Source: a virus. From it: DNA of 64,000 bases. Under the pieces are notes generated by a model that saw only the letters and a list, made by a program, of their open reading frames with translations, searched no databases and had not been told where the DNA came from. The stretch spans positions 1 through 64,000 of IMG/VR virus record IMGVR_UViG_3300022926_001804; one strand, written 5' to 3'. Shown here one piece after another: positions 1 to 64,000 of this stretch. How positions within the stretch are numbered: the first letter of the stretch is position 1; every line of letters begins with the position of its first letter. The translations under genes were made by a program, and so were the position numbers.

Positions 1-486
1 GGCGAAGGATTTGATCAAATACACAATATTATTCGCCAACTTACTACAGAGCCAGACAGTCGTCGTATTATTTTAAGTGCATGGAATCCTAATCAACTAG
101 AAGAAATGGCACTTCCGCCTTGTCATACACTTAGCCAGTTTAAAGTTATTAACGGCAAACTTAGTTGCCAAATGTATCAGCGTAGTGCAGACATGTTCTT
201 AGGCGTTCCTTTTAACATTGCATCGTATAGTTTGCTTACACACATGTTAGCACAGATTTGTAAGTTAGAAGTAGGTGAGTTTATTTGGACAGGCGGTGAT
301 TGCCATATCTATCAAAACCACTTTGAACAAGTTAAACAACAACTTGAGCGTACTCCTATGCAAGGTCCTACACTAGAAATGCCCAAGTTTGAAAATATTG
401 CAGAACTATTAGAAACTGTTCCTAGTGATTATAAACTTGTTAACTATAATCCAATGGATAGTATTAAGGCACCGATGGCAGTATGA
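1..486 (+). CDS. thyA: Thymidylate synthase ThyA, 5'-truncated by the window edge
   Basis: Makes dTMP from dUMP with methylene-tetrahydrofolate. The reading frame is open from base 1, so the N-terminus lies outside the window. Visible are the catalytic Cys in the PPCH motif (bases 118-129), the QMYQRSAD phosphate-binding stretch, [16 protein letters not shown] and the typical C-terminus ending KAPMAV. The Asn in PFNIASY is the residue that selects dUMP over dCMP, so this is a true thymidylate synthase rather than a T4 gp42-type dCMP hydroxymethylase. It overlaps the dCMP deaminase gene by four bases (ATGA), consistent with translational coupling and a joint role in dTTP supply. Confidence 0.95.
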
Positions 487-884
487 AACAAAAATTTATT
501 GAAGCATACATGGACGTTGCAGAACGTTTTGCACAATTAAGTTCAGCAGTGCGTTTAAATGTAGGTGCGATTGTTGTTAAGGATGATAGAATTATTAGTA
601 TTGGTTACAATGGTATGCCCAGTGGTTGGGATAATGTTTGTGAGCATGAAGGCAAAACTAAGGCAGAAGTGTTACACGCCGAGTCTAACGCAATCGCTAA
701 ACTAGCTCGCTCTCCTGAAAGCGGAGAAGGCGCAAGTATTTTTATTACCCACAGCCCTTGCATTGACTGTGCTAAACTAATCTATCAAAGCGGAATAGCC
801 GCTGTGTACTACAAAAATGATTATCGTAGTACACAGGGCATTCAGTTTTTAAATAAATCTAATATTAAAGTAATTAAAGTTTAA
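483..884 (+). CDS. Deoxycytidylate (dCMP) deaminase
   Basis: Converts dCMP to dUMP, the substrate of the ThyA encoded just upstream. The 133-residue protein has the zinc-dependent deaminase signature: HAES (zinc His and catalytic Glu, about residue 62) and PCIDC (two zinc Cys, about residue 97). An N-terminal [18 protein letters not shown] strand pattern is typical of the ComEB/dCMP deaminase family, and the length is close to the usual 140-190. Its stop directly abuts the stop of the reverse phoH gene with no spacer and no obvious terminator between them. Confidence 0.93.
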
Positions 885-1607
885 CTACTCATCGCCGTAT
901 ACTTCTAAAATCTCCTTCACTGCATCATGCCTTTCGATATCTTGGTGATCGAACGTAACAGTCGCTAAATGCGAAGCATTACCGTGGCGATTTAATTGAT
1001 TAACAAAGTCAATTAAGCCGTTGTCTTTCATTCTATCTGCCTGGTTAAGGTCTCCTGTTACTGCCATTTTCGAACCTTCGCCGAGACGTGTAAGTAGCAT
1101 TTTCATTTGATTTGCTGTAGAGTTTTGCATCTCATCAGCAATAATATATGAACGCTTAAATGTACGACCTCGCATAAATGCTAATGGAGCAATTTCAATT
1201 ACGCCTTCAGCAATCATACCTTCAATGTCTTTTGCTGTGAAATATTCACGCAATACATCAAATATAGGTCTAGTCCACGGAGCCATTTTTTGTTCTAAAG
1301 TACCCGGTAAAAAACCTAGGTCTTCGTCAACTGAAACAGCTGGTCTTGTAACAACAATCTTGTCAATATTACCTTCTTTGAAAAATTTAATCGCAGTTAG
1401 AACCGCAATAAGAGTTTTGCCCGTGCCTGCAGGTCCGATACCAAAGACAACGTCTTTTCTATCGCTTGCAAGTGTAAGCATATATTCTTCTTGGGATCTA
1501 TTACGAGGAATGATTTTAACATTCTTTTGTTTTTCTGGAAGGTAATTATTAATTTGAACAACATTATTGTGAAAGTTCTTACTCTTGCGAGCTCGCTTTG
1601 CACTCAT
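885..1607 (-). CDS. phoH: PhoH-like P-loop ATPase
   Basis: PhoH-family ATPase, very common in marine T4-like phages; the biochemical role in infection is not settled. Walker A GPAGTGKT lies at residues 58-65 and a Walker B-like IIADE follows at about residue 145. A basic, Lys/Arg-rich N-terminus (KRARKSKNFH) precedes the ATPase core. The frame is open upstream to base 1673, but I start it at the ATG complementary to 1605-1607 because an AAAGGAGG ribosome site sits six to seven bases before it. It is the only reverse gene in the first 45 kb and so must have its own promoter in the 134-base gap upstream. Confidence 0.93.
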   Translation of the reverse strand: MSAKRARKSKNFHNNVVQINNYLPEKQKNVKIIPRNRSQEEYMLTLASDRKDVVFGIGPAGTGKTLIAVLTAIKFFKEGNIDKIVVTRPAVSVDEDLGFLPGTLEQKMAPWTRPIFDVLREYFTAKDIEGMIAEGVIEIAPLAFMRGRTFKRSYIIADEMQNSTANQMKMLLTRLGEGSKMAVTGDLNQADRMKDNGLIDFVNQLNRHGNASHLATVTFDHQDIERHDAVKEILEVYGDE

Positions 1608-1636
1608 GAAGTGTCCTCCTTTATGATATAACTTCA

Positions 1637-1659
1637 TGTAAACATTACTTCTGTTTACA
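1637..1659. repeat. Inverted repeat upstream of phoH
   Basis: TGTAAAC, nine-base spacer, GTTTACA: a perfect 7+7 inverted repeat in the phoH leader, 30 bases before its start codon. It could be an operator or an RNA hairpin in the 5' leader; nothing visible separates the two. Confidence 0.4.
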
Positions 1660-1709
1660 AAAATATTTAGCATCTTAGAGCCAAGTATAATCTACTAACA
1701 CAATATTTT

Positions 1710-1717
1710 GATAAATA
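1710..1717 (+). promoter_or_regulatory. T4-late-type promoter box GATAAATA
   Basis: GATAAATA matches the TATAAATA late promoter box of T4 (NATAAATA in T4-like cyanophages) and lies 24 bases before the next forward gene, inside the short divergent gap with phoH. No -35 element is needed for this class. Confidence 0.5.
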
Positions 1718-1741
1718 ATAATATAGGAAATAGGTGCCATT

Positions 1742-2272
1742 ATGAAAGATGTAATTGATGTAATCAAAAATATTCAAGACATATATGAAAGTGATAAAGC
1801 CTTTCAGATACTAAAAGATTTTGAAAGAGTACTCGATGACCTCGATTTATATGTATATGCAAACTGGGAAGACGGCGAATTAGTTCAAGGTCCTACTATT
1901 TCGCGTCATTGGGTCACTTGTTCTTTTATGTGGGACAAAGATAAAATGCCAGACCCTATGGGCGGCAAGCGTTTACTAGATTATGACTGTAAAGTTACAT
2001 TTAAACGAGACAAAATTATTAAGCCTCGTAAAATTCGTAAACCTGACGATATTCGCCCTATGACAAAAATGGGTAAACTTGATACACATCCAATTTGGGT
2101 TGTTGAAATTATGATGCCTAAGAAACTCATTGCTGATATTTACAGCGGATATAAAGCACTTAATGATTACGAAACTGATGTTGGAACTGCTCCAAGCGTT
2201 CCGGCACCTGCTGAAACTGAAGGCGCCGATTTGGCAGCCGATGCAACTGCTGATGCGATAGAGACTGTATAA
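1742..2272 (+). CDS. Conserved phage protein of unknown function
   Basis: I do not recognise this 176-residue protein. It has a helical start (residues 1-35), then a mixed region with several Trp (YANWEDGELVQGP, TCSFMWDKDKMPDP) and a Lys/Arg-rich stretch around residues 85-110, and ends in an Ala/Thr/Glu-rich low-complexity tail (about residues 150-176). It is preceded by a late-type promoter box and is followed with one base between stop and start by another unknown gene, so the two are probably expressed together late in infection. A virion or virion-assembly role is inference from position. Confidence 0.75.
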   Translation: MKDVIDVIKNIQDIYESDKAFQILKDFERVLDDLDLYVYANWEDGELVQGPTISRHWVTCSFMWDKDKMPDPMGGKRLLDYDCKVTFKRDKIIKPRKIRKPDDIRPMTKMGKLDTHPIWVVEIMMPKKLIADIYSGYKALNDYETDVGTAPSVPAPAETEGADLAADATADAIETV

Positions 2273-2273
2273 C

Positions 2274-2978
2274 ATGGGACTACAAAAACACGATTTAAAA
2301 TTTCTTGTCGATAGTATTATCGAAATTGATTCTTATAAAAGTAAAATGGGCACTGATGAAAATATCATTACGTTAGCATTAAGTGTTAATGGTCACGAGC
2401 CTGCTAAAGATTTAGAAAATTTTGTAGAAAAAGGCTATCCGTTTGTGTTAGATGCTGATGTAAGTTCAGGTGAACAATCTGATGGTACATATAAAGTGTT
2501 TATTGAAATTGAAAGATCTAAAGATGCTACTACACAAATTTTAGAAATTGCTGACGGAGTTAAAAAACTATCTGGGTTAGATGATTTGAGATTTAGATAC
2601 TATAAAAACTTTAAAAGCAAAGAACTATCAGAAGTTAACTTAGAAGCAACTGTTCCTGTTGATAGTGCATCATATGATATTGCAATCAACGAAACCCACA
2701 ACGAAAATTATAAAAACTTTTTTAGTAAAAGTTATGCAGAGTCAGTTGACATGTTAGGTGAAAACACTCTTATTATTAAAAATACGTATGCACAAGCATT
2801 AAGATTTGAAGTAACTGATTTTGGTAAAGATACTGTGCTTAATGAGACAATCAATATGAATGATATGTCTGAAGTCATTTTCCTTACTAAATATCTAGGA
2901 GATTATAACATTACTAAGTATGGTAATACAATCGTACTTACAAATGAAAGTTATAGTTTACATTTAAAAAGGATATAG
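2274..2978 (+). CDS. Conserved phage protein of unknown function
   Basis: Unrecognised 234-residue acidic protein. Alternating hydrophobic/polar strands (FVLDADVSS, YKVFIEIERS, NTLIIKN, TIVLTNESYSLHL) suggest a mostly beta structure with no membrane segment or signal peptide. It lies between another unknown late gene and the endolysin, with three bases to the endolysin start, so it is likely a late gene. Phage-particle location is possible but unsupported by any motif. Confidence 0.75.
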   Translation: MGLQKHDLKFLVDSIIEIDSYKSKMGTDENIITLALSVNGHEPAKDLENFVEKGYPFVLDADVSSGEQSDGTYKVFIEIERSKDATTQILEIADGVKKLSGLDDLRFRYYKNFKSKELSEVNLEATVPVDSASYDIAINETHNENYKNFFSKSYAESVDMLGENTLIIKNTYAQALRFEVTDFGKDTVLNETINMNDMSEVIFLTKYLGDYNITKYGNTIVLTNESYSLHLKRI

Positions 2979-2981
2979 AAT

Positions 2982-3851
2982 ATGAGTTTTGATTTTAACT
3001 TCACAAAAGAGCATCTCGCAGAAATAATTTCAGCAGATGCTAACGATTGGTATGATGCACTATGCAAACTATTACCAAAATATGGAATTACAACAGAACG
3101 TAGAGTAGCACACTTCCTAAGCCAATGTGCTCACGAATCAGGTGGCTTTAAAACACTAGAAGAAAATCTAAACTATAGTGCAAAAGCACTTCGTGCAGTA
3201 TTTGGTCGTTACTTTGGTGATGCTCCAAAAGCAGATGCTGATGAATATGCACGTAACCCAGAGATGATTGCTAACCGTGTTTACAACGATGAGTTCCGTA
3301 AATACAAGATGGGTAACACACAAGAAGGTGATGGTTGGAGATTTCGTGGTCGTGGACTGAAGCAGTTGACAGGCCGTGACAACTACACACGCTTTGGTAA
3401 GAGTGTAGGCATGACAGCAGAAGAAGCCGCAGAATATGTAGCAACTCCTGCAGGTGCTATTGAGTCAGCTTGCTGGTTCTGGGGCGCAAACAATCTAAAC
3501 GACATTGCAGACACAGACGATGTTGTAAAGATGACTAAAAAGATTAACGGTGGTAACATTGGACTAGAAGATCGTCAAAGACGTTACAAACATGCACTAC
3601 AAGTACTAGGTATGGATGCAGAAGATCTAGGTGAAGATGATGGCGCAACTATTGATGTTGATGACATTGGTACACTACGCAAAGGTTGCAAAGGCGAAGG
3701 CGTTAAAATGATGCAAGAAGCATTAGGTGTTGGAGCCGATGGTGACTTTGGTCCAGGTACTGAACGTGCTTTAAAAGCATGGCAAAGTGCAAACGGATTA
3801 GTTGCTGATGGTATTGCGGGTCCAAAAACTTTGGAAAAATTACTAGGATAA
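2982..3851 (+). CDS. Endolysin: GH19 chitinase/lysozyme-like domain plus peptidoglycan-binding domain
   Basis: Degrades peptidoglycan at lysis. Residues 1-205 form a glycoside hydrolase family 19 domain: catalytic Glu in AHESGGF (Glu52), the RGRGLKQLTGRDNY stretch typical of phage GH19 endolysins, and an ESACWFW helix. An acidic linker (residues 207-222) leads to a C-terminal PG_binding_1 domain (about residues 228-289, LRKGCKGEGVKMMQ and DGDFGPGTERALKAWQ). There is no signal peptide, so it needs a holin for release; the spanin genes follow directly. Confidence 0.9.
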   Translation: MSFDFNFTKEHLAEIISADANDWYDALCKLLPKYGITTERRVAHFLSQCAHESGGFKTLEENLNYSAKALRAVFGRYFGDAPKADADEYARNPEMIANRVYNDEFRKYKMGNTQEGDGWRFRGRGLKQLTGRDNYTRFGKSVGMTAEEAAEYVATPAGAIESACWFWGANNLNDIADTDDVVKMTKKINGGNIGLEDRQRRYKHALQVLGMDAEDLGEDDGATIDVDDIGTLRKGCKGEGVKMMQEALGVGADGDFGPGTERALKAWQSANGLVADGIAGPKTLEKLLG

Positions 3852-3854
3852 ACT

Positions 3855-4277
3855 ATGTTTAGTTCTTTAAGAATCGCTATTGTACTGACATTACTTGCTA
3901 CAGCAGGTGTAGGATTCTTATGGATTAAAAACTTACAACGTGATTTAGAAATAGCAAGAGAAAATGTTGCTAAACTAGAAGTTGCTGTCCAAACTAGCGA
4001 AGCAAGTTTAAAACTTGAAAGAGCAGAAACAGTAAGATTAGGTGATTTGAACAATCAACTAAGCACGGATTTACAAAAAGCAGAGCAGTACGGAGATGAA
4101 CTTCGTGCTACTCTACAAAAACACGACCTAACACACTTGGCTAATAAAAGGCCTAGTTTGATTGAAAAGAGGATGCAAAATGCGACCAATAAACTTTGGG
4201 ATGATCTTGAGTCTATCACTGATCCTAATGGGATGCTCGACGTTCAGCCCGGAACCACAAATAGTAACAGTAACTAA
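3855..4277 (+). CDS. Inner-membrane spanin (Rz-like)
   Basis: Spanins fuse inner and outer membranes in the last step of Gram-negative lysis. This 140-residue protein has one N-terminal transmembrane segment (residues 6-24) followed by a long coiled coil (about 27-100), the classic i-spanin plan. The next gene, a lipoprotein, starts inside it in another frame (base 4180), which is the diagnostic Rz/Rz1 arrangement. It follows the endolysin by three bases. Confidence 0.8.
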   Translation: MFSSLRIAIVLTLLATAGVGFLWIKNLQRDLEIARENVAKLEVAVQTSEASLKLERAETVRLGDLNNQLSTDLQKAEQYGDELRATLQKHDLTHLANKRPSLIEKRMQNATNKLWDDLESITDPNGMLDVQPGTTNSNSN

Positions 4278-4563
4278 TACCGTAAAAACTACTGTACCTA
4301 TAGTTGCTCATCCAAAGAAAGTTCAATTGAACGATGTTAAGATCTATGTGGTTTCAAAAGAAAACTATGACGAGTTTGTAAAAGAGTTCGAAGACAAGAA
4401 TGGCGGGGATGCTTACATTGCTATTAGTGTAAAAGACTACGAAAATCTTAGTTTAAACTTTGCAGAACTAAGACGTTATATTGAACAACAGAAACAAATT
4501 ATTGTATACTATGAAGAAGCAGTTAAGCCTGAGCCTGATACTGATACTGCTGAGTCTAAGTAG
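4180..4563 (+). CDS. Outer-membrane spanin lipoprotein (Rz1-like)
   Basis: Lipoprotein partner of the upstream i-spanin. The signal peptide runs MRPINFGMILSLSLILMGC with the lipobox LMGC at residues 16-19. Mature residues are Pro/Val/Thr-rich at first, as in Rz1, then an unusually long domain with a predicted helix near the end. I start at ATG 4180, where AAGAGG sits seven bases upstream, rather than the in-frame ATG at 4162. It overlaps the i-spanin in a different frame by about 100 bases. At 127 residues it is longer than most o-spanins. Confidence 0.78.
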   Translation: MRPINFGMILSLSLILMGCSTFSPEPQIVTVTNTVKTTVPIVAHPKKVQLNDVKIYVVSKENYDEFVKEFEDKNGGDAYIAISVKDYENLSLNFAELRRYIEQQKQIIVYYEEAVKPEPDTDTAESK

Positions 4564-4675
4564 TTGTACTAGCCAATCTACTTGCACCATAAAACCTGGC
4601 ATTGAGGCAAATACTAAAGGTGAAACTATTCAAGAAATGGTGTTACCTAAAGGCGAAGTTAGTTGCTCTTTCTAA
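4511..4675 (+). CDS. Small predicted lipoprotein in the lysis cassette
   Basis: A 54-residue protein with a lipoprotein signal peptide (MKKQLSLSLILILLSLSSC, lipobox LSSC) and a short mature part containing two more Cys (STCTIKPG and the GEVSCSF end). It starts inside the o-spanin gene in another frame. The ATG at 4511 has no good ribosome site, so translation probably depends on the overlapping upstream gene. It may be a second outer-membrane lysis factor; no family is recognised. Confidence 0.6.
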   Translation: MKKQLSLSLILILLSLSSCTSQSTCTIKPGIEANTKGETIQEMVLPKGEVSCSF

Positions 4676-4681
4676 TAAATA
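4674..4681 (+). promoter_or_regulatory. T4-late-type promoter box AATAAATA
   Basis: AATAAATA overlaps the stop of the small lipoprotein gene and lies 35 bases before ATG 4716. If used, transcription would begin near 4690. Confidence 0.4.
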
Positions 4682-4715
4682 AAATATCAAAAGGGCATTA
4701 ATCATATTATCCTTT

Positions 4716-5153
4716 ATGCTTGCTGGGTGTGTTGAACCAATGCAAGATCCTACTGTAACAGCAGTAGAGTTTCTCGGTCTGAATGAATACCAAAATCGTA
4801 ATCAAATAAAAGAACTTACAGGTGTAGATCCTGTTCGTACAGAATGGTGTGCGGCTTTTGTAAATGCTATACTTGAAATGGACGGTATACCTGGTTCAGA
4901 AAGTGTAAGCGAAAATCCACTTATGGCAAGAAGTTTTCTATCTTGGGGGGATCCTATAGATCCAGAAGATATCCAAAAAGGTGATGTTGTTGTTTTTCCA
5001 AGAGGCAATAGCAGTTGGCAAGGACACGTAGGATTCTTCATACAAGAATACAATGGACAATGGATAATCCTCGGTGGCAATCAAGACAATACAGTTAATT
5101 ATAAACTATTCAACCCTAGTAGAGCTATCGGAATTAGGCGTCGGCCGGAATAA
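4716..5153 (+). CDS. Cysteine peptidase/amidase-like protein (CHAP/NlpC-P60-like)
   Basis: Probably cleaves peptidoglycan peptides. The 145-residue protein shows EWCAAFVNA (catalytic Cys, about residue 46), KGDVVVFPRG and GHVGFF (catalytic His, about residue 108), the order expected for small CHAP-like amidases of the family often annotated TIGR02594. The frame stays open upstream to 4683, and those codons read KRALIILSF before MLAGC, a good lipoprotein signal peptide with lipobox LAGC, but contain no ATG, GTG or TTG. The real start is therefore uncertain: ATG 4716 gives too short a signal. Confidence 0.75.
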   Translation: MLAGCVEPMQDPTVTAVEFLGLNEYQNRNQIKELTGVDPVRTEWCAAFVNAILEMDGIPGSESVSENPLMARSFLSWGDPIDPEDIQKGDVVVFPRGNSSWQGHVGFFIQEYNGQWIILGGNQDNTVNYKLFNPSRAIGIRRRPE

Positions 5154-5156
5154 ATA
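5149..5156 (+). promoter_or_regulatory. T4-late-type promoter box AATAAATA
   Basis: AATAAATA overlaps the end of the upstream peptidase gene, 23 bases before the next ATG, which has an AGAGAGGG ribosome site. Confidence 0.5.
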
Positions 5157-5179
5157 CACATAGTAAAGAGAGGGTTATT

Positions 5180-5464
5180 ATGTGGGAAATGATACAACAG
5201 ATGGCGGGCGACCGCTTATGGATTTATACTAGCATTGTAGGGTCATTACTAGGTGCCGCATTTTTATTCTGGTTTAAAGACACAAGAATGGCAACATGGG
5301 GCGTAACTAAATTTGATGCTACTCTAGAATATCTAGCAATACGCTGGGGCTGGACTTGGCTTCAGAATGATCCAAACGCATGGCGTGTTAAGTATCCTAA
5401 AATCACATCAAAAATTGACGAGCTTGAAGCTCGTATTAAAAAATTAGAGGGGAAACGTAAATGA
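5180..5464 (+). CDS. Small membrane protein with C-terminal coiled coil
   Basis: A 94-residue protein with one transmembrane segment (about residues 13-31, IYTSIVGSLLGAAFLFWF) and a charged C-terminal coiled coil (ITSKIDELEARIKKLEG). Function not recognised. It sits in the lysis region, overlaps the next membrane-protein gene by four bases (ATGA), and has a late-type promoter. A holin-partner role is a guess from position. Confidence 0.7.
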   Translation: MWEMIQQMAGDRLWIYTSIVGSLLGAAFLFWFKDTRMATWGVTKFDATLEYLAIRWGWTWLQNDPNAWRVKYPKITSKIDELEARIKKLEGKRK

Positions 5465-5802
5465 GCGAAGAAACTAAAAATGTAACTATGGATGCTGAAA
5501 CTGTAGCACGTATGGATACAAACGGAGACGGGCATATCTCTGCAGAAGAAGCGGCAATGGATCTTGAATTCAAACGTAAGCGTTATGAAGACATGGATGC
5601 TATGCGTGATGCACAGCGTAACATGGCGTGGTTCGCATTGTTTGGTATGCTACTATATCCATTTGCAGTTGTTGCGGCTGGATTCTTAGGCTTAGAAGAA
5701 GCAAGTAAAACATTAGGGTCAATGGCTCCGACATATTTTGTTTCAGTAGCGGCTATTGTCTCTGCATTCTATGCTAAAGAAGCATTTGTAAAGAACAAAT
5801 AA
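5461..5802 (+). CDS. EF-hand-containing two-TM protein, possible holin
   Basis: A 113-residue protein with a canonical EF-hand calcium loop at residues 19-30 (Asp19, Asn21, Asp23, His25, Ser27, Glu30) followed by a charged helix and two transmembrane segments (about 55-76 and 86-105). Small two-TM proteins next to endolysin genes are often holins, and similar genes occur in T4-like marine phages, but the assignment here is by size and position. The EF-hand would sit on one side of the membrane as a possible calcium sensor. Confidence 0.65.
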   Translation: MSEETKNVTMDAETVARMDTNGDGHISAEEAAMDLEFKRKRYEDMDAMRDAQRNMAWFALFGMLLYPFAVVAAGFLGLEEASKTLGSMAPTYFVSVAAIVSAFYAKEAFVKNK

Positions 5803-5820
5803 TCAGTTATTGTAAAATCT

Positions 5821-5855
5821 AATAGTCCATACGATAAGTAGTTGTATGGACTATT
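5821..5855 (+). promoter_or_regulatory. Perfect 12-bp hairpin that buries the dnaJ start codon
   Basis: AATAGTCCATAC (5821-5832) pairs base for base with GTATGGACTATT (5844-5855) around an 11-base loop. The ATG of dnaJ (5846) is inside the 3' arm. No clear ribosome site or U-tract accompanies it, so start-codon sequestration fits better than termination. T4 uses such hairpins to silence early read-through transcripts of late genes such as e and soc. Confidence 0.65.
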
Positions 5856-6634
5856 ATTCTATCTTAGGCGTCCCTAAGAACGCTTCCGAACAAGACATAC
5901 GAAAAGCATACAAAAAACAAAGTATGCAACACCATCCTGACCGCGGAGGCGACGAAGAACAATTTAAAAAAGTCAACGAAGCATACAGTACACTAAAAGA
6001 TCCACAGAAACGTCAGCAGTACGATAATCCGCAACCACAAGGTTTTAGGGGTTTTAACGGCACTGGATTTGAAGACGTTTTTTCTAACTTTGGATTTGGT
6101 CGACAAAGTGTACGAAATCGTGATATTAATATAGGATGTAATTTAGAATTAAAAGATGTTTACACAGGTAAACAAATTGTTGTAGCATACAGACTTAATA
6201 ACGGAAAAGAACAAACAGTTGATCTTAATATTCCTATTGGAGTTCGACAAGGAGACCGTATTCGATTTGCTCAAATGGGACAACACGATATACCACAAGT
6301 TCCTCCAGGAGATTTATTTGTTCAAATTAATATTATGAATACACCTGAATTTGAAGTTCACGGGTTGGATCTATTAATGACAAGAAGAGTAAGTGTATTA
6401 AAATTAATAACAGGAACAACTATTGAAATCAAGACACCAAATGATAGTTTTTTAGAACTAAAGATATCAAAAGGCACACAACCAGGCACAACATTAAGAC
6501 TTACTGGAAGAGGTTTACCTAATAGGGCCGGAGGTCAAGGTAGTATTTTAGTAAAAGTTATAGGACAAACTCCGTCAGGACTTGATCAAGAAGACATCGA
6601 AAAAATTGAACAAATTGAGCAAAAGTACTCTTGA
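5846..6634 (+). CDS. dnaJ: DnaJ-family co-chaperone (class B, no zinc finger)
   Basis: J-domain protein that stimulates the ATPase of host DnaK. The J domain occupies residues 1-62 with HPD at 30-32; a Gly/Phe-rich region (QGFRGFNGTGFEDVF) follows, then two C-terminal beta domains (about 95-255). The Cys-rich zinc-finger region of class A DnaJ is absent, making it CbpA-like. The gene precedes clpA by 53 bases; together they form a phage protein-quality-control pair. Its start codon lies in a perfect hairpin. Confidence 0.9.
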   Translation: MDYYSILGVPKNASEQDIRKAYKKQSMQHHPDRGGDEEQFKKVNEAYSTLKDPQKRQQYDNPQPQGFRGFNGTGFEDVFSNFGFGRQSVRNRDINIGCNLELKDVYTGKQIVVAYRLNNGKEQTVDLNIPIGVRQGDRIRFAQMGQHDIPQVPPGDLFVQINIMNTPEFEVHGLDLLMTRRVSVLKLITGTTIEIKTPNDSFLELKISKGTQPGTTLRLTGRGLPNRAGGQGSILVKVIGQTPSGLDQEDIEKIEQIEQKYS

Positions 6635-6659
6635 CTTTAAAGATATAAAGTTATATAAT
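6631..6659 (+). promoter_or_regulatory. Sigma70-type promoter for clpA
   Basis: TTGACT (6631-6636), 17-base spacer, TATAAT (6654-6659), 28 bases before the clpA start. This is one of eight forward promoters in the window with the same 17-base spacing. Confidence 0.75.
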
Positions 6660-6687
6660 AGTTAAATACAAATATGGAGATTAATTA

Positions 6688-8940
6688 ATGGTTGAGCCAA
6701 GTGAAGAACTACAGGTAGTATTCGATAAAGCAATTAAAGATGCTAGAAGTTTAAATCATGAATACGTAACATTAGAACATTTATTGTTTGCAATGTTATG
6801 CTCAGATAACTTCTTAAACATTCTAAACGGTTTTGGTATTGAATCAGAAAAGCTAAAGGCTGAAGTTCTTGATTATGTAAAAACTAAACTAGACGATATC
6901 GTTACCGATGTTGAAAAATACAAACCTAAAAAGACACAAACTGTAGAACGTGTAATGAACAGAGCATTTACACAAGTACTGTTTAGTGGTCGTCAACAGA
7001 TTGATATTAGCGATGTATTTCTATCAATGCTTAATGAAAAGAAATCATACGCAACATACTTGATTACTAAGTCTGGCGTAGATAAGGAACGATTCAGTAA
7101 TTATCTCAATAGCGAAATTGCTAATGAAATTGAAGACGACGAATTGCAGGGGCAAGCACAGAGAGCATTACGTGCATTTACTACCAACCTAAATAGTCAA
7201 GTTGAAAACGGAAAAATTGATCCTGTAATTGGTCGGCAAGAAGAAATTGATAGTATTGCATTGTCATTAGGACGCCGTAATAAAAATAACGTATTACTTG
7301 TTGGTGATCCGGGTGTAGGTAAAACTGCTATTGCAGAAGGTCTTGCATATCGTATTGTTAATAAAGAAGTTCCTAAGTTTCTTGAAGAGTACAGTGTTTA
7401 CAATCTAGATATTGGTGCTATGCTTGCTGGTTCAAAATATCGCGGTGACTTTGAAGAACGCTTTAAACTAGTTATGGCCGCAATTAAAAAGCAAGGTAAA
7501 ACTATTGTGTTTATTGACGAAGCACATATGATGAATGGCGCAGGTGCTGGCGGATCCAATAATGCAAACGATCTTGCTAATATGCTTAAACCTGCTCTAG
7601 GTAAAGGTGATATTAAAGTTGTTGCTTCAACTACTTGGGACGAGTATCGCAAGTACTTTGAAAAGGATCGCGCTCTTATGCGTCGATTCCAGCGTGTGAG
7701 TGTTGACGAGCCTAACAAGGAAACAACAACACAAATTCTATATGGTATTAAAAAGTACTATGAGGAGTTTCATCACACAACAATTACTGATCAAGCAATT
7801 GAAGAAGCAGTAAAATTGAGTGTAAAATATATTACCGATAAGAAGCTTCCTGATAAAGCAATTGATTTAATCGATCTAGCATGCTCAAGATTCAAAGTAA
7901 ATAATATTGAAGATAATCGAGTTGTTGGTCCAGATGAAATTAAATTTGAACTTGCTAAATTTGTAAATCTTCCACCAGAACAGATTCAGCAAAAAGAAAC
8001 TAATAATTTAAGCCAGTTAAACAAAAATCTTAAATTAAATGTTTACGGACAAGATCAAGCAATTGACGAAATTGTTGACAAAATTCTTGTTGCACAGGCA
8101 GGACTTAAAAGCGAAGACAAACCAATTGGTAGCTTTGTGTTTATGGGACCAACTGGTGTAGGTAAAACAGAGCTTGCTAAACAACTTGCTAAACATCTAA
8201 GCATTGAACTTGCAAGATTTGACATGAGTGAATATCAAGAAAAGCACAGTGTAAGTAAACTTATTGGTTCTCCTCCAGGTTATGTTGGTCATGACGATTC
8301 AAGTGGACAACTTATTAATAAGTTACAAGAATATCCTAATTGTGTACTATTACTTGATGAGATTGAAAAAGCACATCCAGATGTTGCACAAATCTTGTTG
8401 CAAATTATGGACAATGGTAAGATCACGGGTAGCGATGGAAAAGAAGCAGATGCTCGCAACTGTATTCTAATCCTTACTACTAACTTAGGCGCTGAGCAAG
8501 CTGAGAAAAACACTATTGGATTTAGTCAAGACTTTGCCGAAGATTATGGTGATGATGAATTCAAACGTTTCTTTGCTCCAGAGTTCCGCAACAGACTAGA
8601 CGGTGTAGTTACGTTTGGTAAACTAGATAAAGAAATTTCTATTAAGATTGTTGGTAAGTTTTTACTTGAATTAAGAACAATGTTAGACGATAAAAATATT
8701 TCTTGTGAAATTTCTGATGATGCAATTGACTATATTGTTGAAAAAGGATTTGATTCTAAGATGGGTGCTAGACCAATGCATCGATTTATTGATAAGGAAA
8801 TTAAACGTCCTCTAAGTAAAATGATGTTGTTTGGAGATCTAAGAGATGGTGGCTTGTTAAAGATTGATATTGCCAATGATGTCTTAACACTTATTGCACA
8901 GAAACAAAATATTGCTGATGAATCGCTTCAACACAACTAA
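6688..8940 (+). CDS. clpA: ClpA-type AAA+ unfoldase
   Basis: Hexameric ATP-dependent unfoldase. Order: Clp N domain (residues 1-145), AAA1 with Walker A GDPGVGKT at 206-213 and Walker B VFIDEAH, AAA2 with Walker A GPTGVGKT at 487-494 and Walker B LLLDEIEK, then the C-terminal D2-small domain. There is no ClpB-type long coiled coil between the modules, and the 750-residue length matches ClpA. An IGF tripeptide at about residue 610 occupies the position of the ClpP-docking IGL loop, so it may dock on host ClpP. No ClpP gene is seen in the window. It follows a sigma70-type promoter. Confidence 0.92.
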   Translation: MVEPSEELQVVFDKAIKDARSLNHEYVTLEHLLFAMLCSDNFLNILNGFGIESEKLKAEVLDYVKTKLDDIVTDVEKYKPKKTQTVERVMNRAFTQVLFSGRQQIDISDVFLSMLNEKKSYATYLITKSGVDKERFSNYLNSEIANEIEDDELQGQAQRALRAFTTNLNSQVENGKIDPVIGRQEEIDSIALSLGRRNKNNVLLVGDPGVGKTAIAEGLAYRIVNKEVPKFLEEYSVYNLDIGAMLAGSKYRGDFEERFKLVMAAIKKQGKTIVFIDEAHMMNGAGAGGSNNANDLANMLKPALGKGDIKVVASTTWDEYRKYFEKDRALMRRFQRVSVDEPNKETTTQILYGIKKYYEEFHHTTITDQAIEEAVKLSVKYITDKKLPDKAIDLIDLACSRFKVNNIEDNRVVGPDEIKFELAKFVNLPPEQIQQKETNNLSQLNKNLKLNVYGQDQAIDEIVDKILVAQAGLKSEDKPIGSFVFMGPTGVGKTELAKQLAKHLSIELARFDMSEYQEKHSVSKLIGSPPGYVGHDDSSGQLINKLQEYPNCVLLLDEIEKAHPDVAQILLQIMDNGKITGSDGKEADARNCILILTTNLGAEQAEKNTIGFSQDFAEDYGDDEFKRFFAPEFRNRLDGVVTFGKLDKEISIKIVGKFLLELRTMLDDKNISCEISDDAIDYIVEKGFDSKMGARPMHRFIDKEIKRPLSKMMLFGDLRDGGLLKIDIANDVLTLIAQKQNIADESLQHN

Positions 8941-9598
8941 ACTCTTTTATAGAAAGTATCTATATAAATTAAGAATACGCAACGATGTTGCCGGGCTGTT
9001 TAGAGGTCTTAATCTTAGCTATATTAAGTCTAAGTTAGACACTATGCAACAGTTTGCTGAAGGCGAGTTATCAATTCCAAGCCCCTTTAAATGGGGCTTG
9101 CGAACTCCTAAAAATGTATCTTTAGAAATGTTTATGGATGCATGTGTATTATATCGTACATTTTTAGATAATAAAGATAACTGCACAATTAGAGTTGAAG
9201 GACATGTCATTGACATTTATTCAAACGAAGAAGATTGGTTAGAGAAATTATCTAAGCAAATAAATTGCGAAGAGTTTCATGCTCCTAGCAATGAAAATAA
9301 AGAGTTTTTAAAAAACAATACTAATGTAGTAATTTGTAATGAAGAGGTTGTGGAATGGCCATATCAAATATATTTTGGAAAATTTATTGATCCTAACTTT
9401 GCTAGTTACTGTGAAAATAATTCTAATATTAAAATAGGAAAAACAGCATTAGAATGTGCTAGATCTAAAGGTTGGTGTTTAGGATTTTACTTTTGGACCA
9501 CTACTGAAAAGCAAGCAATGCTGGCTCAAATAGCACTAGGCGGAGGCGTACAAAAAATCATAAAATATGTAAGTCAGTCCGAATTGCATAAATACTAG
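8918..9598 (+). CDS. Conserved phage protein of unknown function
   Basis: A 227-residue protein with no recognised domain. The N-terminus is basic (MNRFNTTKLFYRKYLYKLRIR) and the middle is mixed alpha/beta. I start it at ATG 8918, inside the end of clpA; an in-frame ATG at 8894 lies deeper in clpA and is less likely. A GC-rich hairpin (9078-9100) lies within the coding sequence. Confidence 0.7.
   Translation: MNRFNTTKLFYRKYLYKLRIRNDVAGLFRGLNLSYIKSKLDTMQQFAEGELSIPSPFKWGLRTPKNVSLEMFMDACVLYRTFLDNKDNCTIRVEGHVIDIYSNEEDWLEKLSKQINCEEFHAPSNENKEFLKNNTNVVICNEEVVEWPYQIYFGKFIDPNFASYCENNSNIKIGKTALECARSKGWCLGFYFWTTTEKQAMLAQIALGGGVQKIIKYVSQSELHKY
9078..9100 (+). other. Perfect GC-rich hairpin inside a coding sequence
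   Basis: CAAGCCCC, loop TTTAAAT, GGGGCTTG: an uninterrupted 8-bp stem in otherwise AT-rich DNA, within the gene after clpA. No U-tract follows, so it is not a standard terminator; it could be an RNA-processing or attenuation structure. Confidence 0.35.
9587..9594 (+). promoter_or_regulatory. T4-late-type promoter box CATAAATA
   Basis: CATAAATA lies six bases before ATG 9600, overlapping the end of the upstream gene. Transcription from it would start at or just past that ATG, so it may instead serve the following genes. Confidence 0.35.
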
Positions 9599-9599
9599 T

Positions 9600-9941
9600 A
9601 TGCCTAGTACAAGTGAAATAATTTTATCAGCAAACACAGCAACAGACGGTTCTACAGTAACTACTGTTGTTGGATCCGCCTTTAAGGGCGACGGTTATTA
9701 TGGACGATCTGATGGTGTCCATACAGTTCAATACGACTTAAACGGAGTTACCGGTGATATTATCATCCAGGCTACTCTTGCAATAGATCCAGCAGATGCT
9801 GACTGGTTCAATGTACATTCGTATACTGCCGCACAAGAAACTACCGTTAGATATACAAATTTTACTGGTAATTTTGTTTGGATTAGAGCAAAAATAATCA
9901 TCACAGATGGAACCGTAAATAGCATTAGGCTAAATCATTAG
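9600..9941 (+). CDS. Small beta-rich protein, probably structural
   Basis: A 113-residue protein rich in Thr, Val and Gly with alternating strand patterns (GDIIIQATLAIDP, FVWIRAKIIITDG) and no membrane segment. The sequence style is that of small virion surface or fibre-associated proteins in T4-like marine phages. No family is named with confidence. It starts just after a late-type promoter box and precedes the internal-protein-like cluster. Confidence 0.65.
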   Translation: MPSTSEIILSANTATDGSTVTTVVGSAFKGDGYYGRSDGVHTVQYDLNGVTGDIIIQATLAIDPADADWFNVHSYTAAQETTVRYTNFTGNFVWIRAKIIITDGTVNSIRLNH

Positions 9942-9949
9942 GAAGTAGA

Positions 9950-10213
9950 ATGAAGAATTTTATTAACATTGTATTTGACAAAATTGAAGAAGTAGATGAT
10001 ATTGTAGTCGAATCAGTTGCTACAAGTGCATCTAATGCTTTAATGGAAAGTGAAACTAATTATTTGTTATTTGAAGATGAAAGCAAAACAATCTTAGCAG
10101 TTGAAACTCATGTGCAACTAACTGAAGAAGAGTCTAATGAAGTTGCAGTTAATATTGCAAATACATTGTTTGACCTAGGATATGAGAGTTTTGATATCGA
10201 GGTAAGTGTATAA
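9950..10213 (+). CDS. Small acidic protein of unknown function
   Basis: An 87-residue, strongly acidic protein (many Glu and Asp, few basic residues) with a GGAAG ribosome site. It shares its last base with the start of the next gene. I see no motif. It may assist the neighbouring 568-residue protein. Confidence 0.65.
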   Translation: MKNFINIVFDKIEEVDDIVVESVATSASNALMESETNYLLFEDESKTILAVETHVQLTEEESNEVAVNIANTLFDLGYESFDIEVSV

Positions 10214-11919
10214 TGAAATTTTTTCAAATTAAAGAAGCTATTAATTCTAAACAATTATTAGAAGCTAATACTGGATTAGAAGCTCAACATGCAATGCATG
10301 ATATAAAAACAATTAGTGATGCATTACCAAAAGTTCCTACAGAAGAAGTACAACAAAAAAAGTCACTAATTAATGATCTTAAAAATATTAAACAATTTTT
10401 AAGTAATTTTATTGAAAAAGCAAAGGCTGAGTTAAATCAACCTGCTACAGAATCAATTGAAACTGAAGCTACTCCTGATGTTAAAAGAAAGTTAGATCTT
10501 CTTAGTCCAAATGCTAAAAAACGTGCACCAGCAATATCTGCTACAGATAATCTTGATGAAGACGCACAAGAAATTTTAGCTGAAATTATGGATATGATCC
10601 AATGGGTCGAAGTTAATGTTGAAGATGAAAGTAAGAAAAAAGAAGGGATAGCTCGTGTTAACAGTTTGTTAGATAAAGTTACTAATAAATTCGTAGTACT
10701 GACACAAGAAAGAGATACTGCTCGTTCACAGCGTGATGAAGCAATTAATTTTGTGAAAGAAGTAACTGGTGTACTTGTACAATTAGGTAACAAAGTACAG
10801 GGCTTTGAAATTAAAGATCCATCTGAACTAAAAGGCAAAGATAAAACTTCTTATAATAAACTTGCAGTCAATGCAGAAAAGTTTACAAAGACTTTAAAGC
10901 AAGCATTGTTTGGTAAAATACTTGATATGCAAGAAGGAAGTGATGTAACCCAAGATGAGATCAAAGATTTTTTACAAGCCTGTGTCGACGGTAAAGTAAT
11001 TAATATGCTAAGACTTATTTCTGTAAACAAAGGTAACGTTAAAGATTTTGTAAATCCAAACTATCAAAAAGTTTTTGACATTTTTGTAAAAGAAAATATC
11101 TTTAGTTATTCGCCAGGATCAACTTCAGGAGCTATTGGCCCAGGAGAAATGGCATTATCGATGATGGGCAACCCTGCCGAAAAAGGTAAAAAGGGTGACT
11201 TGAAAATCGGCGATAAGGAAGTTGAAATTAAAGCTAGTGATCGAACAGGTGGGCGTTTTAATAGTAAAGCACTTGCAAAGGCAACTACAGGTTGGAAAAT
11301 TTGGGCTGAAAAGATTAATCAAATTTGTCAAAATGCTCCTAAAGATGCAACTATAAAAGTTAAACAAAAAGATGGCACATTTAAAAAAATGCCTATGACA
11401 AAATATGACGGTAATCAATATAATGTACTTAGAGGGAAAGCGAAACTAGGTAGTAGATATAACTGGAATGGCGGAGGTCTTGAAAAGTTAAACAATGAAG
11501 TATTAGAACCTTATTCAAACTTTGACATGACATATAATCTATTCCATGATACTATTAAAGGATTAGTTCAAAATTACGATCAAATTTCAAAACCGGCTTT
11601 TAACGACGATGGAACTCCAAATGAACATCATAAGCCTTTTGATCCAAGTGCGTTGATTGGCGGCGCAATTAAGCAGAATGGCGAAGTTGACATAGAAAAA
11701 ATGAATGTTGCGTATTCTAAAATTGCGTATACCAGTTATCATTTAGCAGATGGTATTACTACTATCATGTTATTAAGAACTGATAATCTAAATTTCACTA
11801 TAATTGACGACGGAGATGACTTAGTTGATAACATGGAACGTAATCAAGTTTCTACAGGCGGCGGATTTACATGGAATGATGATCAGCAATCGCCGACACC
11901 AGGATATATGTCAGCATAG
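10213..11919 (+). CDS. Putative internal head protein with PD-(D/E)XK nuclease-like motif
   Basis: A 568-residue protein starting MKFFQIKE, the N-terminal motif shared across this cluster. Residues 1-280 are helical and coiled-coil-like. At about residues 310-350 the sequence GEMALSMMG, then KKGDLKIGDKEVEIKAS, fits a restriction-endonuclease-like core (Glu, Asp-Leu, then Glu-x-Lys). A Gly/Asp-rich tail follows. T4-like marine phages carry related genes annotated only as structural. Nuclease activity is inferred from the motif alone. Confidence 0.6.
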   Translation: MKFFQIKEAINSKQLLEANTGLEAQHAMHDIKTISDALPKVPTEEVQQKKSLINDLKNIKQFLSNFIEKAKAELNQPATESIETEATPDVKRKLDLLSPNAKKRAPAISATDNLDEDAQEILAEIMDMIQWVEVNVEDESKKKEGIARVNSLLDKVTNKFVVLTQERDTARSQRDEAINFVKEVTGVLVQLGNKVQGFEIKDPSELKGKDKTSYNKLAVNAEKFTKTLKQALFGKILDMQEGSDVTQDEIKDFLQACVDGKVINMLRLISVNKGNVKDFVNPNYQKVFDIFVKENIFSYSPGSTSGAIGPGEMALSMMGNPAEKGKKGDLKIGDKEVEIKASDRTGGRFNSKALAKATTGWKIWAEKINQICQNAPKDATIKVKQKDGTFKKMPMTKYDGNQYNVLRGKAKLGSRYNWNGGGLEKLNNEVLEPYSNFDMTYNLFHDTIKGLVQNYDQISKPAFNDDGTPNEHHKPFDPSALIGGAIKQNGEVDIEKMNVAYSKIAYTSYHLADGITTIMLLRTDNLNFTIIDDGDDLVDNMERNQVSTGGGFTWNDDQQSPTPGYMSA

Positions 11920-11928
11920 GAAAATTAT

Positions 11929-12858
11929 ATGAAAAAAACTTTTAAAGATTATCTAGCAGAACAAGAAAAATTTAGAGATCACCTTGCTGAAGAAGAATAT
12001 GACAGACAGCGTGACAAAGATGCAGTAAGTGGTAAGCCTCGCAAATTATCCGTAGGCTCTGGTGGCGGAAAACCTAAAGGTTATAGCAAAGATGAAGCTG
12101 AACAGGCCGCATTGGATAACATAAAGAAAATGCCGCAATTTTCTAAAGAAGATGCTCCTAAAGCATTAAAAGTAGCAGGTGGAGTAGCACTCGGTACACT
12201 AACTGGTGTTGGCGGAGCATTGATTGGACAAATGTTTGCTCCATTCTTAGGTGGCGCGGCTGGCGGTATTGCTGGTGCTGTTGGAGGATATAAAGCAGGT
12301 GCAGGTGGAACTGATGCACTGTGGAACACTATAGCTAGTAAATTTGGAAGCGAAGAGCGAGCACAAAAAGTAGGTATGGCTCATGCTAAAGCCGCTGCCG
12401 ATGGTGAAAAAACATTTACTGTTGGAGATAAAGAATATCCTGTAACTCTAAAACCAGAAAACGCAGGAAAAGCTGTACAAGCAGTTAAACAAGCTGTTGC
12501 AACAAGTGAAACTATTAGAATTAAAGAACTTGCAGGTATTAGTGAAGAAACTTACGACGGCGATGACTTTTATGAAGCATATGGTGACCTTTGGTTTAAT
12601 GAAGACGAAATGCTAGACGAAGCAGAATATCAAGGACGCAAAGTCAAACTTGGCAAGCCAATGCGTGGCGATGTTAAAAAGTTTAAAGTATATGTTAAGA
12701 ATCCTAAAGGCAACGTAGTTAAAGTTAACTTTGGTGATCCTGACATGAAGATTAAAAAAAGTAATCCAGCACGTAGAAGAAGTTTCCGTGCAAGACATAA
12801 CTGTGATAATCCAGGACCACGTACTAAGGCACGTTACTGGTCGTGTAGAAAATGGTAA
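11929..12858 (+). CDS. Putative internal head protein with glycine-zipper hydrophobic segment
   Basis: A 309-residue protein. The N-terminus MKKTFKDYLAE resembles the T4 internal-protein targeting sequence. Residues about 80-125 form Gly/Ala-rich hydrophobic stretches with GxxxG patterns, suggesting membrane insertion. After an acidic region containing ELAGISEE and MLDEAEYQ comes a basic C-terminal module (residues about 240-309) ending with RARHNCDN and RYWSCRKW. This module looks like a separable nucleic-acid-binding piece. It could be ejected with the genome; that is inference. Confidence 0.6.
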   Translation: MKKTFKDYLAEQEKFRDHLAEEEYDRQRDKDAVSGKPRKLSVGSGGGKPKGYSKDEAEQAALDNIKKMPQFSKEDAPKALKVAGGVALGTLTGVGGALIGQMFAPFLGGAAGGIAGAVGGYKAGAGGTDALWNTIASKFGSEERAQKVGMAHAKAAADGEKTFTVGDKEYPVTLKPENAGKAVQAVKQAVATSETIRIKELAGISEETYDGDDFYEAYGDLWFNEDEMLDEAEYQGRKVKLGKPMRGDVKKFKVYVKNPKGNVVKVNFGDPDMKIKKSNPARRRSFRARHNCDNPGPRTKARYWSCRKW

Positions 12859-12867
12859 GGAAGTAAT

Positions 12868-13212
12868 ATGAAGTTATTTGAATTTGTAGAAGATAGAATG
12901 GGACAAGAAAAAGATAAACTTCCGTACGATGTAGTCGAAGACATTCATTTTCATATGATTAGTGACGATTCATTTTATAGAAAACATTATCTACCATGTA
13001 TGGATAGTTTAGGTGAAGATGGCATGGATGAAGAAAAAGTTATGCCTATGATTCATAAATGCGTTAATCACTATTGCAATAAATATGACATTAATAAAGA
13101 ACCAAAAGATTTACTTTCTAACGAAGAAAAAGCGGACTTAGTAAAGAGAGTTTTAGATTACGAAAAAAATCCACCCAAAGGAGATGACGGTGCGTTTAAG
13201 ACATCTATTTGA
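12868..13212 (+). CDS. Small protein with the shared MKLFEFVE N-terminus
   Basis: A 114-residue acidic protein beginning MKLFEFVE, one of the cluster with hydrophobic-x-Glu at residues 6-8. Several His and Cys (EDIHFHMI, LPCMD, HKCVNHYCNKYD) could bind metal, but no known motif matches. It has a GGAAG ribosome site and overlaps the next gene by 23 bases. Likely part of the same packaged set; function unknown. Confidence 0.6.
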   Translation: MKLFEFVEDRMGQEKDKLPYDVVEDIHFHMISDDSFYRKHYLPCMDSLGEDGMDEEKVMPMIHKCVNHYCNKYDINKEPKDLLSNEEKADLVKRVLDYEKNPPKGDDGAFKTSI

Positions 13213-14635
13213 AGCTGAAACAAAAACAGCCGTTGCATCTTTTGGTAGACTTAATCCTCCTACCACTGGCCATAATGCTATGGTTGATGAAATTAAAAAA
13301 GTGCCAGGGGATCACTTTTTATTTTTAAGTCATTCGCAAGGCGCTAAAAACCCAGATGCTAAACCTGGAACTAAAGCAGGTGAAAACAAAGATCCTTTAA
13401 GTTTTTCAGAAAAACTACCTTTGGTTAAACAAGCATTTCCGAACGTAAATGTAGGATATGCTGATGTTACTAAGATCTTTGACATGCCTGTAAAATTATA
13501 TAAATTAGGATATAAAAAACTAATTATAGTTGCTGGCAATGATCGTATGTCTTCATATAAAAGTATATTTCCTAAATATAATGGTGTAGAAGGCGATCAT
13601 GGTTATTACAAATTTGACAATATTGAATTTGTAGAACTTACAAGAGATGAAGAAGCTGAAGGTGTAGAAGGCATGAGTGCTAGTAAACTACGTCAGGCTG
13701 TTCGTAACAATGATTTTGAAAGTTTTAAAAAAGGATTAATTGCTGGTAATCCACAACAATTATTTGACACTATCAAAGAAAGACTTGCTGTAGATAGTTT
13801 AGGAGTAAAACAAGAAGAACCTATAGAAGAGCCTATAGAAGAGCCTGCAAAAGAAGGTATCGGTGCTATGGCTAAAGGTGCTGTAGGTCATGTTAAAAAT
13901 GCCGCAACAGCAGGCAAATTAATTTTAAAGTATGACCAAACAGGTAGAGAAGAAGATGCATTTGCGGCGATCAAGCACGGCTGGCAATGGATTAAAAATC
14001 CTAAGATGCGAAGAGGTATTGTAAATCTTGTTAAAAAATATGCAACAAAACAAGGACAAGATTGGCCAACTGCTGTAGCTCATATTAAAAAGAACACAGG
14101 AATAGATGTCTCTAATGTAAACGAATCACAAGATACTCCTACAAGAGACAAAGAAGATTATAACGCAAAGAGAAAAGCATTACAAGATATACAAATGGAT
14201 CCTAATACAGCTAACGATCCAGATCTAAAAAAAGAATTAATTCGACGTCTTGCGTCCTTAGAAAAAAATAAGCCACAAGAAATTGCCGAACTTAAAGTAC
14301 AACAACAACGTCCAAAGATTGAGGTAATGTATAATATTGCTGATCGTAAAGACGATAAACCTTTTCCATTAAGTTATAAAGATACTGGCGGCGCAAGCAC
14401 AGGTGGACAAGTAATGATCACACCACAACAAGCACAAAAATTTATTAAATTCTACGAACAACGAGCCGATGATGAAAAAATATTAATGCAAAAAGCATTG
14501 TCTAGTGTTAGCGGTACAATGAACTTGTTAAAGAATCTTGGTATGGAAGCTAATTCTATACTACCTAATAACCCAGATGCAGAAATTAAAAGTCCTGAAG
14601 AGAAACTTAGAGCTAATTTAGCAAAGGGCGTGTAA
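13190..14635 (+). CDS. Nucleotidylyltransferase-like domain fused to a long helical tail; GTG start
   Basis: Residues 1-200 form a cytidylyltransferase/NMN-adenylyltransferase-like Rossmann domain: FGRLNPPTTGHN (equivalent of the HxGH loop), LIIVAGNDR, and GMSASKLRQAV (the SxxxxR-type loop). Residues 205-481 are a charged linker with two 12-base repeats (bases 13821-13845) and a helical tail. I choose GTG 13190 over ATG 13184 because AAAGGAG lies six bases before GTG, and because the start then reads VRLRHLFE, aligning with its neighbours' eight-residue motif. Similar domains occur in T4-like cyanophages; substrate unknown. Confidence 0.7.
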   Translation: MRLRHLFEAETKTAVASFGRLNPPTTGHNAMVDEIKKVPGDHFLFLSHSQGAKNPDAKPGTKAGENKDPLSFSEKLPLVKQAFPNVNVGYADVTKIFDMPVKLYKLGYKKLIIVAGNDRMSSYKSIFPKYNGVEGDHGYYKFDNIEFVELTRDEEAEGVEGMSASKLRQAVRNNDFESFKKGLIAGNPQQLFDTIKERLAVDSLGVKQEEPIEEPIEEPAKEGIGAMAKGAVGHVKNAATAGKLILKYDQTGREEDAFAAIKHGWQWIKNPKMRRGIVNLVKKYATKQGQDWPTAVAHIKKNTGIDVSNVNESQDTPTRDKEDYNAKRKALQDIQMDPNTANDPDLKKELIRRLASLEKNKPQEIAELKVQQQRPKIEVMYNIADRKDDKPFPLSYKDTGGASTGGQVMITPQQAQKFIKFYEQRADDEKILMQKALSSVSGTMNLLKNLGMEANSILPNNPDAEIKSPEEKLRANLAKGV

Positions 14636-14862
14636 TGGATATTGAACGTTTAAAACAGCTTGCAGGTATAAATGAATTCAAAGGATGGACACAATACACT
14701 CCTGAGAATATCTCTCAGACTGGTACAGAAAAACGTAAAATAGAACGCGAAAAAAATATTAAACCTGGTACAGATGAATGGTTTAAACTTTGGTTTAGTT
14801 TACCTCATATGACTGGTTCTGTTAATAAATCTCCAGGATTTCGAGGACGTAAACGCAAATGA
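14635..14862 (+). CDS. Small basic protein with LAGINE site
   Basis: A 75-residue protein starting MDIERLKQLAGINE, then a basic tail ending in FRGRKRK. ELAGISE-type strings also occur in the 11.9 kb protein, which hints at a common processing site. It overlaps both neighbours by one to four bases. Function unknown; DNA binding by the basic tail is plausible. Confidence 0.6.
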   Translation: MDIERLKQLAGINEFKGWTQYTPENISQTGTEKRKIEREKNIKPGTDEWFKLWFSLPHMTGSVNKSPGFRGRKRK

Positions 14863-16718
14863 AATTTCATCAAATCAAAGAAGGCGTAGGTAGAATTGTT
14901 AAAGGTGTTAATACAACACCTGATGTAGGTCCTGACGAAGTTAAAATACAAGCGGCTAAGTTTGGTAATACTGTTGACAAAGATGGACGACCACCTACAC
15001 TAAGCAAAAAAGTTAAAGGTTCCAAAACAAATGTATTGTTTAACTTAGGTATGGTTGAAAGTGTTGAAGAACGCTCGCTTACCAAAAGTGAAAAAAATAA
15101 AAAAGAAAAGATAGTTAAAGGCATGAAAAAAGCCAAAGGCGATTTTAAAGATCGTTATGGCAAAGATGCAAAAGCTGTAATGTATGCTACAGCAACAAAG
15201 ATAGCTAAAAAGAAAAAAAAGAAAAAAACTAACGAAAGCAATATTACTAGAAAAGATCTAAAAGATCAAATTCTGCAAGGTATTAAAGTTGAATTAGAAC
15301 ACACTGACGATCCTAAAATTGCTTTAAAGATCGCTATTGATCATATAAAAGAGGATCCTGCATATTACGATAAATTAAAATTTATTGAAAATAAAGAAGT
15401 AGCGCAACCAAGTGAAATTTATGTTGACATGGATGGTGTGCTTGCAGACTTCTTTGGTAGTTGGAAGAAACTTATTGGAAAAGATTGGCGTCAGATTGAT
15501 GACATTGAACCAGCGTTACAAAAGATACGTGACACAGATGACTTTTGGTTAAAGATACCTCCTACTAAAAATGCAAATAATTTGTTAAGTATTATCAAAC
15601 AAATTAAAGGTAGCTACAATATATTAAGTGCTCCTTTACCTAATGATCCTAATTCAGAACCTCACAAGCGCGAATGGATTGAAAAATATCTAAAAAGTTT
15701 TCCTCCTAATAAAGTTATCATTACACAAGACAAAGCGAAGTATGCAACCCAATCAGACGGTACACCTAATATATTAATTGATGACTTTGGACAAAACGTT
15801 GCTAAATGGGAAGCCGCAGGTGGTGTTGGATTTAAACATAAAGATCATAAGTTTGAAAGAACGGCTCGCAATTTAGCCGCTCATTTAAGACAGCCTGCAA
15901 AAGAAACTTATACAAGAGAAGAACTACCTCAAATTAGTAGAAAAGATTTAAAACACATTTATTATACTGTAGAAACTATTAAAGTTGCAGACATAAAACC
16001 TATCCAAAAAGAACGCATCAAAGAAAATTTTACAAGACAACTTAATCGTGTGCAAAAAGGAAAATACAGTCCAATTATTGTTGACTGTGAAAACAAAATT
16101 ATAAATGGTCATCATAGATATGACATTATTAAAATGTTAGAGATGGAAGAAATAACTGTTTATAAACTTCCTTTGTATGTTGAAAATCTAGTAGAGTTTA
16201 ATAAATTAACTAAAAAAATAGGAGCAGGTGCTCTAGCAGGTGCAATGGCATTAGCACCTATGGGCAAAGCGTTTGCTGGAGATGCTCCTACTGATCCATT
16301 GCCTAACAAGCAGACATCTACTATGGTGCAGAAAGATGTGGGCGGTAAGCAAGATTTATCAAAAATTCAAGCACCAGTAAAAAATGATTTTTGGAAAGTT
16401 ACAATAAACTATAAGGGCAAGGATGTTAATTTAAAACTACCATTTGACGCAGGAACCAATAAAAAACAGATAAAACAATTTGTTGACGATATGATGTCTC
16501 AACAAGGTGTAAAGGATTACGCAGTTAAGGATATCGATACTCTTAATAAGGTTCCTATAGATCAATCCATACTGAAAAAGTTAGTTCAAGAATTAGAAAA
16601 AAGAAACGGAAAACAGAGTATTCCATATCTTGCCGGAATGGCAAAGAGAGCAGGTGCTAAACCAGGTGCAGACAATGCACACGCAACCGCGGCAATGAAG
16701 GCATACTTAGGAAAATGA
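14859..16718 (+). CDS. Multidomain putative internal protein: DUF5661-like, HAD phosphatase, ParB-like
   Basis: A 619-residue mosaic starting MKFHQIKE. After a Lys-rich region (about 75-125, with nine consecutive Lys/Ala/Lys-type residues) come a DUF5661-like helix bundle (about 130-175, KVELEHTDDPKIALKIA), a 5'(3')-deoxyribonucleotidase-like HAD domain (DMDGVLADF from Asp190 or Asp192, to about 345), a ParB/sulfiredoxin-like domain (about 375-440, INGHHRYD near residue 415), an Ala/Gly-rich hydrophobic segment (about 455-475) and a C-terminal Lys-rich domain. Such fusion is unusual; substrates are unknown, but nucleotide dephosphorylation fits the HAD motif. Confidence 0.65.
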   Translation: MKFHQIKEGVGRIVKGVNTTPDVGPDEVKIQAAKFGNTVDKDGRPPTLSKKVKGSKTNVLFNLGMVESVEERSLTKSEKNKKEKIVKGMKKAKGDFKDRYGKDAKAVMYATATKIAKKKKKKKTNESNITRKDLKDQILQGIKVELEHTDDPKIALKIAIDHIKEDPAYYDKLKFIENKEVAQPSEIYVDMDGVLADFFGSWKKLIGKDWRQIDDIEPALQKIRDTDDFWLKIPPTKNANNLLSIIKQIKGSYNILSAPLPNDPNSEPHKREWIEKYLKSFPPNKVIITQDKAKYATQSDGTPNILIDDFGQNVAKWEAAGGVGFKHKDHKFERTARNLAAHLRQPAKETYTREELPQISRKDLKHIYYTVETIKVADIKPIQKERIKENFTRQLNRVQKGKYSPIIVDCENKIINGHHRYDIIKMLEMEEITVYKLPLYVENLVEFNKLTKKIGAGALAGAMALAPMGKAFAGDAPTDPLPNKQTSTMVQKDVGGKQDLSKIQAPVKNDFWKVTINYKGKDVNLKLPFDAGTNKKQIKQFVDDMMSQQGVKDYAVKDIDTLNKVPIDQSILKKLVQELEKRNGKQSIPYLAGMAKRAGAKPGADNAHATAAMKAYLGK

Positions 16719-17176
16719 GAATATTCGAACTAATAGAAAACAACGAAAACTTTGCTAACGCAACAAAACAAGATTTTCTTGCATTTAAAAAATTTGTCAA
16801 AGGTACTACACATTTATTTAAGAATTATAATAATATGTCCGAAGAGGAACAAGACGAGTTGCTTGCAGATCTTGTAAAATTACAATTTGATAGTAATTTA
16901 ATGAATAGTTTTCCTAAGTGGAAAGAGTATGCTATTAAAACCATGAAAAATTTGGATGACGAAAGAATTCAAAAAGTATTTAAACAGGCAGGACTTGTTG
17001 AAAACTTTGCTGACGGTAAGAAAAAAGAAACTATAGAAGAAACTATTCGTAAGCAAGGTGACAAGTATGTTATCTACAGTAAAGACGGTAAAAAGAAACT
17101 TGGCACATACGATAGTCGTAAAGCAGCCGAAAAGCGTCTAGGACAAATAGAGTATTTTAAACATGCTGGTAAGTGA
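16715..17176 (+). CDS. Putative internal protein with C-terminal basic module
   Basis: A 153-residue protein starting MRIFELIE. The first 90 residues are helical and acidic. After GLVENFADGK comes a basic module (about 105-153, YVIYSKDGKKKLGTYDSRKAA and RLGQIEYFKH) that recurs in many T4-like marine phage proteins. It overlaps genes on both sides, and the ENFADGK junction is duplicated in the next gene. Cleavage before the module by a prohead protease is inferred. Confidence 0.65.
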   Translation: MRIFELIENNENFANATKQDFLAFKKFVKGTTHLFKNYNNMSEEEQDELLADLVKLQFDSNLMNSFPKWKEYAIKTMKNLDDERIQKVFKQAGLVENFADGKKKETIEETIRKQGDKYVIYSKDGKKKLGTYDSRKAAEKRLGQIEYFKHAGK

Positions 17177-17202
17177 GATTACAGAAAACTTTGCTGACGG
17201 TA
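17000..17202 (+). repeat. Direct repeat encoding ENFADGK in two adjacent genes
   Basis: The 20-base sequence GAAAACTTTGCTGACGGTAA occurs at 17000-17019 and again at 17183-17202. It encodes the same ENFADGK junction in two successive genes, in each case directly before a basic module, and suggests module duplication or recombination. Confidence 0.6.
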
Positions 17203-17369
17203 AAGTAAAAGGCAAAAGCAGACCAGGACGAGTAAAGAAGTCTGGTGCTAGTTGCAATGGTAGTGTTACAGCATTACGCAAACGTGCTAAAAATGCAAGT
17301 GGTGAAAAGGCTAAAATGTACCACTGGTGCGCCAACATGAAATCAGGTAGAAGCAAAAAAGGTAAATAG
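17163..17369 (+). CDS. Small basic Cys-containing protein, putative internal DNA-binding peptide
   Basis: A 68-residue, very basic protein starting MLVSEITE, then NFADGKVKGKSRPGRVKKSG, ASCNGSVTALRKRAKNASG, and MYHWCANMKSGR near the end. This last segment is strongly conserved in T4-like marine phages in my recollection. Two Cys and the high Lys/Arg content suggest nucleic-acid binding in the head. It starts within the preceding gene. Confidence 0.65.
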   Translation: MLVSEITENFADGKVKGKSRPGRVKKSGASCNGSVTALRKRAKNASGEKAKMYHWCANMKSGRSKKGK

Positions 17370-17373
17370 TATT

Positions 17374-18441
17374 ATGAGATTAAGAGAAATTACATCTAAC
17401 ATTAAACAGCCAATTAACGAATTTGATATTTTAGGCGGATTAAAATGGCTTGGCAGGGCCGCACTAAGTGGGCCAGCAACTGCCGCACAAATTGCGTTAA
17501 CACCTAGTTCTACATCCGCATGGGACACTACTGATGCTCCGGCTATGTTGTATAATAAATTACGTGCAGACGGACGAGATGAAGCAACTGCAAATGCCGC
17601 GGCATTAGAACTTAGAGATAGAATTAGTCGAGGCGATCACACCGCTATTCAAACATACAGAGATGCTACAGGGGACACTGGCCAATTGCCATGGGACTTA
17701 CAAGATTTACAAACTTCAATTGATCAAAGAATTGCATCAGGTGGCGGACGTGGAAACGGTGCCGCTGAACTTGCTCAAAGGCGAGCAGATGCGGCAAATG
17801 GTGTTCCAGGAGCAGGTCCTGCTCCAACAGACAGTCCAAAAGCAGATACTACTGCTCCACAACAGCCATCTACACCTGGTGCAAGTGATTCATCTAATGC
17901 GCCAAGTAGCACAACGGATACTAGACCATCAACTACTGCTCCTAAGACTACTACTGCTCCTAAACAACCAGATGCTGTTCCAACTTCTGTTGCAAATTTG
18001 CCTAATGTTGTTAAAGACGCAGGCGCCGCTCAAGCACTAGCACAATCTAATCCACAAACATCAGCACAATGGGCTGATGGTATTGCAAAAGCAACTGGTG
18101 GTACGCTAGGTGCATCAACTGTACAGTCGTTAGCACAAGGTGCTATGAAATATGCTTTGCCAGCGGCAGCTGTAGTTGCATTGTTATACGGTGGTAAAAA
18201 ATTGCTTGATTATGCAGGTTCTAAAAAGAAAAAAGAATCAATAGGTGAAAATAGCTCTGCTCCAATAGTTGCCGCTAATGTGGCATCTGTTGCTAATCCT
18301 CAACACGCAAAAGGCCATGTTGGAAAAGATAAAAATGGCTTACCAAAGAAAAACTCAAAGAAACAACCTGGTACTAATTTAGTAATAAATGCACTAGATG
18401 ATGACGAGGGCTTCTTTGGCTCCAAGACAATCAAAAGATAA
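17374..18441 (+). CDS. Putative internal protein with Pro/Thr/Ser linker and one TM segment
   Basis: A 355-residue protein starting MRLREITS. Residues 20-140 are Ala-rich and helical; about 145-210 is a low-complexity Pro/Thr/Ser/Ala linker with short repeats of TTAPK type; a hydrophobic segment (about 262-285, YALPAAAVVALLYGGKKLL) could span a membrane; the tail is Lys-rich. This is the one member of the cluster with Ser rather than Glu at position 8, though NEF follows at residues 15-17. A membrane-interacting ejected protein is possible. Confidence 0.6.
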   Translation: MRLREITSNIKQPINEFDILGGLKWLGRAALSGPATAAQIALTPSSTSAWDTTDAPAMLYNKLRADGRDEATANAAALELRDRISRGDHTAIQTYRDATGDTGQLPWDLQDLQTSIDQRIASGGGRGNGAAELAQRRADAANGVPGAGPAPTDSPKADTTAPQQPSTPGASDSSNAPSSTTDTRPSTTAPKTTTAPKQPDAVPTSVANLPNVVKDAGAAQALAQSNPQTSAQWADGIAKATGGTLGASTVQSLAQGAMKYALPAAAVVALLYGGKKLLDYAGSKKKKESIGENSSAPIVAANVASVANPQHAKGHVGKDKNGLPKKNSKKQPGTNLVINALDDDEGFFGSKTIKR

Positions 18442-18444
18442 ATA
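18437..18444 (+). promoter_or_regulatory. T4-late-type promoter box GATAAATA
   Basis: GATAAATA overlaps the stop of the upstream gene, 18 bases before ATG 18462, and supports late expression of the following gene. Confidence 0.5.
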
Positions 18445-18461
18445 CTGTATAGGAAAACACA

Positions 18462-19424
18462 ATGAGAGAAAAACATTTAAAAGAAACTGGTTTAGCCGAT
18501 ATGGCATTTAAGGTTGAACAAGACCACGAAGTTCAAATGGCTCGTGCCGAATTATATAAACTAGCTAAGTATGCAATCAAATTACACGAAATGCTTAAAG
18601 GTGTATCAGAGCAACAAGGTTTAGAAGGTTGGGTGCAAGCTAAGATTACAAAGGCCGCTGACTATGTTTCAAGTGTTTATCATCATATGGATTACGAAAC
18701 TAAGTTTGAAGAAGTAACAGAATCCAATAAATCAATTGTAGAAGGCATCGACTCTCCAATAGTGACGATGACTATTCCAAACACAACTCCTGAGATGGCA
18801 GAAAAAATGGAGAGAATTGCTAACGAAAAGAACATCGAGTTTTCAAAACAAGGAAACACTGTTTTTTTGAAGGGTAAAAGAATTGATATGACAATGCTTA
18901 CAACTAAAATGGCTATTGCTCAGACAAACATACCAATGGTTCCTGTTGAACCAAAGCGTGGCACTCCAGGTAATCCAATCGGCATGTCTAAGGATCAAAT
19001 GGCAGATCCTGCTAATCAAGACCTAATGCAAAAAGCAAGACGTATGGATGCATTAGGTGATAGTGTAAACTATAAAGGTTTTTTAAGCAGTTTATTAGAA
19101 GAAAAAGTAACAAATAAGTTATCTGAAAAAGTAGAAATGTGTCCAAAAGCATGTTGCGGGAAACCTGTAACAGAATGCTCATGTGGACCAGATTGTAAAC
19201 ATTGTGATTGCTACGAAAAGAACAAGGCAATGAAGGAATCTAAAAATAACCTATGTGAAGATTGCGGTAAAGAAAAACTTACCAAAACAGAAATGACAGA
19301 AATTGCTAATCTAGAAGAAGGCAAAAAACACGGCAATAGTAAAGTTTATGACAAATGCTGGAAAGGCTGTCGTAAAGTTGCAGGCAAAAAACGTGGTGAG
19401 CCAGGCTCGTGCAAGTGTGACTAA
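18462..19424 (+). CDS. Putative internal protein with Cys-rich metal-binding-like C-terminus
   Basis: A 320-residue protein starting MREKHLKE. Residues 1-85 are a helical domain (ARAELYKLAKYAIKLHEML, GLEGWVQAKITKAADYV) seen repeatedly in T4-like marine phages. From about residue 225 to the end there are about fifteen Cys in closely spaced pairs (CPKACCGK, CSCGPDCKHCDC, CEDCGKEK, KCWKGCRKV, CKCD), suggesting zinc or other metal binding. NLEEGKKHGNS precedes the last basic module and fits a prohead-protease site. A late-type box precedes the gene. Confidence 0.65.
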   Translation: MREKHLKETGLADMAFKVEQDHEVQMARAELYKLAKYAIKLHEMLKGVSEQQGLEGWVQAKITKAADYVSSVYHHMDYETKFEEVTESNKSIVEGIDSPIVTMTIPNTTPEMAEKMERIANEKNIEFSKQGNTVFLKGKRIDMTMLTTKMAIAQTNIPMVPVEPKRGTPGNPIGMSKDQMADPANQDLMQKARRMDALGDSVNYKGFLSSLLEEKVTNKLSEKVEMCPKACCGKPVTECSCGPDCKHCDCYEKNKAMKESKNNLCEDCGKEKLTKTEMTEIANLEEGKKHGNSKVYDKCWKGCRKVAGKKRGEPGSCKCD

Positions 19425-20054
19425 ATGTCTCAATCATCCATTGGTGGTTACTATCTAGAAGACAGTGCCGAAGATTTTGTTTGGCAAACAATAGATCCAG
19501 ATCATATCTGGGTTATGGATAAACTAATACTTTCACGTAAATTAAAATATAATAGTGGCCCGGTCGGACTTGATGTTCCGCATCCGGGCTTTTATATTGT
19601 ACGTCCTTGTGTTAACATGTTAGGACTAGGACTAGGCGCTCAAAAGGTTTGGATCGAACAACAAACAATACATCTTCCATTAGGACACTTTTGGTGCGAG
19701 TTTTTCGAAGGCGATCATTACAGCATAGATTACTTCAAAGGTAAGCAAATGCTATGTGTACAAGGTAAAAAACCTGAAGATACATTTACAAAGTGGACTG
19801 ATTGGCGCAGAGATGATAAGAAATTTACGTTTCCCACATTACTAAATGAATTAGTTGAACATCATCCTTGGATGAACTGCGAGTTTATAGGTAACAAACT
19901 CATCGAAGTACACCTAAGACGCAACGAAGACTTTGATGGCAACATCAATCATTTCATTCCAGTCTGGAAAGGGCAGGATACTACTCCGCCCAAAGGATAC
20001 ACGTATCGTGAATACCCAGACATCCACGACAGAATTGGTGCTTTTGTTAAATAA
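19425..20054 (+). CDS. Conserved phage protein with ATP-grasp-like C-terminal motif
   Basis: A 209-residue protein that starts one base after the preceding stop. The C-terminal NKLIEVHLRRNEDF resembles the last strand/loop of ATP-grasp enzymes (Ile-Glu-Val-x-x-Arg with downstream Asn/Asp), but no complete ATP-grasp fold can be traced by eye. Trp- and His-rich throughout. Related proteins appear in T4-like cyanophages as hypothetical. A terminator-like hairpin (19558-19593) lies inside it. Confidence 0.6.
   Translation: MSQSSIGGYYLEDSAEDFVWQTIDPDHIWVMDKLILSRKLKYNSGPVGLDVPHPGFYIVRPCVNMLGLGLGAQKVWIEQQTIHLPLGHFWCEFFEGDHYSIDYFKGKQMLCVQGKKPEDTFTKWTDWRRDDKKFTFPTLLNELVEHHPWMNCEFIGNKLIEVHLRRNEDFDGNINHFIPVWKGQDTTPPKGYTYREYPDIHDRIGAFVK
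19558..19593 (+). terminator. Terminator-like hairpin inside a coding sequence
   Basis: GCCCGG (19558-19563) pairs with CCGGGC (19584-19589) and an inner CGGA pairs with TCCG; TTTTA follows immediately. The shape is that of a weak intrinsic terminator lying within the gene, about 500 bases before the 20.06 kb promoter. It might limit read-through between temporal transcription units. Confidence 0.4.
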
Positions 20055-20059
20055 AACGC

Positions 20060-20088
20060 TTGACAAAGCCTAAATAATCATATATAAT
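20060..20088 (+). promoter_or_regulatory. Sigma70-type promoter
   Basis: TTGACA (20060-20065), 17-base spacer, TATAAT (20083-20088): consensus at both boxes. It precedes the dsbA-like gene at 20122, which has an AAGGAG ribosome site, and probably drives a transcript through small membrane genes toward the polymerase. Confidence 0.85.
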
Positions 20089-20121
20089 TAACTTAAATTA
20101 CAACTCAACAAGGAGAAAACT

Positions 20122-20382
20122 ATGAGCGATCGTACCTATGGTGCAGAAGAAAAAGCAAAACTCGAGCGTCTTGTCAATGAAGGCGCAACAGTTCTAAGAG
20201 AAATTGAAGATCTTACAATGGGTCTTAAAGAAACAGTTAAAGCCGTAGCAGAAGAACTAGATATTAAACCAGCACTAATTAACAAAGCTATCAAAGTAGC
20301 ACACAAAGGTGACTGGGATAAAGTAAACGATGAGTTTGAAGATCTTGAAACACTAGTTGTTACTGTTGGGAAAGACAAATAA
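20122..20382 (+). CDS. DsbA-like (T4 late-transcription dsDNA-binding protein) candidate
   Basis: An 86-residue charged helical protein. The pattern LKETVKAVAEELDIKPALINK, AIKVAHKGDWDKV and FEDLETLV parallels that of T4 DsbA (a small dsDNA-binding protein linked to late transcription) in helix order, size and a conserved basic-aromatic turn. The match is by eye and moderate. It is the first gene after a consensus sigma70-type promoter with a strong ribosome site, so it is probably abundant and early. Confidence 0.55.
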   Translation: MSDRTYGAEEKAKLERLVNEGATVLREIEDLTMGLKETVKAVAEELDIKPALINKAIKVAHKGDWDKVNDEFEDLETLVVTVGKDK

Positions 20383-20385
20383 TAA

Positions 20386-20667
20386 GTGGAAAAAATAAAA
20401 GACTTTTGGCTAGATAGTTATACTAGTGATAAAACTGCATTTGCATTTGAACTTGTAAGTTTTATATTTACAGTTGGTGCAAGTATGACACTAGCCTTAA
20501 ATGCCAAAGATCCAAATATGCTTATTGTGTATCCAGGGTTTTTTGTTGGAAGTATAACTCAAGCGTATGCAAGTTATCGTAGAGGAGCGGCATGGGTATT
20601 GCTGTTGACTACTTATTTTGCATGTGTTAACATTTTTGGATTTGGAGTTGCATCACAATGGTGGTAG
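20386..20667 (+). CDS. Small membrane protein, three TM segments, GTG start
   Basis: A 93-residue protein with transmembrane segments at about 20-40, 46-62 and 68-88. The start is GTG at 20386, three bases after the preceding stop; there is no strong ribosome site, so coupling with the upstream gene is likely. No family recognised. It is the first of three tiny membrane-protein genes in a row. Confidence 0.6.
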   Translation: MEKIKDFWLDSYTSDKTAFAFELVSFIFTVGASMTLALNAKDPNMLIVYPGFFVGSITQAYASYRRGAAWVLLLTTYFACVNIFGFGVASQWW

Positions 20668-20759
20668 AAGTTTTAAAACTTTTAGGACTTCTTGTATTAT
20701 TTTATGCTGTTCCTATCGGAGCATTAATAATGTGGAATAATGAGGACCCAAAAAAATGA
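20658..20759 (+). CDS. 33-residue single-TM protein
   Basis: A very short gene overlapping the preceding stop by ten bases and the next start by four (ATGA). The product is one hydrophobic helix (VLKLLGLLVLFYAVPIGALI) followed by a charged tail WNNEDPKK. The tight overlap on both sides and the membrane-like composition support it as real. Confidence 0.5.
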   Translation: MVVEVLKLLGLLVLFYAVPIGALIMWNNEDPKK

Positions 20760-20974
20760 TAGTAAAACCTTACCAGTGGTTAGCTTGGTTCAGTACAGCT
20801 TGTTTGTTAGTTGCCGCTACACTAGCCGCATTTAATATCTATCCTTGGTACATCTTTGCGTTTATTGGCAGTAATAGTCTTTGGGTACTAATAGGTATTC
20901 TATGGAAAGAAAAAAGTTTGATTGTGCTAAACGCAGGACTAACCGCAATTTACATTGCGGGATTGATGTTCTGA
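20756..20974 (+). CDS. Small membrane protein, three TM segments
   Basis: A 72-residue, almost wholly hydrophobic protein with segments at about 8-25, 28-46 and 52-70 and a central charged WKEKS turn. It overlaps the 33-residue gene by four bases. Function unknown. The 74-base gap that follows holds no gene I can see, only a ribosome site before 21049. Confidence 0.6.
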   Translation: MIVKPYQWLAWFSTACLLVAATLAAFNIYPWYIFAFIGSNSLWVLIGILWKEKSLIVLNAGLTAIYIAGLMF

Positions 20975-21048
20975 TAAGTAATAATAACGCCAATAGCAAT
21001 AGCTAGGTAAGTAGATGGTTAAGTTGGCCACAAGCAACGTAGGAAAAA

Positions 21049-21651
21049 ATGAAATTATCGTGTAGTACAATGTACATTTCTCAGCCCGTCGCTATTAGAC
21101 ATGGTGCAATCGGCTTTAGTAAACAATTCCGACAATCTATTATTGAACACTTTCTTAAATTGAAAGAAGAAAGTGAACCTACGCACGAGTCTTGGAAAAC
21201 CGGACACGATATTCATCTTGACCATAACATACTCAATCCATTACTAGACAAAATACACTTATGGTATTGTCATAATGTTGTAGGACCTCGCGGTCCTAAA
21301 TTTATAACTAGTCAAGTTTGGAATAATACTCAACGTTTAAATATTGATGCTGAAGTATGGTTCCAAGAGAGCTTACCTGGGCAAGGTTGCCCACAACATG
21401 AACATGGCACATTAAGCCGTTATAGCTGGGTATATTACTTAGATGTTGGTGAAAGTAATAGTCCACTTACATTTGTTGAAATGAAAGAAACAAAAAACGA
21501 AGTATTTCCGGTTGACGAAATACATCTTCCTGTGTATAATGATATGATAGTTATGTTTCCAAGTAACATACATCATAAAGTTTATCCTGTAAACACAACC
21601 AGGTATATACTAGCAGGAAATATTAACGATATCTCGTATAAGGAGAATTAA
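21049..21651 (+). CDS. 2-oxoglutarate/Fe(II)-dependent oxygenase-like protein
   Basis: A 200-residue protein with the iron and cosubstrate ligands of the 2OG oxygenase fold: CPQHEHGTLSRYSWVYYLD (HxH/D-type pair, about residue 120), a distal His in NIHHKVYP (about 179) and an Arg in TTRYILAGN (about 187). The substrate is unknown; such genes are frequent in T4-like marine phages. It ends in the TAA that overlaps the ribosome-site-to-start region of DNA polymerase. Confidence 0.7.
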   Translation: MKLSCSTMYISQPVAIRHGAIGFSKQFRQSIIEHFLKLKEESEPTHESWKTGHDIHLDHNILNPLLDKIHLWYCHNVVGPRGPKFITSQVWNNTQRLNIDAEVWFQESLPGQGCPQHEHGTLSRYSWVYYLDVGESNSPLTFVEMKETKNEVFPVDEIHLPVYNDMIVMFPSNIHHKVYPVNTTRYILAGNINDISYKEN

Positions 21652-24324
21652 TTGAGTTACGTAGACGCATTATTTGATAGAGACAATGATATTATTCGTG
21701 TTGTCGAACGCAAGGACGGCAAAAGAGAGTATCGAGAGTATCAAGCAAAGTACACGTTTTATTATGAAGACCAACGTGGCAAATACAAAAGTATCTACGG
21801 AACTCCGTTGACTCGAATTGTATGCAAAAATACAAAAGACTTTCGTAAAGAAGTTGCTATTAATAATAGTAAAAAACTATTTGAAAGTGATATCAATCCA
21901 ATCTTCCAATGTTTGAGTGAAAACTATCTTAACCAAGATGCTCCTAAACTAAACATTGCATTTTTCGATATTGAGACGGACTTTGATCCGGAACGAGGCT
22001 TTGCTGATCCTGCAGATCCATTTATGCCTATTACATCAATATCTGTATATTTGCAGTGGTTAGAAACAATGGTGTGTCTTGCTGTTCCGCCTAAGACGCT
22101 TACTATGGACGAAGCAAAGAAAACACTTGAAGGTATTGACAATGTAATGTTGTTTGAAAAAGAAGGTGATATGATTGATACCTTCTTAACACTAATTGAA
22201 GATGCTGATATTTTAAGTGGTTGGAACAGTGAAGGTTATGATATTCCGTACACTGTAAATAGAACTAGTCGTGTACTAAGCAAAGATGACACACGTAGAT
22301 TCTGCTTGTGGGGTCAGTTGCCTAAGAAGCGTGAATATGAAAAGTATGGGAAATCAGCTGTTACCTTTGACCTAATAGGTAGAGTGCATTTAGATAGTTT
22401 GGAATTATATCGTAAATACACATATGAAGAAAGACACAGCTACAGGCTTGATGCCATTGGTGAGATCGAAGTTGGTGAAAACAAAGTCCCTTATGAAGGT
22501 ACTTTGGACCAGTTGTACAACAATGACTTTAGAAAATTCATCGAATACAACATACAAGATACCGCACTACTGGACAAGCTGGACAAAAAACTAAGATTTA
22601 TCGATCTTTCTAATTCGATTGCACACGAAAACACAGTGATGCTACAAACCACTATGGGTGCTGTTGCTGTTACAGAGCAAGGTATTATTAACGAAGCACA
22701 CAACAGAGGGTTGCAAGTACCTAATCGTCCAAAGCGCGATGATACAGAAAACACACAAGCCGCAGGTGCATATGTTGCGTTTCCTAAAAAGGGCTTACAC
22801 AAGTGGATTGGATCAATGGATTTAAATTCACTATACCCATCTGTAATTCGTGCATTAAATATGGATCCTGCAACTATCGTTGGACAAATTCGTCCTGATA
22901 TAAGTGAGTCTCGTGTACGAGAAGATATGGGGCTACAGAAAAAGAGTTTTGCAGGTAGCTGGGAAGGACGCTTTAGTACAGAAGAATACGAAGCAGTTAT
23001 GGACCAGCGCAAAGATATCGCACTAACTATTGATTTTGAAAATGGTCAAACAGAAGTTTTAAGCGGTGCAGAAATACACAAATTAATTTTTGATAGTAAT
23101 ATGCCGTGGATGCTTAGTGCTAACGGCACAATCTTTACAACAGAATTTGAAGGAGTTATTCCTGGTCTATTAAAGCGTTGGTATAGTGAGCGTAAAGATC
23201 TGCAAAAGATGTTAAAAAAGGCAAAAGATGCAAAGAACGAAGCAGAAATTGAGTACTGGGATAAAAGACAACTTGTCAAAAAAATTAACCTTAATAGCTT
23301 GTATGGTGCTATTCTTAATCCTGGGTGTCGCTTTTTTGATAAACGTATTGGCCAGAGTACTACACTAACTGGTCGTACTATTGTTAAACATATGAGTGCA
23401 GAAGTTAACAAAGTTATTACTGGAGTATATGATCATGTTGGCGAAGCAGTTATTTACGGTGACACTGACTCTGTATACTTTAGTGCGTGGCCTACTTTAC
23501 ATAAAGAAGTAGAAGCTGGTAACATTCCTTGGACTAAAGAAAATGTAATTACACTTTATGATCAAGTATCAGAGGCGGCTAATGCAACGTTTTTTGATAT
23601 GATGGCAAAATCATTCCATTGTCCAAAGAGTCGTAGTGATGTTATTGCGGCGGGTAGAGAAATTGTTGCAGAAAGCGGACTGTTCATTACTAAAAAGCGT
23701 TATGCGGCACTGGTGTATGACACGGAAGGTTTCCGTTCAGACGTAGATGGTAAGCCAGGTAAAGTCAAAGCTATGGGCTTAGACTTGCGCCGTTCAGATA
23801 CTCCTGTGTTTATGCAAGAATTCCTAAGCGAACTATTGCTTATGGTATTAACTGATAAGAAAGAAAAAGACATTCTTGAACGCATTACAGTGTTCCGTAA
23901 GGAGTTTAGTGCAAGACCAGGCTGGGAGAAAGGTTCACCTAAACGTGCAAACAAGATTGGGCATTATCAACGTCTTGAAGAAAAGCAAGGCAAAGCAAAC
24001 ATGCCTGGACACGTAAGAGCAAGCATCAACTGGAACACGCTGAAGCGTATGAACGGTGACAAGTACTCGCAAGAGATTGTAGACGGTATGAAAGTTATTG
24101 TTTGTAAACTAAAACAGAATCCATTGGGCTATACAAGTGTCGCTTATCCAACAGATGAGCTACGTATTCCAGAATGGTTTAAGGAACTGCCGTTTGATGA
24201 TGCGGCAATGGCAGAAACTATCATCGATAATAAACTGGACAATCTAATTGGTGTGTTGAATTATTCATTAGAAGATACTAAACAACACACTACATTTAAT
24301 AGTTTGTTCGACTTCGGAGACTAA
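21652..24324 (+). CDS. 43: T4-type family B DNA polymerase (gp43), TTG start
   Basis: Replicative polymerase with 3'-5' proofreading. Exonuclease motif DIETD starts at residue 106; polymerase motif A DLNSLYPS at 390; motif B KKINLNSLYG near 544; motif C YGDTDS near 602. The 890 residues are close to T4 gp43 (898). The start is TTG at 21652 with AAGGAG seven bases upstream, the only convincing site. It is followed one base later by the nucleotide-sugar genes, and the sliding clamp lies 2 kb downstream. Confidence 0.97.
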   Translation: MSYVDALFDRDNDIIRVVERKDGKREYREYQAKYTFYYEDQRGKYKSIYGTPLTRIVCKNTKDFRKEVAINNSKKLFESDINPIFQCLSENYLNQDAPKLNIAFFDIETDFDPERGFADPADPFMPITSISVYLQWLETMVCLAVPPKTLTMDEAKKTLEGIDNVMLFEKEGDMIDTFLTLIEDADILSGWNSEGYDIPYTVNRTSRVLSKDDTRRFCLWGQLPKKREYEKYGKSAVTFDLIGRVHLDSLELYRKYTYEERHSYRLDAIGEIEVGENKVPYEGTLDQLYNNDFRKFIEYNIQDTALLDKLDKKLRFIDLSNSIAHENTVMLQTTMGAVAVTEQGIINEAHNRGLQVPNRPKRDDTENTQAAGAYVAFPKKGLHKWIGSMDLNSLYPSVIRALNMDPATIVGQIRPDISESRVREDMGLQKKSFAGSWEGRFSTEEYEAVMDQRKDIALTIDFENGQTEVLSGAEIHKLIFDSNMPWMLSANGTIFTTEFEGVIPGLLKRWYSERKDLQKMLKKAKDAKNEAEIEYWDKRQLVKKINLNSLYGAILNPGCRFFDKRIGQSTTLTGRTIVKHMSAEVNKVITGVYDHVGEAVIYGDTDSVYFSAWPTLHKEVEAGNIPWTKENVITLYDQVSEAANATFFDMMAKSFHCPKSRSDVIAAGREIVAESGLFITKKRYAALVYDTEGFRSDVDGKPGKVKAMGLDLRRSDTPVFMQEFLSELLLMVLTDKKEKDILERITVFRKEFSARPGWEKGSPKRANKIGHYQRLEEKQGKANMPGHVRASINWNTLKRMNGDKYSQEIVDGMKVIVCKLKQNPLGYTSVAYPTDELRIPEWFKELPFDDAAMAETIIDNKLDNLIGVLNYSLEDTKQHTTFNSLFDFGD

Positions 24325-24325
24325 T

Positions 24326-25081
24326 ATGAAATTAACTTTAATCGGATACGGATTTGTAGGCAAGGCTGTATATGAACTACTAAAAAATCATTATGATATT
24401 AAAATTGTAGATCCTACTTATAATAACAATGAAATTCAAGACGACAGTGACGGATATATCGTGTGTGTGCCAACTCCATCGACTGTAACTGGTGTATGTG
24501 ATATGTCTATTGTTGAGTCAGTAATTAAAGAATGTCCTAATAGCAAACCTATCTTAATTAAAAGTACTATTAGTTTAGAAGGATGGAAACAACTTGAAAC
24601 ATACAATAAAGAAATTACGTTTAGTCCTGAATTTTTAACTGCGGCAAATGCCAATGAAGATTTTAAAAACCAAGATAAGATGTTATTTGGTGGTGGTAAT
24701 AAAGAATTTTGGAATGATGTGTTTATAGAATGTAAAGCCTTTAATCCAATATACGCAACAGTAGAAGAATTAATTTTAACAAAGTATTTACGAAATAGTT
24801 TTTTAGCAACAAAGGTTGCTTTCTTTAATGAAGCGTTTAATCTATGTGAAACAGCAGGCATAGATTATAATCAAGTTAAGGCATTGGTAGGAATGGACGA
24901 TAGGATTACACATAGTCATATGCAGGTTCCTGGTCCAGATGGTGAAAGAGGATTTGGCGGCGCTTGTTTTCCTAAAGACACAAAAGCATTACTACATAGT
25001 GCAGAAGAAATTGGATGTTCGCTACTAATCTTAGAAAGTGCTGTAAAAAGTAACCAACAACTTAGGAGTAAAAATGACTAA
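24326..25081 (+). CDS. Nucleotide-sugar dehydrogenase-like protein (UDP-glucose 6-dehydrogenase family), short form
   Basis: The N-terminal NAD-binding domain begins LIGYGFVGKAVYELL; GGACFPKDTKAL carries the catalytic Cys (about residue 214). Cellular Ugd/ManNAc dehydrogenases are 390-440 residues; this one stops at 251, just after the central domain, and lacks the C-terminal UDP-binding domain. Whether it still oxidises a nucleotide sugar is unclear. It overlaps the epimerase gene by eight bases and belongs to a three-gene sugar cassette. Confidence 0.8.
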   Translation: MKLTLIGYGFVGKAVYELLKNHYDIKIVDPTYNNNEIQDDSDGYIVCVPTPSTVTGVCDMSIVESVIKECPNSKPILIKSTISLEGWKQLETYNKEITFSPEFLTAANANEDFKNQDKMLFGGGNKEFWNDVFIECKAFNPIYATVEELILTKYLRNSFLATKVAFFNEAFNLCETAGIDYNQVKALVGMDDRITHSHMQVPGPDGERGFGGACFPKDTKALLHSAEEIGCSLLILESAVKSNQQLRSKND

Positions 25082-25793
25082 CATATTAATAACTGGCCAT
25101 AAAGGATTTATTGGAACTGTACTTACTAGTCGATTAGATAAAAAATTTGATACACTAGGATTAGATATTAAGGAAGGCGACGATATTTTAACTTGCGATT
25201 TACCGCATCCTAGTGTTGTAGATGTAGTTATACACCTAGCCGGTATTGGAGGAGTTCGAGAAAGTCTAGCTGACCCTAAAAAATATTGGGATACTAATGT
25301 AGAAGGTACTAAACGTATCTTAAATTATTATCCAAATGCAAGAGTGCTAGTCGCAGGATCAAGCTCACAATACGAACCAGAATTAAATCCGTATGCGGCA
25401 AGTAAACATGTAATTGAGTTTATTCCTCATCCTAATGTTTGCTTTATGCGATTCCATACAGTATATGGCCCTAGTCCAAGAGCAAATATGTTCTTTGATA
25501 AGTTACTAAACAATAAACTAGAATATGTTACAGCTCATAAAAGAGACTTTATTCATATTGAAGATCTTTGCGATGGAATTGAATTGCTTATTGACAGTCA
25601 AGTACAAGGTCCTATTGATATTGGTACAGGAACTACTGTTAGTATCCAAGAAATAAGACCCGATTTACCTGTTAAGTTAAATACTATTGGTGAACGACAA
25701 GTTACCCAGGCAAATACAAGAGCAATGAGAACATTAGGCCACAGACCTAAATACACAGTAGAAAACTTTTTAAAAGAACGAGGCTTTAAATGA
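25074..25793 (+). CDS. NAD-dependent epimerase/dehydratase (extended SDR)
   Basis: A 239-residue nucleotide-sugar-modifying enzyme. The Rossmann glycine motif is GHKGFIG (residues 8-14), HLAGIGG follows, and the catalytic Tyr-x3-Lys is YAASK (about 118-122). VYGPSPRANMF is the typical substrate loop. It is shorter than GalE-like enzymes (about 320). It overlaps the dehydrogenase and cytidylyltransferase genes by eight and four bases. Substrate not predictable from the sequence. Confidence 0.85.
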   Translation: MTNILITGHKGFIGTVLTSRLDKKFDTLGLDIKEGDDILTCDLPHPSVVDVVIHLAGIGGVRESLADPKKYWDTNVEGTKRILNYYPNARVLVAGSSSQYEPELNPYAASKHVIEFIPHPNVCFMRFHTVYGPSPRANMFFDKLLNNKLEYVTAHKRDFIHIEDLCDGIELLIDSQVQGPIDIGTGTTVSIQEIRPDLPVKLNTIGERQVTQANTRAMRTLGHRPKYTVENFLKERGFK

Positions 25794-26224
25794 AAATAGG
25801 CTTTACATGTAGTACATTTGATCTGCTTCATGCAGGACATATACAAATGTTACGAGATGCAAGAGAACAATGTGATTATCTAATTTGTGGATTACAAATT
25901 GATCCCAGTATTGATCGGCCAGAAAAGAACTCACCTGTTCAAACAATTGTTGAAAGACATATTCAACTCAGTGCAGTTAAGTATGTTGACGAAATTATTC
26001 CTTATCAAACAGAAACTGATTTAGAAGATATTCTAAATATGCTTCATATTGATGTAAGGATTCTTGGCGAAGAATATAAAAACGGCAAATTTACCGGAAG
26101 AGCAATATGTGCCAAGCGAGGAATTGAACTTTATTTCAATAAAAGAGAGCATAGATTTAGCTCAAGCGATCTACGCAAAAGAGTATCGAACAGAGAAGGT
26201 AATGCCTATCATCCCCAGGGATAA
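25790..26224 (+). CDS. Cytidylyltransferase (glycerol-3-phosphate/RfaE-type)
   Basis: A 144-residue nucleotidyltransferase that would join CMP to a phosphorylated alcohol or sugar. The HAGH loop is at residues 14-17 and FSSSDLRKRV near 125 replaces the usual RTxGISTT-type motif. The size matches TagD-like glycerol-3-phosphate cytidylyltransferases. With the two upstream genes it points to synthesis of a modified sugar nucleotide, for surface glycans or for phage DNA or protein decoration. Confidence 0.8.
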   Translation: MKIGFTCSTFDLLHAGHIQMLRDAREQCDYLICGLQIDPSIDRPEKNSPVQTIVERHIQLSAVKYVDEIIPYQTETDLEDILNMLHIDVRILGEEYKNGKFTGRAICAKRGIELYFNKREHRFSSSDLRKRVSNREGNAYHPQG

Positions 26225-26239
26225 AAGGTAAAAAAACAC

Positions 26240-26268
26240 TTGACATTTAAACAAATATGTCGTATAAT
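26240..26268 (+). promoter_or_regulatory. Sigma70-type promoter for the sliding clamp
   Basis: TTGACA (26240-26245), 17-base spacer, TATAAT (26263-26268): both boxes are consensus, 20 bases before ATG 26289, which has a TAGGAGA ribosome site. Confidence 0.9.
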
Positions 26269-26288
26269 CTAACAATAGGAGAATCATT

Positions 26289-27035
26289 ATGAAAGACATT
26301 TTACAAGATATCGTTGCTAAAACACATGCACTAGGCTTTTTGAGTTTGGTAAAAGTTACAGGCGACGAAACATCAACTACAGTTGAATCAATGGCAGAGG
26401 ATCGTTCAGTCATTCTTTCAAGTTCAACTAAACAAAAAGTTGAAGAGTTTGGCGAGAACATTTTTGGTATGCCTAATCTGGACAAACTTGCATTGCATTT
26501 GAAGAATCCAGAATATCAAAAGAATAGTAAACTTACTATTATTAAACAAGAACGCAATGGTGCAACAGTTCCAACTGGTATTCACTTTGAAAACGAAGCA
26601 GGTGACTTCCAGAACGACTTCCGTTTTATGGTAACTGAAATTATTAACGAAAAACTTAAAAGTGTTAAGTTTAAAGGTGCAACATGGAATGTTTCACTAA
26701 CTCCAAGTGTAGCATCTATTACAAGACTTAAATTACAAAGTGCGGCACACTCAGAAGAAACTACATTTACAGCAAAAGTTGAAGAAACTGGCGGCGTAAA
26801 AGATCTAGTATTTTACTTTGGTGACGCAAATACACACGCAGGTAAATTTGTTTTTGCAACCGGTGTTGAAGGAAATCTTACACACGCATGGACATATCCA
26901 ATTGCACAAGTTCAAAGTATTCTTAACTTAGACGGTGATACAACTATGAGTCTAAGTGATCAAGGTGCTATGCAGATTAGCGTAGATTCAGGCATGGCAA
27001 CATACGATTATATTTTACCAGCGCAAAGCAAGTAA
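26289..27035 (+). CDS. 45: Sliding clamp (T4 gp45-like)
   Basis: Trimeric DNA polymerase processivity clamp; in T4 also an activator of late transcription. The 248 residues show the repeated alpha/beta pattern of T4 and cyanophage clamps and the end LSDQGAMQISVDSG and YDYILPAQ. Overall similarity to T4 gp45 is low, as usual for marine phages, and the call rests on pattern, length, a strong own promoter and nearness to gp43. The late ATAAATA boxes elsewhere in the window fit a clamp-driven late programme. Confidence 0.75.
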   Translation: MKDILQDIVAKTHALGFLSLVKVTGDETSTTVESMAEDRSVILSSSTKQKVEEFGENIFGMPNLDKLALHLKNPEYQKNSKLTIIKQERNGATVPTGIHFENEAGDFQNDFRFMVTEIINEKLKSVKFKGATWNVSLTPSVASITRLKLQSAAHSEETTFTAKVEETGGVKDLVFYFGDANTHAGKFVFATGVEGNLTHAWTYPIAQVQSILNLDGDTTMSLSDQGAMQISVDSGMATYDYILPAQSK

Positions 27036-27047
27036 AAGAAAGGACGA

Positions 27048-27233
27048 ATGAGTAAACTCATAGATAAAATAGGCAAACTACATTCAAGATTATTTAATTA
27101 TGTTAGTGAAAAAGCAAAGACAAGCAGAACATGGGCAATAGTACTTACTATTCTTGTTATATACGAGTTGATAGAACATTTAGTATATCCGTGGCTTGTA
27201 CCTTTGTTAGCCTTTAAGGCATTTGGAGAATAG
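27048..27233 (+). CDS. Small single-TM protein
   Basis: A 61-residue protein with a basic N-terminal helix (KLIDKIGKLHSRLFNYVSEKAKT) and a hydrophobic segment (about 27-55). Function unknown. Lies between the clamp and the TGT-like gene in the same operon. Confidence 0.6.
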   Translation: MSKLIDKIGKLHSRLFNYVSEKAKTSRTWAIVLTILVIYELIEHLVYPWLVPLLAFKAFGE

Positions 27234-27237
27234 TAAA

Positions 27238-28773
27238 TTGAACACGGATCTAACAGCATCACAAAAAGACTACGCAGTATTCTTGCCTGCATTAAGTGGG
27301 TTTTATGCTACATTTATAGGTAAGCAACGTAGAGAAGAATATGTTGAACAAAGTCGTATTCCTTATCCAAATATGGAAAGTATGAATTGGTTAAACAAAA
27401 AAGAAGGATTGTTTAACTATCACTGGACCTTATATTCAGCAGGACATGCTGAATTAGATATTAACAAGGATGCACCTAAAGAACTAATGGTGCGTGAACG
27501 TGATAGAGAGAACAGTTGGCTACTTGGTGACTCAGGTGGTTTCCAGATTGGTAAGGGTGTTTGGGAAGGTGATTGGAAAGATCCTAACTGTCCTAAGGCG
27601 CAAAAGAAACGTGAGCAAGTTCTTGCGTGGATGGATGCTTACATGGACTATGGAATGATCCTTGATATTCCGGCTTGGGTGGCACGTTCGCCAGCAGGAG
27701 TAAAAGCAACAGGTATTAGTACATATCAAGAAGCAGTTAATGCTACACGCATTAATAATGATTACTTTATGAAACATCGCACTGGTGCTTGTAAGTTCTT
27801 AAATGTTTTGCAAGGTGAAAATCACGCTGACGCAGAAGATTGGTATCAGCAGATGAAAGACTATTGCGATCCAGTTAAGTATCCTGACACACACTTTAAT
27901 GGTTGGTCAATGGGTGGTCAGAACATGTGTGATATTCATCTAGCATTAAAACGTATTGTTGCACTACGATTCGACGGATTACTTGAAAAAGGCAAACATG
28001 ACTTCATGCATTTCTTAGGTACAAGTAAACTAGAGTGGGCGACACTGCTAACGGATGTACAAAGAGCAGTTCGAAAGTATCACAATCCTAACTTTACAAT
28101 TACATTTGACTGTGCTAGTCCTTTCCTTGCAACTGCTAACGGACAAATTTACATTCAAACAGAAACTGAAGATAGAACAAAATGGGTCTATCGAATGGTT
28201 CCTAGTATCGACGAGCTAAAATATGCAAATGATACTCGTAATTTTCGCGATGCAGTATTACAAGATGGTATCTTTAAAAACTTTACAGATAGTCCATTAA
28301 CTAAAAATATTAAAGTTAATGATGTTTGTATATATGCCCCCGGAGATACTAATAAAGTAGGCGGACCTAAAATCCTCAAAGGTGACATTGACCGTGATAA
28401 ACATGGTAATCCGATCTTAGATGAAAGCGGCAATCCTATTGTAAGAGGAAAAGATTCAACAAGTTGGGATAGCTTTAGCTATGCTATTCAAATGGGGCAT
28501 AACGTATGGAGTCACATAAATGCAGTACAAGAAGCAAACAGACAGTATGATAAAGGAAATCTTCCAGCCATGCTTGTTCAGGAACAGTTTGACAGGGTTT
28601 TATTTAGAGATGTTGTGGATGCGATATTCGCAACAGACAACAGAGACAGAGCAAACGAAATCATTGAAGAACACTCAAAATTTTGGATGAGTATTATTGG
28701 TACTAGGGGTGCAACAGGTAAAAAAACTGTAAATGCACAAACACATTTTGGTAATTTATTTGAGGAAGTATAA
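27238..28773 (+). CDS. TGT/DpdA-like transglycosylase
   Basis: Exchanges guanine for a 7-deazaguanine, in tRNA (TGT) or in DNA (DpdA). The base-binding Asp is in GDSGGFQIG (Asp98) and a second active-site-like ILDIPAW follows near 140. I see no CxCx2C zinc motif of bacterial TGT, which points to a DpdA-type phage enzyme. About 511 residues, longer than TGT (about 375). Start: TTG at 27238, nine bases after GGAG; TTG 27223 is also possible. It leads a set with QueD-like, FolE and QueE genes. Confidence 0.8.
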   Translation: MNTDLTASQKDYAVFLPALSGFYATFIGKQRREEYVEQSRIPYPNMESMNWLNKKEGLFNYHWTLYSAGHAELDINKDAPKELMVRERDRENSWLLGDSGGFQIGKGVWEGDWKDPNCPKAQKKREQVLAWMDAYMDYGMILDIPAWVARSPAGVKATGISTYQEAVNATRINNDYFMKHRTGACKFLNVLQGENHADAEDWYQQMKDYCDPVKYPDTHFNGWSMGGQNMCDIHLALKRIVALRFDGLLEKGKHDFMHFLGTSKLEWATLLTDVQRAVRKYHNPNFTITFDCASPFLATANGQIYIQTETEDRTKWVYRMVPSIDELKYANDTRNFRDAVLQDGIFKNFTDSPLTKNIKVNDVCIYAPGDTNKVGGPKILKGDIDRDKHGNPILDESGNPIVRGKDSTSWDSFSYAIQMGHNVWSHINAVQEANRQYDKGNLPAMLVQEQFDRVLFRDVVDAIFATDNRDRANEIIEEHSKFWMSIIGTRGATGKKTVNAQTHFGNLFEEV

Positions 28774-28982
28774 TGTCTAATTACACAAATACTAGCGAAA
28801 AGATTGAATCACATCTTGAAGAACTAAAACGGAAACATCGAGCCATTGACACAGAGTTAGAAATCAAGTATAATAATCAAACATTAACTGAAGAAGTACG
28901 TAGAATGAAAACAATGAAGTTATGGTTTAAGGACGAAATACATCGACTTGAAGCTGAACTTCGTTCATTAAACGGAGAGTAG
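28773..28982 (+). CDS. Small coiled-coil protein, YdcH/DUF465-like
   Basis: A 69-residue helical hairpin: EKIESHLEELKRKHRAIDTE, then MKTMKLWFKDEIHRLEAEL. The pattern of Leu, His and the K-L-x-x-K-D-E-I motif is that of the YdcH/DUF465 family of unknown function. It shares its first base with the TGT-like stop. Confidence 0.65.
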   Translation: MSNYTNTSEKIESHLEELKRKHRAIDTELEIKYNNQTLTEEVRRMKTMKLWFKDEIHRLEAELRSLNGE

Positions 28983-28990
28983 TAGAAAGA

Positions 28991-29524
28991 ATGAAAAGAG
29001 ATTACGAAACAGGCACAGCAGATGACATTGTTTTCTTTACAGGCGTAGAAGTTGAAAAGACTCCTGCATATGGAATGAAGACACTGTTTGTAACTGGTGT
29101 GCAACCTTGTGATGTTATACAAAAGCATTATGATGAAGAGCAGTGCGAACATATCTTCTTTGGTGCTAATCATAGTTTTAATCCAGGTACTAACTTTCCT
29201 GAAGATGCAGATCAATGGGATCCTTGGGAAAACATGATTAAAGCGTTTCTAACAGCAGGTAAGATTTGTAGTTTAGACATTCCTATTACACTTGCTGAAG
29301 CATTTCTTGAATCAAGTTTAGTAGAATATGACAACTTTATCCCACAACTTCGAATTCCATTGCCTTATGCGAAACTGTGGAACTACAACACTATGTTGAA
29401 GATTGATGATAAAGATTTTAAGGCAACTAACCCAGGTGTCTGGTGTCATAGCTTGCACGATCTAATGGACAGAGAAAAGTTTACAGATTGGACGAAATAT
29501 GGGCTTGACAAAGTATTGAAATGA
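28991..29524 (+). CDS. Conserved protein of unknown function in the deazaguanine gene set
   Basis: A 177-residue protein starting MKRDYETGTADDIVFFTG. It contains IFFGANHSFNPG, a WDPWENMIKAF helix and NPGVWCHSLHDL near the C-terminus. No motif is recognised; it is not radical SAM or T-fold as far as I can see. It lies between the TGT-like and QueD-like genes and carries an internal promoter at its 3' end. Linkage suggests a part in base modification, which is inference only. Confidence 0.65.
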   Translation: MKRDYETGTADDIVFFTGVEVEKTPAYGMKTLFVTGVQPCDVIQKHYDEEQCEHIFFGANHSFNPGTNFPEDADQWDPWENMIKAFLTAGKICSLDIPITLAEAFLESSLVEYDNFIPQLRIPLPYAKLWNYNTMLKIDDKDFKATNPGVWCHSLHDLMDREKFTDWTKYGLDKVLK

Positions 29525-29533
29525 AAGTATACT
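29505..29533 (+). promoter_or_regulatory. Sigma70-type promoter for the QueD-like gene
   Basis: TTGACA (29505-29510), 17-base spacer, TATACT (29528-29533). It lies in the end of the upstream gene, and transcription would start near 29540, so the ATG at 29543 would be almost leaderless. ATG 29600 is the better start. Confidence 0.75.
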
Positions 29534-29599
29534 ATAAAGACAATGCAAGAAAGATATCACGATTATATGTTACGTAGAATGAAAGAAGAAGACAATAAA

Positions 29600-29998
29600 A
29601 TGAGCAACCCTATGACAACAGCAGAACGTAGTATTTGGGTAACCTTTCAAAAAGAAGGTGTACATATGTACCCAGGTGCTGATAAAGATCCTAAACTAGC
29701 AACCGGCGATTGGGATGACGTATCATTCCTTGGTATTCCACATCGTCATATCTTTCACTTCCGTGTTCGTATTGAAGTATTTCATAACGATCGCGATATT
29801 GAGTTTATTCAATTTAAACGTTGGATGCAACGACTATATGATGTCGAAGGTGTCCTTGAACTGAATCACAAGTCATGTGAGATGATCGCAGATGACTTGT
29901 ATCAAGAAATTTCTGCAAAGTATCCCGGCCGCTTTGTAGAAATTAGTGTCGCTGAAGACAACGAAAACGGCTGTTCTATTTTTTATCCAAAGTCATAA
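29600..29998 (+). CDS. QueD-like / 6-pyruvoyltetrahydropterin synthase-fold protein
   Basis: Would convert dihydroneopterin triphosphate to 6-carboxytetrahydropterin in preQ0 synthesis. Zinc-ligand candidates are His22, His48 and His50 (GVH and PHRHIFHF); LELNHKSCEMIADDL (about 86-100) and VEISVAEDNENG (about 113-124) match the later T-fold motifs. The usual catalytic Cys before HxH is not seen, so activity is uncertain. Frame is open from ATG 29543; I use ATG 29600 given the promoter position and a GAAGAAGA site. Confidence 0.6.
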   Translation: MSNPMTTAERSIWVTFQKEGVHMYPGADKDPKLATGDWDDVSFLGIPHRHIFHFRVRIEVFHNDRDIEFIQFKRWMQRLYDVEGVLELNHKSCEMIADDLYQEISAKYPGRFVEISVAEDNENGCSIFYPKS

Positions 29999-30016
29999 CT
30001 AAGAGGAATATATATT

Positions 30017-30286
30017 ATGACAATCGAATTTAATCGCGAAGCGTATAACAAAGTGTTTGAAGACCTAGAACGTTTTAAAGCGTTTTGTGCAACTGCTTAC
30101 CTATATGGTCATAACGGCTATACTTGGGACGAAGCAAATCTTTATAACAACAAGAGTCCAGCATGGCAAGCCTATACTAGGTTCCGCAATGGTGGGAAAA
30201 AACGCAATAATGACCGCAACAACAATCGCGGCAATAATAACTATCGCGGCAATAACAACCGATTTAATAGCAACCGAGGTAACTAA
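30017..30286 (+). CDS. Small protein with Asn/Arg/Gly-rich (RGG-like) tail
   Basis: An 89-residue protein. Residues 1-55 are an aromatic-rich helical domain (EAYNKVFEDLERFKAFC, YTRFRNGG); residues 57-89 are a low-complexity tail of Asn, Arg and Gly with repeats of NNRGNN type, like RNA-binding disordered tails. Function unknown. It has an AGAGGA ribosome site and abuts the glycosyltransferase gene. Confidence 0.65.
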   Translation: MTIEFNREAYNKVFEDLERFKAFCATAYLYGHNGYTWDEANLYNNKSPAWQAYTRFRNGGKKRNNDRNNNRGNNNYRGNNNRFNSNRGN

Positions 30287-31360
30287 ATGACAATTTTCAT
30301 TGTAGATATTGAAGCAGTAGATACACGCTACACTAAACAGTGGAAAGAGTATCTTCCTAAACAACTGCGAAACTCTACAAATGAAGAAGTTGTAGTTATT
30401 AGTGGAGGGGAAACGCCTCAGGCTACAACGCCTGGGGCTTTCCTTAACTTTGGTGGTACTAATGTTTACAAAAGTAAACAACTAGAACAAATAGGAGAAA
30501 TGTTCTGTGCAGGAACTATTAAGGACGGTGATTATTTTCTCTATACCGATGCCTGGAATCCTACAGTTATACAACTACGCTACATGGCAGAGCTATTGGG
30601 TGTTAACATTCGCATTGGTGGCTTGTGGCATGCAGGCAGTTATGATCCCCAGGATTTCTTAGGTAGGCTAATTGGAAATAAACCCTGGGTAAGAAATGCT
30701 GAACGTTCTATGTATGAATGTTATGATAACAATTTTTTTGCTACCCAGTTCCACATTGATTTATTCCAACATACTTTTAAACCTAATGGTTCTCCAGAAC
30801 GTGATTGGGTAGATACTAGTAAGACAGTAAGAGCAGGTTGGCCTATGGAATATCTAAAAAATAGTTTAGATAGTTATAAACATATGCCTAAAGAAAATAT
30901 TATTTTGTTTCCGCATCGCATTGCTCCTGAAAAACAAATTGAGATCTTTAGAGATCTTAAGGAACACTTAACACAATACGAGTTTATTGTTTGTCAAGAA
31001 CAAGAGCTCACTAAAAACGAATATCACAATCTACTAGGTCGTGCTAAACTTGTGTTTAGTGCTAATTTGCAAGAAACATTAGGCATTAGTTGGTACGAAG
31101 GATTACTAGTAGATTGTATTCCAATGGTGCCAGATAGACTTAGCTATAGTGAAATGGCAATAAACGAATTTAAATATCCTAGTATTTGGACTAAGAATTA
31201 TACCCAATACGAAAAATATAGAGAGCCACTCAAAGAAAAAATTGTTGATTATATGGAAAATTATAAAGATTATTATATTCCGTTAGATAAACAACGTAAA
31301 AAACTTAACAATCAATTTTTTAGTGGAGAGGCGTTGTATAATGCAATCAAAGAAGGATGA
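30287..31360 (+). CDS. GT-B-fold glycosyltransferase-like protein
   Basis: A 357-residue protein resembling GT4-type transferases. The C-terminal Rossmann half has FPHRIAPEKQIEIF and the Glu-x7-Glu motif in ETLGISWYEG (about 265-275), usual for nucleotide-sugar binding. The N-terminal half has SGGETPQATTPGAFLNFGGTN, conserved in related marine phage genes as I recall. It may glycosylate DNA bases, virion proteins or host surface; the nucleotide-sugar cassette at 24-26 kb could supply the donor. Confidence 0.75.
   Translation: MTIFIVDIEAVDTRYTKQWKEYLPKQLRNSTNEEVVVISGGETPQATTPGAFLNFGGTNVYKSKQLEQIGEMFCAGTIKDGDYFLYTDAWNPTVIQLRYMAELLGVNIRIGGLWHAGSYDPQDFLGRLIGNKPWVRNAERSMYECYDNNFFATQFHIDLFQHTFKPNGSPERDWVDTSKTVRAGWPMEYLKNSLDSYKHMPKENIILFPHRIAPEKQIEIFRDLKEHLTQYEFIVCQEQELTKNEYHNLLGRAKLVFSANLQETLGISWYEGLLVDCIPMVPDRLSYSEMAINEFKYPSIWTKNYTQYEKYREPLKEKIVDYMENYKDYYIPLDKQRKKLNNQFFSGEALYNAIKEG
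30409..30443 (+). other. Strong hairpin within the glycosyltransferase gene
   Basis: GGAAA-C-GCCTCAGGC, loop TACAAC, then GCCTGGGGC-TTTCC: about 14 paired positions with one bulge and one G-U pair, in AT-rich surroundings. It lies early in the coding region. No U-tract follows. Confidence 0.35.
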
Positions 31361-31739
31361 TAGTTTTACTATCGATATAAGTGATTTAAAGTTGGACAAT
31401 TTTGTAGATAATACTACTGCTGATGATGTTACTATTAACTTAGACGATACCTACGGTACAACTACATCGTACTGGGCAGGTGTCAGTGCAAGTGATATTG
31501 CATTTGATAATAGTACTCCGGGTACAATTACTATAGACACTAATACTGCTGACACTATCGATATAAGTTGGATCTACAATAATATGAATATAGATCCAAA
31601 CCAAGTCGATAAGATGTGTGAACTCTATCCAGGTTTAGATAAAGTTTGGCGCAACTTTAAAAGCGTATATGATATGTGCAAACAAGATTACGAAGGAAAG
31701 AAAAAAGCAGGAGAAATTAACGATGACTATCCTTTCTAA
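31341..31739 (+). CDS. Acidic protein of unknown function
   Basis: A 132-residue protein, very rich in Asp and Thr (DISDLKLDNFVDN, TINLDDTYGTTT, TIDTNTADTIDISW), with a helical C-terminus (LYPGLDKVWRNFKSVYDMC). I start it at ATG 31341 rather than 31323. It overlaps the glycosyltransferase and the cupin genes. Probably a small virion or scaffold-like protein, but nothing proves this. Confidence 0.6.
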   Translation: MQSKKDDSFTIDISDLKLDNFVDNTTADDVTINLDDTYGTTTSYWAGVSASDIAFDNSTPGTITIDTNTADTIDISWIYNNMNIDPNQVDKMCELYPGLDKVWRNFKSVYDMCKQDYEGKKKAGEINDDYPF

Positions 31740-32241
31740 GATTATGGACAAGCTCGGCAGGCGTCGAGTTATCACAGACAGAGACGGAAAGGTACCTTAC
31801 CTTATCCGTTATTATGTATTTTTAAAAGAACGCAAGAACTTTCCTTTTAATATTACACTACACAAAGTTCTTGTAAGTGATGAACCTACACTACATGATC
31901 ATCCTTGGGGTTATGCTACATTTATTCTTAAAGGTGGTTATTGGGAACACATTCCTATTATTAGTAAAGAAGGTGCAGTAGTAGGAAGCACAAGAGTATG
32001 GCGTGGGCCAGGACATTTCCGTAAGCGTTCAGCAGATGATTTACATTGGCTAGAACTTGCTAAAGACTCAGAAGGTAATGAAATTCCTTGTTGGAGTTTG
32101 TTCTTTATGGGACGTAAGCAAAAGGAATGGGGCTTTATGAGATTTGTTCAAGTTAAAGATGTTAATAAAATCCACGAAGCAGGTTACCGTTGGATTCACA
32201 ATGAAAAATATCTAGCAAGAGGTGCTAAAGACGATGGGTGA
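31723..32241 (+). CDS. Cupin-like metal-binding protein
   Basis: A 172-residue protein with TLHDHPWGYATFILKGGYWE (about 48-67), the His-x-His-Pro plus Gly pattern of a small cupin barrel, and a matching later strand with DLHWLEL. It starts at ATG 31723 with GGAGAA seven to eight bases upstream, inside the previous gene. The function may be enzymatic or sugar-binding; not known. Confidence 0.6.
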   Translation: MTILSKIMDKLGRRRVITDRDGKVPYLIRYYVFLKERKNFPFNITLHKVLVSDEPTLHDHPWGYATFILKGGYWEHIPIISKEGAVVGSTRVWRGPGHFRKRSADDLHWLELAKDSEGNEIPCWSLFFMGRKQKEWGFMRFVQVKDVNKIHEAGYRWIHNEKYLARGAKDDG

Positions 32242-32512
32242 TCGTAGGGTAGATGCTATCTTTAATAGCACACAAAACTATAATCCATATATTACAGAAA
32301 GCACATTTCCTGTAGAACACACTCTTACTGTAGAAGGCCGTGCTATTGTACAGGGTAGAGACATACTAACAGAACTTGACGAAATGCGTGATGTTCTGTT
32401 ATTATTAAAGCGTGATGTAGATATGGAAGCAAAGTATCCTAAACTGCGAGAACTGAAGGATGCTTACGAAGCACAACTTGAAAAATACAAAACATTTGAG
32501 GTACTGAAGTAA
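32234..32512 (+). CDS. Conserved small phage protein of unknown function
   Basis: A 92-residue protein starting MGDRRVDAIFN. It has a short strand region (TLTVEGRAIVQGRDI) then a long helix (about 45-92, rich in Leu, Glu and Lys). It overlaps the cupin gene by eight bases and the next gene by one. Similar proteins occur in T4-like cyanophages, unnamed. Confidence 0.65.
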   Translation: MGDRRVDAIFNSTQNYNPYITESTFPVEHTLTVEGRAIVQGRDILTELDEMRDVLLLLKRDVDMEAKYPKLRELKDAYEAQLEKYKTFEVLK

Positions 32513-32721
32513 TGCAACACACAATTCAACAACTAATGGATAAGATTAGTGCAATGCATGGATTGGCTGTGCAAGCACATAGAGAAAAATATAAAAAGGC
32601 TCCTGGTGAGCCTTATGATGTTGATCATGTTACATATCTTGTAGATCAAATTCAAGCAATGGCGGGCGACATTTATAATGATCGTACACTTCATCCTAAA
32701 CTACAGGCGAAAAAGAAATGA
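32512..32721 (+). CDS. Small helical protein of unknown function
   Basis: A 69-residue protein: a helix (QQLMDKISAMHGLAVQAHREK), a Pro/Asp turn (APGEPYDVDH) and a second helix, with a basic end. It overlaps both neighbours by one to four bases. No family recognised. Confidence 0.6.
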   Translation: MQHTIQQLMDKISAMHGLAVQAHREKYKKAPGEPYDVDHVTYLVDQIQAMAGDIYNDRTLHPKLQAKKK

Positions 32722-33266
32722 TTAAAAAACACTATTACACTTGGCAAGACGTAGAAAAAATGTGCATTAGTATTGTTAATCAAATGTACAAAGACAACTG
32801 GCGTCCTGATTACATCGTAGGACTAACACGAGGTGGTAATGTACCTGCTACTATTATTAGTAACATGTTAAACATTCGTTGTGAGGCATTGAAAGTAAGT
32901 TTGCGGGACGACGAGCAAGGTCCTGAAAGTAACTTTTGGATGGCAGAAGATGCTTTTGGTTATGTAGAAAAAGATGAAGATCGTATTACAGGTGGTCCAC
33001 TAGAAAAGAAAATTCTTATTGTAGATGACATTAACGATACAGGTGCTACATTTAATTGGATTGCAAAAGATTGGCAATCAAGTTGTTTGCCTAACGATCC
33101 TAAATGGAATCGTATTTGGGGCAACAATGTTCGTATTGCAGTTCTAACAGATAACATGGCTAGCGAAACTGTTTTGCCTATTAGTTATTCATGTCACGAA
33201 ATTAATAAAGCCGAGGAAGACGTATGGTTAGTTTATCCCTGGGAGAATGTAGGTAGCTATGATTGA
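32718..33266 (+). CDS. Phosphoribosyltransferase (HGPRT-like)
   Basis: Type I phosphoribosyltransferase of 182 residues. The PRPP-binding loop is ILIVDDINDTGAT (about 96-108), and IVGLTRGGNVPA near residue 36 is the matching N-terminal loop. It could salvage a purine or a modified base to its nucleotide. Its place among the deazaguanine genes makes a deazaguanine-like base a possible substrate, which is inference. Confidence 0.85.
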   Translation: MIKKHYYTWQDVEKMCISIVNQMYKDNWRPDYIVGLTRGGNVPATIISNMLNIRCEALKVSLRDDEQGPESNFWMAEDAFGYVEKDEDRITGGPLEKKILIVDDINDTGATFNWIAKDWQSSCLPNDPKWNRIWGNNVRIAVLTDNMASETVLPISYSCHEINKAEEDVWLVYPWENVGSYD

Positions 33267-33843
33267 AAAACAATATATCTTTCCTGTTCAAGTATTTAGA
33301 GCAGTCTACGATAATGCGCAGGAATTACAGAAAAAAATTGTTCCAGAATTTTTAGCAAGAGAAAAATCAGACGAAAGTCCTGTACGCTATAGTGCTAATG
33401 GATATACATCATATGGGTCTAACAGCGATATTCTTAACGATCCGTTGCTAGAAGACCTTAAAGGATTTATCGAACTTTGTGTACAACAGTGTCATAAAGA
33501 AACAAAACTTGCAGGCATTCCAAAATTAGCGGCTAGTTGGTTTAGTATTAACCGCAAATACACTTACCACGAAGAACACAATCATTTACCAGACCTATGG
33601 AGTGGTGTTTATTATGTGCAAGCAAATCAAGATCACCCCGGACTTACACTAGTTAATAGTAATCAAAAAGCAAATTGGCCTAAGAGTGGTATTACTGAAC
33701 TGTGTGAGTCAAACTCTCCTACTGTTACTTGTGCGGCAAGCACAGGAAGTTTAATTATTTTTCCTAGCTACCTGTGGCACAAAGTAGAACAACAAATGAC
33801 TGATAAAGAAAGAATTACGGTGGCATTTAATTATGGAATTTAA
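33259..33843 (+). CDS. 2OG-Fe(II) oxygenase-like protein (TIGR02466-type)
   Basis: A 194-residue protein. Iron ligands are likely in HEEHNHLPDLWSGVYYV (about 107-123) and YLWHKVEQ (about 173), with an Arg in RITVAFNY binding 2-oxoglutarate. The pattern HNH...SGVYYVQ is typical of the TIGR02466 family, common in marine T4-like phages. The substrate is unknown. It overlaps the HIT gene by eleven bases. Confidence 0.75.
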   Translation: MIEKQYIFPVQVFRAVYDNAQELQKKIVPEFLAREKSDESPVRYSANGYTSYGSNSDILNDPLLEDLKGFIELCVQQCHKETKLAGIPKLAASWFSINRKYTYHEEHNHLPDLWSGVYYVQANQDHPGLTLVNSNQKANWPKSGITELCESNSPTVTCAASTGSLIIFPSYLWHKVEQQMTDKERITVAFNYGI

Positions 33844-34237
33844 AGATATACCTTGGACAGACGTACTAATTGATACTAGAGATTTTGTTGTATTCAAGGA
33901 TGGTTATCCTGTCACAGAAGGACACGTTCTTTTTGTTCCTAAGATAGCAGACTGGGATCATCTTGCCAAATGCTATAAAGCCGCATATGGTTGGGGTTAT
34001 GACTGGGTTGAAAAAGGATATTGTGATGCTTACAATATCGGACAGAACATAGGCGAAGAAGCAGGACAAACTGTTGATTGGCCTCATGTGCATCTTATTC
34101 CAAGACGCAAAGGCGATATGGAAGATCCAAGAGGCGGTGTTCGCCACGTGATACCCGAGAAGGGAAACTATAAAAAAAACGTTGTCGAACTTGAAAACTT
34201 AGAAGACGATGTTTATATTAATGAGAATGGTTGTTAA
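33833..34237 (+). CDS. HIT-family hydrolase-like protein
   Basis: A 134-residue nucleotide hydrolase or transferase of the histidine-triad fold. The late motif reads VDWPHVHLIPRRKGD: His85 and His87 match the second (catalytic) and third His of the triad, while the first His position is Trp. GHVLFVPK (about 30-37) is the matching N-terminal strand. Likely acts on dinucleotides or nucleotide conjugates. Confidence 0.8.
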   Translation: MEFKDIPWTDVLIDTRDFVVFKDGYPVTEGHVLFVPKIADWDHLAKCYKAAYGWGYDWVEKGYCDAYNIGQNIGEEAGQTVDWPHVHLIPRRKGDMEDPRGGVRHVIPEKGNYKKNVVELENLEDDVYINENGC

Positions 34238-34800
34238 TGCACACTAAATTAATTGATTTTGAGTTAGATAAGAAAATAGATCCAGAGGATTGGTCGTTAG
34301 CTATAGTTGATGAAGATATTGATCCTAGACTTATTGCTGTTTTTACTAGACTTTACTATTTAAATTACTTACAAGAGTTAGGTGATCAATGTATTTTGAT
34401 TGCTAACATGACCCGTAGAATTTTGAGATTACATGGAATAGAAGCACATTGTAAAGATGTTATTGCTCATTTCAGAAATGTAGATAGAGATTGGAGACAA
34501 GTTATAGGTGCTCCTGCAAATATTACTCACGGCGGTGTAATAGATACACACCGTGTAGTAATCACACCCGAGTATGTTATAGATTTTGCTCATCGCGATA
34601 GTATTCATAAAACATTTGGAGCAAGATCTCCAAGAGGATTTATTGGAAGAAAGCAGTATGATGTATGGCAAAAAACACCAATGGGTGAAATTAAGTGGGT
34701 TGAGCGAGAAGCACATCCTATGGTTAAAAACGTAACATTCCATCAACGTAACCAAGAACGCGATTTAGTTTCTCGCTACTTTGATGTTTACCAAATGTAA
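34237..34800 (+). CDS. Transglutaminase-like fold candidate of unknown function
   Basis: A 187-residue protein. GDQCILIANMTRRILRLHGIEA followed by GVIDTHRVVITP and YVIDFAH gives Cys, His and Asp in the order of transglutaminase-like Cys peptidases. The match is only in order and spacing. The start ATG at 34237 shares a base with the preceding stop; an in-frame ATG lies six bases upstream. Confidence 0.5.
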   Translation: MHTKLIDFELDKKIDPEDWSLAIVDEDIDPRLIAVFTRLYYLNYLQELGDQCILIANMTRRILRLHGIEAHCKDVIAHFRNVDRDWRQVIGAPANITHGGVIDTHRVVITPEYVIDFAHRDSIHKTFGARSPRGFIGRKQYDVWQKTPMGEIKWVEREAHPMVKNVTFHQRNQERDLVSRYFDVYQM

Positions 34801-34810
34801 GGAAAGAAAA

Positions 34811-35011
34811 ATGAGAGAACAACTATTAGAAGCATTTGTGTCACACGCTCGTGGACACATTGACAAGCACAAAGCTAACGTAGAAGTATACTTGCACAAT
34901 CCAGCAGGCATTGGCGAGCATCCAGATATTATCGATGCAATCGAAACAGAAATGAAACAGATTGCCGAATATGATGATATGTTAGAAATGGTTAATAAGT
35001 ATTTTAAATAA
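34811..35011 (+). CDS. Conserved small phage protein
   Basis: A 66-residue helical protein starting MREQLLEAFVSHARGHIDKH, with a NPAGIGEHPD turn and a second helix. Related sequences are frequent in T4-like marine phages as hypothetical proteins. I start at ATG 34811 with AAGGA upstream. It overlaps the SGNH gene by one base. Confidence 0.7.
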   Translation: MREQLLEAFVSHARGHIDKHKANVEVYLHNPAGIGEHPDIIDAIETEMKQIAEYDDMLEMVNKYFK

Positions 35012-35823
35012 TGGCTAAAACACTTTTTATTGGCGACAGTCATGCACACGGTTATTATGAAACTGGGCAAGGCATTCTTGCTTGGCAAGAAAATAATTAC
35101 GCAGAAATTTATGCAAAAGCAAATAATAAAGAAACTGTTATATATAGTCAACCAGGCGGATGCAATAGAAAGTATCCTGCCTGGTTAAAGTCAATGTTAG
35201 ATCGCTATGATGATATTGACGAAGTGTTTATACAATCTACTTACTGGAATAGGTTTTTATTAAGTTGTTCACGCAATTTAGATGTAGGTGAAAATACTAA
35301 TGTTGATTTGTACCTAGACAATGATCAACCAAAAGATGATCTAATACATAGATATACCGATCACAGGGTAACAGAAAACTATATAGAAATGATCGACCAG
35401 GTTCGAGCAGAAAACTATCAGGATTTCAAAGGTTTTGCATTTGACGATATGGAAGTAAAAGCTGATTGGGCTCCATTTCATGAAAAATATATCTATACTA
35501 AACTGTGGCACGAGTTAGTGACTCCGTTGCAGTATAAAGATTACTGTTTAGATCTACTTGCTATTGACACAATGTGTGCTAGACGCAACATTAAATGGTA
35601 CCAATGGTCAATTAATAACAGAGTATTTGTTCCTGAAAATGTAGAACTATACGGAAATTGGATGGCAGGTAAAAAAGCAAAATCATCTTCTGAAGGATAT
35701 TTACAGTTATTAAAAGGTATTAACATTGAAACAGACGAAAATCGGTTAGACGGCGAGCATTATACTACAAAAATACATGAATTAATTGGAAAAGATTACT
35801 TAGAATATGTAAAAAATGCTTGA
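35011..35823 (+). CDS. SGNH/GDSL-like hydrolase
   Basis: A 270-residue protein. FIGDSHAHG at residues 6-14 supplies the nucleophile Ser10 of block I; LDGEHYTTKIHELIG near the C-terminus supplies Asp and His of block V. Blocks II and III are not clear. Such enzymes remove or transfer acyl groups on sugars or peptidoglycan. A second SGNH-like gene lies in the radical SAM region at 62.4 kb. Confidence 0.65.
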   Translation: MAKTLFIGDSHAHGYYETGQGILAWQENNYAEIYAKANNKETVIYSQPGGCNRKYPAWLKSMLDRYDDIDEVFIQSTYWNRFLLSCSRNLDVGENTNVDLYLDNDQPKDDLIHRYTDHRVTENYIEMIDQVRAENYQDFKGFAFDDMEVKADWAPFHEKYIYTKLWHELVTPLQYKDYCLDLLAIDTMCARRNIKWYQWSINNRVFVPENVELYGNWMAGKKAKSSSEGYLQLLKGINIETDENRLDGEHYTTKIHELIGKDYLEYVKNA

Positions 35824-35848
35824 CAAAAACCTAAATAAAGTGTATACT
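35820..35848 (+). promoter_or_regulatory. Sigma70-type promoter for folE
   Basis: TTGACA (35820-35825), 17-base spacer, TATACT (35843-35848), about 45 bases before the folE start. Placement argues for early expression of folE and queE. Confidence 0.85.
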
Positions 35849-35895
35849 GTAAAGTATATTGTATGGCAATCCTCTGCCTTAACATCGGAGATAAA

Positions 35896-36585
35896 ATGAA
35901 AATGAGCAAAGCATTACAAATTAAAGGCAAGCTAGAAGACGCAGGCTTGCGCTACTGGGCAGGAGATAACATCTCTGAAGTCCTACAGAAAGGCGATAAA
36001 GAAGAACTTATCGAAGGCGCAACAGAAGCATTTGAACAAGTACTTGACGCACTAGTAATTGATCGACATAACGATCCTAACTCAAAAGGTACAGCAAGAC
36101 GTCTTGCTAAAATGTACTTTAATGAGATTATGGCAGGACGATATGATCCTATTCCAAGTGCAACGGCATTTCCTAATGATAGCGACGAACGTTATGAAGG
36201 TATGTTAGTAGTTCGTTCAGAACTAAAAAGCATGTGTTCACATCATCATCAGCCTGTAACTGGTACAGCATATATTGGCATTATTGCCGCTGAGAAACTT
36301 ATTGGACTTAGCAAGTACACACGTATTGCACAGTGGTGCGCTCGACGTGGTACACTGCAAGAAGAACTTGCAAATGATATTGCACGTGAAATTCAAAAAG
36401 CAACTGGTGCAGAACACTTAGGCGTTTACATTCAAGCAACACACGGTTGCTGTGAGAATCGCGGCATCATGGCACATAGTTCACTTACACAAACAACTGT
36501 ACTACGTGGTGCATTTAAAACTGATGCAGGTACAAAGAAAGAGTTCTTTGATAACATCAAACTACAACAGGAGTTTAGTTGCTAA
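35896..36585 (+). CDS. folE: GTP cyclohydrolase I (FolE)
   Basis: Converts GTP to dihydroneopterin triphosphate, the first step of preQ0 (and folate) synthesis. Zinc ligands are in CSHHHQP (Cys114, His117) and CCENRGIM (Cys185 or 186), with GLSKYTRI and the EELANDIA helix as in the family. 229 residues, near the usual 220. ATG 35896 is preceded by CGGAG; the ATG at 35863 is less likely because it lies only 15 bases after the -10 box. With queE just downstream it forms an early operon. Confidence 0.93.
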   Translation: MKMSKALQIKGKLEDAGLRYWAGDNISEVLQKGDKEELIEGATEAFEQVLDALVIDRHNDPNSKGTARRLAKMYFNEIMAGRYDPIPSATAFPNDSDERYEGMLVVRSELKSMCSHHHQPVTGTAYIGIIAAEKLIGLSKYTRIAQWCARRGTLQEELANDIAREIQKATGAEHLGVYIQATHGCCENRGIMAHSSLTQTTVLRGAFKTDAGTKKEFFDNIKLQQEFSC

Positions 36586-36695
36586 TGAGTAATTATATTG
36601 CAGTGCGTATGGCACAAGTGTTTATTGTAGTAGTATTTGCAATGGGCATGATTAGTTTAGGTATTGATCTTTATACAGGAAGGTTGCCATTATGA
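36585..36695 (+). CDS. 36-residue single-TM protein
   Basis: A very short gene sharing one base with the folE stop and overlapping queE by four (ATGA). The product has one hydrophobic segment (AQVFIVVVFAMGMISLGI) and a short tail. The tight overlaps support it as a real gene. No function known. Confidence 0.5.
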   Translation: MSNYIAVRMAQVFIVVVFAMGMISLGIDLYTGRLPL

Positions 36696-37585
36696 AATTA
36701 AGATATTCAGAAGCATTTTACAGTGTGCAAGGTGAAGGTAAATTTGTAGGGGTGCCTAGTGTGTTCTTACGTACCTTTGGTTGTAATTTTCGTTGTATGA
36801 ACTTTGGTGTTGATACTAAAAAGAATCGCACAGAACTTCATGCAGAAGGACAAAGATACAATGCAGAAGTAAAAGCATTAATTGATGCAGGTGTACACGA
36901 AACTACAGAAAAGTTTGAGGACTTGCCTATTATTCACACAGGCTGTGATACATATGCAAGCATCTATCCAGAGTTTAAACACTTTAATAAACAAGCAGAA
37001 GTTGACGAAGTGGTTGAACATTTACTGTCACTTACTCCGAACGGTAAGTGGACACAAGACAACGGTCAAGACATTCATTTGATCATGACTGGTGGAGAGC
37101 CCTTGTTAGCGTGGCAAAAGCTCTACATTGATTTGTTTGAACATCCACGTATGAGAGACCTAAAAAATGTTACATTTGAAACAAACACTACACAAAAGTT
37201 ACACGATGATTTCTTCAACTATCTTACAGATCAAGACAGATTTGAAGTTACTTGGAGTTGTTCCCCAAAACTTAGCGTTAGCGGAGAACCTTGGGAAACT
37301 GCTATTAAGCCTGATGTTGCTCGCGAGTATAGCCTTGTTGACGGCAGTGACATTTACCTTAAGTTTGTTGTCGCTAGTCAAGATGACTTTGAAGAAGTTG
37401 AAAGAGCTGTGGAAGAGTACCGTAATGCAGGCATTAAGTGTCAAGTATATCTTATGCCGCTTGGCGGACGTTCAGAAGAGTATAATCTCAATGTTAGAGA
37501 AGTCGCCGAAGCATGTATGGAGCGAGGTTGGAGGTTCACACCAAGACTACACATATCCTTATTCGGAAATGCATGGGGAACTTAA
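36692..37585 (+). CDS. queE: 7-carboxy-7-deazaguanine synthase QueE, phage form with split Cys motif
   Basis: Radical SAM enzyme of preQ0 synthesis. EAFYSVQGEGKFVGVPSVFLR opens as in QueE. The cluster motif has Cys31 and Cys35 (GCNFRC), but where canonical QueE has a third Cys at +3 this protein has Phe; a Cys-Asp-Thr-Tyr-Ala motif resumes at Cys85, so about 50 residues seem inserted between the second and third Cys. GGEPLL (about 135) and LMPLGGR (C-terminal) are present. 297 residues against about 220 in E. coli. Activity is likely, since the rest of the core is intact. Confidence 0.85.
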   Translation: MKLRYSEAFYSVQGEGKFVGVPSVFLRTFGCNFRCMNFGVDTKKNRTELHAEGQRYNAEVKALIDAGVHETTEKFEDLPIIHTGCDTYASIYPEFKHFNKQAEVDEVVEHLLSLTPNGKWTQDNGQDIHLIMTGGEPLLAWQKLYIDLFEHPRMRDLKNVTFETNTTQKLHDDFFNYLTDQDRFEVTWSCSPKLSVSGEPWETAIKPDVAREYSLVDGSDIYLKFVVASQDDFEEVERAVEEYRNAGIKCQVYLMPLGGRSEEYNLNVREVAEACMERGWRFTPRLHISLFGNAWGT

Positions 37586-37706
37586 GAAGCAATACATGAA
37601 TGAAGCACATGAAAAGGCTATGACAGCAAAGGTCGGTAAGACAGATGAAGAAGAAGCAATTGAAATCGAACAACGCATGATACGTGCAAGAGAGGCAGGA
37701 CTATAA
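37569..37706 (+). CDS. Small basic/acidic helical protein
   Basis: A 45-residue protein (MHGELKKQYMNEAHEK, KVGKTDEEEAIEIEQRMIRA) starting inside the end of queE in another frame and sharing a base with the next gene. The charged helical composition and the arrangement suggest a real gene; no family known. The longer reading frame upstream is a shadow of queE. Confidence 0.5.
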   Translation: MHGELKKQYMNEAHEKAMTAKVGKTDEEEAIEIEQRMIRAREAGL

Positions 37707-38104
37707 TGGGATGGTGGAAAAAACTAATTAGAGATGCAGGTATAAACAGTAAAATTGATGAACCTGTAGAAAAAGAAAAGTCTATTGAAGACGAGCGCAG
37801 AGAAATTCTTGCAAAAGAAAAAGAAGAAGCTACTGCGGCCGGTGAACCTTGGGTTGCTGTGCTTGATACTAAAGTAAACCCTGATAACATTCGAAACGGA
37901 TTCTTTGAACTTGATTGGAACAACGAGTTTATTGAACAACTCATTGACGCAGGTTACACAGGTGAAAATCCAGAACAAATTGTAGACGGATGGTTTAGAA
38001 CAATTATTAGTCAAATGTTAGGCGAAGAAGGTATAGATGGTCCTAGGGCCGCTGGATTTATTGATACAACTAAAATTAGTGAAGATAAAAGTGAAGTAAA
38101 GTAA
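37706..38104 (+). CDS. Conserved phage protein of unknown function
   Basis: A 132-residue protein with a charged N-terminal helix (about 20-48) and a globular half including EPWVAVLDTKVNPDNIRNGFF and NEFIEQLIDAGYTG. It resembles hypothetical proteins common in T4-like marine phages. It follows the queE group with one-base overlap. Confidence 0.7.
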   Translation: MGWWKKLIRDAGINSKIDEPVEKEKSIEDERREILAKEKEEATAAGEPWVAVLDTKVNPDNIRNGFFELDWNNEFIEQLIDAGYTGENPEQIVDGWFRTIISQMLGEEGIDGPRAAGFIDTTKISEDKSEVK

Positions 38105-38205
38105 TGCGTAATGAACTAAAACGGTACATTAAAGAAGAGTTTTTACTTGACAATAGTAGCTCTATACTATATAATGATACTGTAAATGACACATTTAAGG
38201 CATAG
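38104..38205 (+). CDS. Possible 33-residue protein
   Basis: An open frame from ATG 38104 to TAG 38203 (MRNELKRYIKEEFLLDN...), sharing a base with the previous stop. It also contains the promoter of the exonuclease gene, so it may be only a leader region. Weakly supported. Confidence 0.3.
   Translation: MRNELKRYIKEEFLLDNSSSILYNDTVNDTFKA
38147..38175 (+). promoter_or_regulatory. Sigma70-type promoter for the exonuclease gene
   Basis: TTGACA (38147-38152), 17-base spacer, TATAAT (38170-38175), 33 bases before the start at 38209. Both boxes are consensus. Confidence 0.88.
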
Positions 38206-38208
38206 ATA

Positions 38209-39213
38209 ATGGCAACATATATTTTAATAGATACTGCAAATACGTTCTTTAGAGCTCGTCACGTAGTTCGTGGCGATATCGATACGAAAGTAGGTATGGC
38301 ATTTCATATCACGCTAAACAGTATTAAGAAAGCATGGAATGACTTTAACGGAGATCATGTTATCTTTTGTTTAGAAGGACGTAGTTGGCGTAAAGACTAT
38401 TACGAACCTTACAAACGTAATAGACAAGAAACACGTGATGCATTAACTCCTGCACAGCAAGAAGAAGATACAATCTTTTGGGAGATGTTCGACGAGTTTA
38501 AGAATTTTGTTACAGTAAAGACTAACTGTACAGTAATGCAACATCCGCAACTAGAAGCAGATGATTTGATTGCAGGTTGGGTACAAGCACACCCTAATGA
38601 CAATCATATTATTATTAGTACAGATGGTGACTTTGCACAACTTATTGCTCCTAACGTAAAACAGTACAACGGTGTGTCTAATACAACTATTACACACGAA
38701 GGTTACTTTGACGACAAGGGCAAGCCTGTTGTAGATAAGAAAACAAAAGAGCCTAAGCCTGCACCTAATCCTGCGTTTATGTTGTTTGAGAAATGTATGC
38801 GAGGTGACACTAGTGACAATGTGTTTAGTGCATATCCTGGTGTACGTACAAAAGGCACTAAGAATAAGGTTGGGCTTACAGAAGCATTTGAAGATAAGAG
38901 TACAAAAGGCTACAATTGGAATAACATGATGTTACAGCGTTGGGTAGATCATAACGGTGTTGAACATCGTGTATTAGATGATTACAATCGTAATGTTGTA
39001 CTATGCGATTTGACTGCACAACCTGCAGAGATTAGAGAAATAATAAATAAGACTATTGCCGAAAATGCAAAGCCTAAACAAGTATCTCAAGTTGGGTTGC
39101 ATCTTATGAAATTCTGTGCAAAGCATGATATGCAACGTATTGCAGATAATATTCAATTATATGCAGATGCACTGAATGCAAAATATAATATAATGGAGCC
39201 AATATATGATTAA
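38209..39213 (+). CDS. rnh: RNase H / 5'-3' exonuclease (T4 Rnh, FEN-1-like)
   Basis: Removes RNA primers in replication. The PIN/FEN fold acidic residues are seen in LIDTANTFF (about 5), LEADDLIAGW (about 122), IISTDGDFAQLI (about 142) and GDTSDNV (about 203), followed by a C-terminal helix-hairpin-helix-like domain. The 334 residues match T4 RNase H (305) with a slightly longer tail. It overlaps the next gene by eight bases. It fits the replication set with gp43 and the clamp. Confidence 0.9.
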   Translation: MATYILIDTANTFFRARHVVRGDIDTKVGMAFHITLNSIKKAWNDFNGDHVIFCLEGRSWRKDYYEPYKRNRQETRDALTPAQQEEDTIFWEMFDEFKNFVTVKTNCTVMQHPQLEADDLIAGWVQAHPNDNHIIISTDGDFAQLIAPNVKQYNGVSNTTITHEGYFDDKGKPVVDKKTKEPKPAPNPAFMLFEKCMRGDTSDNVFSAYPGVRTKGTKNKVGLTEAFEDKSTKGYNWNNMMLQRWVDHNGVEHRVLDDYNRNVVLCDLTAQPAEIREIINKTIAENAKPKQVSQVGLHLMKFCAKHDMQRIADNIQLYADALNAKYNIMEPIYD

Positions 39214-39682
39214 AGCAAAACCAGTGCTAAAAAATAAGTTTTGGATTATTGAATCTAATGGCGAACGTATTGGTACACTATCTAAAGAAGAAGATAAAAG
39301 ATATATGTACAGTTGTTCAACAGGGACAGAATACTTTAGCGATACTAAATCTTTTAACAGCTACATTGGAGGTGCGAGCTGGGATAAGACAAGTATTTCA
39401 GACGGTAGTAAAATCGATAGAGAAATTCATGGTTTTGCTACAAGCGGAACACCGTATAATGTAATGTATAATGTACAAAAAAAGTTACCACTTTTTACAA
39501 AAAGTAAAAAGTCTAAAAGTTTATATGCGGCAGGTTATTACATTATTAAATTTGACAAAGGATGGGTAAGAAGTTTTTGCCCTAAGTTAGTTACACTTGA
39601 AAAGTATGAATACAAAGGTCCGTTTAAAACAGACTTTACAATGAGACAGGAATTAAGTAATGCAAACAAACGAACCGATTAA
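39206..39682 (+). CDS. Conserved phage protein of unknown function
   Basis: A 158-residue protein of strand-rich composition (FWIIESNGERIGTLS, GYYIIKFDKGW), basic overall, with WVRSFCPKLV near the end. Similar proteins occur downstream of Rnh in T4-like cyanophages as I recall. It overlaps both neighbours. Confidence 0.65.
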   Translation: MIKAKPVLKNKFWIIESNGERIGTLSKEEDKRYMYSCSTGTEYFSDTKSFNSYIGGASWDKTSISDGSKIDREIHGFATSGTPYNVMYNVQKKLPLFTKSKKSKSLYAAGYYIIKFDKGWVRSFCPKLVTLEKYEYKGPFKTDFTMRQELSNANKRTD

Positions 39683-39905
39683 TCCTGCACCTATACAACA
39701 ATTTGTTCAAATTGTTAAAAGTGCAGAACAAGGAAATCAAAAAGAAATTAGAATTCCGTTAGCACAAGCTAAAAATCTTGTATATACACTTACAACTATT
39801 TTAGCTAATCATCAAGGCAGACTAGAACGATTAGTTATAGAAAATGCAGGTAATGCTGAAGAAGTTGTAACTATTAGCATGGACGGTGGTTCCGGATGGA
39901 AATAA
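39660..39905 (+). CDS. Conserved small phage protein
   Basis: An 81-residue protein with NPAPIQQFVQIVKSAEQGNQ at the start and a long central helix (IRIPLAQAKNLVYTLTTI), then a short strand VVTISMDGG. Frequent in marine T4-like phages, unnamed. Overlaps the previous gene by 23 bases. Confidence 0.65.
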   Translation: MQTNEPINPAPIQQFVQIVKSAEQGNQKEIRIPLAQAKNLVYTLTTILANHQGRLERLVIENAGNAEEVVTISMDGGSGWK

Positions 39906-39930
39906 AGTACTAGTTTTTCTATCAAAAAAA

Positions 39931-39938
39931 GATAAATA
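39931..39938 (+). promoter_or_regulatory. T4-late-type promoter box GATAAATA
   Basis: GATAAATA stands in the 64-base intergenic gap, 32 bases before ATG 39970. This is one of the clearer late boxes because it is not within a gene. Confidence 0.6.
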
Positions 39939-39969
39939 TATACGTAGTTAATTTTAAAGGATTACGTAT

Positions 39970-40260
39970 ATGAGTAGACCAAAACCAACAATCATTTTAG
40001 AATATGTAGATAAAGCAACATATAAGTGCGAACAAGTACTTAAATCTGAAGCTATTTGGGCTGTATTTTATAATGGTGAACCGTTTAACCTTAAAACGTC
40101 CAATGCAATAACTAACTATCCAGGTCCTAAATATAAAAAGGTTTCTTTTAGTAATCCCGGACATGCACATAATCTAGCAAAAAAACTCAACGAAATGTTC
40201 AAAACTGACGGCTTTAAAGTACATAGACTTGTACAAGGCGATGTTGTTATAGAAGAATGA
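39970..40260 (+). CDS. Small basic protein of unknown function
   Basis: A 96-residue protein with strand-like segments (TIILEYVD, AIWAVFYNGEPFNLK) and a helix HAHNLAKKLNEMFK. It follows a late-type promoter and overlaps the next gene by four bases. No family recognised. Confidence 0.6.
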   Translation: MSRPKPTIILEYVDKATYKCEQVLKSEAIWAVFYNGEPFNLKTSNAITNYPGPKYKKVSFSNPGHAHNLAKKLNEMFKTDGFKVHRLVQGDVVIEE

Positions 40261-40643
40261 ACTGGAAAGAGACATATACTAAGATCTTTCTAAAGCAATC
40301 TGATATTGCTATTAGCGAAGCAAATTTAAAACATTATCGTTCTGAATGGTGGCAAAACACTAGAGAAAAATCAGAAGGCGGATTGCGTCTTACTGATGAA
40401 GGTTTTGAATTTATTACAAATACATTAGATCTACAAACTTACGAAGTTCCATTTCCAAGAGACTTCAAAATGACTACTCAAACTGTTATTTTTTTAGACC
40501 AATTTATTACGTGTCCATACTATATAACTTCAAAAAGTATCTATGTAACGGACGAAAAGAAAGCCATGGAACTGCATCTTTTTAGCGGTGACCTAAGAAA
40601 ATACGGCTTAACTAAAGCAATTTCAAGATCAAATTCTGAATAA
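40257..40643 (+). CDS. Phage protein of unknown function
   Basis: A 128-residue protein. Features are SEWWQNTREKSEGGLRLTDEG and a strand region ITCPYYITSKSIYVT. The EGGLRLTDEGFEFI run looks like a winged-helix or DNA-binding element, but I cannot prove it. It ends the small late unit before the MoxR promoter. Confidence 0.6.
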   Translation: MNWKETYTKIFLKQSDIAISEANLKHYRSEWWQNTREKSEGGLRLTDEGFEFITNTLDLQTYEVPFPRDFKMTTQTVIFLDQFITCPYYITSKSIYVTDEKKAMELHLFSGDLRKYGLTKAISRSNSE

Positions 40644-40659
40644 ATTGGTAAGAAAGAGG

Positions 40660-40688
40660 TTGACTCTTTCTCATACTGGTGTTATTAT
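40660..40688 (+). promoter_or_regulatory. Sigma70-type promoter for the MoxR gene
   Basis: TTGACT (40660-40665), 17-base spacer, TATTAT (40683-40688), about 58 bases before ATG 40746. Confidence 0.65.
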
Positions 40689-40745
40689 ATATACATACTT
40701 AGAAACTAAGTTATGGCATTGACTGAAACACAAGAGGAATATAAA

Positions 40746-41837
40746 ATGGAAAATATCGCACTTCGTACTGTAGGACCTAACAGCGCAAAGAAAAGCATTG
40801 TACGTGCTTTTGCTAAAAAGCGTCCGCTGTTCCTTTGGGGACCTCCAGGTATTGGTAAATCAGATATCATTGCGCAAATTACAAATAATGTATTAACTAA
40901 TTCATTTCTTATTGATATCCGACTATCACTTTGGGAACCTACAGATATTAAAGGTATTCCATATTTTGACAGCAACTCTAGTACAATGGTTTGGGCGCCT
41001 CCAGCAGAACTTCCAACAGAAGAATTTGCGGCGCAATACGACAATATTGTATTGTTTCTAGATGAAATGAACTCTGCGGCACCAGCTGTACAAGCGGCAG
41101 CCTATCAGTTGATTCTAAATCGCCGAGTTGGTACTTACAAATTGCCAGACAATGTTCTTATTGTTGCGGCAGGTAACCGCGAAGCAGACAAAGGTGTTAC
41201 TTATCGTATGCCTGCTCCGTTGGCTAACCGTTTTGTTCACTTGGAACTTGCTGTTAATTGGGATGATTACTTTGCGTGGGCAGTAGAAAATAAAATTCAT
41301 AAAGATGTTATCGGTTATTTGACTTTTGCTAAGAAAGACTTGTACGACTTTGATCCTAAGTCGCCAAGCCGTTCTTTTGCAACACCGCGTTCATGGTCGT
41401 TTGTTTCTGAACTACTTGAAGACGACGACGATGAAAGCACTACTACTGATTTGGTAAGTGGTGCAATTGGCGAAGGACTTGCTGTTAAGTTTATGGCACA
41501 CCGTAAGGTTGCGTCAAAACTCCCTAACCCAACTGACATTTTGACAGGTAAGGTTAAAGAGCTTGAGACTAAAGAAATCAGTGCCATGTATTCCTTGACA
41601 GTCTCACTGTGCTATGAACTGAAAGACGCATGTGACAAAAACGATAAGAAGTTTAACGATAAAGTTAATAACTTCCTACGTTTTACAATGGATAATTTTG
41701 ATACTGAGCTAGTTGTAATGGCTATTCGCCTTGCTCTTACTCAGTACCAATTGCCCATTGATCCGGACGAAGTAGAATGCTTCGACGAATGGCACGAGCG
41801 TTACAGCAAGTATATTAAAGCCGCGCAGGCCGCGTAA
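40746..41837 (+). CDS. MoxR-type AAA+ ATPase
   Basis: A 363-residue chaperone-like ATPase. Walker A GPPGIGKS is at residues 32-39, Walker B IVLFLDEMNSA near 100, and the sensor-type NREADKGVTYRMPAPLANRF near 160 resembles MoxR/dynein-type AAA+. I start at ATG 40746, which has AGAGGA upstream, rather than ATG 40713. It pairs with the VWA protein that follows after an intrinsic terminator and a new promoter. MoxR/VWA pairs usually act in metal insertion or complex remodelling. Confidence 0.88.
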   Translation: MENIALRTVGPNSAKKSIVRAFAKKRPLFLWGPPGIGKSDIIAQITNNVLTNSFLIDIRLSLWEPTDIKGIPYFDSNSSTMVWAPPAELPTEEFAAQYDNIVLFLDEMNSAAPAVQAAAYQLILNRRVGTYKLPDNVLIVAAGNREADKGVTYRMPAPLANRFVHLELAVNWDDYFAWAVENKIHKDVIGYLTFAKKDLYDFDPKSPSRSFATPRSWSFVSELLEDDDDESTTTDLVSGAIGEGLAVKFMAHRKVASKLPNPTDILTGKVKELETKEISAMYSLTVSLCYELKDACDKNDKKFNDKVNNFLRFTMDNFDTELVVMAIRLALTQYQLPIDPDEVECFDEWHERYSKYIKAAQAA

Positions 41838-41852
41838 ATGGCTACAGAGTTT

Positions 41853-41883
41853 GGACGTTCTCTTTGTATAAAAACGTCCTTTT
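41853..41883 (+). terminator. Intrinsic terminator after the MoxR gene
   Basis: GGACGTT (41853-41859) pairs with AACGTCC (41873-41879) around a 13-base loop, followed by TTTT. It lies in the intergenic gap just before the next promoter. Confidence 0.65.
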
Positions 41884-41887
41884 CAGC

Positions 41888-41916
41888 TTGACTTCAACAG
41901 TAAATACATGTATACT
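41888..41916 (+). promoter_or_regulatory. Sigma70-type promoter for the VWA gene
   Basis: TTGACT (41888-41893), 17-base spacer, TATACT (41911-41916), 32 bases before ATG 41949, which has AAGGAG upstream. Confidence 0.8.
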
Positions 41917-41948
41917 GTATATAACAGTTAGGGAAAAGGAGAAACAAA

Positions 41949-43220
41949 ATGAGCATCGATACTAAAGGTTACGCACCTAATCCAGATATTACTCCAGAAG
42001 AACTTAAAGTAATGCGAGAAGAAGTTCTTGATAGGGTTATTGTAGCTCGTGTAGGCCTATTATTGCGCCATCCTTTCTTCGGTAACATGGCTACTAGACT
42101 TAAAGTAGAAGCATGTGATGACTGGTGTCCTACTGCGGCAACTGACGGCCGCCATTTATATTTTAACACTCAATTTTTTAATGCACTTTCAAATAAAGAA
42201 ATTGAGTTTGTAATTGCACACGAGATTCTGCATTGTGTATTTGATCATATGTCACGTAGAGAAGATCGTAATCCTGTATTACATAACATTGCCGCAGACT
42301 ATATCGTAAATAATACACTAGTGCGTGATCGTATTGGAGAAATGGTTTCAATCGTACAATGTTATCAAGACTTCAAATATGAAGGTTGGACTTCTGAAGA
42401 AGTATACGATGATCTATTTAAAAAGGCAGAAGAAAACGGTCAAGAATTTTTAAAACAACTAGGTGAATTGCTAGACGAACACATTGACTGGGAAGAAGGT
42501 CCAGGCGATAATAATTCAGAAGAAGGAAAAAATAAAAGTCATCCAACTTATTCAAAAGAAGAAATGAAGAAGATTAAGGATGAAATTAAAGAAAGTATGA
42601 TGTCTGCGGCACAAGCCGCTGGTGCAGGCAACGTTCCAGGCGCTGTACAGCGTATGATCAAAGAGCTTACAGAACCTAAAATGAATTGGCGTGAATTGCT
42701 TCGTCAACAGATTCAAAGTACTATTAAAAACGATTATACATTTAGTCGCCCTAGCCGCAAAGGCTGGCATACTGGTGCTATTTTGCCCGGTATGAATTTT
42801 GATGAAACAATTGATATCTGCATTGCATTAGATATGAGCGGTTCAATTGGTAATGCACAGGCGGCTGACTTCTTAGGTGAAGTCAAAGGCATTATGGACG
42901 AATACAAAGACTACAAGATTAAGATTTGGTGCTTTGATACTGATGTATATAATGAACAAGACTTTACAGCAGATAGCGGTGAAGATTTGCTAGACTACGA
43001 AATTATGGGCGGCGGCGGAACCAGCTTTGATTGTAACTGGAAATATATGAAAGACAATGATATCCAGCCTAAGAAGTTTTTGATGTTTACAGACGGGTAT
43101 CCGTTTGGTAGCTGGGGCGAAGACGATTACTGTGATACAGTATTTGTAGTTCATAGTCATCACGATAAAAATTTAAAAGCACCGTTTGGTATGACGGCGC
43201 ATTACGATGAAGCGGCATGA
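41949..43220 (+). CDS. VWA-domain protein with HExxH metallopeptidase motif (DUF2201-like)
   Basis: A 423-residue protein partner of MoxR. The N-terminal half has HEILHCVFDH at residues 91-100 (zinc HExxH plus a third His at 100), as in DUF2201 peptidase-like proteins. The C-terminal half is a von Willebrand A-like domain with MIDAS DMSGS at 295-299 and FTDG near 380. An acidic/Gly linker separates them. Function in phage is unknown; the pair is widespread in T4-like marine phages. Confidence 0.88.
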   Translation: MSIDTKGYAPNPDITPEELKVMREEVLDRVIVARVGLLLRHPFFGNMATRLKVEACDDWCPTAATDGRHLYFNTQFFNALSNKEIEFVIAHEILHCVFDHMSRREDRNPVLHNIAADYIVNNTLVRDRIGEMVSIVQCYQDFKYEGWTSEEVYDDLFKKAEENGQEFLKQLGELLDEHIDWEEGPGDNNSEEGKNKSHPTYSKEEMKKIKDEIKESMMSAAQAAGAGNVPGAVQRMIKELTEPKMNWRELLRQQIQSTIKNDYTFSRPSRKGWHTGAILPGMNFDETIDICIALDMSGSIGNAQAADFLGEVKGIMDEYKDYKIKIWCFDTDVYNEQDFTADSGEDLLDYEIMGGGGTSFDCNWKYMKDNDIQPKKFLMFTDGYPFGSWGEDDYCDTVFVVHSHHDKNLKAPFGMTAHYDEAA

Positions 43221-43495
43221 TAAAGAATAAGATATCAGCACATGATTATTTTAATACAAGGAGATTAGAACATCAATCTCCTCATTTATCTTGCATTGAT
43301 TTAAAATTTACATACAACACAGAAAAAGCAATGGTAAAATGGATTCAACAAAATTTGAAGCATCGTTATTACCTAGCCAAAACAATAGGTATTACTAAAG
43401 AGAATAAAATAGATACTGTTATGAGAGTCGGATTTGAAGATGCAAAAGAACTTTCTTATTTCGTTCTTGCATGTCCACTATTAAAGTACAACTAA
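43217..43495 (+). CDS. Small protein of unknown function
   Basis: A 92-residue protein with a basic first half (NTRRLEHQSPHLSC) and helices later (AMVKWIQQNLKHRYYL). Overlaps the VWA gene by four bases. No family recognised. Confidence 0.6.
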   Translation: MIKNKISAHDYFNTRRLEHQSPHLSCIDLKFTYNTEKAMVKWIQQNLKHRYYLAKTIGITKENKIDTVMRVGFEDAKELSYFVLACPLLKYN

Positions 43496-43529
43496 ATAAT
43501 ATACGCATATAACTAAAAAGGAGCATAAT

Positions 43530-43778
43530 ATGTCACAAGAAACTACTGCTACGCAAGAAGAACAAGCAACAGCACCAGTAGAACTAACCGTTCAAGACCT
43601 AGGTGTTATTAGATCAATCATCGATGTTGCTAGTCAGCGTGGTGCTTTTAAAGCAAACGAGATGGAAGCTGTTGGTAAAACATTTAATAAACTTGATAAC
43701 TTCCTACAAACTGTACAAAAGGCAGAGGCTGATGCCGCTGAAGCCGCTAAAAAGGAAACTACCGAAGGAGGTAAGTAA
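43530..43778 (+). CDS. Conserved small phage protein
   Basis: An 82-residue protein with a low-complexity N-terminus (TTATQEEQATAPVE), a conserved helix region (DLGVIRSIIDVASQRGAFKA, EMEAVGKTFNKLDNFL) and an acidic Ala/Lys tail. It is familiar from T4-like cyanophages. It precedes a larger unknown gene with one-base overlap and has a strong AAGGAG ribosome site. Confidence 0.7.
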   Translation: MSQETTATQEEQATAPVELTVQDLGVIRSIIDVASQRGAFKANEMEAVGKTFNKLDNFLQTVQKAEADAAEAAKKETTEGGK

Positions 43779-44434
43779 TGGCTGAAATTAAACATGTTGG
43801 TGTGTTAAAGGACAACAAAAGAAAAGTTGTTGTAGCATACAGAGTAATTCCTGGAGAACAACCTGCTGAAAATGCAATTGTAATTGATACTGCGTCACTA
43901 ACTGATGCTGATCATGAAGTTTTAATTAGAGCAGTTGAAAGCAATGCAGGACAAACAGCATTTGAATTTGCTGAAGTTATGGCAAGAACTTCTTTAAGTG
44001 ACGGTAGCAACATGCTTGCACGTTTTCATACAACAGGTAAACTACAAAGAGTTAAAATGTCTGCTATTGATATGACACCTAATACAACAACAAAAATTGG
44101 ATTAGATGAGCTTAATAAAATCATTGCACAACAGCGAGGTGTTGCTATTTCTGATCTTGCTTTAAAAGATCCTAATTCACGCAAGCCAGGCGAAAGTATT
44201 ACTGAAGCAGGCTCTGTTAATGAAATGGCTCCTCCAAGTGATACTGTAGTTGCTGAATCACAAGTTGCTAATATTCAAGCACCAACTGATGGTGTACTTT
44301 CAGATGCAGATTTAGCCGCTAAATATCGTAGTGATGCTGATAGATTATATAAAGAAGCAAAGGCACTTAGAGCACAAGCCGAAGAACTTGTCCCGACTGT
44401 AAAGAAGAATAAGAGTGTCAAAGAAACTTCCTGA
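43778..44434 (+). CDS. Conserved phage protein, likely structural
   Basis: A 218-residue protein. Residues 1-125 are a folded domain (VVVAYRVIPGEQPAENAIV, MLARFHTTGKLQRVKM), then a flexible Ser/Pro/Glu region and a C-terminal helix (ADRLYKEAKALRAQAEEL). T4-like cyanophages have relatives labelled hypothetical or structural. The end overlaps the next gene by 20 bases. Confidence 0.65.
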   Translation: MAEIKHVGVLKDNKRKVVVAYRVIPGEQPAENAIVIDTASLTDADHEVLIRAVESNAGQTAFEFAEVMARTSLSDGSNMLARFHTTGKLQRVKMSAIDMTPNTTTKIGLDELNKIIAQQRGVAISDLALKDPNSRKPGESITEAGSVNEMAPPSDTVVAESQVANIQAPTDGVLSDADLAAKYRSDADRLYKEAKALRAQAEELVPTVKKNKSVKETS

Positions 44435-44729
44435 TGATATAATTAAACATTGGCCTGAAGTTTTTAAAGATATTGACATTCACACTATACCCATTAACTA
44501 TATTAGTACCATTCGAATTGAATTTAAAACTGGTAAAATTTGGGAAATTGACTGCAATGGTAAAAGAACTACTGGCTCTAACTTAGAAGATGTCCTAGGG
44601 GATCTCTTTGATGAATATGGCGACGGTATTGAAAATGTTGACTTTCGTCTTAATAGTGCTAAAATTAAACGAGATGTACAGAAGAATACTAGAGCATTTC
44701 TTAAGAATCCAACTAAACGGAAATCGTGA
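44415..44729 (+). CDS. Small protein, GTG start
   Basis: A 104-residue protein starting at GTG 44415 inside the previous gene. It has strand features (YISTIRIEFKTGKIWEIDCNG), a helix-turn and a basic C-terminus. Similar proteins follow the same neighbour in marine T4-like phages as I recall. No function known. Confidence 0.6.
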   Translation: MSKKLPDDIIKHWPEVFKDIDIHTIPINYISTIRIEFKTGKIWEIDCNGKRTTGSNLEDVLGDLFDEYGDGIENVDFRLNSAKIKRDVQKNTRAFLKNPTKRKS

Positions 44730-44735
44730 ATTTGG

Positions 44736-44743
44736 CATAAATA
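44736..44743 (+). promoter_or_regulatory. T4-late-type promoter box CATAAATA
   Basis: CATAAATA lies 28 bases before the tail-fibre-like gene in the intergenic gap. Its placement before a likely structural gene supports the class. Confidence 0.6.
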
Positions 44744-44770
44744 CATGTAACAATGAATTAGGAGCATTAC

Positions 44771-45934
44771 ATGGGTACTTTACGATTAAAACGAGGCACT
44801 AAGACTGCACTTCAAAGCAGTCCTGGTTATACGCCAGCTGAAGGTGAACTCGTTTATACAACAGATAGCAAAGAAGTCTTTGTAGGTGACGGAGCCACAC
44901 AAGGTGGTATTCCAGTATCAGTATCAACGCAAAACTTAGAAGATCTAGGCAATGTACAAGCATTAGCCGCACAAAAAGATCAAATCTTAGTTTATAATGG
45001 TGCAAACTGGGCGGCGACGGATAACCCAGCACTAGACATTCGTGGTAATATTTACGGTGACGATTCAACGCTCCTAGTTGATGCAATTAACGGCAAAATT
45101 GTTGGACCTATTGAAACTACTTCTGTTATTAGTAGTGGCAATATTGTAGGTGATGTAATTGGCGATACTACAGGTACACACACTGGTAACGTAATTGGTG
45201 ACAGTACAGGTACACACTTTGGTAATACTACTGGATTCCATACAGGTGATACTAAAGGTAGTGTGTTTGGTGATGATAGCGGACTACTAGTAGACGGTAT
45301 TAAAGGTTTTATTGTTGGACCTATTCTAACTGAAACAACTCTTACAATTAGACAAGACGCACCTGCTCCAGTTAACAGTCTCTTAATTCAAGCACATTCT
45401 GCAGATGGTGCAACAGGACCAAAAATTAGAACTGAAGGTTCACGTGGTACTCTTGACAATCCGTTAGCTGTAATTGGTGGCACTACAGGTGACGCACTTA
45501 CAGATATTCACGGTTTTGGTTGGGACGGAACTCAACAAACATTAGCTGGACAAATTAAAATTGCAGTTGATCTAGACGAAACAGTGTCAGACGGTATTAT
45601 ACCTGGAAGAATATTATTCCTACCATCAAACCAAACGGGCAATGTTACACTTGCACAAGTTATGACTTGGAATAGTAAAGGCAGACTTGGCTTAGGTACT
45701 AACAGACCTGATAACGTATTACACGTAGCAGGCGATGCAAAAATTACTACTGACCTTGAAGTACAAGGTACAGCAACAATAAACAACAGTATTAACACTG
45801 GATATCATCAGTTTGCTAGTTTGACTACTATTGAACGTGATGCACTTACTCCAGTTAACGGAATGGTTATTTATAATTCAGATACTGAAAAATTCCAAGG
45901 CCGCGAAAACGGATCATGGGTTAACTTAGTCTAA
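44771..45934 (+). CDS. Tail-fibre/appendage-like protein
   Basis: A 387-residue protein. It opens MGTLRLKRGTKTALQ followed by a GYTPAEGELVYTTDSKEVF-type motif, as in many phage fibre or baseplate appendage proteins of marine phages. A Gly/Asp/Thr/His-rich repeat region (about 115-175), duplicated 18-residue units, and a helical-beta C-terminus (KFQGRENGSWVNLV) follow. Likely binds the host surface. It ends tail-to-tail with the reverse ligase gene, sharing 9 bases. Confidence 0.7.
   Translation: MGTLRLKRGTKTALQSSPGYTPAEGELVYTTDSKEVFVGDGATQGGIPVSVSTQNLEDLGNVQALAAQKDQILVYNGANWAATDNPALDIRGNIYGDDSTLLVDAINGKIVGPIETTSVISSGNIVGDVIGDTTGTHTGNVIGDSTGTHFGNTTGFHTGDTKGSVFGDDSGLLVDGIKGFIVGPILTETTLTIRQDAPAPVNSLLIQAHSADGATGPKIRTEGSRGTLDNPLAVIGGTTGDALTDIHGFGWDGTQQTLAGQIKIAVDLDETVSDGIIPGRILFLPSNQTGNVTLAQVMTWNSKGRLGLGTNRPDNVLHVAGDAKITTDLEVQGTATINNSINTGYHQFASLTTIERDALTPVNGMVIYNSDTEKFQGRENGSWVNLV
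45059..45325 (+). repeat. Duplicated 18-residue unit flanking a Gly-rich repeat in the fibre gene
   Basis: The 54-base units 45059-45112 and 45272-45325 encode two near-identical stretches (DDS-x-LLVD-x-I-x-G-x-IVGPI). Between them lie G-[DN]-x-x-G-x-H repeats. Such modular repeats let fibres lengthen or recombine. Confidence 0.75.
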
Positions 45935-45937
45935 GTT
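45923..45937. terminator. Short inverted repeat at the convergent gene end
   Basis: AACTTAG-T-CTAAGTT spans both stop codons of the convergent fibre and ligase genes. It could serve as a weak bidirectional terminator, but the one-base loop is too tight for a full hairpin and no U-tract is strong. Confidence 0.35.
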
Positions 45938-47089
45938 ATACTGTTTAAGTAATTCTTTTCTACTTATTTTACCTTGTCCTTTACGTGGAATACTTTCTAC
46001 GTAAAAGACCTTCTTAGGTATTTTATACCATGCAATTTCTTTAGATAATTGTTCTGTATCTATTTGACCAACAACTACTGCATAAACACTATCGTAGCCA
46101 AACACTACACAATCTATTGCTCCACATTTAATTAATGCTTCTTCTACTTCGTAAGGCATAATTTTAATACCTTCTTGGTTAATTACATCTTTAACTCTAC
46201 CAGTAATAAACAAAAATCCTTCATCGTCGATATATCCTAAGTCTCCAGTATGATAACCATCAACTACAATTTCACCATTATCAAATGTTACAGTTTTATT
46301 TGGTAACACAAATCCAACGCTACCATGTTTTTGAGGATAATGCATAATACTAATTGTTCCTGTTTCATTTAGCCCATATGAATCAGTTGTAATACAATTA
46401 AAATAATTTTGTACTTCATATTTAAAATCTTTGTACATAGGTGCTCCGACTGTACGAATGTGTCGTACACTCATAGTTTCGTACGGTACTTTGCAATACT
46501 TCATTAATTTTAATAAAATACTAGGATTAGCTACAAAGAACGTAGGTTTAACTTTAGGCCATGATTCCCATACGTTATCTAAAACATAATATGTTGCACC
46601 AGTTCTATAACAAATTGAGAATAATTGAAAGCCTATACAAGCCCAAAGTGGAATACAATTTACAGTAGAATCTTTATTTGTAATATTAGCATGTATTTGT
46701 ATGTTTGTATCTAAACCTTCAGTGTCATGATCATCTCTTGTTAGTGGTATTAATCTAAGTGCATCAGTACTACCGCTTGATACAAACGCTGTTATCTCGT
46801 CATCATTACATTGATTATATCTAGGCTCTGGTAATACATCGTCCCATATATCAACATCATAATACTTACGTTCGATCTCTGTTGCTTTGTAGTCCATTAC
46901 TACAACACTGCATACACTCATTACTCCGTATATTTTCATTAGATTAGTACAATTACTGTATACTCCTAATCTACAAGTTTTATCGTATCCTGCATCAATT
47001 AATTCTTTAGCATAACTTTGTGCTAAAGAATCAAATTGTTCTTTTGTATATGTATCACCATTCTCGAAAGAAAGTATTATATTGTTCAC
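45926..47089 (-). CDS. AMP-forming acyl/aryl ligase-like protein (ANL superfamily)
   Basis: A 387-residue adenylating enzyme. Motifs: AFVSSGSTDALR (phosphate loop, about 101-112), YGLNETG (A5), HTGDLGYIDDEGFLFITGR (A7/A8), and a C-terminal domain with RKGQGKISRKEL bearing the catalytic Lys. It is shorter than normal (about 500) because the N-terminal region is reduced. It would activate a carboxylic acid as the AMP ester, then pass it to CoA or another acceptor. Last gene of the TctA-TctC operon, overlapping TctC by four bases. Confidence 0.8.
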   Translation of the reverse strand: MNNIILSFENGDTYTKEQFDSLAQSYAKELIDAGYDKTCRLGVYSNCTNLMKIYGVMSVCSVVVMDYKATEIERKYYDVDIWDDVLPEPRYNQCNDDEITAFVSSGSTDALRLIPLTRDDHDTEGLDTNIQIHANITNKDSTVNCIPLWACIGFQLFSICYRTGATYYVLDNVWESWPKVKPTFFVANPSILLKLMKYCKVPYETMSVRHIRTVGAPMYKDFKYEVQNYFNCITTDSYGLNETGTISIMHYPQKHGSVGFVLPNKTVTFDNGEIVVDGYHTGDLGYIDDEGFLFITGRVKDVINQEGIKIMPYEVEEALIKCGAIDCVVFGYDSVYAVVVGQIDTEQLSKEIAWYKIPKKVFYVESIPRKGQGKISRKELLKQYNLD

Positions 47090-48138
47090 TTTTTAATTAT
47101 TCCTGGTTTAAGTACACTAGCTAATCCTAATGCTTCTTTATTGAATTTAACAAGATTTGTTAATGCATCTAGTGTTACAAGACTCATTAATGTATCTCTA
47201 TGTGCATTTCCGTCAGCGCCAATTTTCCAATTATAAACGCCAACTTTGTTTTCTATAATTTTCTTACTATCTTTATTTAAAGACATATCATATAATGCTT
47301 GCTGTAATTTGGCAGTATTTGGATTGCCTTTGCGTACCCACAATGCTTTTTGCATACCGTCGCGAAAACTTTTTACAAGTTTATATGAATCATAGAAATC
47401 TCCGCTTGGCTTAACACCCCAACGTTTTTCAAATAGTATTTCAAGTTGGTATCCAGGATAGTTTGGATCATCTCCATGATCTCCTGTTTCACTGTTTAGA
47501 ATACCATGATGAAACCAAATTTCTGAATTATCATCTGATTCAACATGCTTTTTATATGCCGCTGGATTTTCTCTAGTAGCGTTTAGTTCACCACGTTTAA
47601 ATGCTAGTCGACGTTCGCCACCGCTCATGCCTTTAACCCATGTTACGTTCTCTTTAAAACAAGCGATATATTCATCAACTGTTTTGTCTGGTCCACATAG
47701 TAGAAGTGTCATTGCGAATGCTTCTGGAACCATACCTGAACCTGCCGCAAATCTAATACCACCATAGTCTAAATCAATAGCACGATTCTTGCCTACAATA
47801 ATATTCAAGTTCATAAGTCCAATACTTTCGTATTCGGCATAGTTATAATCAACTTCTTCTTGTAGGAAACTTACACCGTTACCACCATGACTTACCATAA
47901 TTACATCATTGTCATATTGCATTTCGTTATGAAATGTATCAAATCCTGGAATGTCTCGAGCGCCAGGAATATGTACAATATTAATATCTTCATTGAGATA
48001 TTTTTCTAATTCTTTAGCAACGATTTCTGCCCAAACACTTGTACCATCTCCTGGTTTTTGTGGTACTACCATCGTATAATCTGCATTTGCTACAGTAGCA
48101 AACATTACTAATACTAAACTCATAATTAACTTACGCAT
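47086..48138 (-). CDS. TctC-type periplasmic substrate-binding protein
   Basis: Extracytoplasmic binding protein of a tripartite tricarboxylate transporter. A signal peptide (MRKLIMSLVLVMFATVANA, cleavage AxA) precedes a 331-residue mature domain with the opening YTMVVPQKPGDGTSVWAEI and later strands typical of Bug-family receptors. It overlaps the TctA gene by eight bases. Its ligand should be a carboxylate but cannot be read from sequence. A phage encoding it together with TctA is unusual. Confidence 0.78.
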   Translation of the reverse strand: MRKLIMSLVLVMFATVANADYTMVVPQKPGDGTSVWAEIVAKELEKYLNEDINIVHIPGARDIPGFDTFHNEMQYDNDVIMVSHGGNGVSFLQEEVDYNYAEYESIGLMNLNIIVGKNRAIDLDYGGIRFAAGSGMVPEAFAMTLLLCGPDKTVDEYIACFKENVTWVKGMSGGERRLAFKRGELNATRENPAAYKKHVESDDNSEIWFHHGILNSETGDHGDDPNYPGYQLEILFEKRWGVKPSGDFYDSYKLVKSFRDGMQKALWVRKGNPNTAKLQQALYDMSLNKDSKKIIENKVGVYNWKIGADGNAHRDTLMSLVTLDALTNLVKFNKEALGLASVLKPGIIKK

Positions 48139-49564
48139 AATCTATTCTCCTTTTTGATTTTAATGCCCAAATTAGTGTTACAATTATTATAAAAACTAAT
48201 CCTAAGAATATTGGTTTATCTAACAGTTTATCAAATGTATAAAGTCCTGACATTTGAATTGTAAGAGCCTCTATTCTGTCAGATAGAATAAAGGCAAATA
48301 GCAGTGCAGGTCTGCTAAATTTGTATTTCTTTGCTAATAGTCCTACCACACTACATATAGCAAGTATAAAGTAATCTTCCCAACCGCCTGTATATTGTAC
48401 ACAAGCAAGTACTATAAAGCCTAATAGCAACGGAAAGTAGTATTTGTAGGGTATTTGTGCTATTCGGGCTATAAATGGCGTCGTAAACAAGCATACAGCG
48501 CCTACAAGCACTGTTGCAAGCATAAAGCCGTATAACATACTATCAAAGAATTTAGTGTCATTTGCAAGCTCTAAGGTACCTAATTCAAAATTTAAATATG
48601 CAAACAAGGCCATTACAATGGCAGCAAAGGGTGCGCCTGGAATACCAAACAGTACTGTAGGAATCATGCTGGTTGCTTTTTGTGCATTGTTAGCACCTTC
48701 TGGTCCTATAACACCTTTGATATTTCCATTACCAAACTTGTCTTTAGGATGACTTGCAACTGTCGAACTGTATGCCATCCAATCTGCAACTGCGCCGCCT
48801 AATCCGGGCAATAAGCCGACAAATGCGCCAATGATTCCTCCACGCAATGCATCACGTTTATTATTCCAGACAGCAAGTATTCCTTCTTTAGTTTGTGTAC
48901 CATTTGCAAATGCTGGATTGCTAGTATTTGTACGATATTTAAGACCGCTTAATAATTCTGGAATAGCAAACAATCCGGCAACTAACGGCATTAATTGTAC
49001 GCCTGCGCCAAGATATTCCCAACCGCCGGTCCATCGGTCTACATTAGTTGTAGGATCAACTCCTATTAATCCTATAAACATACCAAAGCACAATGCAATT
49101 ACACTTCTAACCCAAAACTTATTTGTTATAAATGTTACGCATACTAACGCTAACATTGTAAATGCCCATAATTCTGGAACACCAAATATCATTATTAGAT
49201 CAGTATAATAAGGTAACAAGAAGAATGTAAGTGACCCCCATATTAATCCGTTCAATGTACTTGTAGTTACTGCGGCGCTAATAGCATATGTTGCTTTACC
49301 CTGTAGTGCTAATGGAAAGCCGTCTACCATAGTTGCCGCGGCTGAGTTTGCACCAGGTATTCCTAACAGTACACCTGTATAAGTATCACCTGTTGTGCTT
49401 GCGGCTACAACTGCCATAACAAATATAACTGCTAGATACGGATCTGGAAATAAAGTAATAAATGAAAATACAAATATTAAACCTGTAGTTGCTCCTGCAC
49501 CTGGCAGAATACCAATTATTAATCCATAAAATGTTCCTGCGAGTAGTGCCAATATCGAAGCCAA
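48131..49564 (-). CDS. TctA-type transporter permease
   Basis: Large membrane subunit of a tripartite tricarboxylate transporter. 477 residues with about 11-12 hydrophobic segments. The family signatures are clear: a first Gly-rich segment GILPGAGATTGLIF, later LGIPGANSAAATMVDGFPL, FVGLLPGLGGAVADWMAYS and IPTVLFGIPGAPFAAIVMALF. First gene of a three-gene reverse operon with TctC and an ANL ligase. The small TctB subunit is not seen. AAGGAG lies upstream of the start. Confidence 0.9.
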   Translation of the reverse strand: MASILALLAGTFYGLIIGILPGAGATTGLIFVFSFITLFPDPYLAVIFVMAVVAASTTGDTYTGVLLGIPGANSAAATMVDGFPLALQGKATYAISAAVTTSTLNGLIWGSLTFFLLPYYTDLIMIFGVPELWAFTMLALVCVTFITNKFWVRSVIALCFGMFIGLIGVDPTTNVDRWTGGWEYLGAGVQLMPLVAGLFAIPELLSGLKYRTNTSNPAFANGTQTKEGILAVWNNKRDALRGGIIGAFVGLLPGLGGAVADWMAYSSTVASHPKDKFGNGNIKGVIGPEGANNAQKATSMIPTVLFGIPGAPFAAIVMALFAYLNFELGTLELANDTKFFDSMLYGFMLATVLVGAVCLFTTPFIARIAQIPYKYYFPLLLGFIVLACVQYTGGWEDYFILAICSVVGLLAKKYKFSRPALLFAFILSDRIEALTIQMSGLYTFDKLLDKPIFLGLVFIIIVTLIWALKSKRRIDYA

Positions 49565-49578
49565 TATTTTCTCCTTGT

Positions 49579-49621
49579 ATATAATTAATTATATCAGGAG
49601 AACATTTTTTTGAAAAAATGT
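49579..49621. promoter_or_regulatory. Palindromic divergent control region
   Basis: Between divergent TctA and methyltransferase genes stand a 16-base palindrome (ATATAATTAATTATAT, 49579-49594) with TATAAT on both strands, and a second inverted repeat ACATTTTTT/TGAAAAAATGT (49602-49621). No -35 box is clear on either side. It may contain overlapping divergent promoters or an operator. Confidence 0.4.
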
Positions 49622-49632
49622 GGAGAAAAATT

Positions 49633-50358
49633 ATGAATACACGAATTTTTTCGCTAGTTATGAAAAATTTAGAAGAAACCTTTAATTTATCTAAGTACAA
49701 AGGTTTACAATTAAACAAGGATAGTATAGTAGACGACCTACCGTTTACTCCTGTGCGTAAAGAAAAGTTTGCACAAAACATCATGCACGAGTTAGATATT
49801 GAACATTTAGACTTAACTGGTACTATTGAACAATTTGTACAATCGTTAGATACCTTTTATATGAAAAGATTCTTTGGAGAAATTTGGAAACCTAATACTG
49901 ACAATCATACTTACAGTGGTTGGAATATTGTGGAACGAATAAACAAACAGAATCCACGTAATGTATTAGACTTTGGATGCGGATATAATCAATTTAAACC
50001 ACGTATTAAAAATCTAACAGGCATTGATCCATTTAACGATAACGCAGACTATATGGTAGATATTTTAGAGTTTAATGTAGATGAAAAATATGATCACATG
50101 ATTGTGTTTGGCAGTTTAAATTTTGGTGACGAAAATGATATCCGTATAAGATTTGATAAGTTATATAATTTATTAGACACTAACGGTAGAATGTACTTTA
50201 GAGTTAATCCGGGAATACTATGGCCAAAAGGACCATATGTAGATATATTCCCATGGACCTTCGAATTCGCTTACAAACTTGCTAAAGAATATAATTGTAA
50301 TTTAGAACAGTACAAAAAAGATAATACAAGAATATATTTTGAATTATTAAAGATGTGA
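49633..50358 (+). CDS. Class I SAM-dependent methyltransferase-like protein
   Basis: A 241-residue protein. NPRNVLDFGCGYN (about 107-119) is motif I of class I methyltransferases; LTGIDPF is the acidic second strand; YDHMIVFGSLNFGDE is motif IV-like. Substrate unknown. Start ATG 49633 has GGAGAA upstream; an ATG five codons earlier lacks one. It is a lone forward gene between reverse operons and ends convergent with the sulfotransferase-like gene, overlapping by 12 bases. Confidence 0.75.
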   Translation: MNTRIFSLVMKNLEETFNLSKYKGLQLNKDSIVDDLPFTPVRKEKFAQNIMHELDIEHLDLTGTIEQFVQSLDTFYMKRFFGEIWKPNTDNHTYSGWNIVERINKQNPRNVLDFGCGYNQFKPRIKNLTGIDPFNDNADYMVDILEFNVDEKYDHMIVFGSLNFGDENDIRIRFDKLYNLLDTNGRMYFRVNPGILWPKGPYVDIFPWTFEFAYKLAKEYNCNLEQYKKDNTRIYFELLKM

Positions 50359-51075
50359 CACGGCTTTAGCAAACTCTACTGTTTTGATAAAAGCTGTTTC
50401 GTTAAATTTAAGATCAAACTTGTTACATAATGTTAAGAAAAATTCTTTATCGTATAATTGAGAAACTTCTTTAATAATAAAATCTTTATCATCTGCCTTT
50501 TGTTTGTAACCGTTTATCTGCATAGTAAGGTCGTTAATTAAACATTCTTTAAATGTTATTCCGTGTTCGTTTGCTTTATCAGTATATAAATCTTTAAAAA
50601 GATAATTTCTATTTTTTGGATCTACATAATAATGACATGTACTATTCATCCACCTAGTATATAATAGTTCTATATCTTCAGGAATGATTACAAAATGTTT
50701 TGCCGGATTAAAAAAATTCTTTACTCTATCTAAATCTGAGTGCAGTGTATATACAAAATTGTTAGGATAAAGATGTTGTTTCCATTTTTTAATTTCGTCT
50801 TGTGAATATTCTCTACCTTGCTTTTCGGCCATATCTAACACAGGAGGAATAGTTTTGTCACATACTCCTTTACCTAAAGCACCTTTAAATCTTTTATTGA
50901 AATGTAATCTTGAAAAATTAGAATCGTGCATAATATCAAACGGTTCCCAAGGATTGATTCCGTTTTGTATATGATCATACCAACTGACATTATTACAACT
51001 AGAAATAATTCTTCCTGCAATATGTCCACCAGATCCCATAGGAAAATTAACTGTAATTGAATTATTATACATCAA
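50347..51075 (-). CDS. Sulfotransferase-like P-loop protein (tentative)
   Basis: A 242-residue protein. NFPMGSGGHIAGRIIS at residues 9-24 resembles the PAPS-binding 5' loop of sulfotransferases, and the Asp/Arg-rich middle and HFVIIPEDIELLYTRW could be the second nucleotide site. The match is weak and no PAPS source is seen in the window. Last gene of the six-gene reverse operon, overlapping the ANL core gene by 11 bases. Confidence 0.45.
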   Translation of the reverse strand: MMYNNSITVNFPMGSGGHIAGRIISSCNNVSWYDHIQNGINPWEPFDIMHDSNFSRLHFNKRFKGALGKGVCDKTIPPVLDMAEKQGREYSQDEIKKWKQHLYPNNFVYTLHSDLDRVKNFFNPAKHFVIIPEDIELLYTRWMNSTCHYYVDPKNRNYLFKDLYTDKANEHGITFKECLINDLTMQINGYKQKADDKDFIIKEVSQLYDKEFFLTLCNKFDLKFNETAFIKTVEFAKAVSHL

Positions 51076-51742
51076 GTCTTCCTAAATAATATAATCCTTT
51101 ATTCTTATATGTTACAAGATCGCCTGTTGCAAACCAATCGTCATATATACACATTGGACTTTTTACATATAATTGATTTTCTTTAACTTTATAATTGCAC
51201 CAAAATGTATTGCCCAAAATATTATCTTCTGCTGTGTCTCCAGGCTTGTACAACTTATTAATTACACATGGTCCAATTTCACTCATACCCCAATTTGCTA
51301 AAACTGTAGCACCTTGATCTATAAATGCTTGTATGTGATGTTTAGGAATTGGATCACTGCCCATTGCAACAAATTTACCCGTCAAATCAGCTGTTTTAAA
51401 GCCCTTAGTGCTTAGTAGTGCTTCGCACATAGCAGGAGCAATAAACGTGTGTGTATGACGCTTAAAACGCTTTAAAAAGGTATATGCGTTGAACTTTTCA
51501 ATAGTTATATCACACCCTAATGTATATGCTGGCAAACTTTGAAGTAATAACCCACCTGCATGAGTCATTCTAGTAACTGTGTATACACTACTATTTTTGG
51601 TTAGTTTTTGAGCAGTAATTGCAGTATTAATGCAGTGTTTTAGATTTTCAGGATCTCTATAAATTTGCTTAGGTGTACCTGTAGTACCACTAGAACTTAT
51701 ATTACATCCTTGTTTTAAGATAGTGTCAAAGTTCAGTTCCAT
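51065..51742 (-). CDS. Minimal AMP-binding (ANL) core protein
   Basis: A 225-residue protein. It has the phosphate-loop SSSGTTGTPK (about 16-25), NWGMSEIGP (A5) and DDWFATGDLVTYKNKG with YYLGRLDV (A7/A8 start) but stops there, lacking the whole C-terminal domain with the catalytic Lys, and also lacks the usual first 100-150 residues. It may adenylate with help from a partner, or be a specialised half-enzyme. It overlaps the aminotransferase gene by 17 bases. Confidence 0.75.
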   Translation of the reverse strand: MELNFDTILKQGCNISSSGTTGTPKQIYRDPENLKHCINTAITAQKLTKNSSVYTVTRMTHAGGLLLQSLPAYTLGCDITIEKFNAYTFLKRFKRHTHTFIAPAMCEALLSTKGFKTADLTGKFVAMGSDPIPKHHIQAFIDQGATVLANWGMSEIGPCVINKLYKPGDTAEDNILGNTFWCNYKVKENQLYVKSPMCIYDDWFATGDLVTYKNKGLYYLGRLDV

Positions 51743-52565
51743 ACTGTGTTTTCTTATCCTCGTACTTTTGTATTAATAGATCAGTAACCGAACCTGTGAT
51801 AGTCGTTGGTGTCACACCTCCACTTGAACTTGTAATAAAAACTTCGTCTGCTGATAAAAACATTTGTTGTGTAATTGGCATACGCTTAAAAGTAATATTG
51901 TTTTCTTTAGCAATATCTTCTACAACACTCATAGTAATACCTTTAAGAACATTCTTATCTGATGTTTTAATTACTCCGTCTTTAACAATTCCAACATTAA
52001 ACCCTGGACCTTCTGTAACAAATCCGTCTACATCAACTAATACTGTAGTATCAAAGCCGGCAGGAGTTTTACGTTGACTAAGTGTTAAATCTATCCAAGC
52101 CATGTTTTTATATTCTTGTCCATAGTAATCATCGTTAACTCTATTTGTATTTTTGTCCAAATACAGTTTTACCATCGGTGTACTTGCTATAGGATAACTT
52201 GGTTTAATATACATTGCAAAATTTACAGGACAGTTTTCTAAGTCTCTAGGATTACCACTAGGCGGAAATCCTCTCCAGATTATAAACCATACAAATGCAT
52301 TATCAATTGGATTACGCTTTGCTAATTCTTTAATAATCTCTAGAGGATCGACGTCTGGAATAGTTAGTCCGTAGCGTTCTGCACTATTACGGAATCTTTG
52401 CAAGTGTCTTTCATAACAAAATGCTTTGCCGTTGTATACTGGCATAACATCATATGTAGCATCACAATGAATGAAACCAAAGTCAAGTATACTTGGTCCA
52501 ATCTCTCCTAACGGTTTGTATTCACCGTTTTTATATGCTAATAAGTCTAATACGTTAGTCATCAA
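51726..52565 (-). CDS. Class IV PLP enzyme (branched-chain/D-amino-acid aminotransferase or aminodeoxychorismate lyase type)
   Basis: A 279-residue fold-type IV PLP enzyme. The Schiff-base Lys is probably Lys153 in EYKNMAWID; GFVTEGPGFNVGIV (about 181-194) is the phosphate-side motif with Glu185; VLKGITMSVV and SADEVFITSSSGGVTP (about 255-270) complete the signature. It resembles IlvE/Dat/PabC equally. Overlaps the membrane protein gene and the ANL core. Likely makes or uses an amino acid building block. Confidence 0.85.
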   Translation of the reverse strand: MMTNVLDLLAYKNGEYKPLGEIGPSILDFGFIHCDATYDVMPVYNGKAFCYERHLQRFRNSAERYGLTIPDVDPLEIIKELAKRNPIDNAFVWFIIWRGFPPSGNPRDLENCPVNFAMYIKPSYPIASTPMVKLYLDKNTNRVNDDYYGQEYKNMAWIDLTLSQRKTPAGFDTTVLVDVDGFVTEGPGFNVGIVKDGVIKTSDKNVLKGITMSVVEDIAKENNITFKRMPITQQMFLSADEVFITSSSGGVTPTTITGSVTDLLIQKYEDKKTQYGTEL

Positions 52566-52812
52566 AATGTACCTTCTTTAATTGAGGATCATCAGGCAAT
52601 TTTTCTTTGAGGACTTTTAAACGATTAATTCTCCATTCAAGGAGTTTAAAATCTAATACCCAAGGAAAAATAGCGTGAATCAAACTTCCTATAGTTACTG
52701 CTAATAAAAAGAAAAATTCGTTCATTGCTAAACGAAAGTGCCACCAATAGCCCGCATCAGGCTTACCGGCTTTATTCTTTGCTTCGTCTAAGTGTTTAGG
52801 ATTGTACCACAT
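52555..52812 (-). CDS. Small membrane protein
   Basis: An 85-residue protein with a hydrophobic segment NEFFFLLAVTIGSLIHAIFPW (about 31-51) and charged ends. It resembles short LIHAIFP-containing proteins annotated as capsule-biosynthesis-like (DUF6356). Overlaps both neighbours. Confidence 0.6.
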   Translation of the reverse strand: MWYNPKHLDEAKNKAGKPDAGYWWHFRLAMNEFFFLLAVTIGSLIHAIFPWVLDFKLLEWRINRLKVLKEKLPDDPQLKKVHFDD

Positions 52813-53353
52813 AGTCTCCTTTCAGCAAACTTCTACGTCTAGTGTATTCATTAATGTTTAATTTCCAGACGGTTTGCTCAGTGTAATATAACATCATTTC
52901 ACTATGTTTGTCAAGTATTTTCTGTTTTGCCAATAATCCCATCAACTTGTGATTACGAGCGGCTTTACCATTAGAATGTTCATGATGTATGTTTGTGCTA
53001 ATATATAGTTGATCAGTAGGGCACCATTCTATAAAACGAGGAATCATTTCACGTTGTGTAATACTGTTCCAATCTCCTTTACCTAGTCCCCGAAAGGTAT
53101 CAGTTTGAGGTAACTCACAGCCTCTAAACATAATGCGCCATGCTGTATCACCAACTTCAGGCAAAGGATGACATCCTGCTACTGCCACTATTTCACTATC
53201 TTTAATTGCGCAAAAAAATTCACCGTGTTCTTTGCACCAATCAAACTTCATTGCTTTTAAACTTGAATTATTTTCGTAGCCTAGTTGCTTTGCTTTAGAG
53301 CAAAATATTTCTAACTTAGGTATGTGTTCATCAGTAATTGTTGTAACAATCAT
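52796..53353 (-). CDS. GNAT-like N-acyltransferase
   Basis: A 185-residue protein with the strand order of the GNAT fold: EFFCAIKDSEIVAVAGCHPLP (beta4-like) and WRIMFRGCELPQ, then QLYISTNIHHEHSNGKAARNHKLMGLL. A clean R/Q-x-x-G-x-G/A acetyl-CoA loop is not seen, though FRGLGKGD may be part of it. May acylate an amine from the operon's metabolite. Overlaps the hydroxylase-like gene by four bases. Confidence 0.6.
   Translation of the reverse strand: MIVTTITDEHIPKLEIFCSKAKQLGYENNSSLKAMKFDWCKEHGEFFCAIKDSEIVAVAGCHPLPEVGDTAWRIMFRGCELPQTDTFRGLGKGDWNSITQREMIPRFIEWCPTDQLYISTNIHHEHSNGKAARNHKLMGLLAKQKILDKHSEMMLYYTEQTVWKLNINEYTRRRSLLKGDYVVQS
52886..52914 (-). promoter_or_regulatory. Possible reverse sigma70-type promoter
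   Basis: TTGACA on the reverse strand (complement 52909-52914), a 17-18-base spacer and a TTATAT/TATATT -10-like box. It lies inside the GNAT gene, about 75 bases upstream of the small membrane protein gene. The -10 is weak. Confidence 0.35.
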
Positions 53354-53982
53354 AGGTAACTCAAATTATCTGAAATAATATTTACAGTTTCTTCATTAAG
53401 GTCTACATTTACAACTATCATATATGAAGGTTTAAAACTAGTATTAAATAGGTAATGTGTTTTAAGAGTATCTACAAAGTACACACATCCATTATCCCAA
53501 TGCTCAATCTTACCATCAATTATAAAACTAAAATTTGGTGGGTTAACATTGCGTAACGGAATTAGTAATCTAAAACTATCTATTTTTGTAGTCTTATTAT
53601 CTCTATGAGGAGGAAAATATCCGCCGGGGTCGAGTTTTAAAATATGAGTTCTAAAAATATGTTGCTTTAGTGGTGCTAGACATGCTTGTAATTCAGGAGA
53701 TTTATTATACACATCTGTGTACGTTTTAAAATCTCTTTCACTATAGTCTGTATTATTATCTTTATTGTATTCAATTAAACTATCTAGATCAGGAATACCA
53801 GAGACGCCTCCATCAAGACTTGTAATACTTAATCCGTACCTATTAACAGACTTCCTTGGGTTGTAAGGTACATACTCAAAGTCTTGTTCAGTAAGGTTAA
53901 GGAACTTATTAACATCATTTAGAACAAGATTTAATTTAAACACTGTTCCGTATGCTGTTAAATGGTTGTAGAGGTTAATCAC
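53350..53982 (-). CDS. Aspartyl/asparaginyl beta-hydroxylase-like cupin oxygenase
   Basis: A 210-residue protein with Fe ligands in YFPPHRDNKTT (His-x-Asp, about 115) and LKTHYLFN (distal His, about 173). SFRLLIPLRNVNPPNFSFII and NGCVYFVD follow the PF05118 fold. The usual cosubstrate Arg position carries Ser/Lys (SFKPSYMIVVNVD), so activity is uncertain. First gene of the six-gene reverse operon. Confidence 0.7.
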   Translation of the reverse strand: MINLYNHLTAYGTVFKLNLVLNDVNKFLNLTEQDFEYVPYNPRKSVNRYGLSITSLDGGVSGIPDLDSLIEYNKDNNTDYSERDFKTYTDVYNKSPELQACLAPLKQHIFRTHILKLDPGGYFPPHRDNKTTKIDSFRLLIPLRNVNPPNFSFIIDGKIEHWDNGCVYFVDTLKTHYLFNTSFKPSYMIVVNVDLNEETVNIISDNLSYL

Positions 53983-54008
53983 TTTCGCTAATCCATTCGA
54001 TATCTTTT

Positions 54009-54050
54009 AGTAAATATATGTGTATTTAATAAGAAAAAAAGGATACACAT
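54009..54050 (+). promoter_or_regulatory. Late-type box and inverted repeat before the QueC-like gene
   Basis: AGTAAATA (54009-54016), a weak late-box variant, is followed by ATGTGTAT (54018-54025) and its complement ATACACAT (54043-54050), an 8-bp stem with the AAAAAAAGG ribosome-site region in the loop. The next gene starts seven bases on. Confidence 0.35.
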
Positions 54051-54056
54051 TACAAT

Positions 54057-54854
54057 ATGGCATATGTATACAGAAGCAAAGGTTCATATCCTCCTAAGAA
54101 TCAAAAAATAATAGAACATACGTATAAAGCTAAAAGCGGATTAGATGCTATAGTGCCTATCAATCCCGAATGGGAGAACATGGGAGTTCAAATAAGTGGA
54201 GGTATGGATAGTGCCTTGTTACTCTATCTAGTAGCAAAGACAGTAAAAGATAATAATTATACTATCAACGTAAGACCTATACATTTTGATATCCCTACTA
54301 AGTTACCTGTACAACCTCTTGCTATTATAAAAAAAGTAGAAGAATTATTAGACTTTAAATTTGGAGATATTATAGAATACGCTATTCCTTTAGAACAGTG
54401 TACAAAAGAAGCAACTATGTCAGGGGTTGGCAAGAAAGAATTTATTATACTTAAAATTAGAGAAATGTTAATGTCTAAAGTTGTTAATTTTGAAGTTAAC
54501 GGAAATACAAAAAATCCACCTGTTGAGTTTAGAAAACATTTTCCAAATGATGAATTTAGACAAAAGAATAGAGACCGAACACTTGACATTTACACAGGAC
54601 CATATAATGCTTCACCGCTTTCTCACTTAGATAAAGCAGATGTTGTAAGCCTGTATAAAAAATATAATCTAATCGACGAATTAATGACGTTAACATGTTC
54701 ATGTGATAACTGGAGAGATCAAATTATTGCGAAAAAATTAGATATCCCTTGTGGTCAATGTTGGTGGTGCTACGAACGAGCATACGGACTTAGTCAAAAT
54801 AATATTCAAGATCCTACACCTGTAAAGAAATTTGAAGATGAAAATTCCAAGTAA
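54057..54854 (+). CDS. QueC-like PP-loop ATPase
   Basis: A 265-residue protein. The PP-loop SGGMDS is at residues 47-52; SPLSHLDKADVVSLYKKYN (about 182-200) and LTCSCDNWRDQ plus PCGQCWWCYERAYG (about 210-245) give the helix and four-Cys zinc site typical of QueC (preQ0 synthase). QueC forms the nitrile from CDG. It could therefore complete the deazaguanine pathway, though it lies 16 kb from queE and next to the radical SAM island, so another amide or nitrile product is possible. Confidence 0.65.
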   Translation: MAYVYRSKGSYPPKNQKIIEHTYKAKSGLDAIVPINPEWENMGVQISGGMDSALLLYLVAKTVKDNNYTINVRPIHFDIPTKLPVQPLAIIKKVEELLDFKFGDIIEYAIPLEQCTKEATMSGVGKKEFIILKIREMLMSKVVNFEVNGNTKNPPVEFRKHFPNDEFRQKNRDRTLDIYTGPYNASPLSHLDKADVVSLYKKYNLIDELMTLTCSCDNWRDQIIAKKLDIPCGQCWWCYERAYGLSQNNIQDPTPVKKFEDENSK

Positions 54855-56019
54855 AACATTTTGCAGTATGGCATGGGATCATCAGTTTATTGATCCTACT
54901 GCACGAGTAAAACCATGTTGTAGGTTTGCTGAAAAGTTTAGACCAAAGGATCATAACCTAAACGATAAAACATTAAGTGAAATATTTTATGGTGACTGGA
55001 TGGAAGAAATCCGTCGTAAGATGCTTGCTGGTGAACAAGTAGACGGGTGTGTACGTTGCTATCAAGAAGAAGAGTCTGGAAAAAAGAGCTTACGTGAACG
55101 CTATCTTGATAACGAAGCATTGCCAATTGATCAGTTAGTTGATATTGAAAATCCAAAAATAGGTTGGATCGAACTTGCTATTAGTAATGACTGTAATCTT
55201 GCATGTCGTATGTGCGATAGTAGATACAGTTGGAAATGGTTTAATGAAGAAAAGTTAATCTACGGAAAATCGTTTAATGAAGTAGAAAAAAGTAAAAGTG
55301 ATATTACTAACATATATCCGTTTATTAATGATTTAGTTCATGTAAAATTTACAGGCGGCGAGCCATTGATGACTAAAGACCAATGGGTACTTGTAGATAA
55401 AATGCTTGCTGAAAGAGATTGCAGTGAAATATTTTTAAACTATAGTACTAACTGTACTATTATGCCAAAAGACAGCTGGATTGAAAAATGGAGTAAATTT
55501 AAAAAAGTAGAATTTGCTCTTAGTTTTGATAGTGCTAATCCATCAGAAAGTGAATACATTCGCTGGCCTGCTAAGTACGAAACTACAGAAGCAGTTACTA
55601 AACGTTTTTTAGAACTTAAAAAGAGTCACGGATTTGATGTACTATTGCGTAGTACTATTAGCATACTCAATGTGTGGAATATGCCTGAAAGTTTAGAATG
55701 GTGGTGGGAAAACGATCACGGATTTAAAGTTATGAATCCAACACACTTAACATATCCTGAGAAACTCTGTGTAACATCATTGCCTGAACATATCAAAAAA
55801 CGTGTTACAGAAAAATTTAACAACTATCAAAAAACTTGTACTAACCCAAAAATTAATAAAAATTTAGATTATATTAAAAATTTTATGAATAGCAAGGATG
55901 ATAGTTATTTACTTCCTAATCTTAAACGATATATAGAAATTACAGATAAGCATAGAGGACAAAACTTTTTTGAAAGTTATCCACAATTTTCAGATATATT
56001 TGTAACTATTAAAGATTAA
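54838..56019 (+). CDS. Radical SAM protein, N-terminal twitch type (family B, copy 1)
   Basis: A 393-residue radical SAM enzyme. Before the catalytic barrel stand Cys9, Cys27, Cys28, Cys71 and Cys74, an N-terminal twitch/SPASM-like auxiliary cluster site. The SAM cluster motif CNLACRMC is Cys119, Cys123, Cys126; KFTGGEPLM follows. The C-terminus shows a conserved ITDKHRGQNFFESYP. Two more copies lie at 60.2 and 63.1 kb. It overlaps the QueC-like gene. Substrate unknown. Confidence 0.88.
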   Translation: MKIPSKTFCSMAWDHQFIDPTARVKPCCRFAEKFRPKDHNLNDKTLSEIFYGDWMEEIRRKMLAGEQVDGCVRCYQEEESGKKSLRERYLDNEALPIDQLVDIENPKIGWIELAISNDCNLACRMCDSRYSWKWFNEEKLIYGKSFNEVEKSKSDITNIYPFINDLVHVKFTGGEPLMTKDQWVLVDKMLAERDCSEIFLNYSTNCTIMPKDSWIEKWSKFKKVEFALSFDSANPSESEYIRWPAKYETTEAVTKRFLELKKSHGFDVLLRSTISILNVWNMPESLEWWWENDHGFKVMNPTHLTYPEKLCVTSLPEHIKKRVTEKFNNYQKTCTNPKINKNLDYIKNFMNSKDDSYLLPNLKRYIEITDKHRGQNFFESYPQFSDIFVTIKD

Positions 56020-56332
56020 AAATAATGTGTTCGTTAATTGTGTGAGCGCCGCCTTCATTTTTTATGTCAGCAGGATTTTTACTACAAAATTTCTTACAAG
56101 CATAGAAGCAATCTGATTTATTCCAACTATTTTCTAATTTAGTTAATGCTTTACTTTCCCTTAAATCCTGTATGGATTTATTTTGTGTATGCAAGTCTTT
56201 TAGATCTTCTCCGAGAAATTCTTTTAGATCATCAACATAAGGTTGATTAGCTATCCAACAGCATGGATAATAATAACCATCACTATCAATATATTCTGCG
56301 GCTTTATTAATCTTACATCGTGGATAGATCAT
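56009..56332 (-). CDS. SPASM-like C-terminal half of a split radical SAM gene
   Basis: A 107-residue protein with CK, YYPCCWIA, DCFYACKKFCSK, the same Cys layout as the C-terminal part of the fused protein at 59.3 kb (CISCKYG, PCCHLNA, CEQVCKEN). It overlaps the radical SAM half by 20 bases in another frame. The A6 run at 56332-56337 marks the junction; one A fewer would fuse both. Homopolymer error, slippage or a true split are all possible. Confidence 0.6.
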   Translation of the reverse strand: MIYPRCKINKAAEYIDSDGYYYPCCWIANQPYVDDLKEFLGEDLKDLHTQNKSIQDLRESKALTKLENSWNKSDCFYACKKFCSKNPADIKNEGGAHTINEHIIFNL

Positions 56333-56936
56333 TTTTTATATTTTCTTCAAGTTGATTAATTGTTATTGTAGGATTAAATTTATCACTATTGCGATTACTT
56401 TGTACTATCATAAACTGATCAAAATTTAATTGTTTAGCTATTACTAATGCTTGTGTAATAGTATTTTGATTATATTTAAAAAGTATATGTTTCCATATTA
56501 ACTTAGTTGAACTATTATTTTTTCTAAATGCTTCTATACCCTTTACAATTAAATCCCACTTAGAATTTACTCGGTACATGTGATTATTACTTTCAATACC
56601 ATCAATACTAAAATTAATTTCGTCATTGGCATCAAACACTTTTGCTAATTTACTCCACCAATCTTTACTTCTATAACTTCCGTTAGTATGTAAAATTAAT
56701 TTAGCAGTGTTGTTCTTTTCTTTAATCTTACGTATTAATCCGATAAAATCTTTATGATATATTGGATCGCCGTGGTTTCCACAAATAATAATTTCGTCAA
56801 ACGTAGATGTTAAATCACTATAGTGCTCAATATCACAATCTGTATTTTGTATTTTATCTGAATATATTGTTCTTGGACACAAAGGACATTGTAATGGACA
56901 TCTTGAAGTTGGTTCAATATGAATTATTCCGGGCAC
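56313..56936 (-). CDS. Radical SAM protein, short type (family C), catalytic half
   Basis: A 207-residue protein with the cluster motif CPLQCPLC (Cys13, Cys17, Cys20) followed by IIICGNHGDP, LILHTNGSYR and FSIDGIE, typical of the first five to six strands of the radical SAM barrel. It matches the N-terminal two-thirds of the 59.3 kb protein. The C-terminal auxiliary part is in the next frame. It overlaps the family A gene upstream by 13 bases. Confidence 0.85.
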   Translation of the reverse strand: MPGIIHIEPTSRCPLQCPLCPRTIYSDKIQNTDCDIEHYSDLTSTFDEIIICGNHGDPIYHKDFIGLIRKIKEKNNTAKLILHTNGSYRSKDWWSKLAKVFDANDEINFSIDGIESNNHMYRVNSKWDLIVKGIEAFRKNNSSTKLIWKHILFKYNQNTITQALVIAKQLNFDQFMIVQSNRNSDKFNPTITINQLEENIKNDLSTM

Positions 56937-58048
56937 ACTACTTTCCTTTTTGGTATTTTTGAATCTGCACTTGAGACACAGGAGTTTGTAATGCAGGGCA
57001 TAGGGGTATCAAAGAGTTTAAATCCTGTTTCAATATTTCCAAGCGGCACATCGTGACAGGAATAGGATCGCTTAACGGAACCGTCGGGCTCTCTAATAAT
57101 GATTCCTTGGTATCCGGCATTGCAATTCCAACCTTTAAAGTTATTAAAATTAAAAGCATTAAAACGCTCAGCTTGATCCATGTACCATTTTTTTCCATTT
57201 TTATCCTCAAATTCTACTTGCATATGCCAAGGTACACTAGCGTCGTTGGTGCCATTTATTCCTTTAGGTATTTCGAATGACGGTTTAGGCCTGCCGTCCC
57301 ATTTTCGTTTACTTTCTGTGTATGCCCTTTGCGGCATTCCGTTGTAGAGTTTTTTAAGTTGTTCTTCTGTATATCCATCAACCACTCTTGAGGCAGTTGG
57401 ATCGGACTGAGGCTTAAGAGTGACATTGATACCTTGCTCGTGGAAGAACAGAGCGTTTTCCCAATCTCTTTCAAACCATTCAGGAACCATAACTTGATTA
57501 ATTGTAATTTGTACATCGTTTTCTTGACACAGGATTAATTTGTCTGCGAACTCCTGCATCTTCTCCTTTGTGTTTACATGTTCTGTATGCAGACTTGCTG
57601 TAATACTTGCCCTATGAAAGGGCTTTGCATAATCAACATAAGTTTCAAACCACTTCATATTTCTACTACAATTTGAAGTCATGTGTATACTTGTATAGTT
57701 TGTGTTTTCTACATCTTCTGCAAGATGTTTGAGAATGTCCAAGTATCCAGGATGGAAAGTAGGCTCTCCTCCCGACAAGGAGAAGTGGAAGCTGTTAAAA
57801 CCATTATCTCTTGCTTGTCTTTTTATTTCGTCCACTGTTCGTAGACATAATACAGTTGGTCTATGATCTTTTCTGTCACTGCGAGCGTACGGCCAGCAGT
57901 AAGAGCATTTATAATTACAAAAACGGCCGAGCAACCAACTAACAGTAAAAAGATCCCTATAGAGTAGAGTTCTTTGCCCCACAGAGACAATATCCTCAAG
58001 AGGAATTTTAGTAAAATCATAATTGCTCCATTTTAGGTCTTCAGTCAT
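56924..58048 (-). CDS. Radical SAM protein, family A copy 1
   Basis: A 374-residue protein with CNYKCSYC (Cys44, Cys48, Cys51) and FSLSGGEPTFHP. C-terminal GWNCNAGYQG, YSCHD and PCITNSC add Cys that could bind an auxiliary cluster. The two other copies at 58.1 and 61.2 kb share this plan. A reverse promoter stands just upstream, and transcription would start near the ATG itself, suggesting a very short or absent leader. Substrate unknown. Confidence 0.88.
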   Translation of the reverse strand: MTEDLKWSNYDFTKIPLEDIVSVGQRTLLYRDLFTVSWLLGRFCNYKCSYCWPYARSDRKDHRPTVLCLRTVDEIKRQARDNGFNSFHFSLSGGEPTFHPGYLDILKHLAEDVENTNYTSIHMTSNCSRNMKWFETYVDYAKPFHRASITASLHTEHVNTKEKMQEFADKLILCQENDVQITINQVMVPEWFERDWENALFFHEQGINVTLKPQSDPTASRVVDGYTEEQLKKLYNGMPQRAYTESKRKWDGRPKPSFEIPKGINGTNDASVPWHMQVEFEDKNGKKWYMDQAERFNAFNFNNFKGWNCNAGYQGIIIREPDGSVKRSYSCHDVPLGNIETGFKLFDTPMPCITNSCVSSADSKIPKRKVVCPE

Positions 58049-58054
58049 AATACT

Positions 58055-58083
58055 ATACTAACACACTTATTGATCTTTGTCAA
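58055..58083 (-). promoter_or_regulatory. Reverse sigma70-type promoter in the radical SAM island
   Basis: On the reverse strand TTGACA (complement 58078-58083), 17-base spacer, TAGTAT (complement 58055-58060), directly upstream of the family A gene at 58048. The transcript would start about at the ATG. Confidence 0.7.
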
Positions 58084-59251
58084 CCTTCCATTCAATCATA
58101 TCTTTAATTAAATGATAATGTTCCCAGTCTTTAATCTTAGGAACTTTTAAATCTAAATTATCTGTACATCTCCACTTAGGACATCTAATAGGTTCTAAAG
58201 GAAGATCAATTGAGTCTTTATCATAAATGTTTCCTCTCTTTCCTCCAACGTGACAACTGCCAATATAAATGTCTCCCGGAGGAGTTACTTTTAAATGTTT
58301 TACACCTGCCCAACATAGCCAGCCTTCATAATTATTTTTCTTGTCAAAATTAAGTTCGTTGTAATGAAAGTCAATATCTTTGTATTGTTTTTCTTCATCT
58401 TGGAACCAAAACTTTAATTTACGTTTATCTGGAGTAACAGTGCTTTCATAAATTCTCTTAATTTTATCTTCTTCGCCTTCTTTATAAAATTTCTTTTCTC
58501 TAGTTTCAATTACCTTAATTTCTACTTCGTCGTCCGTAGACAATAGTATTTTAGGATCCATTGTATCATTATTTTTTTCAAAGTCTAGTTTTGTTCTAGG
58601 TAATAGTTCATTACTATTGCCGCCTGGTGGACGTATATATCTATGTTCAATATTAGTAATGCCATGATTCCTAAATGCAGTTTCCATTTTTTCAATATTA
58701 TTAAACTGCTCAGGATAAACCATAAATCTTAATATTAAATTTTTTCGAGTATAACCGTTTTTAAAGTCTTTATGATTAAGTCCTTTTTCTTCTTGTTCTT
58801 TATTCCATGCCACACGCCAATCATCCAGTTCAATAAACTTTTCAATAAATTCATCAACCTTATCTGCCATGTGTTCAAAATGAAAACTAACTGTAATACT
58901 GTCTAGATATCGGAATAGCTCTTTTAAATATTTTGCAGTTCTACTTCCATTAGTAGTAATACTAATAAATCTTGCACCTTTTTCTTCTTTAATGTACTTA
59001 CACAACTCCATAAACTTTGGATTCACAGTAGGCTCTCCACCTGTCAAACTCCAAAATACATTAGTGCCATGTTCTTCATAAACTACATCAACAAGACGCT
59101 TCATGTTTTCTAACGGAACGTGTGGACTATGATTATCGTGCAAATAATCTACACAATAACTGCAATCATAATTACATCTTTTTCCAATATACCAATCGAC
59201 ACTAAATGCGCCAGTTGGATTAAATTTAAAATAACTTGCTACTGGTTCCAT
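58067..59251 (-). CDS. Radical SAM protein, family A copy 2
   Basis: A 394-residue protein with CNYDCSYC (Cys26, Cys30, Cys33), SLTGGEPTVNP and ITTNGSR. The C-terminus repeats the family pattern: EGWLCWAG, GSCHVGG and RCPKWRC. It is closest in plan to the 61.2 kb copy. It shares one base with the upstream family C gene and lies 18 bases before copy 1. Substrate unknown. Confidence 0.88.
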   Translation of the reverse strand: MEPVASYFKFNPTGAFSVDWYIGKRCNYDCSYCVDYLHDNHSPHVPLENMKRLVDVVYEEHGTNVFWSLTGGEPTVNPKFMELCKYIKEEKGARFISITTNGSRTAKYLKELFRYLDSITVSFHFEHMADKVDEFIEKFIELDDWRVAWNKEQEEKGLNHKDFKNGYTRKNLILRFMVYPEQFNNIEKMETAFRNHGITNIEHRYIRPPGGNSNELLPRTKLDFEKNNDTMDPKILLSTDDEVEIKVIETREKKFYKEGEEDKIKRIYESTVTPDKRKLKFWFQDEEKQYKDIDFHYNELNFDKKNNYEGWLCWAGVKHLKVTPPGDIYIGSCHVGGKRGNIYDKDSIDLPLEPIRCPKWRCTDNLDLKVPKIKDWEHYHLIKDMIEWKVDKDQ

Positions 59252-60192
59252 TATAGTTTATCCTTTATAAACTTATCTCTTTTGTTTTCTTTACATACTT
59301 GCTCACATCTTGGAATTTTATTGTCTGACGTCCAACTGTTTTTAATATCAGTCCAAACTTTTCCGTTAATTGCTTGCTCTAAGCTAACATTTTTTAAATT
59401 AATATCTGTTAGATAATCTTGTTGTTCTAGTATGTCTTCAAATCTATCCTTTGGAATAGAAGATACAGAATATTCTAACATCTTTGCATTTAAATGACAG
59501 CATGGAATTACATTTCCCATATGATTTACAAAAATACGTTTTTGATTACCGTACTTGCAACTGATACAATTAGACTCTTCTACTTCAACTTTTTTATGTT
59601 TTACTCCGCCAGTATCTTTTCTATGACTAATGATCGTTTTAAATTCTTTAAAGCCTTCATTTGTTGCCATTTGTTTTGCAACTTCTAGTTGGTGTTCATT
59701 GTGTTCAAATACAATAAACTGCCAATTGGCTTTGCCGCCTGCTCCAATAAATGCTCTATAATTTTGCTGTACTTTTTTAAAATTAGAGCCTTCTCTATAA
59801 ACTTCACTTAGTTCGTCGCTACCATCAATGCCCCATGTTACCTTATGGCTCGGCGGCATAATCTTTGCTAGTTTTTCCCACCATTGTGTAGTACGCAAAC
59901 TACCATTGGTTGCAACATTAATATGACATCCCCATTCTGCAAAGTGTTCTACTATTTCATGAAACTGAGGATGACTGCAAGGTTCGTCCACACTGCCACA
60001 AAAATTGATAATCTTAATATTAGGAAACATTTCCTTTTGAAATCTTTGCTTAATAACTTCAAGATCTAAATAAGTTTTATTTAAAATTTGATCTGCATGT
60101 TTAGATATCACTCTAAAACAACCTTTGCACTTAATATTACAAAAGCTAGTAAGTTCAATATCAATCCATTCTAGTGTATCAGTTGTCCACAT
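59251..60192 (-). CDS. Radical SAM protein, short type (family C), intact copy
   Basis: A 313-residue protein with CNIKCKGC (Cys18, Cys22, Cys25), INFCGSVDEP, NVATNGSLR and WGIDG. The C-terminal part holds CISCKYG, PCCHLNA and CEQVCKEN, a SPASM-like auxiliary site. It is the fused equivalent of the two split ORFs at 56.0-56.9 kb. One-base overlaps on both sides. Substrate unknown. Confidence 0.88.
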   Translation of the reverse strand: MWTTDTLEWIDIELTSFCNIKCKGCFRVISKHADQILNKTYLDLEVIKQRFQKEMFPNIKIINFCGSVDEPCSHPQFHEIVEHFAEWGCHINVATNGSLRTTQWWEKLAKIMPPSHKVTWGIDGSDELSEVYREGSNFKKVQQNYRAFIGAGGKANWQFIVFEHNEHQLEVAKQMATNEGFKEFKTIISHRKDTGGVKHKKVEVEESNCISCKYGNQKRIFVNHMGNVIPCCHLNAKMLEYSVSSIPKDRFEDILEQQDYLTDINLKNVSLEQAINGKVWTDIKNSWTSDNKIPRCEQVCKENKRDKFIKDKL

Positions 60193-61256
60193 TATTCAAA
60201 GCACCACGGTAAGGTTGTTTTACTATCAGTTCCTCTTGCATTATCAAGTTCCAATAGATAGTTTTGCATTTTAATATTCTTTTCGTTGTCAAATTTATAA
60301 TCTTTTAAAAATTCTTTTAATAAATCTATCGACGTTGTATCTTTAACTCTTTCAACTACTGATGGTTTTAAACTATTAATACTTAAATGAGAAGGCGTAT
60401 TAAGTTTATGTATTTCCCATCGACCCCAATTTGATACTTTGTTGACTGTTTTATCTACATTTGGAAGATTCATTGCTTGAACTGTTATATTAAAATAAAA
60501 ATCTTTAGTAATACTAGTTAGCTCTTTAACATTCTTAACAAAAGTTTCGTGCTTTGTAGGATACCTAATGATTTCATTAACTGTTCCCCATCCGTCTATA
60601 CTAATTCCAAAGTTTAGTTTTTTAAAGCGTTTTAATATCTTTAATAACTTTGGTGTATTACTCACTGCATTAGTTTGAACTACAATCATTGTATTGTTAC
60701 AATTCCAAGGGTGTTCTGATAATTTAGTAAGAAATGTTTGAACTGCTTTCATATAGAAAGGTTCGCCGCCTGCAATATAGATTTCTTCAGCAACGTTGAT
60801 ACAATTATCATAAATCCAGTCCCAGTCTAGCCCTTCTCTATCATTTTGTTCTAAATAAACTTTTCCATTATACTTTTCAAAAATTTCTAAGTCTTCTCCC
60901 CACTTAGAGCTATTGTAAGGATTACACATTGCACATTTTAAATTACATGTGAATCCTGGTCTAAGGTCCCATCTTAAAAGTTTTCCAGGAGATCCTCTTA
61001 ATAAACTTTTTTGCCTCTTACTTTGTAAGCCTATTATTTCTTTAGATATACAACTTTGGCATTCAGGACGTTTCCAATCATCCTTAAATCCTTGTTGTAT
61101 ATTTTTAATAATAGGATTATCAACTAGTTCTTGAATGTTTTTTACTGCATTATATTCTGTTTGCTTAAAAAGGCAACATGGCGAAATAAGATATCCGCTA
61201 CTCCGTTTATCTACATAAATGCTGTTTAGTGATTCTAAACACTTATAATCAGACAT
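60192..61256 (-). CDS. Radical SAM protein, N-terminal twitch type (family B, copy 2)
   Basis: A 354-residue protein. N-terminal Cys6, Cys27, Cys28, Cys66 and Cys69 repeat the layout of the 54.8 kb copy; the SAM cluster motif CNLKCAMC is Cys104, Cys108, Cys111. IYIAGGEPFYM and WGISIDGW are barrel motifs. The end LDNARGTDSKTTLPWCFE parallels the D-x-x-R-G ends of the other copies. Overlaps the 61.2 kb gene by eight bases. Confidence 0.88.
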   Translation of the reverse strand: MSDYKCLESLNSIYVDKRSSGYLISPCCLFKQTEYNAVKNIQELVDNPIIKNIQQGFKDDWKRPECQSCISKEIIGLQSKRQKSLLRGSPGKLLRWDLRPGFTCNLKCAMCNPYNSSKWGEDLEIFEKYNGKVYLEQNDREGLDWDWIYDNCINVAEEIYIAGGEPFYMKAVQTFLTKLSEHPWNCNNTMIVVQTNAVSNTPKLLKILKRFKKLNFGISIDGWGTVNEIIRYPTKHETFVKNVKELTSITKDFYFNITVQAMNLPNVDKTVNKVSNWGRWEIHKLNTPSHLSINSLKPSVVERVKDTTSIDLLKEFLKDYKFDNEKNIKMQNYLLELDNARGTDSKTTLPWCFE

Positions 61257-62427
61257 CTAAGATTTCCACATTAAAATGATTCTGTAGTGTGTCTTTGTAA
61301 CTGTCTTTAAATTTACTTTTAGGTGCACATAATCCACAACTACATGTTTGTTTAGGACAAACAATTGTTGGCATTTTATTCATTGATAACTTTTCTTTAA
61401 GATCTGCAATAATCTTTTTACCTTCACTTATTTTACCTATTGGACCTCTTGTACCATCAAATCGTGCTTGACATGTTTGATGATGGAATACCTGATCTGT
61501 CTGTTGTTCTAAATGTAGGAAAAACCAATTTACACTACAATGCCAACCTTTAAACTCTCGCATGTTAACAAAGGTACTTTTGCGACTTTCGCCGCCAGCA
61601 CTACTTAGACACATCTCTCGCATACCACAACATGGTCTTCCGATACTACTTCCTAAAACTTTTGTTGCTTCATTTTTCTTTTCGCCTGCGGCACTTAATA
61701 CTTTTGATACTTCTTCTTCATCATTTAGTTTAGCATTTTTATATTTCCAATAATTTTTAATGTAATCTAATTGATCTGGTGTGTACTCATGAGCAAAAGT
61801 TGCTTTACTGTCAGGTTCTTCTCCAATAACCCTTGGAACATATTTACAACCAAGTGTGTCTAACCATTTGCACAATTCTTTACATTCGTCAAATTGTTGA
61901 GCATGAAACATAACATTAACATTCATTCGAAAGTCTTTAGGATATTTTATTTCTGCTTCACGAAATTGTTTAATTCTATCCTTAACTTGCTGTCGTAATT
62001 TATCATCCGATTCAGTATGATAGCTAACTGTTACATGTTGTATATTTTCGATAACTGCTTCAGCCATTTTTTCACTCATAGCCCCGTTAGTAGTTAATCC
62101 TATATTGGCATCCCATTTATGAGAATACTTTTTATAATATTCGTCATTTAAATATTTTACAAAAGGAATAAAATTAGGATTTACTGTAGGTTCGCCGCCT
62201 GTAAAACTAATACTTGCTAATTTATTATTTCTATACTGCATATAGGTATCAATATATTCAAACAAAAAGTCAGTATTAGATTTAAGATCGTCTAATGATG
62301 CGTGAGGACTAAAATTGTCATGCCTATGAGCAGGGCAATAACTACAATCATAATTGCAACGTCGGCCTAAATCCCAAGTAATTTGGAAAATATTTCCTGA
62401 TAATAAATCTATAGTGTCAAAACTCAT
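61249..62427 (-). CDS. Radical SAM protein, family A copy 3
   Basis: A 392-residue protein with CNYDCSYC (Cys24, Cys28, Cys31), SFTGGEPTVNP and LTTNGAM. C-terminal KGWHCSVN, QTCQARFDGTRG and CPKQTCSCGLC carry the extra Cys. It is similar to copy 2 in the DNFSPHASLDDL region after the cluster. Overlaps the SGNH-like gene by four bases. Substrate unknown. Confidence 0.88.
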   Translation of the reverse strand: MSFDTIDLLSGNIFQITWDLGRRCNYDCSYCPAHRHDNFSPHASLDDLKSNTDFLFEYIDTYMQYRNNKLASISFTGGEPTVNPNFIPFVKYLNDEYYKKYSHKWDANIGLTTNGAMSEKMAEAVIENIQHVTVSYHTESDDKLRQQVKDRIKQFREAEIKYPKDFRMNVNVMFHAQQFDECKELCKWLDTLGCKYVPRVIGEEPDSKATFAHEYTPDQLDYIKNYWKYKNAKLNDEEEVSKVLSAAGEKKNEATKVLGSSIGRPCCGMREMCLSSAGGESRKSTFVNMREFKGWHCSVNWFFLHLEQQTDQVFHHQTCQARFDGTRGPIGKISEGKKIIADLKEKLSMNKMPTIVCPKQTCSCGLCAPKSKFKDSYKDTLQNHFNVEILDV

Positions 62428-63062
62428 ACTAATTCTTTCTCAGTTAATTTTTTAAAAAGCCATTGTGCTTCCCATTTATGACCATCATCTCCAAAATGTC
62501 TTCCATCGTCTTTGATATATTTTTGATATTTTTCTTTTCCTAAAATTTTTCTAATGCAAGGAAACTTGGTTTCGTCATGATGTGAGTATACAAAATCAAA
62601 ATTATTTTCTGCATAACCTAAGCTAACAGTATATTCAAAGTCTAATTGCTTCCATTCTAAGTTAAGAAAATATAAAGTTGCTAATGGGTCAGCAGTTTCT
62701 TGGCGAAGATTATGTACATTAAACTTTTTTCTAGGCACTTGTTGGTAATGATAATTTGATGTTATTTCTTTAGGAGATTCAAAATGATGATCGTCTAGTA
62801 CTTTCCACGATGTTAATCTGCCCGGAGTAGTACACTTTAAAATATACACATCATCTAAAGTATTGTAAAATTGTTTAACTTTTGATGAAAGATATAGATG
62901 ATAATTTATACTTGTACCAGATACACCCCAATTATAAATTTTTAAATTAGGTGCAAGTAACGACAGATATTCAGGAAAATTAGATCTGCCAGTCAAACAT
63001 TCAGTTTCTCTAATTTGTCCTTCAACAAAACTGCAACCAAAAATGTGTATACGTTTAGACAT
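62424..63062 (-). CDS. SGNH-like protein in the radical SAM island
   Basis: A 212-residue protein. IFGCSFVEG (residues 7-15) is the block I nucleophile region; NWGVSGTSINYHLYLS matches the block II/III Gly and Asn; DGRHFGDDGHKWEAQWL (about 187-203) supplies a C-terminal Asp-x-x-His. It could hydrolyse or transfer an acyl group. The only gene in the island on this strand that is not radical SAM, so it may finish the product. Confidence 0.7.
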   Translation of the reverse strand: MSKRIHIFGCSFVEGQIRETECLTGRSNFPEYLSLLAPNLKIYNWGVSGTSINYHLYLSSKVKQFYNTLDDVYILKCTTPGRLTSWKVLDDHHFESPKEITSNYHYQQVPRKKFNVHNLRQETADPLATLYFLNLEWKQLDFEYTVSLGYAENNFDFVYSHHDETKFPCIRKILGKEKYQKYIKDDGRHFGDDGHKWEAQWLFKKLTEKELV

Positions 63063-64000
63063 CTTTAAATATGTCCTTCATTTCTGGAAAAGTTTCATCG
63101 AATGAAATTCCACGCTGTTTATCACACAGTCCTAAGAATTCTTTCATTTCAGGTAGACGTTGACTCCAGTCTTCGCTTTCCATAAATTGTAACATACCGT
63201 CAAGACGTTTAATACCATATTCTGCTTCTCGCCACTGGTCATATGTAACTTTACCTTTATGCCAACTAGGAATACATAATTCCCAATTAGCTTCTAACCA
63301 CGGATAAAATTCTTCATATTTTTTACGGCACTGTTCTTTAAACCATTTAGGCAAAGATCTAACGTTAAGATGTGCCGGCCAATATACAAAATGAAAGTTT
63401 ACTGTACCCGCTCCAAATGGATACATGTTAATCTTTTTAAATCCTTCTTGTAATTTCCATTTGATAAAATCAGGAAGATAATAAATGTTTAATGCTTGTA
63501 CTGCACAAGCAATTGTAACTTCAACATTATCTGTAGTTTCTTTATCTAAAATATGAAACACTTCTTTTGTTCTATCCCATTTACTAGGATAACGAATGTA
63601 TTCATTCATTTGCTCAATGCTGTCTACGCTGTAATGGAATCTAACAAGTTTAAAATGACTCCATAATTCAAATAAATCGTCACGCCATTCAACACCATTT
63701 GAATTATAACGTAGTTCTAATTCTGGTGCAAGTCCTTGGCGTATTGCTTCCTCAAGTATTTCGTAGTGTTCTTCGATAATAAGACTTTCGCCGCCGGCAA
63801 AATAAATTTGCTTCATGTGTTTCATCTGTTCATAGAACTGTTCCCAAAATACAGGATTTTGCTTATGCCAGTTATAACTACTACCATTGGTACTACCTTT
63901 GTTATCCCATTGCATAATCTCTTTAAGTGATTCATTTTTAACTTCTGGAAAAATTGCTTTGTAATCTTTAATCCAACCCGAACTATCATGCGGACTACAC
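63055..64000 (-). CDS. Radical SAM protein, N-terminal twitch type (family B, copy 3), truncated by the window edge
   Basis: The frame stays open to base 64000, where it begins in Cys-Ser-Pro-His-Asp-Ser-Ser, the third Cys of a CxxxCxxC motif. It is therefore the C-terminal part of a family B protein, of which about 314 residues are visible. IYFAGGESLIIEE and FHYSVDSIEQM are barrel motifs; the end LCDKQRGISFDETFPEM matches the family B tail. The first in-window Met (63915) is internal. Confidence 0.85.
   Translation of the reverse strand, partial: CSPHDSSGWIKDYKAIFPEVKNESLKEIMQWDNKGSTNGSSYNWHKQNPVFWEQFYEQMKHMKQIYFAGGESLIIEEHYEILEEAIRQGLAPELELRYNSNGVEWRDDLFELWSHFKLVRFHYSVDSIEQMNEYIRYPSKWDRTKEVFHILDKETTDNVEVTIACAVQALNIYYLPDFIKWKLQEGFKKINMYPFGAGTVNFHFVYWPAHLNVRSLPKWFKEQCRKKYEEFYPWLEANWELCIPSWHKGKVTYDQWREAEYGIKRLDGMLQFMESEDWSQRLPEMKEFLGLCDKQRGISFDETFPEMKDIFKDV

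Follow-up and report, generated by a model that had tools for sequence, protein, structure and literature searches.

N-terminal peptides shared by a gene cluster of a T4-like marine phage resemble the capsid-targeting sequences of T4 internal head proteins

Introduction

The internal proteins IPI-IPIII and Alt of phage T4 carry a capsid-targeting sequence (CTS) that is cut by gp21, a short N-terminal peptide with an L/I-x-Glu end on unrelated, mostly basic bodies. In IPIII, the N-terminal ten residues suffice for targeting and packaging; residues 4 and 7 target the protein, residues 8 and 10 direct its processing, and a version with Asp at position 10 is targeted but not processed (PMC9026906). 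The giant phages phiKZ, 201phi2-1 and SPN3US pack a large head protein cargo, from which a gp21-like protease removes the propeptides by cutting on the C-terminal side of Glu (PMC9026906, PMC10052503). In marine phages, mass spectrometry detected the nucleotidyltransferase T4-GC190 in S-SM1 virions (PMC3037559), and the nucleotidyltransferase ORF154 together with several enzymes without a structural role in S-CREM2 virions, where the authors considered that such enzymes may be co-purifying contaminants (PMC10665884). The available portions of these two papers name no targeting sequence (PMC3037559, PMC10665884). Our literature search for capsid-targeting sequences in cyanophages and marine phages returned only work on T4, P1 and giant phages, which is not proof of novelty.

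Here, we describe a gene cluster of a T4-like marine phage whose protein starts are, in our judgement quite probably, capsid-targeting propeptides of the T4 internal-protein type on head-delivered proteins, a reading drawn by analogy. Like the T4 proteins, those of the cluster combine a short N-terminal L/I-x-Glu peptide with unrelated bodies, most of which (8/10) are net positive; the genome likewise encodes a gp21-type protease and late-promoter-like sites, and one start, MKKTFKDYLAE, matches the layout of MKTYQEFIAE, with which T4 IPII and IPIII begin (MKTYQEFIAE-A; hyphens mark actual or putative cuts). Unlike in T4, the tags are mostly eight residues long, at least seven tagged proteins are encoded in one operon, several of them with recognisable enzyme domains, and the cluster also has a second, LKxLAG-type start. 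The giant phages have diverged head proteins, whereas here the genes form a compact cassette flanked by clpA and the DNA polymerase gene. The virion nucleotidyltransferases of S-CREM2 and S-SM1 are homologous to that of the cluster, and the S-CREM2 protein has a T4-like tagged start, but the host and most other cargo differ. We place the cluster within the T4 capsid-targeting system as a variant, and not as a system of another kind.

Results

Ten neighbouring genes with shared starts

The virus record is 145,946 bases long, and the window covers its bases 1-64000. Ten + strand genes form one block (10213-19424), flanked by a clpA-like gene and the DNA polymerase gene, and this placement is kept in many relatives. 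The original prediction had spoken of nine neighbouring genes; the block of shared starts stands, and the number becomes ten because 14635-14862 had been overlooked. The starts that it quoted are all real and lie where it had placed them. The genes are as follows.

10213..11919, + strand: 568 aa, tag MKFFQIKE; N-terminal half helical, C-terminal domain PD-(D/E)xK-like, putative nuclease
11929..12858, + strand: 309 aa, T4-IP-like tag MKKTFKDYLAE; internal IRIKELAGISE; C-terminal SFRARHNC module (phrog_7595)
12868..13212, + strand: 114 aa, tag MKLFEFVE; body without assigned function
13190..14635, + strand: 481 aa, tag VRLRHLFE (GTG start); cytidylyltransferase/NMNAT-like nucleotidyltransferase
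14635..14862, + strand: 75 aa, second tag type MDIERLKQLAGINE; Ile-x-Glu ends at residue 14
14859..16718, + strand: 619 aa, tag MKFHQIKE; DUF5661, NT5C-type deoxynucleotidase and ParB-like domains; net charge +34
16715..17176, + strand: 153 aa, tag MRIFELIE; basic C-terminal module (phrog_3684)
17163..17369, + strand: 68 aa, tag MLVSEITE; small basic MYHWCANM module
17374..18441, + strand: 355 aa, tag-like start MRLREITS without Glu8
18462..19424, + strand: 320 aa, tag MREKHLKE; conserved helical DHEVQMARA domain and exchangeable Cys-rich tail

The tag sits on otherwise unrelated bodies, since domain content differs between the cluster proteins; the predicted nucleotidyltransferase and ParB-like domains were both recovered in our domain assignments, the former with a match to phrog_3041 (1.5e-35). 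Net charge is positive in 8/10 proteins, the exceptions being 10213 (-6) and 12868 (-9). VRLRHLFE, as originally written, is read from the GTG at 13190, with AGGAG some 6 bases upstream and a better-spaced ribosome-binding site than the ATG at 13184, from which MTVRLRHLFE would be made. Searches of the 68-aa protein (17163) and of 10213 against annotated phages by tblastn gave no matches, and a PADLOC run returned nothing useful.

The product of 10213 had been called nuclease-like. In its C-terminal domain E312, D329, E338 and K340 are invariant in six homologues, forming an E...D...ExK signature. A fold search of the full-length protein and of this domain gave no significant match, and comparison of the domain model (pLDDT 87) with the PDB yielded no match at E <= 0.001, NaeI appearing only at E ~0.8. 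The signature thus speaks for the assignment and the fold searches do not, for which reason the nuclease is a motif-level guess.

Elsewhere in the window, on the - strand, we noted a tripartite tricarboxylate transporter TctA gene (48131-49564; Pfam E 1.9e-93), an unusual phage cargo. It is adjoined by a gene with a signal-peptide-like start (47086-48138, - strand), and AMP-binding enzyme genes and an aminotransferase class IV gene lie beside the transporter (45926-47089 and 51065-52565, - strand).

The motif is confined to the starts of the cluster

When the GTG start at 13190 is used, L/I/F-x-Glu ends at residue 8 in 7/10 cluster genes. The exceptions are 17374, with Ser8 (MRLREITS), 11929, with Glu11, and 14635, with Glu14. 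With longest-ORF starts, [LIVFM]-x-E ends at this residue in 6/10 cluster genes and in 0/128 other called genes (Fisher 2e-8), a value that is post hoc because the cluster was chosen after its starts had been seen. Not a single called gene outside the cluster in the 146-kb genome carries the residue-8 motif, and the predicted pattern, with residue 6 hydrophobic and residue 8 Glu in most starts, is borne out (7/10, vs 0/128 other genes by longest-ORF starts). When residues 2-20 were shuffled, 7/10 was reached in 0/20,000 shuffles, with a mean of 0.35. Deeper inside the cluster proteins the density of the motif equals background (0.018 vs 0.019), so the enrichment is positional.

Related phages conserve the tags

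The comparison of starts that had been suggested was made in IMG/VR relatives: the residue-8 motif persists in 84/253 distinct starts, where shuffling predicts 8. The relatives also provided a partly independent test beside the post hoc statistic, in that M-x4-[LI]-x-E is carried by 81/433 genes located between clpA and the polymerase and by 5/358 outside this interval (P = 2e-17). In a set of 171 loci, made up of genome pieces and IMG/VR relatives, the motif is most frequent at residues 5 and 8, with roughly fourfold the level seen at most other positions. Within the cluster families 63-92% of distinct starts have phi-x-E at residues 6-14, except for the 12868 family (7%), and the flanking genes (polymerase, clpA, dnaJ, small genes) have it in 0-26%; the family test was among those framed after sequences had been seen, as was the T4-like pattern used below. 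In the 12868 family, Glu8 is found in 1/14 starts, and relatives mostly keep M-x-phi-x-[DE]-phi; like the Ser8 of 17374, this weighs against the tag reading.

Among the 84 tags of eight residues, M-[RK]-[LI]-[RK]-[EQD]-[LI]-x-E is the layout found most often, and the residues that follow the tag Glu are often small. Residue 6 is Leu or Ile in 82/84 although the filter admitted five residues, as in the L/I-x-E of T4. Residues 2-5 and 7 differ from tag to tag but 6 and 8 do not, which indicates that the motif is under selection. Modules are visibly swapped between cluster proteins in relatives, behind separate tags, and the MYHWCANM module of 17163..17369 is fused there to other cluster proteins. 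That each polypeptide has its own tag despite different module fusions is expected of a per-protein tag.

Protease, capsid, scaffold and promoter-like elements

The gp21-type protease, whose presence elsewhere in the genome had been proposed as a check, was found outside the window: a Peptidase_S77 prohead protease is encoded at 121581-122228, and its His and Ser align with those of T4 gp21. In the phage's own major capsid protein, TKRYLAE-NATAGA aligns with the T4 cleavage site FLTE-AEIGG, and its YLAE consists of the same four residues that end MKKTFKDYLAE of 11929. The Glu of this site is invariant among the 59 relatives' capsid sequences listed, and the next residue varies (N, T, S, A). 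By sequence, the capsid YLAE represents a matching gp21-type cleavage motif at which cutting is putative. The scaffold protein begins with MLDALKALFE, and the product of the gene that follows the portal begins with MILRELF, which is similar to the MFLRELFE seen in cluster relatives.

A second motif, [LIVMF][KRE]x[LIVM]AG[LIVF], is carried by only three called proteins in the genome: it lies inside 11929 (residue 198), at the start of 14635 and at the extreme C-terminus of the scaffold (genome 122243-123343), where it is conserved in 75 relatives. This link of two cluster proteins to the scaffold was absent from the original prediction.

Two late-promoter-like elements accompany the cluster.

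9586..9598, + strand: T4-type late-promoter-like element GCATAAATACTAG, 12 bases before gene 9600
18436..18448, + strand: late-promoter-like element AGATAAATACTGT, 24 bases before 18462

The gene-9600 element shares GCATAAATACTA with the region upstream of a prohead-block gene at genome 119707, and NATAAATAC elements also precede prohead and tail genes. Judged from T4, the NATAAATAC elements would be late promoters and the cluster would be expressed late.

Tagged starts among virion proteins of cultured phages

Translated genes of S-CREM2 revealed T4-like starts on the nucleotidyltransferase ORF154 (MKNFSSFLTE-A), the SAM hydrolase ORF6 (MKDFDSFLEE), the kinase ORF14 (MKRFDAFLTE), ORF13 (MKDLHSFLTE) and ORF136 (MQTFSMFFSE). 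Set against the S-CREM2 virion list (PMC10665884), T4-like tags occur in 5/28 non-tail virion proteins, including the SAM hydrolase, the kinase and the nucleotidyltransferase, and in 2/165 undetected ones (P = 8e-4), using a pattern written after some of the S-CREM2 starts had been seen; a looser phi-x-E test on the same list gave 12/28 and 20/165, respectively (P = 3e-4). We also observed that the virion-detected, Cas9-annotated ORF12 of S-CREM2 (OR473000) has a CTS-like LRFASFMAE-A at residues 17-25, and its annotated start may be misplaced, too far upstream.

Other nucleotidyltransferase homologues start MKKFSAFLSE (Syn9), MKKFSAFLTE (S-CAM22, S-RIM2), MKSFTSFFTE (P-TIM68) and MKKFSEIIE (Melnitz). 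The HTVC008M homologue starts MKTLKELLRK, without a clear site, which weighs against the tag reading. As a control, the SFRARHNC module starts directly with its domain, untagged, in phages without a gp21 match (Kolga, CRP-901). In the gp21-positive Flavobacterium phage immuto, the neighbours of an SFRARHNC-type gene start MENTFDLKKFLVE and MISIYNILKE and are possible further tagged cargo.

Discussion

The protease, the capsid site, the late-promoter-like sites, the conservation of the motif and the virion mass spectrometry of homologues all fit the T4-type set of packaged head proteins that had been predicted. Following the T4 analogy, the cluster proteins would be made late in infection, alongside the head proteins, and their first 8-11 residues would dock them onto the prohead scaffold core. 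The gp21-type protease would then cleave after L/I-x-Glu, and the freed proteins would remain in the head beside the DNA, to be carried along with it into the next host. Docking, cleavage and ejection are in this phage extrapolated from T4. The hydrophobic targeting residues of T4 lie at -6 and -3 from the cut Glu, a spacing that the 11929 tag shares (F at -6, Y at -3), but those of the eight-residue tags lie at -5 and -2, one residue nearer the cut, so that these tags are a variant and not a copy of the T4 sequence and the docking geometry may differ. Given the behaviour of Asp10 in T4, a tag whose Glu is replaced by Asp or Ser may still target its protein yet escape cutting.

Among other explanations, the one that fares best, though we consider it unlikely, is that the tag docks the proteins to the scaffold but that they belong to the prohead core, are mostly degraded or expelled in maturation and are not host cargo. 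The scaffold and the gene after the portal do have similar starts, and T4 core proteins are mostly removed (PMC9026906); against this, the bodies contain enzyme domains, and homologues persist in mature virions (PMC10665884, PMC3037559). Somewhat less probable still, the starts could serve for docking to some other late structure, or reflect how translation starts in this operon, in either case without relation to the head protease. That E5 is enriched as much as E8 and that some starts lack a cleavable Glu would suit such a role, but Leu/Ile6 with Glu8, the same residues in capsid and scaffold proteins, the T4-like tags of relatives and detection in virions do not. We regard it as very improbable that the starts were merely copied by gene duplication or 5'-end module swapping and have no present function: module shuffling is visible in relatives, but residues 6 and 8 are fixed while their neighbours at 2-5 and 7 vary. 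The explanation by chance, or by a composition common to short N-termini rich in Lys and Glu, gains some weight from selection of the cluster after the pattern was noticed but has next to no probability; it is ruled out by the shuffles of residues 2-20, which never match the window count, by 84 tags against 8 expected in relatives, by 0/128 other genes and by the clpA-polymerase comparison.

The proposed cargo combines a nucleotidyltransferase and a deoxynucleotidase with ParB-like and putative nuclease domains and with small basic modules that contain Cys, and it suggests a role in take-over of host DNA and nucleotides or in counter-defence. The chances seem to us evenly balanced that a general code by which enzymes are loaded into the head, readable from sequence, is common to marine T4-like phages; it would use interchangeable N-terminal tags, with the cargo modules swapped behind them. 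We give the same even weight to the tag types proposed for it, namely the eight-residue M-x-phi-x-E-[LI]-x-E, the T4-like ten-residue type and the LKxLAG type that also ends the scaffold. With such a code, virion cargo would be predictable from the first dozen residues, even for the Cas9-annotated protein and the SAM hydrolase of S-CREM2. Several cyanophage proteomics papers report virion enzymes and leave the contaminant question open; the start signature makes this question testable in many sequenced marine phages, and it would assign a function, packaged and delivered with the DNA, to many genes that are annotated as hypothetical.

Follow-up and report, generated by a model that had tools for sequence, protein, structure and literature searches.

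A GNAT, DUF6356-like and minimal ANL core with alternative enzyme modules in uncultured phages

Bacterial natural-product clusters that combine a GNAT, an ANL enzyme and tailoring enzymes exist, such as those of the FeeM-type N-acyl amino acid synthases. In the ANL superfamily, a lysine of motif A10 in the C-terminal domain normally drives adenylation. Among phages, the host recognition cluster (HRC) of pelagimyophages has been described as holding glycosyltransferases, tail fibres and radical SAM cassettes, and the paper describing it mentions neither AMP-binding nor aminotransferase genes (PMC7029224). The cultured SAR11 phage Mosig (EXVC030M) carries a tailoring operon that abuts its tail-fibre genes and begins with an Asp/Arg-hydroxylase-like gene (HYD), followed by a desaturase, an aminotransferase, TauD, a methyltransferase and an N-acetyltransferase. 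The open-licence literature yielded no matching description of phage biosynthetic clusters of the kind reported here.

We analysed a window of 64,000 nucleotides (positions 1 to 64,000 of IMG/VR record IMGVR_UViG_3300022926_001804). The source is a large marine bacterial virus, which its portal and major capsid protein identify as a T4-like phage. Six minus-strand ORFs, in the order HYD, GNAT, MP, PLP, ANL1 and ST, were confirmed at 50347–53982. With the listed starts, they overlap by 4 (HYD/GNAT), 17 (GNAT/MP), 11 (MP/PLP), 17 (PLP/ANL1) and 11 nt (ANL1/ST). Both ST and PLP start with TTG-ATG, so two of these overlaps may shrink by 3 nt. The overlaps of 4–17 bases given in the preliminary description thus stand, and short overlaps are kept in dereplicated relatives: –4 for HYD-GNAT in 13 of 16, mostly –11 or –17 for GNAT-MP (n = 30) and mostly –11 for MP-PLP (n = 26). 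The dN/dS values of the operon genes against two relatives are 0.00–0.35, which indicates that the ORFs are real coding genes; all six are subject to purifying selection and are found again in other phages. A search upstream of the operon gave no T4 late promoter (TATAAATA). Tail-fibre-like genes were recognised by inspection at 44771–45934, and fibre-like ORFs lie at 74084–80450 of the record. As in the HRC, the island of the source record therefore sits in a structural region with tail fibres, and about 20 of 35 related contigs have tail-fibre-like, g437 and vwa genes on the borders of the cassette.

Profiles and structural models bear out the enzyme classes first assigned by eye (hydroxylase, GNAT, class IV PLP enzyme, ANL core and sulfotransferase-like protein). 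HYD (53350–53982; 210 aa, GTG start), an accessory and the first gene, is an AspH-like Fe(II)/2-oxoglutarate dioxygenase that matches Pfam Asp_Arg_Hydrox (5.4e-6), a beta-hydroxylase (7v4o, 4.4e-6) and proline cis-4-hydroxylase (4p7w, 0.002). Its iron ligands HxD...H (H126, D128 and H176) are invariant across 15 relatives, and it is 50% identical to the Mosig gene. GNAT (52796–53353; 185 aa), a core gene, is a putative N-acyltransferase with a weak Pfam match (0.07). Its AlphaFold model (pLDDT 87) has the GNAT fold, with GNATs as all top Foldseek matches (best 5.3e-6). The acyl-CoA pyrophosphate loop (Q/R-x-x-G-x-G/A) reads RGLGKG, is altered in distant members and falls in residues 88–93, which are modelled at low confidence. 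MP (52555–52812; 85 aa), also a core gene, is a small membrane protein that resembles DUF6356 (8.8e-5; 23.0 bits, just below the cut-off of 24.4) and usually lies between GNAT and PLP or ANL. Fourteen sequences were aligned, and in further contigs diverged versions at the position between GNAT and ANL were identified by eye. DUF6356 is carried by 30 of 299 bacterial genomes; the genes beside it there, which by inspection include an Lrp/AsnC-type regulator and a class II amidotransferase, are uninformative.

PLP (51726–52565; 279 aa), a frequent accessory, is a fold-type IV transaminase (Aminotran_4, 2.7e-35) in which the catalytic K153 and Y38-D39-V40 are invariant among 20 relatives. The nearest solved structures are (R)-amine transaminases (6fte, 9.6e-36; 8zm7, 2.1e-34), with D-amino acid aminotransferases at 5e-22; PLP is thus closest in sequence to the (R)-selective enzymes, and (R)-selectivity is predicted. 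PLP resembles 6fte over 248 residues, including the catalytic lysine and the YDV motif, but its N-terminus is shorter and its gene belongs to a phage operon. ANL1 (51065–51742; 225 aa) is the third core gene, a minimal adenylate-forming core (mini-ANL) that matches AMP-binding (8.6e-16) over profile positions 170–352. It extends from near A3 to A8 and shares motifs A3, A5, A7 and A8 with acyl-CoA synthetases and adenylation domains (SSGTTG, NWGMSE, W..T.D and R222 are conserved in the alignment of relatives), but unlike these enzymes it lacks a C-terminal domain, as do all 19 relatives aligned. A split enzyme complemented in trans was considered and rejected, since nine other phage records (104–169 kb) contain no AMP-binding_C (PF13193) match and no AMP-binding gene beyond the mini-ANL; in the phage's own record the single PF13193 match, below the cut-off, is the second ANL-like protein described below. 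Because the domain with the A10 lysine is missing and no separate C-domain occurs in the nine other records, ANL1 may not adenylate. ST (50347–51075; 242 aa), which marks one of two alternative modules, has no Pfam match. Its AlphaFold model (pLDDT 89) aligns with tyrosylprotein sulfotransferase (VIA-align Z 11.0) and the curacin sulfotransferase domain (10.7), and nearly all top VIA rows are sulfotransferases; the Foldseek E value of 1.4e-3 is weak by itself. The model thus has the fold of PAPS-dependent sulfotransferases (Z about 11), whereas sequence identity is 7–10%, and PAPS binding and sulfate transfer are putative.

To define the gene sets, the mini-ANL gene served as the anchor of a survey that covered 35 dereplicated IMG/VR contigs with at least 5 kb on each side. 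GNAT lies near the mini-ANL in 33 of them; in L123 it is fused to ST, and L099 stops before the place where GNAT is expected. GNAT therefore accompanies the mini-ANL in all 34 contigs where it is visible, one ST-GNAT fusion included. The single-chain ST-GNAT fusion occurs in two contigs (L101/L017 and L123). The pairwise divergences of GNAT, MP and ANL1 are correlated (r 0.56–0.84; reached in 0 of 500 permutations), as expected for co-inheritance. GNAT, the DUF6356 membrane protein and the C-domain-less ANL form the conserved core. The accessory genes are less constant (PLP in 20/35, HYD in 19/35 and ST in 18/35). Two modules are placed on this core. One is marked by the sulfotransferase and often includes a TctA transporter; the other consists of 2OG oxygenases, a methyltransferase, a B12-binding radical SAM protein and a GMP reductase (1.7e-58), sometimes with a flavin halogenase (Trp-halogenase, 7.9e-75). 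ST (18 contigs) and GMP reductase (14) never occur together in the 35 (Fisher 2.9e-7, kinship among contigs ignored). The core is thus shared by other phages, which refutes a scattered distribution for it. The six-gene assembly line proposed earlier is borne out in that its genes co-occur, but not as a fixed pathway, since PLP, HYD and ST are each absent from many cassettes and only GNAT, MP and ANL are constant.

Downstream, the ST architecture has regular partners. A putative methyltransferase gene (49618–50358, plus strand), which converges with ST and matches only Methyltransf_23 (0.018, below the cut-off), has a relative in 14 of the 15 contigs with TctA. The TctA gene itself (48131–49564, minus strand; Pfam TctA 1.9e-93) encodes the membrane subunit of a tripartite tricarboxylate-type transporter; all 15 TctA contigs carry ST, and all 15 carry a putative TctC-like secreted partner (47086–48138, minus strand) with an apparent signal peptide. 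Assignment of this partner to TctC/Bug by profile failed, with no PF03401 match at E 1 and no PDB match for a 12-sequence profile. Next to it lies ANL2 (45926–47089, minus strand), a clade-specific ANL-like protein found in 5 of 35 contigs, with a C-terminal domain (AMP-binding 2e-15, AMP-binding_C 0.08) and an altered P-loop region (SSGSTDALRL). The TctA-type transporter and its neighbour are more regular partners of the ST architecture than the radical SAM island on the other side, which, according to the preliminary description, may form one system with the operon. Most genes of that island match their own clade only, so it is not an obligate part; one radical SAM protein (56924–58048, minus strand; Radical_SAM 1.4e-13) recurs, with copies of 63–91% identity 2–8 kb upstream of the mini-ANL in 13 of 35 contigs, and is a possible accessory of the cassette.

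Outside uncultured viruses the cassette is rare. GNAT, the mini-ANL and ST have no relative among 50,697 phage records. Across 84,980 bacterial species, a scan returned a single GNAT match, and the MAG contig on which it lies has a phage portal gene as well; 397 further genomes gave no match, which argues against a bacterial origin. The three-gene core is common to dozens of uncultured viruses and almost absent from sequenced bacteria.

We propose, with a probability of about 0.4, that the operon is a modular phage-borne system for the synthesis and tailoring of a small amine or amino-acid-like compound; the active-site residues kept in PLP, ANL1 and HYD count in favor of such an assembly operon. 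We infer the chemistry and its order from the gene families. The mini-ANL would bind ATP and activate a carboxylic acid, GNAT would join the acyl group to an amine, and the DUF6356 protein may keep the enzymes or the product at the membrane. In cassettes that include them, the transaminase would supply the amine, HYD would hydroxylate and ST would sulfate; in the ST architecture TctA may import a carboxylate precursor, and in other phages a different module would be plugged into the same core. The product would most likely go to the host envelope or the virion, since the operon lies in a hypervariable island adjacent to tail fibres.

In another reading, the enzymes make an N-acylated, sulfated or hydroxylated substituent for a glycan, either the host O-antigen or one of the virion, and this would alter receptor recognition or block superinfection. 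The island resembles the HRC (PMC7029224), and DegT-type aminotransferase and carbamoyltransferase genes lie beside the cassette in some relatives, as in Mosig; nevertheless, we consider this unlikely, as the core operon has no glycosyltransferase and the transaminase is of fold-type IV (amino acid or amine) rather than the sugar-nucleotide type. Alternatively, HYD, ST, GNAT and radical SAM proteins could modify proteins of the virion, such as the neighbouring tail fibres, by Asp/Asn hydroxylation, sulfation and acylation. A tail-fibre-like gene adjoins the cassette, HYD is AspH-like and tyrosylprotein sulfotransferase is among the best matches of the ST model, but the curacin domain, a small natural-product sulfotransferase, scores equally, and it is not obvious what the transaminase, ANL core, carboxylate-type transporter and relatives' GMP reductase would do in such a scheme, which makes it quite improbable.

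Slightly more improbable still is conventional auxiliary metabolism, in which host nitrogen, carbon or purine pools are redirected by transamination, carboxylate import and conversion of GMP to IMP with no dedicated product. TctA, the transaminase and GMP reductase belong to metabolic families, and tctA and 2OG oxygenases are listed among viral AMGs (PMC4164917); however, the tight overlaps, the fusion of ST with GNAT and the way in which mutually exclusive modules share an unchanging GNAT-MP-ANL core argue for one product line. DNA base hypermodification is very improbable. Enzymes of the acetyltransferase, PLP and radical SAM classes also serve thymidine-hypermodifying phages, and a QueC-like gene lies nearby (54057–54854), but the cassette sits beside tail-fibre genes and none of the annotated genes was recognised as a base-modification gene. 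QueD (PF01242) was not found in the 146 kb record, which is possibly incomplete, and a seven-deazaguanine pathway was set aside for this reason.

The assembly of a small compound could extend to a virus-specific form of biosynthesis, which we put forward tentatively as the less probable, wider claim: GNAT, MP and the C-domain-free adenylation core would be a constant coupling engine of marine T4-like phages. Alternative precursor and tailoring modules would be added to it, and each lineage would in this way produce its own molecule during infection. If so, dozens of marine phage lineages would carry interchangeable small-molecule operons that cultured phage collections lack and that the scans of bacterial genomes did not find, and phage accessory metabolism would no longer be limited to single borrowed enzymes but would include biosynthesis that is dedicated and recombines. 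The three-gene core would then offer a testable unit, an adenylation domain reduced to part of its N-terminal half and coupled to a GNAT.

Like FeeM-type bacterial clusters, the cassette would combine the activation of an acyl group with N-acylation and tailoring, but it has no recognised carrier protein and no member found in bacterial genomes. The Mosig operon differs further: a profile search found none of GNAT, MP, ANL1, PLP and ST in it, and the portals are 28% identical, which makes the source phage a distant relative. VrlC and gp14 are the boundaries of the HRC; the Mosig VrlC and neck proteins have no tblastn match in the source record at 1e-4, although divergence could mask them. Like the pelagimyophage HRC (PMC7029224), the locus is a hypervariable island of a T4-like phage in which tailoring enzymes and radical SAM cassettes accompany tail fibres.

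Six minus-strand open reading frames occupy 50347–53982, each overlapping its neighbour by 4–17 nt. In transcription order they encode an AspH-like 2OG dioxygenase (HYD; 53350–53982), a GNAT (52796–53353), a small DUF6356-like membrane protein (MP; 52555–52812), a fold-type IV transaminase (PLP; 51726–52565), a 225-aa AMP-binding protein (ANL1; 51065–51742), and a sulfotransferase-fold protein (ST; 50347–51075), with the GNAT and ST classes backed by predicted structures. The frames are uninterrupted in diverged relatives, and comparison with two relatives gives dN/dS of 0.00–0.35. Relatives share these short overlaps, with HYD-GNAT at -4 in 13 of 16, GNAT-MP mostly at -11 or -17, and MP-PLP mostly at -11, which bears out the overlapping operon proposed in the preliminary description.

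The order GNAT-MP-PLP is kept in almost all of 39 PLP-anchored loci. To guard against ascertainment on PLP, the scan was repeated on GNAT (50 loci) and ANL1 (148 loci, 80 kept), and genes were counted in 35 dereplicated ANL1-anchored IMG/VR contigs, each flanked by 5 kb or more on either side. GNAT lies near ANL1 in 33 of the 35; of the two exceptions, L123 has GNAT fused to ST, and L099 ends about 6 kb upstream, short of the usual place of GNAT in that architecture. MP is detected in 23 contigs, and visual inspection of the GNAT–ANL1 interval identified diverged MPs in several more. GNAT-MP-ANL1 is therefore the constant core. The idea of a co-occurring gene set holds for these three, which travel together; the other genes of the operon are accessories, PLP being present in 20, HYD in 19 and ST in 18 of the 35 contigs.

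ST and a GMP reductase mark two alternative modules: the former is present in 18 contigs, the latter in 14, and none of the 35 carries both (Fisher 2.9e-7, uncorrected for relatedness). The GMP-reductase module reads HYD-GNAT-MP-PLP, two 2OG oxygenase-like genes, a methyltransferase, a B12-binding radical SAM, a radical SAM, GMP reductase, ANL1 and a further 2OG oxygenase-like gene; these three oxygenase-like calls are HxD...H motifs spotted by eye with no Pfam match. The GMP reductase, which has the family's catalytic cysteine motif, immediately precedes ANL1 in this one of the two architectures (L007:15694-16734 and equivalents). Six loci carry a flavin tryptophan-halogenase family protein (7.9e-75) inside the cassette (L020:11321-12688; equivalents in L017, L021, L027, L028 and L030), in most replacing the methyltransferase and B12-radical SAM genes. 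Cyanophage VirX1 is a known viral member of this family. In two distinct contigs ST and GNAT form a single protein of 413–425 aa (L017:7364-8605; L123:5661-6938), which is strong evidence that they act on the same thing.

PLP, with its catalytic lysine and YDV motif intact, most resembles (R)-amine transaminases, and HYD retains HxD...H. In contig L024, PLP (L024:10001-10837) is about 93% identical to that of this phage until about residue 120 and 50–70% thereafter, with flanking genes 88–100% identical; because of this mosaic, PLP specificity may be swapped by recombination. ANL1 retains A3, A5, A7 and A8, and all relatives share its extent, from near A3 to A8. No C-terminal ANL domain turned up in nine other phage records of 104–169 kb, and where any AMP-binding match was detected, the mini-ANL was the sole one.

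A methyltransferase-like gene (49618–50358, plus strand) converges on ST. Beyond it, all on the minus strand, lie TctA (48131–49564; 1.9e-93), a putative secreted partner (47086–48138) and a second ANL-like protein, ANL2 (45926–47089). The TctA membrane subunit and its partner (47086–49564) occur as a pair in 15 of the 35 contigs, all 15 with ST. ANL2 is clade-specific and mirrors the mini-ANL, with the C-terminal domain present and the P-loop altered (SSGSTDALRL). On the other side of the cassette, 54057–54854 encodes a QueC-like ATP pyrophosphatase containing the motif CxC...CGxCxxC; QueD was not found in the same genome record.

The neighbouring radical SAM island had been suggested to form one system with the cassette. 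This is not supported as stated, because only 56924–58048 recurs widely (63–91% identity in 13/35 contigs, an undercount since 8 kb of flank was compared) and the remaining island genes are clade-specific. Within the island, at 56009–56936, two overlapping genes read in different frames encode one domain each, radical SAM (207 aa) and SPASM-like (107 aa); comparable split pairs occur in several relatives, L004, L163 and L170 among them.

In the pathway we propose, ANL1 would activate a carboxylate, GNAT would form an amide with an amine supplied by PLP, HYD and ST would decorate the product, MP would provide anchoring, and TctA would import a precursor. The cassette sits in a tail-fibre-adjacent island, which suggests a product that may be destined for the host envelope or virion. 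Glycan modification is possible but doubtful, protein modification is less probable than that, and ordinary support of host metabolism ranks below both; DNA modification is unlikely.

Because pattern-based scans overlook distant homologues, the absences given here apply to the searched sets: GNAT, ANL1 and ST have no relative among 50,697 phage records, where PLP has generic aminotransferase matches alone (≤30%). Across 84,980 bacterial and archaeal species GNAT was found once, on a MAG contig also bearing a phage portal gene, and searching 398 whole genomes by profile returned nothing beyond that match. Contig L171 (PBDY01000027.1), a cassette-carrying phage contig, was probably binned into its gammaproteobacterial MAG.

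The window belongs to a 146 kb virus record (portal phrog_213, 1.2e-115), assigned by portal, DNA polymerase and capsid genes as T4-like and far from cultured phages. Its tail-fibre-adjacent island is comparable to the pelagimyophage host recognition cluster, which holds tail fibres, glycosyltransferases and radical SAM cassettes (PMC7029224). In the cultured SAR11 phage Mosig, a gene 50% identical to HYD heads a different tailoring operon (desaturase, aminotransferase class I/II, FMN reductase, peroxiredoxin, TauD, methyltransferase, GNAT and Asp_Arg_Hydrox), the end of which adjoins tail-fibre genes. Tailoring operons are probably swapped as blocks among distant phages, since the carbamoyltransferase, DegT aminotransferase, radical SAM and nitroreductase-like genes next to the Mosig operon share 54–59% identity with cassette neighbours in L004/L007-type contigs.
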